A stretch of 34,356 nucleotides of DNA, from the NCBI GenBank assembly GCA_026397965.1, contig JAPLTU010000079.1, positions 6,509 through 40,864 of the forward strand. The letters run 5' to 3'. Source of the DNA: Verrucomicrobiota bacterium (GTDB taxonomy: Bacteria; Verrucomicrobiota; Verrucomicrobiia; Opitutales; UBA953). Under the pieces are notes generated by a model. That model saw only the letters and a list, made by a program, of their open reading frames with translations, was not told where the DNA came from and ran no database searches. Below, piece by piece: positions 1 to 34,356 of the stretch. Numbering within the stretch: position 1 is the stretch's first letter; each line of letters starts with the position of its first letter. The position numbers and the translations under genes were made by a program.

Positions 1-24
1 GGCGATTACGCCGCGTGCCCCCTC
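1..24 (-). repeat. Fragment of the intergenic hairpin mosaic, reversed
   Basis: The first 24 bases read as the reverse complement of the GCGGCG/CGCCGC hairpin module plus its G-rich flank, seen at 5551-5580 and 8190-8215. The loop region differs (ATTA here). It is the only copy in the window with this orientation and is cut by the window edge. The remaining bases to the first gene (25-166) hold no feature I can support. Confidence 0.55.
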
Positions 25-166
25 ACGACTCCGTCGCGCCCACCCCAATTACTCCGCCTAATCCCCTGCAACCACTCGCGATAATTCTCTAATGCCTCAA
101 AAGCAGGCCGACGCCCCCTTGCGCCCGTGCCCCTCAGCTGACATTACTCAAAGTTTCTATAATAAC

Positions 167-2464
167 ATGTCCCCCCGTTCGCAGTCCCTCGTCGTCATCG
201 CCTCTACCCTCGCCCTTTCCCTCGTTTTCATCTTCGCCGCGTTGACGCTCACCGAAGAAATAACCGTAAAACAACCAACCTCAACCTCGCCTCTCGCCAA
301 CAACAATCTGACCGAAGCCGAACTTACCGCGCGGCAGGTTCAGGCATTTAAAAATGCGGAAGCCGCCGCGGCCAAAGGCGATGCGGAAAAAATCTTCGCC
401 TTTGCGAACTTCCATCTGCTGGGTCTTGGCACGCCCCAAAACGAAGCCGAAGGCGTACGCACGATGAAACGCGCTGCCGACCTGGGGTATGCGCCCGCGC
501 AATTTTTCTACGCCTCAGCCCTACAGAATGGGTTTTGCGTGATCAAAGATCCGGCCGCCGCCATCCCTTGGTTCCACAAGGCCGCCGCCCAAGGTGATGC
601 CGATGCCGAAAACTCCTTAGCTACGGCCTACGCCGAAGGTGACGGCGTCAAAATCGATAAAGATACAGCGGATAAATGGCTGCGCCTCGCCGCCGATCAC
701 GGGCAGTTCGATGCCTGCGCCGAAATGGCCGATCGATTCATGCGACAAAAGAAACCTTCGCTTCATAAACAGGCGCTCAAGCTGCTGCACCCCGGAGCCG
801 AAGCCTGCCACAGCCGCTCCTGTCATCTCGTTTCCGTTTGTTATTACTTAGGTATCGGTGTCGAAAAAGACCTCACCGAATCCATTGCGTGGGCACTACT
901 GAGTTATGATGAAAATACCTCCCATAATAATATCATGATTAAAAATGATTATGAGAAGCTTTCGTCAGAGGAAAAAAACCAAGTTGAAAGTCGCGCCCTA
1001 AAACTGGCCGGCAAACACCCCTACAAATCTCCGTTCGGCCACGATCCGGCGAAACTCGCCGAAGATGACAAAAAATTTGCAGCGACTAAAATCAGGGCCC
1101 TCCAAGGCGACGCCTCCAGCCAATACCGTTTGGCTGAATTTTATCACCAAGGTCTTGGCACAAAAGAAGACCATGTCGCCGCTGTCGAATGGTATCGCAA
1201 GGCCGCCGAACAAGGCCTTCGCCAAGCCCAACGCAAACTTGGCACGGCGTTGATCTTTTCCGACGGCGTGGCTGGCGATGAAAAACAAGGCTTTGCTTGG
1301 TGCATGAAGGCCGCTCTGCAAGGCGACGATGCCGCCGAATATACGCTTGCGCAGTGCTATGCCAAAGGCCTCGGGGTCGATAGCGATTCAAGTCAGGCTA
1401 AGAAGTGGAACAAAATAGCGGCGGAACACGGTCACGCAGCCGCCCAGTGGGACGAAGGATGCCAACTCTGGGAACAAGACCCTAACCCGATCAAAGATCC
1501 CATCGCACTCAAATGGTTTCAGAAATCGGCGGACCAACTTTTCCCTCCAGCCGCCATTAGCGTCGGTATCTGCCACCTGTACGGACGCGGGGTCGAAACT
1601 GACAAGATCGAAGGCTACGCCTGGATGCTGATCTGCATGGAAGATTATACGGATAATGACAAAACCACCGTCGCTACCTTACTTCGAGACATGTCGGAAA
1701 AAGAATACGATTATGCGAAATCCCGGTCGGAGAAGATCCTCACCGAGATGATGGATTTCAATGAGACGAAGGTTCGTGCGGAAAAAGGCGACCCTATCGC
1801 CCAATATCACCTGGCCAAACTCTACGTCTTCGGGCGTGGCACCAAGAAAGATGAGGCAGAGGCCGCCCGGTGGTGTCGCAAATCGGCGGAACAGGGCTAC
1901 GCCACCGCCCAATTCGCCCTGGCCCAGACGCTCCGGAGCGGCCAAGCCGGGAAGACCGACCCCCAAGAAGCCTTCTCTTGGTATATGAAAGCCGCCCTGC
2001 AGGGCTACCCCGCCGCCGAATATCAGCTCAGCGTCTTCTATGAGTTGGGAGATCGCGTGAATACCGACAAGGATGAAGCCGCGAAATGGCGACATAAAGC
2101 TGCCGAACATGGCGAACCTTACGCTCAGTGTGGCATCGGCAATAAATACTTCGGCGATAAAGCTGACCCTGTTAACGACGCTCTCGCTGCGGGTTGGTTT
2201 CGCAAGTCCGCCGAACAACTCCACCCCAAGGGCGGATTCTTTCTCGGCCTTTGCTACATGAGCGGCCGCGGGGTTCCCTTGGACAAAGTCGAGGGGTTGG
2301 CCTGGATGTTCACCAGCTCGGAAGGGTTGGCGCCCGAAATCAAGGAAACCTTCGCTAAAATGGTAAAAAGCTTCACCCAAGAACAGATCGATAAGGCCAG
2401 CATCCGGGCCCAAGAACTCCAGAACCAATGCTTGGCTAAAATCAAAGCGACCGAGGGAGACTAA
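167..2464 (+). CDS. Membrane-anchored Sel1-repeat (TPR-like) protein
   Basis: A 765-residue protein made almost entirely of Sel1-like repeats, recognisable by recurring motifs such as AAxxGxxxAQ, YxxGxGVxxD and AxxWxxKAAxQG. Sel1 repeats are alpha-helical hairpins used as protein-protein scaffolds, often at the cell envelope. Residues 6-27 form one hydrophobic segment (VVIASTLALSLVFIFAAL), so the protein is probably anchored in the inner membrane with the repeats outside. I prefer the ATG at 167, because the stretch between 92 and 167 is Pro/Cys/Gln-rich and looks non-coding. An in-frame ATG at 92 would add 25 residues. No Shine-Dalgarno sequence is seen at either. The repeats fall into three large tandem supermodules of about 240 residues. 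The 41-residue membrane peptide follows after 29 bases. The partner is unknown. Confidence 0.85.
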   Translation: MSPRSQSLVVIASTLALSLVFIFAALTLTEEITVKQPTSTSPLANNNLTEAELTARQVQAFKNAEAAAAKGDAEKIFAFANFHLLGLGTPQNEAEGVRTMKRAADLGYAPAQFFYASALQNGFCVIKDPAAAIPWFHKAAAQGDADAENSLATAYAEGDGVKIDKDTADKWLRLAADHGQFDACAEMADRFMRQKKPSLHKQALKLLHPGAEACHSRSCHLVSVCYYLGIGVEKDLTESIAWALLSYDENTSHNNIMIKNDYEKLSSEEKNQVESRALKLAGKHPYKSPFGHDPAKLAEDDKKFAATKIRALQGDASSQYRLAEFYHQGLGTKEDHVAAVEWYRKAAEQGLRQAQRKLGTALIFSDGVAGDEKQGFAWCMKAALQGDDAAEYTLAQCYAKGLGVDSDSSQAKKWNKIAAEHGHAAAQWDEGCQLWEQDPNPIKDPIALKWFQKSADQLFPPAAISVGICHLYGRGVETDKIEGYAWMLICMEDYTDNDKTTVATLLRDMSEKEYDYAKSRSEKILTEMMDFNETKVRAEKGDPIAQYHLAKLYVFGRGTKKDEAEAARWCRKSAEQGYATAQFALAQTLRSGQAGKTDPQEAFSWYMKAALQGYPAAEYQLSVFYELGDRVNTDKDEAAKWRHKAAEHGEPYAQCGIGNKYFGDKADPVNDALAAGWFRKSAEQLHPKGGFFLGLCYMSGRGVPLDKVEGLAWMFTSSEGLAPEIKETFAKMVKSFTQEQIDKASIRAQELQNQCLAKIKATEGD

Positions 2465-2493
2465 CCCAACCCAATTCACCAAACACAACCAAC

Positions 2494-2619
2494 ATGCGCG
2501 ATGAGTTTCTCGATAAATTACGCCGCCGCATCGATGCGGTCGGCCCCTGTTGCAGCTGCCTCGTAATCATCGTCCTAGCATTACTCGGGATGCTGGCCCT
2601 CCTCCAACGCTGCCGCTGA
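2494..2619 (+). CDS. Small Cys-rich single-pass membrane peptide (hypothetical)
   Basis: A 41-residue open frame with ATG at 2494 and TGA at 2617-2619. It has a charged N-terminus (MRDEFLDKLRRRIDAVG), a CCSC motif at residues 19-22, a hydrophobic helix at about residues 23-37 and a C-terminal QRCR. Charge followed by a single transmembrane span is the usual layout of small bacterial membrane proteins. It lies 29 bases after the Sel1 gene on the same strand and ends 41 bases before the convergent esterase gene. No family is recognised. It could be a chance frame, but the clean amphipathic/hydrophobic division and the tight spacing favour a real gene co-transcribed with the Sel1 gene. Confidence 0.5.
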   Translation: MRDEFLDKLRRRIDAVGPCCSCLVIIVLALLGMLALLQRCR

Positions 2620-2660
2620 GGCAATTAGTCTGAATTAAAATCCTACCCCACCCTCCCGGT

Positions 2661-3560
2661 CTATTTCTTATGGCGGAGAAAAAAGTCGATGATCAGGGCA
2701 TCGGTCTTCTCGGCTAGGTCGCGTGGGATCGCATGGGTGATGCCCGGTAAGGTGCAAAAGGTGACTTCGATGCCGTCTCGCGCCAGATAGGTTTCGATTT
2801 TCATGTCCGGCTTCACGATCACTTTTGGTTCGCCGAGGCATTGGTCGAACTTGCGCCAGATTTCGAGGCGTTCCCGCACGGGGATATTCTCGAACTCCGC
2901 GGAGCCGCCGCCGTTATAACTCTTATCCTGATCGCCCATGACCCAGAAGATTGAGGTCCGTCTATTGCCATCGCCCGGCTCATGCTTGCCTCGGACCATC
3001 CCGCATTTGGTCGGCGCGATGGCGGCAAAGACATCGTTATTCTTGAATAACATGTTACACATGTGGCCGCCGGCCGAAGCCCCGGTGGCGTAGATGCGAT
3101 GCGGATCGGAGAGTCGCTTCGTCTCGAGTAATGCCAAGAGCTGGCGAACCAAGCCCAGATCGTCGGCCTGCTTACGGTTCCAATCCTTGCCGGGAATGAA
3201 ATTATAGAACGAGCTACTTTGTCCGTTCCCGCCGACCATGCTCTCGCCTTGCGGGCTCACCGAGATGATCCGTCGGCTTTTAACGTAGGGTGCAAGCCGT
3301 TCGGAATAGCCTTCGGCCGGCCCACTATCGCCGTGAAAACCGAATACCACCGGCAGCCTTTCGCCTGGACGGATGTCGGCAGGCAACTCGATGAGCACCT
3401 TGCGCGTGTGTCCATTGGCCTGGACCAGCTGAAGATCGTTCTTGCCGGGTTTCAGCACGACCGACGCAGGGTCGGTGGGTTTGGGTTGGGCTTGAACCTG
3501 AACGGAAGCCGACCAAGCGCAGACGCAACAAAGAAGAAGCAACAAGCGGGGTGAACTCAT
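2661..3560 (-). CDS. Secreted PHB-depolymerase-like / feruloyl-esterase-like hydrolase
   Basis: A 299-residue alpha/beta hydrolase of the LpqC / polyhydroxybutyrate-depolymerase type. A signal peptide covers about residues 1-24 (LLLLLCCVCAWSASVQVQA). The oxyanion-hole region is GFHGDSG (74-80). The nucleophile is Ser162 in GASAGG. The acid is probably an Asp in GDQD (210-212), and the base is His276 in GITHAIP. Family members cleave carboxyl esters such as feruloyl or acetyl groups on plant polysaccharides, or polyester chains. The substrate cannot be told from sequence. It is transcribed towards the Sel1 gene. Its upstream gap (3561-3720) holds mosaic repeats. Confidence 0.85.
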   Translation of the reverse strand: MSSPRLLLLLCCVCAWSASVQVQAQPKPTDPASVVLKPGKNDLQLVQANGHTRKVLIELPADIRPGERLPVVFGFHGDSGPAEGYSERLAPYVKSRRIISVSPQGESMVGGNGQSSSFYNFIPGKDWNRKQADDLGLVRQLLALLETKRLSDPHRIYATGASAGGHMCNMLFKNNDVFAAIAPTKCGMVRGKHEPGDGNRRTSIFWVMGDQDKSYNGGGSAEFENIPVRERLEIWRKFDQCLGEPKVIVKPDMKIETYLARDGIEVTFCTLPGITHAIPRDLAEKTDALIIDFFLRHKK

Positions 3561-3636
3561 AACCGTAAAACTGTCTCCCCATGCCCATTTGGCAAGCCAC
3601 CACGCATCAGTAAAGTGGAGGGGAATCGGGCGGAAT

Positions 3637-3713
3637 CAGCGGATGAGATGTCATCGCATCCCTCCCAAGGCAGGGGCAAGTAGGTGAGCACGTGGTGCTG
3701 CCCCTACCCTGAA
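3637..3713 (+). repeat. Intergenic palindrome cluster R1
   Basis: Two degenerate members of the mosaic family lie in the 160-base gap 3561-3720. The first, near 3638-3664, pairs GGATGAGAT with ATCGCATCC around loop GTC. The second, near 3681-3709, is a variant of the hairpin found at 5856-5876 and has stem AGCAC with loop GTG. It begins with GTAGG and ends with CCCTACC. Both have the same orientation and order as the larger clusters downstream. Confidence 0.6.
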
Positions 3714-3720
3714 GCGATGA

Positions 3721-4551
3721 TCAGGCCCAAGGGTTGGCTTTGAGTTTTTCGAATTTAATCCCGGGAGTCGCGAGGAGGCATTCGCCGACTTTTAATTTGG
3801 CGATGACGCCCGCAAGCTGACTGGTAGGCGTCGCGACGGGCTGGCCGAACATATTCAGGGGCGCAGGGCGCTGCGCTTGCAAACCGTCCGAGGGCTGGGT
3901 CTGCAATCCGCTCAACGCAGGCGTACTCGTGGTCAAGACGGCTTGCGCCATACAACGGAGGCAACGTTTGAAGAAATGGTAAAACGCGAGGTGCGTCCGG
4001 AAGAGCGCCAAGAGATCGTCGTCCAGCGTGCTGGGCGACTGGCAGGTGACGATGAGCGTGAAGCCGAACTTGGCGGCGTTACGCAACATAAGCTTGAAGG
4101 TCGGAATCGCGGGCGTGAGGTGGGAAATATCTATGATAAGATATTGGGGCGTACCAGGCGGTCGAGGACGTTGGAGCAATTCGGCGTAGAGGGATTGGAG
4201 CAGCAGATCGCACATACCATCGCGGGCGACCCGCGGGCCGTCCAACGTCACGAGGCAGGAGCTCGCCAAAAGACCGGGTGCGGGCGAAGGCGCGTTGGCG
4301 GCGGCGGGGCCGAACGTTTCCGCACCGAGCACGAGGCGACGCAACGGAGCACCCGTGGCGGATTTGATCTTGGCGCCGTAGACATCGGCGTAATCGACCA
4401 CCAGGACCTGGGCGCCTTGGGCTAATAACGCAGGAAGGATGACTTCGCGAATCAGGTAGGATTTCCCGGCCCCGGGCGCACCAGAAAGCAGCACGTTACC
4501 TCCGGCTAAAACGGCCTGAGAATGCTGCGGAGTCCAAACGGCGAGATACAT
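3721..4551 (-). CDS. Solitary HerA/VirD4-like P-loop ATPase
   Basis: A 276-residue P-loop NTPase. Walker A is GAPGAGKS (24-31), directly after a short N-terminal segment. A second strand, QVLVVDYADVYG, follows at about 48-59. The Walker B strand is QYLIID at 136-141, and the sensor-type strand TLIVTCQSP at 165-173 resembles the FTxQSP motif of HerA/VirD4/TraG motors. The residue after the Walker B aspartate is Ile, not the usual catalytic Glu (DISH at 141-144). The C-terminal third is Gln/Pro-rich and ends with KFEKLKANPWA. The start at 4551 (MYLAVWTPQ) is chosen over 4590 because the extra 13 residues look unstructured. Such motors normally belong to DNA-transfer or phage/plasmid modules, but no such genes are near. 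The role is unknown. Confidence 0.7.
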   Translation of the reverse strand: MYLAVWTPQHSQAVLAGGNVLLSGAPGAGKSYLIREVILPALLAQGAQVLVVDYADVYGAKIKSATGAPLRRLVLGAETFGPAAANAPSPAPGLLASSCLVTLDGPRVARDGMCDLLLQSLYAELLQRPRPPGTPQYLIIDISHLTPAIPTFKLMLRNAAKFGFTLIVTCQSPSTLDDDLLALFRTHLAFYHFFKRCLRCMAQAVLTTSTPALSGLQTQPSDGLQAQRPAPLNMFGQPVATPTSQLAGVIAKLKVGECLLATPGIKFEKLKANPWA

Positions 4552-4591
4552 GGGGCGATGGGAGGGTAAAGCGAAGCGGAAAGCAATCAAA

Positions 4592-4721
4592 GGTAGGGGC
4601 GTGCGGCCCGCACGCCCGAGTGAATTGGGGCGGATGACCAGGGCCGGTCATTCCTACCAACAAAAAAGCCGCCCTGGTGGGCGGCTTCCTAAGACGGACG
4701 ACCAGACCGGTCGTCCCTACC
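4592..4721 (+). repeat. Intergenic palindrome cluster R2 with GTAG feet
   Basis: The element opens with GGTAGGG (4592-4598) and closes with CCCTACC (4715-4721). Inside are hairpin GGGCGTGCGG/CCCGCACGCCC (about 4597-4617), a GATGACC-type hairpin ending ATTCCTACC (about 4633-4658), the terminator of the gene at 4724-5482, and a third hairpin with arms GGACGACC and GGTCGTCC (about 4696-4716). It shares framework and orientation with 5735-5800. Confidence 0.75.
4662..4685 (-). terminator. Rho-independent terminator
   Basis: On the minus strand a GCCGCCC / GGGCGGC stem with a four-base loop is followed directly by six T. It lies 38 bases after the stop of the minus-strand gene 4724-5482 and is a textbook intrinsic terminator for it. 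It sits inside repeat cluster R2. Confidence 0.85.
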
Positions 4722-4723
4722 TC

Positions 4724-5482
4724 TTATTTGGCCGAGGCGCTGTAGATCTTGAGGTCGTCGATGAGACCGCTCTGGCCGGCGACACCGAATTCATAGCGGG
4801 TCTTGGTCGCATGAGCGATGCCGGAGGACTTGAGGTAACCGACGGGCTTGCCATCAAGGACGACGCGGATCTGGTCGTCGACGATCTCGACGACGAGGGT
4901 CTGCCATTCGCCCGGCTTGACGTCGGCCAGGAACGTGGCGGAGCGACCGACGAGGAGCTTGGCGACTTCAGCCTTCTTGGCCGGGTCGTTCTTCATCGTG
5001 TAGATGTCGTTGCGCATGCCACCGTCTTTTTCGTCGATGATCTGGACGGAGCCCTTCTTGGTCTTGGCGTCATAACGGACCTGGGCGCGACAAATGTGGC
5101 CGTAGTGGCAACCGGTGTAATTACGGTCGTCGAGTTCGACGTCCACCATCGAGGCGCCGTCGAGCATGATGCGGCATTCGACGACGGAATCCTTGTTCGG
5201 AACTTCGAGCCCGAAAACGGCGGCGTGGGCCTTGATGGCGACGGTCTTGCCATCCTTGGCGAGGACGTCCTTGACGCGGGTCTGGGTGCCGAGGAGAGCG
5301 CCGTCGGCGACCTTAAAGGTATCGACAACTTTGACCCAGCGCTTGTCGGGAGTGCCAGAGAAATCATCGGCGAAGAGCAGTTCGCCCTTCTTGGCGATGG
5401 AGTCAGCAGGGATCGCCGGGAGCTTAGGAGCATCGGCCGCGAAAGCGGTGGCGACGAGGAGGAGGGGGAGGAGGGAGAGCAT
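4724..5482 (-). CDS. Secreted concanavalin-fold (DUF1080-like) protein
   Basis: A 252-residue protein with a signal peptide (LSLLPLLLVATAFA, cut near residue 16). It is followed by a beta-rich domain of the concanavalin A-like / DUF1080 type: ELLFADDFSG near residue 34, then alternating strands, GEWQTLVVEIVDDQIRVVLDG in the last third, and a closing SGLIDDLKIYSA strand. Such domains are abundant in Planctomycetota and Verrucomicrobiota and are linked to binding or hydrolysis of (oxidised) disaccharides. The catalytic role here is unproven. The frame stays open upstream to 5689, but those 69 residues are translated repeat DNA, so ATG 5482 is the start. It ends at a strong terminator. The start codon is about 30 bases from the edge of repeat cluster R3. 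Confidence 0.8.
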   Translation of the reverse strand: MLSLLPLLLVATAFAADAPKLPAIPADSIAKKGELLFADDFSGTPDKRWVKVVDTFKVADGALLGTQTRVKDVLAKDGKTVAIKAHAAVFGLEVPNKDSVVECRIMLDGASMVDVELDDRNYTGCHYGHICRAQVRYDAKTKKGSVQIIDEKDGGMRNDIYTMKNDPAKKAEVAKLLVGRSATFLADVKPGEWQTLVVEIVDDQIRVVLDGKPVGYLKSSGIAHATKTRYEFGVAGQSGLIDDLKIYSASAK

Positions 5483-5969
5483 GGGGAGAGGTGTGGATAC
5501 AGGTGCAAATGTGCAAAAGTGCAAAGGTGAACTCGCGTGAAACGCGAGAGGGGGCACGCGGCGTAAGCGCCGCGAGGGGGGACGCGGGCATGGGGGCACG
5601 CGCTTGCGCGAGGGAAAATGCTGGCACGGTGACATGGGGGCACGGGGAGAGGCAGTGCAAAGGTGCAAATGCGGCGAAGCCGCGTGCAAAGGTGCAAAAG
5701 TGGGAGATCGGATGATTAGCTGGGCAGCATCAGAGGTAGGGGCGTGCGGCCCGCGCGCCCGAGGGGATCAGATCGGATGACCGGGCCGGTCATCCCTACC
5801 AAAGACCGCAGCATTCATTCCGGTTTCTCTTTGAGTGGGTGAATCTAGGCGACTAGGTCAGCACGCAGTGCTGACCCTACCGAGAGACAGCGGATGCGAT
5901 GACATCGCACCCCTATCCGAACCTTAGGCTCGCCTAGGACTAGGTCGACCCCTACCCCTTCCCCTCCCT
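5483..5969 (+). repeat. Intergenic palindrome mosaic R3
   Basis: This 487-base divergent gap carries no gene. In order it contains: GTGCAAA-type direct repeats; hairpin CTCGCGT-GAA-ACGCGAG (5532-5548); hairpin GCGGCG-TAAG-CGCCGC (5558-5573); hairpin CGCGC-TT-GCGCG (5599-5610); GCGGC-GAA-GCCGC (5671-5683) between copies of GTGCAAAGGTGCAAA; the bipartite GTAG element (5735-5800); a constant block starting AAAGACCGCAGCATTCATT (5801-5847); GGTCAGCAC with loop GCA (5856-5876); and TGCGAT with loop GAC (5895-5909). The promoters of the two divergent genes must lie in or between these repeats. None could be assigned. Confidence 0.85.
5735..5800 (+). repeat. GTAG-foot bipartite palindrome (REP/inverted-REP-like)
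   Basis: GGTAGGG at 5735-5741 and CCCTACC at 5794-5800 are inverted ends. They enclose two hairpins, one with GGGCGTGCGG against CCCGCGCGCCC and one with a perfect 10-bp stem GGATGACCGG (5775-5784 with 5786-5795). A GTAG tetranucleotide at the foot of a hairpin, paired with an inverted copy, is the known layout of REP/BIME elements mobilised by RAYT transposases. That assignment is inference. Confidence 0.65.
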
Positions 5970-8009
5970 ATGTCATCCGGCAGGCTCAATTTCAAACTCG
6001 AGGCAGTAGCCACGGGCTCCCGGGCGCGGGCAGGAACGTTCCGGACGCTTCATAATGAAGTTAAGACGCCGCTGTTCATGCCGGTAGGAACGCAGGCGAC
6101 GGTCAAAGCCCAGACATTCGACACCCTACTCGATTCGGGTTCGCAGATTCTGCTGGCGAACACCTATCACCTATTGCTCCGTCCGGGACCGGAAGTGTTC
6201 AAGAGCTTTGGCGGCATTCATAAGTTCACGGGTTGGGAAAAATCCTTCCTGACGGATTCGGGCGGCTTCCAGATTTTCTCTTTGCCCCATGCGCGGAATA
6301 TGAAGGAAGAAGGCGCGGAGTTCCGGAGCTACGTTGACGGCAAGGTCCATCTCCTCAGTCCGGAAACGAGCATCGGCACCCAGATCGCGATCGGCAGCGA
6401 TATCATGATGGTGCTCGACCAATGCATCCCCTCGACGGCGGACAAGGCCACGGCTCAAGCCGCGTTGGAGATCACTTACCGATGGGCCAAGCGAAGTCTG
6501 GCGGCCCGGGGCGAATCACCGCAATCCATGTTCGGCATCGTCCAAGGTGCGCTCTTTCCCGACCTGCGCAAACAAAGCGCGGACGGCCTCACCCAATTGC
6601 CTTTTGACGGCTTTGCGATCGGCGGACTTGCCGTCGGCGAAGAAAAACAGCAACGCGAAGACATGTGCGAAATCGCCGCGGCCATGCTCCCGGAAGATCG
6701 GCCGCGTTACCTCATGGGCGTGGGAACGCCGTTGGATCTGCTCGAAGCCGTCCACCGCGGCGTGGACATGTTCGACTGCATCATCCCGAACAAAGTCGCC
6801 CAATTCGGCACTGCCTTCACCTCTCGCGGCCTTCTGCAACTTCGTCGCTCGGTTTATAAGTTCTCGGAAGAAAAATTGGATGCTACGTGCAAATGCCCCG
6901 TATGCGCGAAGTATTCGCGTGGTTATCTACACCACCTGACCAAGACCCAAGAGCCCTTGGGTTGGACACTCCTGGGGCAGCACAACATCGCCTTCTATCA
7001 CCAGATGATGCGGGAAATCCGGCAGAGCATCCTCGAAGATTCGTTCCTGGCGTATTACCATGACCGTCGGCAAGTCTTGCAAATCGAGGACATGGATAAT
7101 CCGGCCAAACCACCGAAAGCTGGTAAAGAGCGGCGGTCGCGGAGCTTGGGCGATTATGAAATCCACCTGCATTCCCAAGGCTTCGCGAACATCCGGCAGA
7201 TTTCTTCGGGCGAGATCATGCATCTGCGTCGCCCGCCGATGGAAGAAGCCAAAGCGCTTTACATCGACCAATCGGCCTTGACGGCGAGGTTGCAGTTGAA
7301 GCCCGGCGAAAAACCCGAAGACCTTGAGCCCCTCGTCATCTGGGATCTCGGCTTGGGCGCCGGGGCGAACGCCATGGCCGCCATCCAATGCTATGAGACC
7401 GAAGCGGCGAAAGGGCCCGTGCGCGGATTAAAAGTCATCAGCTTCGAAAACGACCTCGACTCCATCCGCCTCGCCTTGACGCATAAGAATCGTTTCGAGT
7501 ATCTGCGCCATTCCGGGCCGGACGCTGTGTTGGCGCGTGGCCAGTGGGAATCGCGTCAATTCCCGGGATTGAGCTGGGAGCTGCACGTCGGAGATTTCTG
7601 GGAGAAAGCGGCGCAGGCTTCTGCGAAGCCAGATATCATTTATTACGATTTCTTTTCGCAAAAAACCAACGGAGATTGCTGGGCCTTGGAGTCATTCCAG
7701 AAACTCTTCGCCCATTGCGATCCCAAGAAATCTGCGCAGCTCTTCACGTATTGCTCTTCCACCACCGCCCGCGTCGCGATGTTGAATGCTGGATTTTATG
7801 TGGCGGTCGGCGAAGGTACTGGTTCAAAAAAGCACACCATCATCGCGCTGAGTCCGGGCTTCCCGGAACCCTGCCCCTACCCGCTTATCGAGAAAGATTG
7901 GTTAGATCGCTGGAGCCGTTCGACGAAGAAATTTCCCGATGGATTGAGCGAGGCGGAGCGGGCGGAAATTGAAAAACGAATCATCGGACATCCGCAGTTT
8001 GGGAGATAG
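5970..8009 (+). CDS. tgt: tRNA-guanine transglycosylase fused to MnmC-like methyltransferase
   Basis: A 679-residue fusion. Residues 1 to about 375 are a bacterial Tgt, which swaps guanine 34 for preQ1 in GUN anticodons: FLTDSGGFQ (general base Asp96), LDQC (150-152), GGLAVGE (218-224), nucleophile Asp269 in DMFDC, and a zinc site C307/C309/C312 with His338 (CKCPVC ... GQHN). Cys152 and Val222 match the preQ1-type pocket rather than the queuine type. Residues 395-640 resemble the SAM-dependent domain of MnmC/DUF752: GEIMHLRRPPMEEAKALY, glycine loop WDLGLGAGAN (458-467), acidic FEND (492-495), DIIYYDFFSQ (555-564) and a closing GTGSKKHTIIA. MnmC methylates nm5U34. The usual PTRNAR-type motif after the nucleophile reads PNKVAQ. 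The ATG at 5970 follows a pyrimidine-rich leader. The frame runs unbroken through both domains. Confidence 0.88.
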   Translation: MSSGRLNFKLEAVATGSRARAGTFRTLHNEVKTPLFMPVGTQATVKAQTFDTLLDSGSQILLANTYHLLLRPGPEVFKSFGGIHKFTGWEKSFLTDSGGFQIFSLPHARNMKEEGAEFRSYVDGKVHLLSPETSIGTQIAIGSDIMMVLDQCIPSTADKATAQAALEITYRWAKRSLAARGESPQSMFGIVQGALFPDLRKQSADGLTQLPFDGFAIGGLAVGEEKQQREDMCEIAAAMLPEDRPRYLMGVGTPLDLLEAVHRGVDMFDCIIPNKVAQFGTAFTSRGLLQLRRSVYKFSEEKLDATCKCPVCAKYSRGYLHHLTKTQEPLGWTLLGQHNIAFYHQMMREIRQSILEDSFLAYYHDRRQVLQIEDMDNPAKPPKAGKERRSRSLGDYEIHLHSQGFANIRQISSGEIMHLRRPPMEEAKALYIDQSALTARLQLKPGEKPEDLEPLVIWDLGLGAGANAMAAIQCYETEAAKGPVRGLKVISFENDLDSIRLALTHKNRFEYLRHSGPDAVLARGQWESRQFPGLSWELHVGDFWEKAAQASAKPDIIYYDFFSQKTNGDCWALESFQKLFAHCDPKKSAQLFTYCSSTTARVAMLNAGFYVAVGEGTGSKKHTIIALSPGFPEPCPYPLIEKDWLDRWSRSTKKFPDGLSEAERAEIEKRIIGHPQFGR

Positions 8010-8340
8010 AGCGCGGCGTAACCGCCGCGAGGGGACAAGTGGGCACGGTGACATGGGGACACGCGCTTGCGCGAGGGGACATGCTGGCACGGGGACATGG
8101 GGGCATGGGAGAGGCAGTGCAAAGGTGCAAATGCGGCGAAGCCGCGTGCAAAGGTGCAAAAGTGAACTCGCGTGAAACGCGAGAGGGGGCATGTGGCGTA
8201 AGCGCCGCGAGGGGATTTGATCGGATGACTGGGCCGGTCATCCCTACCAAAGACCGCAGCATTCATTCTGGTTTCCCTCTTTGAATGGGTGAATCAAGGC
8301 AGCTAGGTCAGCACGCAGTGCTGACCCTACCAAGGGCAGA
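8010..8340 (+). repeat. Intergenic palindrome mosaic R4
   Basis: The gap between two convergent genes (8010-8346) contains: CGCGGCG-TAAC-CGCCGCG directly after the stop codon; CGCGC-TT-GCGCG; imperfect GGGGACATG-like repeats; GCGGC-GAA-GCCGC (8133-8145) between GTGCAAAGGTGCAAA copies; CTCGCGT-GAA-ACGCGAG (8167-8183); a second TAAG-loop hairpin; the GGATGACTGG hairpin ending CCCTACC (8223-8248), which lacks its first partner hairpin; the AAAGACCGCAG block; and GGTCAGCAC with loop GCA (8306-8326). No T-rich intrinsic terminator is seen. The hairpins might serve as one. Confidence 0.85.
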
Positions 8341-8346
8341 GGCAGT

Positions 8347-9591
8347 TTAGCGGCGTAAGACTTCGGAGCCTTTGGTGGCGTCGTAATCGCCGCTCCATTT
8401 GGAAATCACGAGTGTGGCGACGGCGTTACCGATAAAATTAGTAATGGCACGAGCTTCGGACATGAAACGATCGACGCCTAAGATGAGGGCGATGCCGGCG
8501 ACAGGGATATGACCCGTCGTCGCGAGCGTGGCCGCAAGGGTGATGAAACCGCTGCCCGTGACACCAGCGGCGCCCTTGGAAGTTAGTAGCAACACACCCA
8601 TCAGACCGAGCTGTTGGGCCAATGTCATCGGCGTGTCGGTGGCTTGGGCGATGAAAAGGGCCGCCATCGTGAGGTAGATGCAAGTGCCGTCCAAATTGAA
8701 GGAATAGCCCGCCGGAACCACGATCCCCACCGTCGGCCGGGCGCAACCGACCTTCTCCATCTTCTCCATCAGGCCCGGCAGGGCTGATTCTGAGGTCGAA
8801 GTACCGACCACGATCAGCAACTCATCCTTCAGGAGCACCAGGACCTTCCAGAGACTGAATCCGGAGACGTGCATGATCGCGCCGAGTACCACGAAGATAA
8901 ATAGCCCGCAAGTCAGGTAGACGCAGAGCATCAGCTTACCCAGCAGGAATAAGGTGGAGAGACCGAACTTGCCGATTGTGAAGGCCATGGCCCCGGCGGC
9001 GGCGATCGGAGCGAACCGCGTGACGATGGCGACGATGCCGAAGAAGACGCGGGCCACCTCGTGGAGAAGATTGATGACCGGGCGGGCGTGGTCGCCGAGG
9101 CGACCGAGGGCCAGACCGAAGAGCACCGCGAGCAAAAGCACCTGGAGCACGTCGCCGTCGGCGAAGGCGCCAACGAAAGTCTTAGGAATGATATGAAGGA
9201 AGTAATCGACCACGGACATCCCTTGAGCAGCTGTCGCGTAGCTGGCGACCGACTTGGCGTCCAATGAGGCCGGGGTCGCATGGAAGCCGGCTCCGGGCGT
9301 AAAGACATTGGCCACGATAAGACCGATCACCAGGGCGACCGTCGTGATGATTTCAAAATAGAGGAAAGCACGGAAGCCGACCGAGCCGGCCTTTTTCAAG
9401 TCGCCCATCCCGGCCAGACCGACCACCACCGTCGTGAAGATGATGGGCCCGATGAGCATCTTGATCAGATTCACGAACGCATCGCCGAGCGGTTTCAGAT
9501 CGGCGCCGAAGGCAGGCCAGAAATGACCGATGAGGCCACCGAGCAAGATGCCGACCAAAACCTGTACGTAAAGCAGACGTAGGTAACGCAT
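8347..9591 (-). CDS. dctA: C4-dicarboxylate:cation symporter DctA
   Basis: A 414-residue inner-membrane carrier of the SDF (DAACS) family, importing succinate, fumarate, malate or related acids with H+ or Na+. Family signatures are plain: SLYFQVLV-like start ([23 protein letters not shown]), the serine-rich [12 protein letters not shown] loop, [18 protein letters not shown], and [20 protein letters not shown] followed by the [22 protein letters not shown] helix. These match DctA more closely than GltP. The start at 9591 (MRYLRLLY) agrees with the family. The frame extends to 9636, but the extra 15 residues are unlike DctA. It converges on the tgt fusion across R4. Its promoter should lie in 9592-9755, shared with the next gene. 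I see no clear site. Confidence 0.92.
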
Positions 9592-9755
9592 AGCGGGGTA
9601 TGGCGGCAGGTTGGGTCGAAATAGAAAGCCAAGCAATGCATTACGACCTTCGTCTTCTTTGCTTTAATCAACGACAACGCCTGTTTAAGACATAATTGGA
9701 ACTTTGCACCCTGTCAGGAGTCACCCATCGTAAGCGAACCCCACCCTGCCCCCTC

Positions 9756-11132
9756 ATGACCTTATCCCGTCGTCGTTTCCTGACCACTGCCGCCGTTGCG
9801 ACCTTAGCCTTCCCGGCCTTGGTCCGAGCCCGCAACCTCAACTCGCAAATCCAGATTGCCGCAGTGGGTTGCAGCGGCAAAGGCCATTCCGATATCTTGG
9901 AAGTCGGATCGCACGCCAAGGCCAAGTTCGTCGCCTTGTGTGATATCGATAGCGCGCGCTTCGGCGGCATCGACATCAAGTATCCTGGACTGACGCACTA
10001 CGCCGATTTTCGCGAGATGTTCGCCAAGTTGGGAGATAACTTTGACGCCGTCACCGTCTCGACCCCGGATCACATGCATGCCTTGCCGGCAATCAGCGCG
10101 CTAAGACTCAAGAGGCATGTGTATTGCCAGAAGCCCCTAACGCATACCGTCTGGGAGGCGCGTCAACTGCGACTCGAAGCCGCTAAGTCAGGTGTGCGCA
10201 CGCAGATGGGAAATCAGATCCATTCCGCGAAGGAATATCGGACGGGCGTGAAACTCATCCAATCGGGCCGCATCGGTAAAATCCTTGCCGTGCATACTTG
10301 GCACCCAAATACGGGTAATGGTTATACCAAACTCACCGGACTGCCCACGCCTGGCCCGGTGCCAAGTGGATTGAGTTGGGATCTCTGGCTTGGCACGGCG
10401 CAGACGCGCGACTACGCCCCGACCGTCTACCATCCCTTCAATTGGCGCGACTGGGTGGATTTCGGCAGCGGTACCATGGGCGACTTCGGGTGCCACTTGC
10501 TTGATCCCGTCTTCACCGCGCTCAAGCTCGGCGCGCCCATCAGCGTCAAAGCTGACAGCGTCGGGGCCAATGAGCAGACCTGGTGCGAGCAACAGACCAT
10601 CGAGTGGACCTTCCCTGGCACCGAGTATACGCATAACGACACCCTCAAAGTCACATGGTATGATGGTGGCCGCCTGCCTGATCTCGCCCTCGCGTTGATG
10701 CCTCCTGGTAAAACCTTTACCAAGGCCGGTTCGATCTTCATCGGCGAACACGGCGTCATGATGCTGCCGCACGTCGCCATGCCGTTGCTCTTCCCGGAGG
10801 AGAAATTCGGCAAGAATCTCAACCCCGGCGAACTCGCACGTCGCGCGCGGGCCAAGGATAAACCCACGGACAAAGTCGCCGTCGACTTGCCCGATTTCGT
10901 CGAAGGCTCCAGCCACTACCATGCGTGGGTGGATGCGATCCTCGAAGGCCATGAGACCACGGATAACTTCGCGTATGCGGGACCGCTGACGGAAGCCGTC
11001 CAGCTCGGCAATGTCGCGTCGCGCTTCAGCGGCCAGAAACTCGAATGGGATGCCGCAACTATGAAATTTCCGAATTTACCGGCGGCGGAAAAACTCCTGA
11101 CGAAAACCTACCGTAAAGGCTGGGAAATCTAA
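9756..11132 (+). CDS. Tat-exported Gfo/Idh/MocA family oxidoreductase
   Basis: A 458-residue protein with a twin-arginine signal (SRRRFLTTAAVATLAFPALV, residues 4-23), so it is probably folded with its nicotinamide cofactor before export to the periplasm. The Rossmann start is IQIAAVGCSGKG, followed by VALCDID. The Gfo/Idh/MocA hallmark EKP appears as CQKPLTHTVWEARQL, with Gln for Glu. A C-terminal alpha/beta sheet domain with WDLWLG and GDFGCHLLDP follows, as in the large PVC subfamily of such proteins. The family oxidises or rearranges sugars and sugar acids. The substrate is unknown. The start at 9756 gives the canonical Tat leader. The in-frame start at 9696 adds 20 residues with no function. 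Confidence 0.88.
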   Translation: MTLSRRRFLTTAAVATLAFPALVRARNLNSQIQIAAVGCSGKGHSDILEVGSHAKAKFVALCDIDSARFGGIDIKYPGLTHYADFREMFAKLGDNFDAVTVSTPDHMHALPAISALRLKRHVYCQKPLTHTVWEARQLRLEAAKSGVRTQMGNQIHSAKEYRTGVKLIQSGRIGKILAVHTWHPNTGNGYTKLTGLPTPGPVPSGLSWDLWLGTAQTRDYAPTVYHPFNWRDWVDFGSGTMGDFGCHLLDPVFTALKLGAPISVKADSVGANEQTWCEQQTIEWTFPGTEYTHNDTLKVTWYDGGRLPDLALALMPPGKTFTKAGSIFIGEHGVMMLPHVAMPLLFPEEKFGKNLNPGELARRARAKDKPTDKVAVDLPDFVEGSSHYHAWVDAILEGHETTDNFAYAGPLTEAVQLGNVASRFSGQKLEWDAATMKFPNLPAAEKLLTKTYRKGWEI

Positions 11133-11207
11133 GCCTTCAGGCGAGAGAGGAGGACGGTCCGGGCGGGACCGGATTGACTGGGGTCAGCGGGGAGCTATGC
11201 CAATGCC

Positions 11208-12419
11208 ATGCGCTTCGTAGCCCTCCTCATATTGGCCGGACTTTGTTCTGCGTGTAAGCCATCGGGCCAGGCGCCGAGCGAGAGCGAATTAAAGGAGCAG
11301 AACGCCGTGATGAGTTTCGCCCTGCAGCATTTTCAGGATAATAATGATATCGCCGGTGCGGTGACCTTGGTCGTCAGCCCGAACGGCATCCTCGGATTCG
11401 AAGCGTTTGGTTTGGCGGACATCGGAGCGAAACGCCCCATGCGCCAAGATTCCATGTTCTGGATCGCCTCGATGACCAAGCCCATCACCGCGATGGGCGT
11501 CATGATGCTCGTCGAAGAAGGCAAAGTGAAAATCGATGATCCCGTCGAAAAGTTCGTGCCGTCATTCAAAGGCATCCAAGTCAAGACCGCGCAGGGCTTG
11601 GCGGCGCCGAAACGCTTGATCACCGTGCGCGATCTCCTGACGCATACCAGTGGCATCAGCACCGCCGCCGTCACTCCGGCCGGCCAGCCGATTGACCTCA
11701 TCCCACTCGCCGAAATGTGTGATGCGTATGCGCGTAACCCGCTCACCAGCGAGCCTGGCGAGAAATGGGCTTACAACAACAATGCCATCAACGTCCTGGG
11801 GCGCATCATCGAAGTCGCTGGCGGCAGACCCTATGCGGACTTTATCCAAGAGCGGTTCTTCACCCCGCTGGGCATGGACAATAGCACTTTTTGGCCGGAC
11901 ATCGACGACCTCGATCGCATGGCCAAGCCCTACTCTAAGAACAAAGAAACCGGCGAACTCATCGAAGCCAAGAACACCCGCTTCAGCCTACCCTTGGATA
12001 ACCCCAAGCGGACGGCGTACCCGGCGGGCGGATTATTCTCATGTGCGGCGGACCTCGCGAAACTTTACCAGATGATCCTGAGCGGCGGCGAGAAAGACGG
12101 TCACCGTTATCTTAAGACCGCGACCTTGAAACAGATGACCACCAATCAACTGGGCGACATGACTAAAGTAAGTTTCACGGAAGGCATGCAGATGGGGCTG
12201 GGTTTTCACCTCGTGCACAACCCTATCGGCGTCACGGAAAGCCTGAGTACCGGCTCATTCGGACATGGCGGAGCGTTTGGCACCCAAGCGTGGATTGATC
12301 CGGTCAAGAAGCGGGCTTACGTCTTACTCATCCAACGAACAGATCTGCCTAATTCGGATGGGAGCGAAATCCGCCGGGAATTTCAGAAGACAGCGGTTGA
12401 GACGTATGGGGGGAAGTAG
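11208..12419 (+). CDS. Beta-lactamase-fold serine hydrolase, probable lipoprotein
   Basis: A 403-residue class C beta-lactamase/EstB-like protein. The catalytic SxxK is Ser88-Met-Thr-Lys91 (WIASMTKP). The second motif is Tyr189-Asn-Asn191 (WAYNNNAINVLGRII). The third is His353-Gly-Gly355 (FGHGGAFGTQ), where true beta-lactamases have KTG. HGG points to an esterase or peptidase rather than an antibiotic-degrading enzyme. The N-terminus MRFVALLILAGLCSAC is a short signal ending at Cys16 and is probably lipidated, although Cys at -3 is an imperfect lipobox. It lies 75 bases after the oxidoreductase gene, on the same strand, and may share its transcript. Confidence 0.85.
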   Translation: MRFVALLILAGLCSACKPSGQAPSESELKEQNAVMSFALQHFQDNNDIAGAVTLVVSPNGILGFEAFGLADIGAKRPMRQDSMFWIASMTKPITAMGVMMLVEEGKVKIDDPVEKFVPSFKGIQVKTAQGLAAPKRLITVRDLLTHTSGISTAAVTPAGQPIDLIPLAEMCDAYARNPLTSEPGEKWAYNNNAINVLGRIIEVAGGRPYADFIQERFFTPLGMDNSTFWPDIDDLDRMAKPYSKNKETGELIEAKNTRFSLPLDNPKRTAYPAGGLFSCAADLAKLYQMILSGGEKDGHRYLKTATLKQMTTNQLGDMTKVSFTEGMQMGLGFHLVHNPIGVTESLSTGSFGHGGAFGTQAWIDPVKKRAYVLLIQRTDLPNSDGSEIRREFQKTAVETYGGK

Positions 12420-12930
12420 GCGCGGGGTAAGCGCCAGCATACATTAGTTGACCGGTTGACCAGTGGGCCAGTTGGCAAGGGAGACAAAGATACCGTGCAA
12501 AGGTGGGCGCGGCGGAGCCGCGAGGGGACATGCGCTTGCGCGAGGGGACATGCGCTTGCGCACGGGGACATGGGGACACGGGGAGAGGCTGGGGAGTATA
12601 TAACAGAAGCATTCATCCCGGTTTCCGGTTTCCCCTTGAGTGGGTGAATCGTTTCGAGTGGCGGGTGGCAGCCTCAGGTGGCGGGTGGCGGGAAAGGTAG
12701 GGGCGTGCGGCCCGCGCGCCCACGGATGACCGGGCCGGTCATCCCTGCCAAAGACCGCAGCATTCATTCCGGTTTCCGGTTTCCCTTTGAGTGCTTACCT
12801 TCCTGCAACCTGCCACCCGGGGCTGCCACCTGGCACCCGGAATAAATGTCGTTCAGCGGATGCGACGCAGTCGCGCCTCACCCTAAGACAGAGACAGCTA
12901 GGTCAGCACGCAGTGCTGACCCTACCTCGA
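12420..12930 (+). repeat. Intergenic palindrome mosaic R5
   Basis: Most of the 588-base gap 12420-13007. It contains: a direct repeat TTGACCGG/TTGACCAG; CGCGGC-GGA-GCCGCG (12508-12522); two tandem copies of an 18-20 base unit with hairpin GCGC-TT-GCGC (about 12525-12562); two copies of the ATTCATCC...GGTTTCC block, with GGTTTCC itself doubled; inverted arms rich in GGTGGCAGCC (12660-12692) and GGCTGCCACC (12808-12840) around a bipartite GTAG element (12696-12749); GCGAC-GCA-GTCGC (12862-12874); and GGTCAGCAC with loop GCA (12901-12921). Bases 12931-13007 are unique, AT-richer, and probably hold the promoter of the efflux operon. Confidence 0.85.
12696..12749 (+). repeat. GTAG-foot bipartite palindrome, 54-base copy 1
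   Basis: GGTAGGG ... CCCTGCC enclosing the GGGCGTGCGG and GGATGACCGG hairpins, with only one base between them. By eye it is base-for-base identical to 18526-18579, six kilobases away, which suggests recent duplication or gene conversion. It differs from 5735-5800 in the shorter inter-hairpin spacer and in one terminal base. Confidence 0.75.
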
Positions 12931-13007
12931 GGCAGTTAGAAGGTGACATTGATACAATTGGGCTTAAAACTTTGGGACTTTGAAAGGTTTACCTTAAAGA
13001 CCCCGCT

Positions 13008-16000
13008 ATGAATTTTCTGCAACTTGCGCTCCGCCGACCCGTCACCGTGGTCGTCGCCACCTTGGCGCTCATCTTAAGCGCCATTTTCGGCCTCCAGCGC
13101 ATGCCGAAGGACGTCTTCCCGCCCCTGAACGTCCCCACGATTTACGTCGCGCAACCCTATGGGGGTATGGATGCCGGCCAGATGGAAGGCTTCCTAACTT
13201 ATTATTACGAATATCACTTCCTTTATATCACGGGCATCGAGCACGTAGAGTCCAAGAACATCCAAGGCGCGGCGATCATGAAGCTCCAGTTCCACCCGGG
13301 GACGGACATGTCGCAGGCCATGAGCGAGACCATCGGCTACGTCAACCGGGCCCGCGCCATGATGCCGCCTGGCACCGTGCCGCCGTTCGTGATGCGTTTT
13401 GATGCGGGCAGCGTCCCCATCGGGCAGCTCGTCTTCGCCAGCGAGACGCGCAGCGTCGCCCAACTCCAAGATGCCGCGCTGAATACCGTCCGGCCGCTCT
13501 TCGCCACCTTGCCGGGTGTTTCGGCGCCACCGCCGTTCGGGGGCAGCGCCCGCTCGATTCTTATCAATCTTAACCCCGATCGTTTGCGCAGCACCGGCGT
13601 CACCCCCGAGGAAGTCGTCACGGCCTTGGCCGGAGCCAACACCATCACCCCGGCGGGCAACGTTACCTTCGGCGACATCAACCTCCTCGTACCGGTCAAT
13701 TCGACGATCAAGAACATCAAGGAACTGGAGAACGTCGCCATCCGCCCCGGACAGAATCCGGCGATCCTGATTCGCGATGTTGCGCAGATCATTGATGGCG
13801 CCGACCAAGTCACCAGCTACGCCCTCGTCGATGGCAAACGCACGGTCTACATCCCCGTCACCAAGCGTTCCGACGCCTCCACCCTTTCCGTCGTTGGCTT
13901 GGTCAAAGAAAACCTGGGCGTGTTTCAGGCGGCGGTACCGGCGGACATCAAAGTCTCTTATGAGATGGACCAGAGCCCCATCGTCAGTCGGGCGATTGGC
14001 GATCTTTTCCTCGAATCCGTACTCGGCGCGATCTTCACCGGCTTAATGGTGTACGTCTTCTTACGCGACCGACGCAGCACCCTGATTGTCGTCGTCAATA
14101 TTCCGCTGGCTTTACTGATCGCCGTTTTGGGACTGTGGTTATGCGGACAGACCATCAACCTCATGACCTTGGGCGGCCTGGCGCTCGCCGTCGGCATCCT
14201 CGTGGACGAAGCGACCGTGGCCATCGAAGCGATCGAACAAGAACGCGAACGCGGCCTGGCGGTGGCCACCGCGGTGCGTAACGCCATCCGGGCGACCGCC
14301 TTGCCGCGCTTCTTGGCCATGGCATGCGTCATCGCTGTCTTCCTCCCTTCGCTTTTCATGGAAGGCGCGGCCCGAGCGTTATTCCTTCCACTTTCGTTGG
14401 CGGTCGGCTTCAGCATGATTGCGTCATACGTCCTTTCATCGACCTTGCTCCCGGTGCTAGCGATTTGGTTCTTAGCGCCCCATACGGCTGAACGCGGTGG
14501 ATTTTTCCAAGCCCTGCAAGAGCGTTATATCGGTTGGCTGCAGGCCGTCTTAGCTCGTCGAAAAATCTTTGCGCTTGGCACGTTGGCTCTCGCCACGGCA
14601 GCCATCGCCCTGCTCTACCCTAACCTCGGACGGGAAATATTCCCCTCGGCTAACAACGGTCAGCTCCAAGTGCGCCTACGTGCGCCGGCGGGCACGAAAC
14701 TCGACCGCACCGAACAAATCGCCTTACAAGCCCTCGGCATCATCAAAACTGAACTCGGGGCGGAAAACGTCGGCACGACCCTCGGACTCGTGGGCGTGCA
14801 TGCGCCTAATTATCCGGTGAACCTGATCCATGCCTGGAACAGCGGAACGGATGAAGCCACCTTGCAGATACAATTGAAACCTGGCGCCAAAGTGAACCTC
14901 GAAGCCGCCAAAGAAAACCTACGCCGCAAGCTGGCCGGCGCGATGACTGATGTCCGCCTTTCGTTTGAGCCAGCGGATATCGTCAGCCGCGTCATGAGCT
15001 TTGGTGCACCCACCCCGATCGAAATCGCCGTGAGCGGACCGACCTTGGCGGACAACCGTTCGCACGCAGAGGCGATCCGCAAAGAACTTGAGAAAATAAC
15101 CGAACTGCGAGATATCCAATTTTCGCAGACGCTTGATGCGCCCTCGTTGGAGGTAAGCATCAACCGCGAAAAAGCCGGCCTGCTCGGCATCAAGCTCAAC
15201 GATGCCGCCCGTTCCGTCGTCAGCGCGACAAGCTCGAGCCGCTTCATCCTTTCGAATTATTGGGCCGACCCTAAGACTGGCGTCGCCTTCCAGGTCCAGG
15301 TGCAGATCCCAACCGCACAGACCAAGAGCGTCGAAGACCTGGCGAACTTGCCCGTCGGACCAGCGGGACAGCGGCCGGTTTTGCTGCGTTCGATCGCCAC
15401 GCTCAAAGAAAGCACCGCCGTGGCGCAATATGATCGATATAACATGCAACGCCTGATCACCCTGACGGCGAATTACGCGGGGATCGACCTCGGACATCTC
15501 GCCGAGCGCATCGATGCCGCCATCGCCGCCGCGGGCAAGCCGCCGGCGAAAGTCAAAATCGACCAACGCGGCCAAGTCACCCCCTTGCGGGAACTTCTCG
15601 CGAGCCTGGCACGCGGCCTCGGCATCGCCCTTGTGATCATCGCCTTATTATTGGCGGCGAACTTTCAAAGCCTGCGATTGGCGGGGATCATCTTGGCCAC
15701 CCTCCCCGTCGTGTTACTGGGCGTCATCGCCGGATTAATCGTCACCTTTTCGACCTTGAATATCGAAAGTTATATCGGCGCCATCATGGCCGTCGGGGTC
15801 GCGATCGCGAATGCCATCTTACTGATCACCGCGGCGGAACGACTGCGACGTGACGGAGCGACGGCGGAAGCGGCGGCGCTCGGTGCCGGCAAATCGCGCT
15901 TGCGAGCCATCTTGATGACAAGCTTCGCCATGTTGGCGGGCATGATCCCGATGGCTTGCGGCTGGTCGGAAGCCGGAAGCCAGACCGCACCCTTGGCACG

Positions 16001-16160
16001 AGCCGTCATGGGTGGACTCATTTTCGGCACCCTTGCCACCCTTACCCTGATTCCAGCGCTGTATGCCTGGAGCATGAACGCCGCGAACAGCCGCACCATT
16101 TCCATCGACCCTGAAGACCCTCAAAGTACCCATTACGACAAAACCAATGCTCTCTCCTAA
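13008..16160 (+). CDS. RND-family multidrug efflux pump, inner-membrane subunit
   Basis: A 1,050-residue AcrB/HAE-like transporter, the usual length of the family. It has a start helix (RPVTVVVATLALILSAIFGLQ), a first periplasmic porter region, helices 2-6 with LGGLALAVGILVDEATVAIEA, a second periplasmic region after about residue 545, and helices 8-12 with MAVGVAIANAILLITAAE. Such pumps expel lipophilic or amphiphilic compounds using the proton gradient. The Asp-Asp pair of AcrB helix 4 reads Asp400-Glu401, and the helix-10 Lys position is Ala934, so the proton relay departs from AcrB. It is the first gene of a three-gene operon and overlaps the adaptor gene by 14 bases, which implies translational coupling. 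Confidence 0.9.
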   Translation: MNFLQLALRRPVTVVVATLALILSAIFGLQRMPKDVFPPLNVPTIYVAQPYGGMDAGQMEGFLTYYYEYHFLYITGIEHVESKNIQGAAIMKLQFHPGTDMSQAMSETIGYVNRARAMMPPGTVPPFVMRFDAGSVPIGQLVFASETRSVAQLQDAALNTVRPLFATLPGVSAPPPFGGSARSILINLNPDRLRSTGVTPEEVVTALAGANTITPAGNVTFGDINLLVPVNSTIKNIKELENVAIRPGQNPAILIRDVAQIIDGADQVTSYALVDGKRTVYIPVTKRSDASTLSVVGLVKENLGVFQAAVPADIKVSYEMDQSPIVSRAIGDLFLESVLGAIFTGLMVYVFLRDRRSTLIVVVNIPLALLIAVLGLWLCGQTINLMTLGGLALAVGILVDEATVAIEAIEQERERGLAVATAVRNAIRATALPRFLAMACVIAVFLPSLFMEGAARALFLPLSLAVGFSMIASYVLSSTLLPVLAIWFLAPHTAERGGFFQALQERYIGWLQAVLARRKIFALGTLALATAAIALLYPNLGREIFPSANNGQLQVRLRAPAGTKLDRTEQIALQALGIIKTELGAENVGTTLGLVGVHAPNYPVNLIHAWNSGTDEATLQIQLKPGAKVNLEAAKENLRRKLAGAMTDVRLSFEPADIVSRVMSFGAPTPIEIAVSGPTLADNRSHAEAIRKELEKITELRDIQFSQTLDAPSLEVSINREKAGLLGIKLNDAARSVVSATSSSRFILSNYWADPKTGVAFQVQVQIPTAQTKSVEDLANLPVGPAGQRPVLLRSIATLKESTAVAQYDRYNMQRLITLTANYAGIDLGHLAERIDAAIAAAGKPPAKVKIDQRGQVTPLRELLASLARGLGIALVIIALLLAANFQSLRLAGIILATLPVVLLGVIAGLIVTFSTLNIESYIGAIMAVGVAIANAILLITAAERLRRDGATAEAAALGAGKSRLRAILMTSFAMLAGMIPMACGWSEAGSQTAPLARAVMGGLIFGTLATLTLIPALYAWSMNAANSRTISIDPEDPQSTHYDKTNALS

Positions 16161-17166
16161 AGCCATCGCACTCTTCCTGGGTGCCATTTCAGCGCATGCG
16201 GCCGACTTCACCGTCACGCATCTGAAGAACGGTGACATCACCCGCAGCGTGCAACTGCTGGGCGAAGTCCGACCGAACCAACAAGTCGCGCTCTACGCCA
16301 AAGTCGGAGGCTACGTGCGCGCCATCAACGTCGACTTAGGCGATGTCGTCAAAGCCGGCGACATCCTCGCCGAAATCGAAGTACCCGAGATCGTCGCCGA
16401 CGAAGCGCGCACACGGGCGGAGCTTAAGCTCGCGGAGTCCGAAGAAAAGCGCACTCAACAAGCCTTCAAACAAGCGCCCGACCTGGTCATGCGCCAGACC
16501 GTAGACGCCGCGGAGGCTCGCCTGGCTGTGGCCAAAGCTGCGCAAGAACGGAACGCCACCTTGTTGGCATTTGCCAAGATCAAAGCACCCTTTGCGGGCA
16601 CCATCAGCCGCCGTTCGGTGGACAAAGGAGCCTTTGTGCCAGCGGCGACCGGTGGCGGAGCCGGGCAAGCAGCGTTATTCATCCTGACCGATGCGGCGAC
16701 GGTTCGTATTCAGGCTGCCTTGCCGGAATTTGAAGCGGGCCTTGTTGCAATCGGGCAATCGATTGTCGTCAGCACCGAGTCAACCGGGAGCAAGACCTTT
16801 GAAGCCAAAGTCGTCCGCATTGCGGGAGTGTTGGATGCTTCGAGCAAAACCATGCAAATCGAAGCCGACGTCGCGAACCCAAGCGGCAGCCTGAAACCGG
16901 GCATGTTCGCCAGCGTCAAACTCGGTATCGACACGCATAAAGCTACCCCCCTGCTACCGCTCACGGCGATCATCATGGAAAAAGCGGTGGCGACGGCGTA
17001 CGTGAACGATAACGGCAAGGCCCGTCGTCGCGTCCTGAAAGCTGGCTTCAATGATGGTACAAATCTCGAAGTGCTCGATGGCCTCAAGCCCACGGACGAC
17101 GTCCTCGTCGTCGGCAGCGCCACCTTGACCGACGGACAGCTGGTGACTCTCGCGCCTACAAAATAA
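16147..17166 (+). CDS. RND efflux periplasmic adaptor (HlyD/AcrA family)
   Basis: A 339-residue membrane-fusion protein linking the pump to the TolC channel. A signal peptide covers about residues 1-18 (KAIALFLGAISAHAA). The two barrel-sandwich (lipoyl) halves lie at about 45-80 (VALYAKVGGYVRAINVDLGDVVKAG) and 145-170 (AKIKAPFAGTISRRSVDKG), joined by a short helical hairpin at about 82-140. The beta-barrel follows (ATVRIQAALPE), and the membrane-proximal domain ends with VLVVGSATLTDGQLV. No lipobox is seen, so it is probably soluble in the periplasm. The start lies inside the end of the pump gene, and the stop overlaps the TolC-like start by one base. Confidence 0.9.
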   Translation: MLSPKAIALFLGAISAHAADFTVTHLKNGDITRSVQLLGEVRPNQQVALYAKVGGYVRAINVDLGDVVKAGDILAEIEVPEIVADEARTRAELKLAESEEKRTQQAFKQAPDLVMRQTVDAAEARLAVAKAAQERNATLLAFAKIKAPFAGTISRRSVDKGAFVPAATGGGAGQAALFILTDAATVRIQAALPEFEAGLVAIGQSIVVSTESTGSKTFEAKVVRIAGVLDASSKTMQIEADVANPSGSLKPGMFASVKLGIDTHKATPLLPLTAIIMEKAVATAYVNDNGKARRRVLKAGFNDGTNLEVLDGLKPTDDVLVVGSATLTDGQLVTLAPTK

Positions 17167-18461
17167 TGCGTCACAGCCCATTCCTATTCATCGTCCTGGT
17201 TGCGACGATTTTGCCGTTAAGCAGCCGTGGTGAAAACATCGACCTGCCGACCGTGTTAAAACTGGCGGGAGCGCAGAACATCGAAGTCCAGATTGCGGAA
17301 GCCAAACTCAAAGAAGCTCAAGCCTTGGATAACGGCAGCGTCTGGCAGCTCTTTCCCACCCTATCGCCGGGAGTCAGCTACCGTAACCACAGCGGGAGGG
17401 CCCAAGCTTTTGATGGCAGCGTTTCCGATGTCGAAAAGCAATCCGTAGCCGCAGGCGGAACTGTTCAACTCCAACTTGAACTTGGAGAAGCCATTTACCG
17501 TCGGCTTGTCGCAAAGCAGGTCGCCGTGGCGGCGGGGCATCAGTTGGAGGCGCAGCGCCAGCAGACCCTCTTGCAAGCGGCCCAAGCGTACTTCGACCTC
17601 AGCCGGGCCCATCAATCGATCGCGTTGCTCGAAGCTTCAGCCAAAACTGCGCGCGATTTCCATGCGCAGATCCTGAACGGCGTCAAAGCCGGCCTGGCCT
17701 TCAAGGGCGACGAATATCGCGCCTTCGCGCAGCTCAACCGGGCGGAAGTCAAACTACAACAAGCACGTGATACCGCGCAGGCGGCCGCTACGAACCTGGC
17801 GCAGATCCTTCGACTGAAGATCACCGACGCGCTCACCCCGGCCGACCTCCAGCCATTACCGTTGGCATTTGATGAAAAGAAAGAGGCGCTGGATGCGCTT
17901 GTCCAACGCTCGATTCAGAAGCGCCCCGAGATTGCGGAAAACGAAGCCTTAGTCGAAGCAGCTGAGGCACAATTAAAAGGCGTCACCTATGGTCCGCTTT
18001 TTCCGACGCTTGGCGCGCAATATTATGCGGGCGGCCTTGGCGGCAGCACCAGTTCGAGCCGGAGTGATTATGCCAGCAGCTCGGATACCGTCGTCACCCT
18101 TTCATGGAAAATCGGCGCCGGCGGACTCTTTGATTCATCGCGTAAAAATGCCGCCGAAGCCTTACATAACCAAGTCGAACTCAAAGCGAGCCGGACGCGG
18201 GAGAGCATCACGCGACAAGTCGTGGACGCCTACGCGAACGTCGGCTACCTCAGCTCGCAGCTCGAACTCCTGAAGCAAGGCGTCCAGGCCAGCGAAGCCG
18301 GACTCAAGCTGGCCTTGGCCCGAAAAGAATTCGCGGTCGGCGTCGTCCTTGAAGCGTTGCAATCCCAGCAAGATCTCATCCAAGCCCAATTGGATTACCT
18401 GCAAGCCATCGCCGAACTGAACAAAGCGCAATATCGTTTAAAAGTCGCGGTCGGAGAGTGA
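17166..18461 (+). CDS. TolC-family outer-membrane efflux channel
   Basis: A 431-residue outer-membrane factor. A signal peptide covers about residues 1-22 (FLFIVLVATILPLSSRG). There are two homologous halves of long coiled-coil helices, each with a beta-strand pair: LFPTLSPGVSYRN near residue 60 and GPLFPTLGAQYYAGG near residue 278. The helices have the Ala/Gln/Leu-rich heptads typical of TolC, for example ALQSQQDLIQAQLDYLQAIAELNKAQ near the end. It completes the tripartite pump. The ATG overlaps the adaptor's TAA by one base. The stop codon coincides with the first bases of repeat cluster R6 (GTGAACTCGCG), so the repeat DNA supplies the stop. Confidence 0.9.
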   Translation: MRHSPFLFIVLVATILPLSSRGENIDLPTVLKLAGAQNIEVQIAEAKLKEAQALDNGSVWQLFPTLSPGVSYRNHSGRAQAFDGSVSDVEKQSVAAGGTVQLQLELGEAIYRRLVAKQVAVAAGHQLEAQRQQTLLQAAQAYFDLSRAHQSIALLEASAKTARDFHAQILNGVKAGLAFKGDEYRAFAQLNRAEVKLQQARDTAQAAATNLAQILRLKITDALTPADLQPLPLAFDEKKEALDALVQRSIQKRPEIAENEALVEAAEAQLKGVTYGPLFPTLGAQYYAGGLGGSTSSSRSDYASSSDTVVTLSWKIGAGGLFDSSRKNAAEALHNQVELKASRTRESITRQVVDAYANVGYLSSQLELLKQGVQASEAGLKLALARKEFAVGVVLEALQSQQDLIQAQLDYLQAIAELNKAQYRLKVAVGE

Positions 18462-18686
18462 ACTCGCGTGAAACGCGAGAGGGGGCAGCATAGGGAGACC
18501 GGATAGTTAGCTGGGCAGTATCAGAGGTAGGGGCGTGCGGCCCGCGCGCCCACGGATGACCGGGCCGGTCATCCCTGCCAAAGACCGCAGCATTCATCCC
18601 TTACAGCGGATGCGACGCAGTCGCGCCTCATCCTAAGGCAGAGACAGCTAGGTCAGCACGCAGTGCTGACCCTACCTCGAGGCAGA
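18459..18686 (+). repeat. Intergenic palindrome mosaic R6
   Basis: It fills the gap between convergent tolC-like and porin genes. In order: CTCGCGT-GAA-ACGCGAG (18463-18479), a TTAGCTGGGCAGTATCAGA block also found before 5735, the bipartite GTAG element (18526-18579), the AAAGACCGCAGCATTCAT block, GCGAC-GCA-GTCGC (18612-18624) and GGTCAGCAC with loop GCA (18651-18671). The order matches R3 and R5. Confidence 0.85.
18526..18579 (+). repeat. GTAG-foot bipartite palindrome, 54-base copy 2
   Basis: Same sequence by eye as 12696-12749: GGTAGGG, the GGGCGTGCGG hairpin, one base, the GGATGACCGG hairpin, CCCTGCC. The two copies also share the following AAAGACCGCAGCATTCAT block, so the unit of duplication is longer than the palindrome itself. 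Confidence 0.75.
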
Positions 18687-18719
18687 AAGACAAAGGGGGG
18701 AGCGGTTATGTCGCCGACC

Positions 18720-19853
18720 TTACCAAGAGACGCGGAAACCGCTGGTGAAGCCCCAGCCGTCATAAGCGCCGCCATCGGCGAGTCGGTCGTGCATGGCCGC
18801 ATGTTCGACGGCGAGCATCCATTTCAACTTGTGGCCATAGAAGTAGCGGTTGAGTCCGAAATAATATTCCTGATAACGATCGCCGCGACCGGCGGTCACC
18901 CAACTGTCATAACGAATCGAGTAGATGCCGTTATTCAGCTTGCTGGCCAGGTAGGTGTAACGAAAGACCAACTGCCAATCCGAGTTGAGATTATAAATAG
19001 GCTCGAATTCAAAGCCGTGAAGGTCGGACTGGGTGCCCTGCCCTTCGGAAGCGCAAGCGTCGAGATGCAGCGTCCAAGGGCCTTGGGTGAACTGTCCGCT
19101 GAGGGAGAAAGCCTGATGATTATTCCGGCAGAAGGCCTGCGGGAAGCCCGTCGCGTTCTGAGAGTCATCGCTAAGATTCAGGTAATCGAAACGAACAAAG
19201 GCTTTCTGCAGGCCCCACTGCTCATCGAAATGCCAACCAGTGGAAACGAAGCCGATGCGTCCGGCGTTGAATTTACCGAAATATTCATTGGCGGTGCCGG
19301 CAGTAAAAAGCCCGGCGCGATAGAACCATTTGCCGCGATCGCCTTCGAAACTGAGGCCTGGCACGGATTCTTCGATCATCCCGATATTATTGGAAATCGC
19401 GCTGCGATCGATGGTCGGAAGCACGAGGGAAGAAGTCGACCCATCGAGCGTGAAGCGGACGCCTTGGCGGCCGAGCGTCCAATTCCGTTCCGCGTCAGGC
19501 GCCCAACGCACATAGGCATCGGTCACCTTATTGAAGAGCGGATGAGGAGCACCGAGGTTGAAATCGAGCTCCAAGGAGAAATACCAATCTTGCAAGAATT
19601 GGCCCTTCAAGCCGACACGGGAACGGCGGTTGGCCCATCCGGATGCATGAGCGTCGCCGTTGCCGAAACTATACCAGTCGAACTGTTCACGGCCGGTAAA
19701 CCGCAGCTCCTGTAGCCAAGTATCTTTCGAGTCCTTATAAAACAGAGCCTTCGACCAGAGCCGATCGTAGTCACTTTCGACGACGGGTGGCGTCTGCCCG
19801 TAAGCAGATGCGACGAGCAAGAGCAGGAAAAATGGACGAAAATCGGAAGGCAT
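18720..19853 (-). CDS. OprO/OprP-like outer-membrane porin
   Basis: A 377-residue beta-barrel protein of the phosphate-selective porin O/P type. A signal peptide covers about residues 1-19 (FFLLLLVASAYGQ). Alternating aromatic strands run throughout (WYFSLELDFNLG, WTLGRQGVRFTLDG, WQLVFRYTYLASKLNNG, QEYYFGLNRYFYGHKLKWMLAVEH). It closes with GWGFTSGFRVSW, the C-terminal aromatic of outer-membrane barrels. Family members pass anions or polyphosphate. In polysaccharide-degrading PVC bacteria similar porins may admit charged oligosaccharides. It is transcribed divergently from the sulfatase at 20022 across a 168-base gap with a palindrome, so shared control is plausible. Confidence 0.82.
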   Translation of the reverse strand: MPSDFRPFFLLLLVASAYGQTPPVVESDYDRLWSKALFYKDSKDTWLQELRFTGREQFDWYSFGNGDAHASGWANRRSRVGLKGQFLQDWYFSLELDFNLGAPHPLFNKVTDAYVRWAPDAERNWTLGRQGVRFTLDGSTSSLVLPTIDRSAISNNIGMIEESVPGLSFEGDRGKWFYRAGLFTAGTANEYFGKFNAGRIGFVSTGWHFDEQWGLQKAFVRFDYLNLSDDSQNATGFPQAFCRNNHQAFSLSGQFTQGPWTLHLDACASEGQGTQSDLHGFEFEPIYNLNSDWQLVFRYTYLASKLNNGIYSIRYDSWVTAGRGDRYQEYYFGLNRYFYGHKLKWMLAVEHAAMHDRLADGGAYDGWGFTSGFRVSW

Positions 19854-19935
19854 CGCGAAAGAATTCGGGCGAGATTAGGGAAATACGAAGATATGAAAGC
19901 CGCAGGCAACCGAGAAGATGTCGGATAAGTAGCAT

Positions 19936-19947
19936 TTATCGCGATAA
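19936..19947. promoter_or_regulatory. Candidate operator palindrome
   Basis: A perfect 12-base palindrome, TTATCGCGATAA, lies 83 bases upstream of the porin start and 75 bases upstream of the sulfatase start, near the middle of the divergent gap 19854-20021. A central CG in an AT-flanked palindrome is the layout of LacI/GalR-type operators. No regulator gene is in the window, so this is inference from position and symmetry. Confidence 0.4.
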
Positions 19948-20021
19948 GAGTGCCCAATCCTCAATCGATGGTTGAAACCGCAAAGGCTTTATGGGGTTAT
20001 AGATCGGACACCCTGCACTTT

Positions 20022-21788
20022 ATGACATCGATTACACGCCTCACCACCGCCTTCTTGGCTTGCTTGGCCGCCCTGGCCCAAGCCCAAGAAAAAAAGATGA
20101 ACGTCCTGTTCATCGCCGTCGATGACCTGCGCCCCGAACTCAGCTGTTACGGCAACCCCGTCATCAAGACGCCGAACTTCGACCGCCTCGCCAAACGCGG
20201 TATGGTGTTCAACCGCGCTTATTGCCAACAAGCCGTGTGCGCCCCCTCGCGCTCTTCGATCATGACTGGCAAACGGCCCGACGCCACGCGCGTCTGGGAT
20301 CTCGAGACGCACTTCCGCGTCGCACTGCCGAACGTCAAGACCGTCGGCCAATACTTCAAAGAGCACGGATACTTTTCCCAAGGCATGGGTAAGATTTACC
20401 ACGGAGGTTTTGACGACGAAGCGACCTGGTCGACCCCTTGGATGACTCCTAAAGCCGAGACCTACGCCAAGGCCCCGACCAAGGCCGACGTCGTGAAGGA
20501 AGACCCCAAGAACAAGGGCAAGGGCGTGGCCTTCGAAGCCGGGGATGTTGCCGATGATTTTTATACTGACGGCAAGACCGTGCGTCTGGCGGCTGAAACT
20601 CTCGGACAACTCAAAAAGAAGAACCAACCCTTCTTCTTGGCGGTCGGCATTTCCAAGCCCCACCTGCCTTTCGTTTCCCCTAAGAAGTATTGGGATCGCT
20701 ACGACCCCAAGACAATTCCGGACAACGCCAGCCCCTTCCCCGTCGGTGCTCCCGCCTACGTCGGAGACAGCGATAGCGGCGAGTTCCGGGCTTACACCAA
20801 CGTGCCGGGCAAAGATAAGAACCTCGCGTTCACGCCGCTGCCTCCGGAATTCGCAGCGCAAGTACGCCACGGCTATTACGCCGCCGTCAGCTATACCGAC
20901 GCCAACCTTGGCATCCTGCTGGATGCGCTGGACAAAGAAGGCCTCACGGACAGCACCGTCATCGTCCTCTGGGGCGACCACGGCTGGAAACTCGGCGATC
21001 ACCAAGAGTGGGGCAAGCACACCAACTTTGAAGTCGATACGCGAGTGCCTCTCATCTTCAGCACGCCAAGCATGAAGACCGCCGGACAGAAGAGCAACTC
21101 GCTGGTCGAATTCGTGGACGTCTACCCGACGCTTGCCGACCTTTGTGGTCTGCCTAAGCCCGACACCGATGGAGTCAGCCTCAAGCCCATCATGGAAAAT
21201 CCGTCCGTCACCGTAAAGCAAGTGGCCATCAGCCAATACCCGAAGAGCGCCGGCGTGTCCGACAAAAAAGGCGCCAAGGGAACTGCCAAACGTGACGTCA
21301 TGGGTTACAGCATCCGCGATGACCGCTGGCGCCTGACCCTCTGGCGCAGCCTGGCGGACAACAAGATTGTGGACACCGAACTCTACGACGAAGTCAATGC
21401 GCCGACCGAACCCGAGAATCTTGCCAAGAAACCGGAGAACCAAGAAGTCATCGCCCGCCTCTCCAATTTCCTCCCGCCACCCATTCCCGTCGCCGATCCG
21501 AACGCCAAGAAGATCGCCAAGGGTAAAAAGAACATCATCGATATCGCCGCGAAGAACAAAGACGAGGACGCCACCGCCCCTAGCATCACCGCTCCTAAGA
21601 CTGAAGAAACCAAGGAGCGCGGCCCGATGTTCGATCGACGCGACGTGAATAAGGACGGCAAGCTCTCTAGGGAAGAATTCATGGACAAACAGAAAGACCC
21701 GGTCCACGCCGCCGAGAACTTCATCAAGTTCGACAAAGACAAAGACGGCTCCCTCACCAAGGAAGAGTTTGTCAAGTCGGGCAAATAA
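20022..21788 (+). CDS. Secreted Cys-type sulfatase with C-terminal EF-hand pair
   Basis: A 588-residue sulfatase of the iduronate-2-sulfatase-like group. A signal peptide covers about residues 1-22 (LTTAFLACLAALAQAQ). The metal site begins at VLFIAVDDLRPEL (28-40). The formylglycine motif is Cys73-Ala-Pro-Ser-Arg77, requiring an FGE maturase. TVIVLWGDHGWKLGDH gives the C-terminal metal ligands. The catalytic domain ends near residue 480. A Lys/Ala/Asp-rich linker follows, then two canonical EF-hand loops, DVNKDGKLSREE (541-552) and DKDKDGSLTKEE (571-582). The family removes O-sulfate from glycans. The start at 20022 gives the signal peptide, and the upstream in-frame start at 19950 would bury it. 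It ends at a terminator and is followed by a GH79-like gene, which fits sulfated uronan breakdown. Confidence 0.88.
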   Translation: MTSITRLTTAFLACLAALAQAQEKKMNVLFIAVDDLRPELSCYGNPVIKTPNFDRLAKRGMVFNRAYCQQAVCAPSRSSIMTGKRPDATRVWDLETHFRVALPNVKTVGQYFKEHGYFSQGMGKIYHGGFDDEATWSTPWMTPKAETYAKAPTKADVVKEDPKNKGKGVAFEAGDVADDFYTDGKTVRLAAETLGQLKKKNQPFFLAVGISKPHLPFVSPKKYWDRYDPKTIPDNASPFPVGAPAYVGDSDSGEFRAYTNVPGKDKNLAFTPLPPEFAAQVRHGYYAAVSYTDANLGILLDALDKEGLTDSTVIVLWGDHGWKLGDHQEWGKHTNFEVDTRVPLIFSTPSMKTAGQKSNSLVEFVDVYPTLADLCGLPKPDTDGVSLKPIMENPSVTVKQVAISQYPKSAGVSDKKGAKGTAKRDVMGYSIRDDRWRLTLWRSLADNKIVDTELYDEVNAPTEPENLAKKPENQEVIARLSNFLPPPIPVADPNAKKIAKGKKNIIDIAAKNKDEDATAPSITAPKTEETKERGPMFDRRDVNKDGKLSREEFMDKQKDPVHAAENFIKFDKDKDGSLTKEEFVKSGK

Positions 21789-21811
21789 AATCGACGTCAC
21801 CCTTCCTCACG

Positions 21812-21840
21812 AAAGGCGGTCCGCAAGGTCCGCCTTTTTT
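21812..21840 (+). terminator. Rho-independent terminator
   Basis: AAAGGCGG (21812-21819) pairs with CCGCCTTT (21830-21837), with a two-pair inner extension and a run of T to 21840. It starts 24 bases after the sulfatase stop and separates it from the GH79-like gene, which therefore probably has its own promoter within 21841-21877 or relies on read-through. Confidence 0.85.
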
Positions 21841-21877
21841 ATATCTCCCGCTCCTTCGCCTCAGTTTCAATTGAATC

Positions 21878-23284
21878 ATGTCCATCTTCTTCCGATGCAT
21901 CGCCTTCTGCTGCGGCCTCACCCTGACCGCTGCGGAAAGCGTGCCGGCCACCGTCGTCGTCGACGCCACCAAGCCCGGCCTGACGATTCCCAAAGATTTC
22001 CTGGGTATCAGTTATGAAAAAAACGCCTTAGTTGAGCCGCACTTCCGGGCAGCGAACTCAGAGCTCATCCACCTCCATCGCAACCTCGGACCAGGCACCT
22101 TACGTTTGGGTGGCAATAAAGTCGAACTCACGCGCTGGCAGGCAGAAATCAAACCAGCTACCTTGGATAAAAAGACCGGACTCGCCGTCATTGGGCGCGC
22201 CACGCTCGACGACCTCTACGACTTCCTCAAGGCGACGGACTGGAAATGCGTGCATGGCATCAACCTGGCGGGCAACCAGCCGGAGACTTCCGCGGACGAG
22301 GCTGCTTATGCGCTCAAGATCGGCGCGGCGTCCGTACTGGCCTTTGAAGTCGGCAACGAACCCAACCTCTACAACAACCACGACCTGCGCAAAAAAGATT
22401 ACGATTGCGGCCAGTATCTACCGGAGGCCGCGAAGGCCATCAAAGTCATCCGCGCCCGTAATCCCGGCATCATCTTAGCCGGACCCGCGACGGCACGACG
22501 TACTGATCGTTGGTTCGAAGACGCCGTGGCTGGCCTTAAAGGCCAGCTCGAGATTGGTACCTCGCACCTTTACGCCCTTTCCGGAGGATCGACCAACCCC
22601 AAGTCGGCGAATTTTCCGAGTATCGAAAACCTCCTGCTCCCGGCCACCATGGCCAAAGATGTCACGATGGTGGACGAGCACCTTGCCGCCGCGAAGGCCG
22701 CCGGCATGCGTTACCGTCTGGCCGAATGTAATTCGATTTCCAACGGCGGACGTGCGGGCATCAGCGACGCATTTGTCGGCGCGCTTTGGGCGACCGACTT
22801 TCTCTTCAGCGTCGCGGAACACGGCGCCGATGGGATTAATTTCCACAGCAACCTCAAAGAAGGCAGCTACTCGCCTTTCTTCGCGCGTAAAAGCGGCGGC
22901 TATCAGGTCCAGCCCCTTTATTATGCAATGCTGCTATTCAGAGAAGCTGGGCGCGGACGCATCTTAACCGCCACCGTAAAGAGCGAAGCTAATATGACCG
23001 CGCACGCTACGATCGGCACGGACGGTAAACTGCGCATGGTACTCACGAATAAAGATCTTGCCCGCGAGATTGTTGCACACGTTTCAACAGGACGCACCCA
23101 GGGCACCATCGCCCGCCTCTTGGCACCGAGTATCGACGCTAAGACCGTCGTCACCTTTGCCGGAGCGGCCACGGCGAACGATGGAAAATGGTCGGCTATA
23201 AAGACCGAGCCCGTTGCCGGAAATGGGAGCGACCTCACCGTACGATTACCGGCGGGCAGCGCGGCCGTGGTGACGTTGGAGTGA
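21878..23284 (+). CDS. GH79-like glycoside hydrolase (beta-glucuronidase/heparanase-like)
   Basis: A 468-residue secreted (beta/alpha)8-barrel enzyme. A signal peptide covers about residues 1-19 (FFRCIAFCCGLTLTAAE). DFLGISYEKNAL opens the barrel, as in GH79. GTLRLGGN follows. The acid/base is Glu161 in FEVGNEPN, and the probable nucleophile is Glu283 in RLAECNS, a spacing close to that of characterised GH79 beta-glucuronidases. GINFHSNLKEGSYSPF is followed by a C-terminal beta-sandwich (from about residue 365) that ends AVVTLE. GH79 cuts glucuronic acid or methylglucuronic acid from proteoglycans and plant glycans. Next to a sulfatase this suggests a sulfated, glucuronate-containing substrate. 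GH39- or GH30-like enzymes are alternatives. Confidence 0.75.
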   Translation: MSIFFRCIAFCCGLTLTAAESVPATVVVDATKPGLTIPKDFLGISYEKNALVEPHFRAANSELIHLHRNLGPGTLRLGGNKVELTRWQAEIKPATLDKKTGLAVIGRATLDDLYDFLKATDWKCVHGINLAGNQPETSADEAAYALKIGAASVLAFEVGNEPNLYNNHDLRKKDYDCGQYLPEAAKAIKVIRARNPGIILAGPATARRTDRWFEDAVAGLKGQLEIGTSHLYALSGGSTNPKSANFPSIENLLLPATMAKDVTMVDEHLAAAKAAGMRYRLAECNSISNGGRAGISDAFVGALWATDFLFSVAEHGADGINFHSNLKEGSYSPFFARKSGGYQVQPLYYAMLLFREAGRGRILTATVKSEANMTAHATIGTDGKLRMVLTNKDLAREIVAHVSTGRTQGTIARLLAPSIDAKTVVTFAGAATANDGKWSAIKTEPVAGNGSDLTVRLPAGSAAVVTLE

Positions 23285-23537
23285 GGGGAAGACCAGAGAG
23301 AGGCAGTGCAAAGGTGCAACTCGGAGCGCAGCTCCTGTGCAAAGGTGAGCGCGGCGAAGCCGCGAGGGGGCATGCGGGCAAGGTGACAAGTGGGCAAGGG
23401 AGACACACTAGAGGCTCGGAGGCTCAGAGGACCAGAGAGAGGCAGTGCAAAGGTGCAAATGCGGCGAAGCCGCGTGCAAAGGTGCAAAAGTGGGATAACA
23501 ACACTTCGGGTGGCGGGTGGCGGGGAAGCTTTCGGAA

Positions 23538-23593
23538 GGTAGGGCTGATCACCCTTGATCAGCCGCGATTGAGCGAGGGCGCTCAACCCTACC
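23538..23593 (+). repeat. GTAG-foot bipartite palindrome with swapped stems
   Basis: The ends GGTAGGG (23538-23544) and CCCTACC (23587-23593) are the same as at 5735-5800, but both inner hairpins are unrelated in sequence: GGCTGATCA / TGATCAGCC with loop CCCT (23543-23564), and TTGAGCG / CGCTCAA with loop AGGG (23569-23586). Structure and ends are kept while both stems are replaced, which is evidence that shape rather than sequence is selected or copied. Confidence 0.75.
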
Positions 23594-23605
23594 CAAGGCA
23601 GAGAT

Positions 23606-23720
23606 ACGTTTCGGGTCTCAGGTCTCGGCAGTCGGGTATCGGGTACGGGTTATCAGGTTCGGGTACGGGTTCGGGGCCTGAACCTGACCCTGGTGCTGAA
23701 CACCTGAACCTGGGACCTGA
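23606..23720. repeat. Degenerate low-complexity inverted repeat
   Basis: A G/T-rich arm built of CGGGT, CAGGT and TCGGG words (23610-23678) meets a C/A-rich arm built of CCTGAACCTG, GGACCTGA and GAGACCC words (23678-23745). The two are imperfectly complementary about a centre near 23678 (GGGGCCTG). It looks like an expanded, decayed member of the palindrome family. Confidence 0.55.
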
Positions 23721-23864
23721 AGGCCGAGACCCGGGACCTGAGAGTGTATTGACTAACCGCCAACCGCTAACCGCAAGCCGCCACCACCGTTTCAGGCTCC
23801 ATTTCCCGCCATTTGAACAAGTGCCATTGACGGGTGTCCAAAGGCCATAGATTACAACTCCATC

Positions 23865-26800
23865 ATGAGAAACCCCCTCTCTGCGCTGCTGGCTTTCCTG
23901 CTGGTCGCCCTCGCCCCTCTTTCCGCCCAGGACGGCTTCAAGCCGATCTTCGACGGCAAGACCCTCGCCGGCTGGGATGGCAACCCTGAGCTGTGGTCCG
24001 TCGAGGACGGCTGCCTCACTGGCAAGACCAAGGGGCCTGACCATCTCACCTACAATCAGTTCCTCGTCTGGCGCGGCGGCGTTCTGAAGAATTTCGAGCT
24101 GCATGCCAAGATCAAGTGTTCTGCTAGCAACTCCGGCATCCAGTATCGCAGCAAAGATCTGCCCGAGAACGGCAAGTGGTCCATCGGCGGCTACCAGTGC
24201 GACGTCCATCCCTCCCCGGCCAACAACGCCATGGTCTACGAAGAACGTGGTCGCGGCATCTTGGTGCAGAACGGACAGAGCGTCATCATCGACGACAAGG
24301 GCGGCAAGTGGCTCGCCGCGGAACACGAACAGGTCAAAGTCGATATAGCCGAATGGCATGAGTACACCGTCATCGCGAACGGCAACCATCTCACACATAA
24401 GGTAGACGGCAAAGTGACCATCGACCTGATCGATCATGATGAGAAAGCTCGTTCGCTCGAAGGCATCCTTGCTTTCCAAGTTCACCGCGGCCCCGCCATG
24501 ATCGTCCAGATCAAGGACGTGATGCTCAAAGAACTCCCTGAAGGCGGTTTGCTTTCCATGGAGAAGAATCCCATCCCCAGCGATGCGCAGAAAGTAGAAA
24601 AGCCCGGCGCCAAAGGAAAGAAAGCTCCAGCCAAGAAGGCCGCGCCGGTCATCAAACCTGCCACCAAAGCCTTTCTGCAAATCGCGGCCGAACCCGCTCC
24701 TAAGCAAGCCCCCAAAGGCAAAGCTAAAGCCAAAGCCAAGGCCGCCCAGCCGACCAACCCCGACAACGGAAAGGCCATTGGCGAAAACAAAGCCACGCCC
24801 GTTGACCGCATCCGCGCTCCCGAAGGCTTCAAGGTCGAGCTCCTTTACTCCGTCCCCGGAGATAGCCTCGGCTCTTGGGTCGCCCTCTGCGCCGACGGCA
24901 TAGGCCGCATCTACGCCAGTGACCAATATGGCTCCCTCTATCGATTCAATACTCCCGCACCGGGTGAAACCCTGAAGGTCGAGGACGTGCAGAAAGTACC
25001 CGTGGAGATCCGGGCAATCAACGGCATGGCCTGGTTCAAAGGCACCCTCTATTGCGGCGTCAACGACTACGAGCACAAGTCCACCTGCGGACTTTATCGC
25101 ATCAGCGACACTAACGGCGACGACCAATTGGATAAGGTAGAGCTACTCCGCGAAATCGATTCGAGCGGCGATCACGGCGTCCATGCAATCGTGCCTGCGC
25201 CTGATGGTGAATCGCTCTTCCTGATCTCCGGCAACGGTGCCAAGATGACCTCGATCGCCGAGAACTCCGTCGTCCCGAAAGTCTGGGGCGAAGATCATGT
25301 ACTTCCGCGCATGCCTGACGGCCGCGGGTTCATGCGCACCGTCATGGGCCCAGGCGGTTGCATCTACCGCGTCTCCCCGGACGGTAAAGATTTCAACCTC
25401 TACGCGACTGGCTTCCGTAACATTTATGACGGCGCTTTCAACCGTGACGGCGAGTTGTTCACCTACGACGCCGACATGGAGTATGACTTCAATACGCCTT
25501 GGTACCGCCCCACCCGCGTGAATCACGTCGTCAGCGGTGCCGAATTCGGCTGGCGCAACGGTGCCGGCAAACGCCCTGAATTTTACGCCGACAACCTGCC
25601 GGCCGCGGTCAACATCGGCCCCGGCTCGCCCACCGGCGTGACCTTTGGTTACGGTGCCAAATTCCCGGCCAAGTTCCAGGAATCGCTTTTCATCCTCGAT
25701 TGGAGTTGGGGAAAAATCTACGCGATTGACCTCAAGGCCAAAGGCTCGAGCTACGCCGGTACCAAGACTGACTTCATCAGCGGCGGCCCCCTTCCCGTCA
25801 CCGACGTCCTCATCCATCCGAAAGATGGCGCGATGTATTTCGCGATCGGCGGGCGGAAGGTCCAATCCGGCCTCTACCGCGTAACTTATGTCGGTAAGGA
25901 AAGCACCGCACCAGTAGTCGCCGAGGCCAAGGCCTCACCCGAACGCGACCTACGCCATCAGCTCGAAGCCTTCCACGGCCATAAAGACCCGAAGGCCGTG
26001 GCCTTTGCTTGGCCGCACCTCAGCAGCCCTGACCGTTTCATCCGCTGGGCCGCCCGTATCGCCATCACCCACCAGCCCGTCTCTGAGTGGAAAGACAAGG
26101 CCTTGATGGAAACCAATCCCGACGCCCGCAACGAGGCGCTCCTCGCCCTCGCCCAAGTCGGCGGCATTTGCCCTTTCCATCGCGTGGGTGAAACCGTCGT
26201 CGACGCCAAACTTGGCGCAGAACTTCTCGAAGGCATCCTCAAGGCCGATTGGAAAAGCCTGAGTAACGACCAGCGCCTCGCGCTTGTCCGCGTCACTGAG
26301 ATTGTCCTCAACCGCTACGGCAAGCCCGCCGACGCGACCGTGCAGGCGCTCATCGCCAAATTCGATCCCGCCTTCCCCGCTGATAACTTCGAGCTTAATT
26401 GGGAACTCTGCGAGACGCTCGTCGCGCTGCAGGCTCCTTCCGCTGCCGCCAAGGGCATCGCGTTGCTCAACAATGCCGAGAGCCAGGAGCCGCAAATGGA
26501 ATACGCCCGTAGCCTGCGCAACCTGAATACCGGCTGGACGCCCGAGTTGCGCAAGCAGCAACTCGAATGGTTCCTCAAAGCTGCCAACTACCGTGGCGGC
26601 TCCAGCTTCGCCAAGTTCAACGAATTCATCCGCAACGACTCGCTCGCGACTTTCACCGACGCCGAGAAGACGTCGCTCGCCGAGCTCATCAGCCGCAAAC
26701 CTGAGCCAAAGTCAGCGATTGAGAACGTCGGTGCCATGTTCGCGGGCCGGACGCCAAAGAACTGGACGCTCGAGGAACTCAGCGCCGCCGCCAGCAACGG

Positions 26801-27257
26801 CATGAAGAACCGCGACTACGCTCAAGGCCGCAAGGTCTTCAGCGCCGCCGCCTGCTTCACCTGCCACCGCTTCGGTAATGCCGGAGGCATGACCGGTCCT
26901 GACCTCACCCAGGCCGGAGGTCGTTACAGCCCGCACGACTTCCTCGACCAAATCATCAACCCGAGCAAGGTGCTCAATGAGCAATTCATCCCAATCGTCG
27001 TCACCAAGAACAACGGCGAAGTCGTCACCGGCGTCGTCGTCAATCTCAACGGCGACCGCGTCAGCATCAACACCGACGCCTCCGACCCCATCCAGCAGGT
27101 CGCCATCGACCGCAAGGAAGTGAAGAGCATCGAGCCGAGCAAAATTTCGCCGATGCCTCCGATGCTCCTCAGCATGCTGACCCAGGAAGAGATTCTGGAT
27201 CTCGTGGCCTACGTCCTGAGCGGTGGCGATAAAGCCAACGCGATGTTTAAGAAGTAA
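23865..27257 (+). CDS. Secreted DUF1080 / beta-propeller / HEAT / cytochrome c fusion
   Basis: A 1,130-residue multidomain protein. A signal peptide covers about residues 1-23 (LLAFLLVALAPLSAQ). Residues 25-230 are a DUF1080 (3-keto-disaccharide hydrolase-like) domain: FKPIFDGKTLAGWDGN, CSASNSGIQYRSKD, GGYQCDVHPS. A Lys/Ala/Pro-rich linker spans about 240-305. Residues 310-680 are a six-bladed glucose/sorbosone-dehydrogenase-like propeller (APEGFKVELLYSVP, DVLIHPKDGAMYFAIGG). HEAT-like helices run to about 960. The C-terminus is the PVC-type heme domain with CFTCH (997-1001), LDQIINPSKVLNEQF and a late Met-rich PMPPMLLSML. It may bind and oxidise sugar products in the periplasm and pass electrons on. 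It ends at a strong terminator. Confidence 0.85.
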   Translation: MRNPLSALLAFLLVALAPLSAQDGFKPIFDGKTLAGWDGNPELWSVEDGCLTGKTKGPDHLTYNQFLVWRGGVLKNFELHAKIKCSASNSGIQYRSKDLPENGKWSIGGYQCDVHPSPANNAMVYEERGRGILVQNGQSVIIDDKGGKWLAAEHEQVKVDIAEWHEYTVIANGNHLTHKVDGKVTIDLIDHDEKARSLEGILAFQVHRGPAMIVQIKDVMLKELPEGGLLSMEKNPIPSDAQKVEKPGAKGKKAPAKKAAPVIKPATKAFLQIAAEPAPKQAPKGKAKAKAKAAQPTNPDNGKAIGENKATPVDRIRAPEGFKVELLYSVPGDSLGSWVALCADGIGRIYASDQYGSLYRFNTPAPGETLKVEDVQKVPVEIRAINGMAWFKGTLYCGVNDYEHKSTCGLYRISDTNGDDQLDKVELLREIDSSGDHGVHAIVPAPDGESLFLISGNGAKMTSIAENSVVPKVWGEDHVLPRMPDGRGFMRTVMGPGGCIYRVSPDGKDFNLYATGFRNIYDGAFNRDGELFTYDADMEYDFNTPWYRPTRVNHVVSGAEFGWRNGAGKRPEFYADNLPAAVNIGPGSPTGVTFGYGAKFPAKFQESLFILDWSWGKIYAIDLKAKGSSYAGTKTDFISGGPLPVTDVLIHPKDGAMYFAIGGRKVQSGLYRVTYVGKESTAPVVAEAKASPERDLRHQLEAFHGHKDPKAVAFAWPHLSSPDRFIRWAARIAITHQPVSEWKDKALMETNPDARNEALLALAQVGGICPFHRVGETVVDAKLGAELLEGILKADWKSLSNDQRLALVRVTEIVLNRYGKPADATVQALIAKFDPAFPADNFELNWELCETLVALQAPSAAAKGIALLNNAESQEPQMEYARSLRNLNTGWTPELRKQQLEWFLKAANYRGGSSFAKFNEFIRNDSLATFTDAEKTSLAELISRKPEPKSAIENVGAMFAGRTPKNWTLEELSAAASNGMKNRDYAQGRKVFSAAACFTCHRFGNAGGMTGPDLTQAGGRYSPHDFLDQIINPSKVLNEQFIPIVVTKNNGEVVTGVVVNLNGDRVSINTDASDPIQQVAIDRKEVKSIEPSKISPMPPMLLSMLTQEEILDLVAYVLSGGDKANAMFKK

Positions 27258-27284
27258 GGGACGCAGGGACAAAAACTTAACCTG

Positions 27285-27317
27285 AAGGGGTCTGGCCAAG
27301 CGCCAGACCCCTTTTTT
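27285..27317 (+). terminator. Rho-independent terminator
   Basis: A 12-pair stem (AAGGGGTCTGGC with GCCAGACCCCTT) around a five-base loop, followed by a T run to 27317. It starts 28 bases after the stop of the DUF1080 fusion and should end that transcript. Confidence 0.9.
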
Positions 27318-27379
27318 GTGCATTTAAAGGGCGAAGCCCCATTTACTGATTTACACATCTGAAAGGGGGGCCGAAAGAT

Positions 27380-29815
27380 ATGATAGATATGAAGAAGCTA
27401 GCCCTCTGCCTCTTGACCCTCATCGCGACCTGGTTACCGGCCGCGGAAACGACCCAGCGACTGGCTGGAGGCTGGGAATACTATCAAGGCTCGCTCGGCA
27501 GCGCCTGGGAAGTCTGGCGCGGTGACGCGGCGAGCGACAACGTCACTTGGACGAACGTCACCCTGCCCCATTGCTTCAACGGGCGGGACGCCGTCGACCC
27601 GGATGTCCGCTATTACCAAGGCCCGGGCTGGTATCGCACCAAGCTCAAGGTCGCGAACCCCTATCCCAACGGACGTACCTTGCTGCACTTCGACGGGGCT
27701 GGCCAGAAATCGCAGGTCTTCATCCACACCCGCAAAGTCGGCGAGCATACCGGAGGCTACGACGAATGGACCGTGGATATCACCGAAGCGGCGAAGAATC
27801 CAGAATTCAAAGGCGAAGTACCGCTGGCCGTCCTTTGTGATAATTCGCGGAATGCCGAAAGCATCCCTTCGGACCTGAGCGACTTCAACCGTTACGGCGG
27901 ACTGTATCGACATGTCAGCGTCATCTACACCCCGGCCGTCGCGCTGGAACGCGCGCACGTGAACGCCACCCTGAACGGCAAGCAGGCCCAAGTTGAAATC
28001 AAGGCCCGCCTCCGCAACCCGACGGAACTCAAAAGCGACCTGGAAATCAGCATCGTCGTGCGAGATGCGAAAGATCAGATCGTCCACCAGAGCTCAAAGA
28101 AAACGCCAGCATGGAACGGCGAAACCGCCCTCGACACTTTCACGCTCGATAACCCAGCGCTCTGGTCGCCAAGCGCCCCGAATCTTTATAAAGTCAGCCT
28201 CACCCTCAAATCCAGCCACGGCGAACAAACCCTCGGCGAACGTTTCGGCGTGCGGAGTTGCGAATGGGTCGAGCACGGACCGTTCAAACTCAATGGCGAA
28301 CGCCTGCTGCTTCGCGGTACGCATTACCACGAGGACCATGCCGGCACCGCGGCCGCCGTGCCCGACGACGTCGTGCGCCAGACCCTTAAAATGATCAAGG
28401 ACATGGGGGCGAACTTCGTGCGCCTGGGTCATTACCAACAAGCGCCGCTGGTCCTCGAGCTTTGCGATGAACTCGGCCTGCTGGTCTGGGAAGAAGTCCC
28501 TTGGTGCCGAGGCGGCCTGGGCGGCAAAGAATACCAACAGCAAGCCAAAGACATGCTGACGGCGCTGATCGACCAGCACCGCAACCATCCGGCGATCATC
28601 ATGTGGGGCATGGGTAACGAGAACGACTGGCCCGGCGATTTCGAAGTCTTCGATAAGGATAAAATCCGGACCTTCATGAAGGAGCTTAACGACTTGTCGC
28701 ATCAGTTGGATGCTTCGCGCCCGACGTGCATCCGCCGTTGCGACTTCTGCAAAGACATCGTCGATATCTACTCGCCCAGCATCTGGGCAGGTTGGTATTC
28801 GGGCCGCTACACCGAATACAAAGCTTCGGCGGAGAAGGCCTTAAAGGACACCCCGAGATTCTTCCACGCCGAATGGGGTGGCGACAGCCACGCGCACCGC
28901 TTCGCCGAAGAACCTGAAAAAATGATGGGCAAAGTCGCCACCGGCCAAGGCACGGCCGAAAAAGGCAAAGCTTACAAACTGGCGGGGGGCAAAGTACGCA
29001 TGTCCAAAGACGGCGATTGGTCGGAAAGTTACATGTGCAACCTGTTTGACTGGCACCTCAAGGAACAAGACGAGATGCCTTGGCTGACGGGCAGTGCCCA
29101 ATGGATCTTCAAGGATTTCGCGACGCCCCTGCGGCCTGAAAACCCCGTCCCACGCGTGAATCAAAAAGGCGTCATCGAGCGCGACGGAACGCCCAAGGAA
29201 ACCTATTACGTCTTTCAAAGTTATTGGGCAGAGAAACCCATGATTCATATTTTTGGTCACGGCTGGCCCGTGCGTTGGGGCAAACCGAACGAAGAGAAAG
29301 AAGTGAAAGTTTATTCGAACTGCGACGAGGCGGAACTTTTCGTCAATGGTAAGTCGGTCGGGACGAAGAAACGCGTCAGCGCAGATTACCCGGCGGCTGG
29401 CTTGCATTGGAACGTCAAACTCGCCGACGGTAAGAACACCTTAAAAGCAAGCGGACGTCGCAACGGCCAAGCAGTCACCGACACCTTGGAAATCGGCTAC
29501 CAAAGCAAAGCGTGGACCCAACCGGCCAAACTTACCCTCAACGAGATCGAACAAAAAGATGGTCTCGTCACCCTGGAAGCCCGCCTCTTTGACGCGCAGG
29601 GCGTCGAATGTTTAGATGCCGCCAACCTCGTCCGTTTCGGACTGCTCGGCGATGGCAGACTCCTCGACAACCTTGGCACCTCGACGGGCTCGAGGTCCGT
29701 CCAACTTTATAACGGCCGGGCCCGGATTTCACTGCAACTGAGCGGCCAAGAGGCGATCAGCTCACTTTCGGCCGAAGGCTTACCCACCGTGTTCTTACCA
29801 ATCAAAAAGAAGTAA
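27380..29815 (+). CDS. Secreted GH2 glycoside hydrolase (beta-galactosidase/glucuronidase-like)
   Basis: An 811-residue GH2 enzyme. A signal peptide covers about residues 4-22 (KKLALCLLTLIATWLPAAE). The jelly-roll sugar-binding domain (LAGGWEYYQG ... GWYRTKLKV ... EHTGGYDEWTVDIT) spans about 28-190. An Ig-like domain runs to about 300. The TIM barrel has LRGTHYHEDHAG, the acid/base Glu414 in WGMGNENDW, and the nucleophile Glu498 in FHAEWGGD. A DUF4982-like Ig domain follows (VKVYSNCDEAELFVNGKSVG), and the GH2 C-terminal domain ends the chain. Activity could be beta-galactosidase, glucuronidase or mannosidase. The start at 27380 is favoured by AAAGGGGGG about 9 bases upstream, one of the few clear ribosome-binding sites in this window. 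It opens a probable four-gene run with the genes at 29875, 30797 and 32593. Confidence 0.88.
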   Translation: MIDMKKLALCLLTLIATWLPAAETTQRLAGGWEYYQGSLGSAWEVWRGDAASDNVTWTNVTLPHCFNGRDAVDPDVRYYQGPGWYRTKLKVANPYPNGRTLLHFDGAGQKSQVFIHTRKVGEHTGGYDEWTVDITEAAKNPEFKGEVPLAVLCDNSRNAESIPSDLSDFNRYGGLYRHVSVIYTPAVALERAHVNATLNGKQAQVEIKARLRNPTELKSDLEISIVVRDAKDQIVHQSSKKTPAWNGETALDTFTLDNPALWSPSAPNLYKVSLTLKSSHGEQTLGERFGVRSCEWVEHGPFKLNGERLLLRGTHYHEDHAGTAAAVPDDVVRQTLKMIKDMGANFVRLGHYQQAPLVLELCDELGLLVWEEVPWCRGGLGGKEYQQQAKDMLTALIDQHRNHPAIIMWGMGNENDWPGDFEVFDKDKIRTFMKELNDLSHQLDASRPTCIRRCDFCKDIVDIYSPSIWAGWYSGRYTEYKASAEKALKDTPRFFHAEWGGDSHAHRFAEEPEKMMGKVATGQGTAEKGKAYKLAGGKVRMSKDGDWSESYMCNLFDWHLKEQDEMPWLTGSAQWIFKDFATPLRPENPVPRVNQKGVIERDGTPKETYYVFQSYWAEKPMIHIFGHGWPVRWGKPNEEKEVKVYSNCDEAELFVNGKSVGTKKRVSADYPAAGLHWNVKLADGKNTLKASGRRNGQAVTDTLEIGYQSKAWTQPAKLTLNEIEQKDGLVTLEARLFDAQGVECLDAANLVRFGLLGDGRLLDNLGTSTGSRSVQLYNGRARISLQLSGQEAISSLSAEGLPTVFLPIKKK

Positions 29816-29874
29816 CAGGCGGCAAGGCGAGGGGTTGCAGTCGGCTGGTGAGGTGTTTAAAAAATCCTACCCCC

Positions 29875-30795
29875 ATGAACAAACTGACTGCCCTTCTGTT
29901 AGCATGCCTTTTCGTCACCGCCGTCGGTCAAGAAAAGCCCAAAGCTAACCGACCCCCACCCAAGAAAGCATCGGGCGGAAAAACCGGCGGCTACCCTCCG
30001 GTCATCGAAGGCACTCAGGTCGAGACCTATCGTAAAATCGGGGACAGCGAGATGAAAGTCTGGATCTTTAATCCCACCGAAAAAGCGACCAGCCCACGCG
30101 CCGCGATCGTCTTTTTCTTCGGCGGCGGCTGGACCGGCGGTTCTCCGGTGCAATTTGAAGCGCAGAGCCGGGAACTTGCGGCGCGCGGGATGGTCGCGCT
30201 CGTCGCTGATTACCGTGTCGCCTCGCGCCAACAGGCCAAGCCGGCCGACTGCGTATCGGATGCCAAAGCCTGCGTCCGCTGGATACGGACTAATGCCGTG
30301 CGCCTAGGCATCGACCCCGACCGCATCGCCGCCGCTGGAGGCTCGGCAGGTGGCCACCTCGCCGCTGCGACCGGAACCTTACCCGGACTCGAAGGCAGCG
30401 ATCAGGACCTCAAGATTTCCTCGGTGCCGAACGCCCTGATACTTTTCAACCCTGGCACCGTCATGGCACCTTTTCCCGACCTCGACCTCAAAGGTTTCGG
30501 CGCCGGACTTGATAAGGCCAAATTCGGTTGTGAGCCCGAAGCGATTTCTCCTTTGCACCACGTCAAGAAAGGCACACCCCCGACCATCATCTTCCACGGC
30601 AAAGCCGATACCACCGTCCCCTACACCACCGTGGAGAAATTCGCCGAAATCATGAAGAAGAACGGCAACCGCTGTGAACTCGTCGGCTATGAAGGCGAAA
30701 AACACGGCTTCTTTAACACGAGTAAAAAGCAGGAAACCCTCGAAGCCGCCGACGCCTTCCTCGTTTCCCTCGGCTACCTTCCGGCCAAGAAATAA
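29875..30795 (+). CDS. Secreted acetyl-esterase-like alpha/beta hydrolase
   Basis: A 306-residue hydrolase of the BD-FAE/acetyl-xylan-esterase-like group. A signal peptide covers about residues 1-18 (LTALLLACLFVTAVGQ). The oxyanion motif appears as FFFGGGWTGGSP, the nucleophile Ser lies in GGSAGGHLAA, the Asp in HGKADTTVPY, and the His in GEKHGFFN. Such enzymes remove acetyl or feruloyl groups so that glycosidases can act. It lies 59 bases after the GH2 gene and 1 base before the sulfatase, which indicates an operon. The start at 29875 (ATG) gives the signal peptide. The frame opens at a GTG at 29848, which is unlikely to be used. Confidence 0.85.
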   Translation: MNKLTALLLACLFVTAVGQEKPKANRPPPKKASGGKTGGYPPVIEGTQVETYRKIGDSEMKVWIFNPTEKATSPRAAIVFFFGGGWTGGSPVQFEAQSRELAARGMVALVADYRVASRQQAKPADCVSDAKACVRWIRTNAVRLGIDPDRIAAAGGSAGGHLAAATGTLPGLEGSDQDLKISSVPNALILFNPGTVMAPFPDLDLKGFGAGLDKAKFGCEPEAISPLHHVKKGTPPTIIFHGKADTTVPYTTVEKFAEIMKKNGNRCELVGYEGEKHGFFNTSKKQETLEAADAFLVSLGYLPAKK

Positions 30796-30796
30796 T

Positions 30797-32590
30797 ATGA
30801 AAGCCCTGCTCTGCTTCTTTGCCTTGGGGGCTTCGACGCTCCTGGCTGCCACCCGGCCGAACGTCGTCATCCTGCTCGCCGACGATGCGGGTTGGGGGGA
30901 CTATTCGTTTAACGGTAATCACCAGCTCGCGACGCCGAATATCGACTCGCTCGCTAAGACTGGAGCGCACTTCGACCGCTTCTTCGTGCAGCCGGTATGC
31001 TCGCCCACCCGTTCCGAGTTTCTGACTGGACGCTACCACCGTCGCCTCGGCGTGTATGGCGTCTCCACCGGCCAAGAGCGCATGAACCTCGACGAGAAGA
31101 CCTTCGCCGACTCTTTCAAAGCGGCGGGCTACGTCACCGGCATCTTTGGTAAGTGGCACAATGGCAGCCAGTGGCCTTATCACCCGCTGGCCCGCGGCTT
31201 CGACACCTTCTGGGGCTACACCTCCGGCCACTGGGGCGAATACTTCGACGCCCCGCTAGAAAACAACGGCGTCATGAAGCCCTCCAAGGGCTATATCGTC
31301 GACGTCCTGACCGACAAAGCCCTGCAGTTCATCGATCATAACAAAGATAAACCATTCCTGTGCTACGTACCCTTCACCACGCCGCACTCGCCGTTCTCCG
31401 TCCCGCCCGAGGACTGGAATCGCTTCAAGGATAAACCCATCACCCAGACCGCGACCAACCCGAAAGACGAAGAGGCTGACGCCACCCGCTGCGTCTGGGC
31501 CATGCTTGAGAACCAGGATCGCAACGTCGGCCGCATCCTTGCCAAACTCAAGGAACTGAACCTCGAGAACGACACCATCGTTGTTTATTTCTCAGACAAC
31601 GGCCCGAATACCTCGCGCTGGACTGGCGGCATGAAAGGCAAGAAGGCCATGACCGACGAAGGCGGCGTCCGCTCGCCCCTCTTCATCCGTTGGCCCGGCA
31701 AGATCGCCGCCGGCTCGCAGGTCAAGCCTATCGCCGGCGCCATCGACCTTAGCCCGACGCTCCACGCCCTAGCTGGCGTGAAGCGCGTTGGCGACAAGCC
31801 GCTCGACGGCCGCGACCTCACGCCGCTACTCAACAAAGGCTCGGACGCCGATTGGGCGCCGCGTACCATTTTCAACTCCTGGGCCAACAACGTCAGCGTG
31901 CGCACGCAGACGCACCGCCTCGACAACGCCGGTAACCTCTTCGACATGATCGCCGACCCCGGCCAGACCACGCCAATCCAGACTAAACAGCCCGAGCTTG
32001 CTAAGGAACTGACCACGGCCGTCGCCGCTTGGCGCAAGGAACTCGGTATCGCGACCCCCGCAACCGGCAAAGGTAAGGGCAAGACCGCCAACGGCCCCGG
32101 CAATGCGGTCGATCCTCGCCCCCTCGCGATCGGCTACCGTGAATTCCCCATTACGATGCTACCTGCCCGCGACGGAGAACCGCGCGGCGAGATGCTTCGC
32201 AGCGGTAAGGCACCCAACTCTTCGTACTTCGTAAACTGGACGAAGACGACCGACTCCGCCGTTTGGAATATCGAAGTCGTGACCGCCGGAACCTATGTCG
32301 TGACGCTGGATTACACCTGCCCCAAGGCCGACGTCGGCTCCAAAATCGAACTCTCTTTCGAAGGTACGATCCTCAAGGGCATCGTCGCCGAGGCTTGGGA
32401 TCCGGCCTTGATCACCGATCAAGACGTCGTGCCGCGCGGCACCGGCGAGTCGCTGATGAAGCCTTTTCATACCATGATCCTCGGCGAAGTCCGGCTCGAG
32501 CCAGGCAAAGGCGAGCTCAAGCTGCGGGCAACCGATATCCCTGGAAAAAGTGTGATGGAACTTCGGCGCGTGACCATGACTCTCAAGTGA
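30797..32590 (+). CDS. Secreted Cys-type arylsulfatase with C-terminal beta domain
   Basis: A 597-residue sulfatase. A signal peptide covers about residues 1-17 (ALLCFFALGASTLLA). The metal-binding start is VVILLADDAGWGDYSFNGNH. The formylglycine motif is Cys68-Ser-Pro-Thr-Arg72 followed by SEFLTGRYHRR. GKWHNG comes next, and IVVYFSDNGPNTSRWTGGMKGKK carries the second metal and sulfate ligands. After about residue 430 a Lys/Gly linker leads to a beta-sandwich of about 150 residues (WNIEVVTAGTYVVTLDYTCP ... LRRVTMTLK) that may bind carbohydrate. The start one base after the esterase stop implies coupling; in-frame ATGs inside the esterase are not preferred. Removal of sulfate beside GH2 and an esterase fits a decorated polysaccharide substrate. 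Confidence 0.88.
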   Translation: MKALLCFFALGASTLLAATRPNVVILLADDAGWGDYSFNGNHQLATPNIDSLAKTGAHFDRFFVQPVCSPTRSEFLTGRYHRRLGVYGVSTGQERMNLDEKTFADSFKAAGYVTGIFGKWHNGSQWPYHPLARGFDTFWGYTSGHWGEYFDAPLENNGVMKPSKGYIVDVLTDKALQFIDHNKDKPFLCYVPFTTPHSPFSVPPEDWNRFKDKPITQTATNPKDEEADATRCVWAMLENQDRNVGRILAKLKELNLENDTIVVYFSDNGPNTSRWTGGMKGKKAMTDEGGVRSPLFIRWPGKIAAGSQVKPIAGAIDLSPTLHALAGVKRVGDKPLDGRDLTPLLNKGSDADWAPRTIFNSWANNVSVRTQTHRLDNAGNLFDMIADPGQTTPIQTKQPELAKELTTAVAAWRKELGIATPATGKGKGKTANGPGNAVDPRPLAIGYREFPITMLPARDGEPRGEMLRSGKAPNSSYFVNWTKTTDSAVWNIEVVTAGTYVVTLDYTCPKADVGSKIELSFEGTILKGIVAEAWDPALITDQDVVPRGTGESLMKPFHTMILGEVRLEPGKGELKLRATDIPGKSVMELRRVTMTLK

Positions 32591-32592
32591 AG

Positions 32593-34356
32593 ATGCAATC
32601 CTCGGCCTTACTCCTATTGCTCTCCGCCGGCCTCATAGCCGCGGACGCCCCACAAGCGGGCAACGAGCAGGTCGAGCAGGTCATGAAGTCCTTCAAGGGC
32701 CGCGGTGTGATGGCAGATGATACTCCGGCCTCGAAACCAGCGGAGGCGTTGAAGAAGTTTACCGCCCGCGCAGATCTTGCGATCGACCTCATGGCGGCCG
32801 AGCCTTCGCTCGCGCAGCCCATCTACGGCAGCTGGGATTCGCAAGGGCGCTTCTGGGTGACCCAATACCTCCAATACCCCTTCCCGGCTGGGCTCAAGGT
32901 CGTCAGTTACGACGAGCACATCCGCGCCAAGTTCGACAAAGTCCCGCTGCCTCCTCCCCGCGGCGAGAAAGGCGCCGACATCATCAGCGTCTTCGAAGAC
33001 ACGCAAGGCACCGGAAACTTCGACAAGCATACCGACGTCCTGAAAGGCCTTAACATTACCACGGCCGCTTTGCCGGGCATGGGACGCGTCTGGGTCCTTA
33101 ATCCGCCTTACCTACTCAGCTACGCCACCCGAGACGGCCTACCGGTCGGCGACCCTGAAGTCGAACTCAGCGGCTTCGGTCTCGAGGATACGCACAGCAC
33201 CGCCACCAGCCTCAAGTGGGGTATGGACGGCTGGCTCTATGGCGCGAACGGTAGCACCACCACGGGCAACGTCAGTAGCCTTCATAGCAAAAATATCAAA
33301 TGGGAAGGCCAGTGCATCTGGAGATTTCATCCGACGCGCAAGGTCTTCGAAATCTACGCCGAAGGCGGCGGCAACACTTACAGCCTCGAGATTGACGGCA
33401 AAGGCCGCGTCTTTTCCGGCACCAATGGTTACGAGCGCGGCATGCACTACGAGCAAGGCAGTTATGGGATCAAAGCCTGGGGTAAGCACGGACCGCTGAC
33501 GAATCCTTATGCCTTCGGTTGGTTTGAGCATATGAAATGCGAAGGTGAGCGGCTTCGCTTCTCGCAAGCCTTCGCTATCTACGAAGGCGGATTATTGAGT
33601 AAAGAATACGACGGGCAGATCATCGCGGCCAACTCGCTCGCCAATAAAATCTATCTCAGCACCCGGGTCGAGGATGGCTCGACGTTTCGGACGCACGATG
33701 AAGCCGACCTGATCGCCAGTTCGGATCGCTGGTTCCGGCCCGTCTGGACCGGGGTCGGTCCGGATGGTGCCATCTATCTCGCGGATTGGTACGACACCCG
33801 CCTCAGCCACGTGAAGCCGGTGGACGACTGGGACAAAGAACGCGGCCGTGTCTACCGAGTACGCCCCGCTGGCGAAGCGCCGAAGCTCAAGCCTTTCGAC
33901 CTGCATACGTGCCCACCCGCCGAACTGCTGAGCTATCTCGGACACCGCAACGTCTGGTTCCGCAAGCAAGCCGTCCTCGAGATCGGCTGGCGCAACCTGC
34001 AGGAGCTGACCCCGGCCCTCCGCGAGAAACTCGCCGGCGCGAACGCCCTCGAAGCCCTCTGGGCGTTGGACGCACTCGGCCAGGCCAAAGACGTGCCGCT
34101 CAATCACGCGGATCCCTATGTGCGACGCTGGTCGGTCAAGATCATGGGCGAACGCAATGACACGCCCGATGCCACCCTCCTGAAGTTAGCGAAGACCGAA
34201 ACGCAGATCGAAGTTTGCGCGCAGATTTTGGCCTCGGCCAAAAAGATGCCCGCTTCGCTGCCCTTGCTCTGGGCAGGCGTCAGTCAGGTCGATGACTCCA
34301 GCGGACACATTCCTTTACTCGCCTGGTGGGCCCTCGAGTCAAAGGCCGAGAAAGAC
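32593..34356 (+). CDS. PVC-type membrane-bound dehydrogenase-like protein, partial (3' end outside window)
   Basis: An open frame of 588 codons from ATG 32593 to the window end with no stop, two bases after the upstream sulfatase stop. A signal peptide covers about residues 1-18 (SSALLLLLSAGLIAADA). The start of a glucose/sorbosone-dehydrogenase-like propeller follows (ARADLAIDLMAAEPSLAQPIYGSWDSQGRFWVTQYLQYP), then TATSLKWGMDGWLYGANGS, TNPYAFGWFEHM and GPDGAIYLADWYDTRLSHV, and then HEAT-like helices (LLSYLGHRNVWFRKQAVLEI). This matches the PVC putative membrane-bound dehydrogenase family, whose members usually end with a c-type heme domain, expected past the window edge. Probable periplasmic oxidation of a sugar product is inference. 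Confidence 0.85.
   Translation, partial: MQSSALLLLLSAGLIAADAPQAGNEQVEQVMKSFKGRGVMADDTPASKPAEALKKFTARADLAIDLMAAEPSLAQPIYGSWDSQGRFWVTQYLQYPFPAGLKVVSYDEHIRAKFDKVPLPPPRGEKGADIISVFEDTQGTGNFDKHTDVLKGLNITTAALPGMGRVWVLNPPYLLSYATRDGLPVGDPEVELSGFGLEDTHSTATSLKWGMDGWLYGANGSTTTGNVSSLHSKNIKWEGQCIWRFHPTRKVFEIYAEGGGNTYSLEIDGKGRVFSGTNGYERGMHYEQGSYGIKAWGKHGPLTNPYAFGWFEHMKCEGERLRFSQAFAIYEGGLLSKEYDGQIIAANSLANKIYLSTRVEDGSTFRTHDEADLIASSDRWFRPVWTGVGPDGAIYLADWYDTRLSHVKPVDDWDKERGRVYRVRPAGEAPKLKPFDLHTCPPAELLSYLGHRNVWFRKQAVLEIGWRNLQELTPALREKLAGANALEALWALDALGQAKDVPLNHADPYVRRWSVKIMGERNDTPDATLLKLAKTETQIEVCAQILASAKKMPASLPLLWAGVSQVDDSSGHIPLLAWWALESKAEKD

Follow-up and report, generated by a model that had tools for sequence, protein, structure and literature searches.

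The window (the whole stretch of DNA that we analysed, 34,356 nucleotides) carries a gene for a 679-residue protein in which a Tgt, here Tgt2, and an MnmC2-like methyltransferase are read in one open frame (Table 1). Elsewhere in the window, positions 13008-18461 hold an RND efflux set in a row (AcrB-type pump, adaptor and TolC-type outer membrane protein), and positions 19950-32590 hold polysaccharide breakdown genes: sulfatases, glycoside hydrolase family 2 and 3-keto-disaccharide hydrolase with cytochrome c.

Table 1. Features of the Tgt2-MnmC2-like fusion gene, in window positions; residues are those of the fusion protein unless stated otherwise.
Feature	Positions	Strand	Remarks
Whole fusion gene Tgt2-MnmC2-like, 679 aa	5970..8009	+	Single open frame
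Tgt domain, residues 18-367	6021..7070	+	PF01702, E 2.8e-139; structural match to Z. mobilis TGT
Catalytic Asp96 (= Z. mobilis Asp102)	6255..6257	+	Kept 88/88
D-Q-C, residues 150-152 (canonical D-E-C)	6417..6425	+	Glu157 (Z. mobilis numbering) replaced by Gln/His, 88/88
Nucleophile loop DCIIPNKVAQFG, residues 269-280	6774..6809	+	Nucleophile Asp269 kept
Zinc ligands Cys307, Cys309, Cys312	6888..6905	+	Kept 88/88
Fourth zinc ligand His338	6981-6983	+	Zinc ligands kept 88/88
Linker, residues 376-390	7095..7139	+	Low model confidence, pLDDT <50 at 380-387
MnmC2-like methyltransferase domain, residues ~391-630	7140..7859	+	Profile matches and predicted fold
SAM loop GLGAGAN, residues 461-467	7350..7370	+	Sequence comparison with MnmC2
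Glu493 (= E. coli MnmC Glu101, SAM ribose)	7446..7448	+	15/15 fusions
D-x-F-S-x-K-T motif, residues 560-566	7647..7667	+	Asp560 is the Asp178 equivalent
C-terminal extension ending HPQF	7860..8006	+	Conserved in full-length fusions

The Tgt-methyltransferase fusion was confirmed as genuine. Single-frame fusions recur in more than 80 genomes, and an assembly or frameshift artefact was rejected on that ground. In Pfam, PF05430 (Methyltransf_30, DUF752) matches residues 535-627 (E 4.6e-11) with a score of 43.1 against a gathering score of 22. In NCBIfam, the Tgt equivalog TIGR00430 scores the protein at 436.7 bits, above its cut-off of 306.75, and the MnmC2 model NF033855 matches residues 415-626 (E 2.2e-19) but, at 70.2 bits, misses its curated cut-off of 136. 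The FAD-oxidase (MnmC1) domain is absent from the protein, in which Pfam found TGT and Methyltransf_30 alone; the fusion thus lacks the oxidase that a bifunctional MnmC carries in the same protein. A preliminary description of this DNA had recognised this architecture: the missing oxidase, an N-terminal Tgt complete in its catalytic and zinc residues (Asp96, Asp269, Cys307/309/312 and His338, with the Pfam match of Table 1), and a C-terminal half with a SAM loop and MnmC/DUF752 signatures, which the PF05430 match, GLGAGAN, Glu493, Asp560 and the predicted MnmC2 fold bear out.

That reading had the domains right but overlooked a second, ordinary Tgt in the genome. The source genome (2.18 Mb in 89 contigs) also encodes a standalone Tgt of 383 aa, 43% identical to the fusion's Tgt, and a standalone copy accompanies the fusion in 19/19 fusion genomes to which the Tgt model was applied; we therefore rejected the possibility that the fusion is the genome's sole Tgt. 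Most of 8 further fusion genomes, reached via named contigs, have a standalone Tgt too; in one of the 8, a draft close to the source genome, the fusion was seen and a standalone Tgt was not. Both proteins occur in two Acidobacteriota (Holophagales and Thermoanaerobaculia) and in Chthoniobacter flavus Ellin428. All 88 distinct fusion Tgts (88/88) form one clade in the tree, with a support of 0.99 and a long stem. When the class was scanned with the Tgt half, matches of the fusion type had 64-100% identity and always lay in a frame of 575-779 aa, and canonical Tgts, in other frames, had 48% identity or less; the gap between 48% and 64% was empty. The fusion Tgt is a divergent paralogue, not the ordinary Tgt of the genome. 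The phylogenetic spread, whose survey had been proposed in the preliminary description, takes in the more than 80 genomes: the fusion occurs widely in Verrucomicrobiota and extends to Acidobacteriota. Plasmids and phages, searched for the fusion, gave no match. The gene neighbourhoods of the fusions contain no conserved set supporting a pathway, and the only frequent neighbour is a member of the GFO/IDH oxidoreductase family, on either strand.

Some individual genomes stand out. The standalone Tgts of the source genome (L002/L103) and of the same genus (L102) have lost two of three zinc cysteines, with MDN/LDN-YTC where CxCxxC is expected. In G364, two Tgt-methyltransferase fusions occur together with a standalone Tgt; this genome also has an MnmC1 that exceeds its cut-off and, in a frame of its own, a PF05430 domain.

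In a fold search, the Tgt half of the model matched Z. mobilis TGT with a Z of ~51 over 366 residues, and its sequence is ~45% identical to this G34 Tgt; in the whole-model search the matches were filled by Tgt. The full-length model has a pTM of 0.57, and the relative orientation of the domains was left unused. Comparison of the 88 distinct fusion Tgts with 34 canonical Tgts (Z. mobilis numbering) revealed that (i) the catalytic Asp102 and Asp280, the CxCxxC...H zinc site, the preQ1 pocket (Asp156, Cys158, Gln203, Gly230, Leu231, Val233, Glu235) and the dimer-interface Tyr330 are kept in 88/88 fusion Tgts; (ii) three residues found in 34/34 canonical Tgts are replaced, namely Glu157 (0/88; Gln or His instead), Arg286 (0/88; Gln, Lys or Ala) and Arg289 (1/88; Gln or Lys in the other 87); and (iii) position 161, Tyr or Trp in bacterial Tgt, is Ser in 88/88. 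The fusion Tgts have neither of the conserved G34 Tgt signatures, D-E-C and PTRxxRxG, and in the protein of the window Lys275 and Gln278 take the places of Arg286 and Arg289. Asn occupies position 320 in 10/34 of the canonical Tgts compared. Arg286 and Arg289 presumably help Tgt to read the anticodon. Arg286 has been placed near the ribose-34/phosphate-35 pocket (PMC5395182). Catalysis and the preQ1 pocket look intact from these residues, and the simplest reading is that the fusion Tgt has changed its RNA selection and retained catalysis.

Modelled alone (pLDDT 93), the methyltransferase half found its best PDB match in MnmC2 of A. aeolicus (3vyw; Z 23.4, 239 residues aligned, rmsd 3.1); E. 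coli MnmC (2qy6) gave a Z of 22.1, and spermidine synthases ranked behind MnmC2 (Z 17.6). The predicted fold is that of MnmC2. In MnmC, Glu101 contacts the SAM ribose and Asp178 is the proposed base (PMC3648344), and the equivalents of both are invariant in 15/15 fusions. In the 15 fusions compared, DxFSxKT stands in place of the classical DxFxPxxN, with the Pro182 and Asn185 equivalents changed; the Phe67 equivalent is Leu, and the Arg235-type basic tail motif is altered (Arg235 to Pro, Asp or other). The fusion thus has neither the DxFxPxxN motif nor the basic tail of an MnmC2. This pattern fits a putative active N-methyltransferase with altered substrate recognition. A standalone MnmC2-like protein of 290 aa (L087, G347 C2) is 31% identical to the fusion's methyltransferase half and has a classical PAKN motif as well as the HPQF tail; it is possibly a relative of the source of this half.

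Both halves of the fusion are under purifying selection, with dN/dS of ~0.03-0.10 where dS was measurable; several pairs were saturated. Three genomes of family f11 (L015, L016 and L017, in G199, G187 and G190) encode a 571-aa form in which the Tgt2 half is intact and the methyltransferase half has decayed: the SAM-binding residues and its whole C-terminal part are lost, and no methyltransferase remnant was seen downstream. In these forms nature has retained only the Tgt half, so the halves are separable. The preliminary description had allowed that the C-terminal half might prove an inactive Rossmann domain, which is true only of these three genomes; for most members a dead domain was rejected on the retained Asp178 and Glu101 equivalents and the low dN/dS.

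Which wobble-base pathways do fusion genomes contain? Following checks suggested in the preliminary description, we found MnmE and MnmG in 13/13 sampled fusion genomes and QueA in 18/19 (G000 being the one without a match). QueF was found in 16/19; G290, G347 and G353 have no match, so preQ1 would need salvage there. The queuosine pathway is mostly available in fusion genomes. Among the fusion genomes examined, MnmC1 exceeded its cut-off in G364 only and MnmL in none. MnmM, the other known nm5U methylase, is present in the source genome's own genus and in f11 and was not found over cut-off in families f3 and f13; members of f3 that have no fusion likewise lack it. Thus, with MnmE and MnmG present, MnmC1 and MnmL mostly missing, MnmM patchy and QueA and QueF mostly present, the fusion does not track the enzymes that make nm5U. 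At five sites, the gene immediately ahead of MnmM (PF06962) encodes an MnmC1-related FAD oxidase that scores below cut-off; the two are a candidate pair of separate oxidase and methylase (G039 C22:48335-49926; G128 C1:48130-49736; G001 C7:91241-92798; G108 C4:3865-5297; G066 C6:201415-203124).

What could the two halves do together? The primary amine of nm5U34 is the group that MnmC2 methylates, and preQ1, the base inserted by bacterial Tgt, bears on C7 the same aminomethyl group as nm5U. The preliminary argument against a need for both activities on the same tRNA does not hold, because preQ1 carries a primary aminomethyl such as MnmC2 methylates on nm5U. A target within the queuosine pathway, also raised there, is the reading we favour: Tgt2 would place preQ1 at the wobble base G34, and the aminomethyl arm of preQ1 would be N-methylated by the MnmC2-like half, a proposal that we hold at somewhat less than even confidence. 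The protein would be a bifunctional wobble-base enzyme taking two successive steps. The Tgt half would swap guanine, most likely G34, for preQ1, as its intact catalytic, preQ1-pocket and zinc residues suggest; because the ordinary Arg286/Arg289 signature is lost, the tRNA set or sequence context on which it acts probably differs from that of the ordinary Tgt. With SAM, the MnmC2-like half would then N-methylate the primary aminomethyl of preQ1 to give 7-(methylaminomethyl)-7-deazaguanosine, paralleling the MnmC2 conversion of nm5U34 to mnm5U34; this step is proposed from the fold, the conserved SAM and base residues and the chemistry. Methylation could also make preQ1 unavailable to QueA; the methylated base would then be an end product, existing alongside the Q that the standalone Tgt, QueA and QueG make. 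MnmC2 is elsewhere fused to the maker of its substrate: in E. coli to MnmC1, which makes nm5U, and in many genomes of this phylum to MnmL, which presumably serves the same step as MnmC1. By analogy, Tgt would supply preQ1-34 to the methyltransferase half, and this third fusion partner suggests preQ1-34 as the substrate. The scarcity of MnmC1 and MnmL over cut-off, MnmM in the own genus, the low dN/dS of both halves and the frequent QueF and QueA speak for this reading; the genomes with no QueF or QueA match, the separable halves and the gene neighbourhoods count against it.

Alternatively, Tgt2 may target another RNA site or molecule (a non-GUN anticodon, another tRNA position or another RNA), with the methyltransferase acting on the product or a nearby nucleotide. 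The loss of Glu157, Arg286 and Arg289 beside intact catalytic residues is as expected from such a change, for which the archaeal ArcTGT (G15) and DpdA, acting on DNA, set a precedent (PMC6884629); we think it unlikely, given the identity to the Z. mobilis G34 enzyme, the score above the Tgt equivalog cut-off and the action of MnmC2 relatives at position 34. The methyltransferase half could also be a true MnmC2 converting nm5U34 to mnm5U34 by the MnmEG ammonium route, with the Tgt half serving as an anticodon-loop dock or having an independent activity. MnmEG can form nm5U directly (PMC3648344), MnmE and MnmG are present throughout the sampled genomes, the fold and the SAM and base residues are those of MnmC2, and f3 and f13, with no MnmM over cut-off, have no other known nm5U methylase. 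But MnmM is already there in the own genus and in the three genomes with a decayed methyltransferase half, f3 members do without it even when they have no fusion, MnmC1 and MnmL are mostly absent, and other residues stand in place of the classical PxxN motif and Arg235; it would also be odd for a mere dock to keep the catalytic residues of a transglycosylase so strictly. We regard this alternative as quite unlikely.

Two further schemes seem far less probable. The nitrogen of Q is already secondary, and this counts against methylation of a later queuosine intermediate; methylation of that or of free preQ1, rather than of preQ1-34 in tRNA, is very improbable despite QueA in nearly all fusion genomes, since MnmC2 relatives act on tRNA and the nearest substrate within the fusion is the Tgt product. 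Tgt2 might instead pair with the standalone Tgt as a subunit, in the manner of QTRT2 with QTRT1, and bring the methyltransferase to Q tRNAs. Bacterial Tgt is a dimer (PMC5395182) and Tyr330 at the interface is invariant, but the two catalytic Asp and the full set of zinc ligands are kept in 88/88, unlike in a non-catalytic partner, so that we consider it most improbable.

Taken as a whole, we put forward only tentatively that Verrucomicrobiota and some Acidobacteriota carry, at a wobble position, an undescribed N-methylated preQ1 and that a single two-headed enzyme of changed anticodon specificity makes it. The favoured preQ1-methylation reading predicts a specific new nucleoside. The fusion connects two wobble pathways so far studied apart, that of a purine (queuosine) and that of a pyrimidine (mnm5U), which share position 34 and aminomethyl chemistry. 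It also marks a Tgt lineage with probably changed anticodon selection, a natural handle on Tgt-tRNA recognition. Since the curated Tgt model scores the fusion as an ordinary Tgt, the second activity is easily overlooked.

How does the fusion compare with known systems? Among open PubMed Central papers, neither a fusion of Tgt with MnmC2 nor a tRNA nucleoside corresponding to methylated preQ1 came to light; each domain family is known by itself, and their combination, the paralogue and the predicted product are new as far as we searched. ArcTGT, DpdA and QTRT2 are likewise Tgt copies that took another role, but they are far more diverged than the fusion Tgt, and no MnmC2 domain was found with them within the searches made. 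With bacterial Tgt (PF01702, TIGR00430; Z. mobilis TGT, PDB 1q2r) the fusion shares the fold, the catalytic Asp pair, the preQ1 pocket and the zinc site; it differs in being a second genome copy with a methyltransferase attached, and in the replacement of Glu157, Tyr/Trp161, Arg286 and Arg289 nearly throughout the clade. With MnmC2/DUF752 (PF05430; A. aeolicus 3VYW and the N-terminal domain of E. coli MnmC) it shares the fold (Z 22-23), the SAM loop and the Glu101 and Asp178 equivalents; in contrast, it scores below the NCBIfam cut-off, has PxxN, Phe67 and Arg235 replaced, carries a C-terminal extension and has Tgt, not an FAD oxidase, as its partner. MnmL-MnmC2 fusions (TIGR01212 plus MnmC2) occur in many genomes of the same phylum; we noted single frames of ~577-635 aa in other families (L018-L020, L022-L032), confirmed by HMM for L018, L020 and L027 and assigned by likeness for the rest. 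Like the Tgt fusion, they place an MnmC2-type C-terminus on an aminomethyl-making wobble-34 enzyme; theirs is the radical-SAM MnmL, with the classical MnmC2 motifs kept, whereas here it is Tgt.
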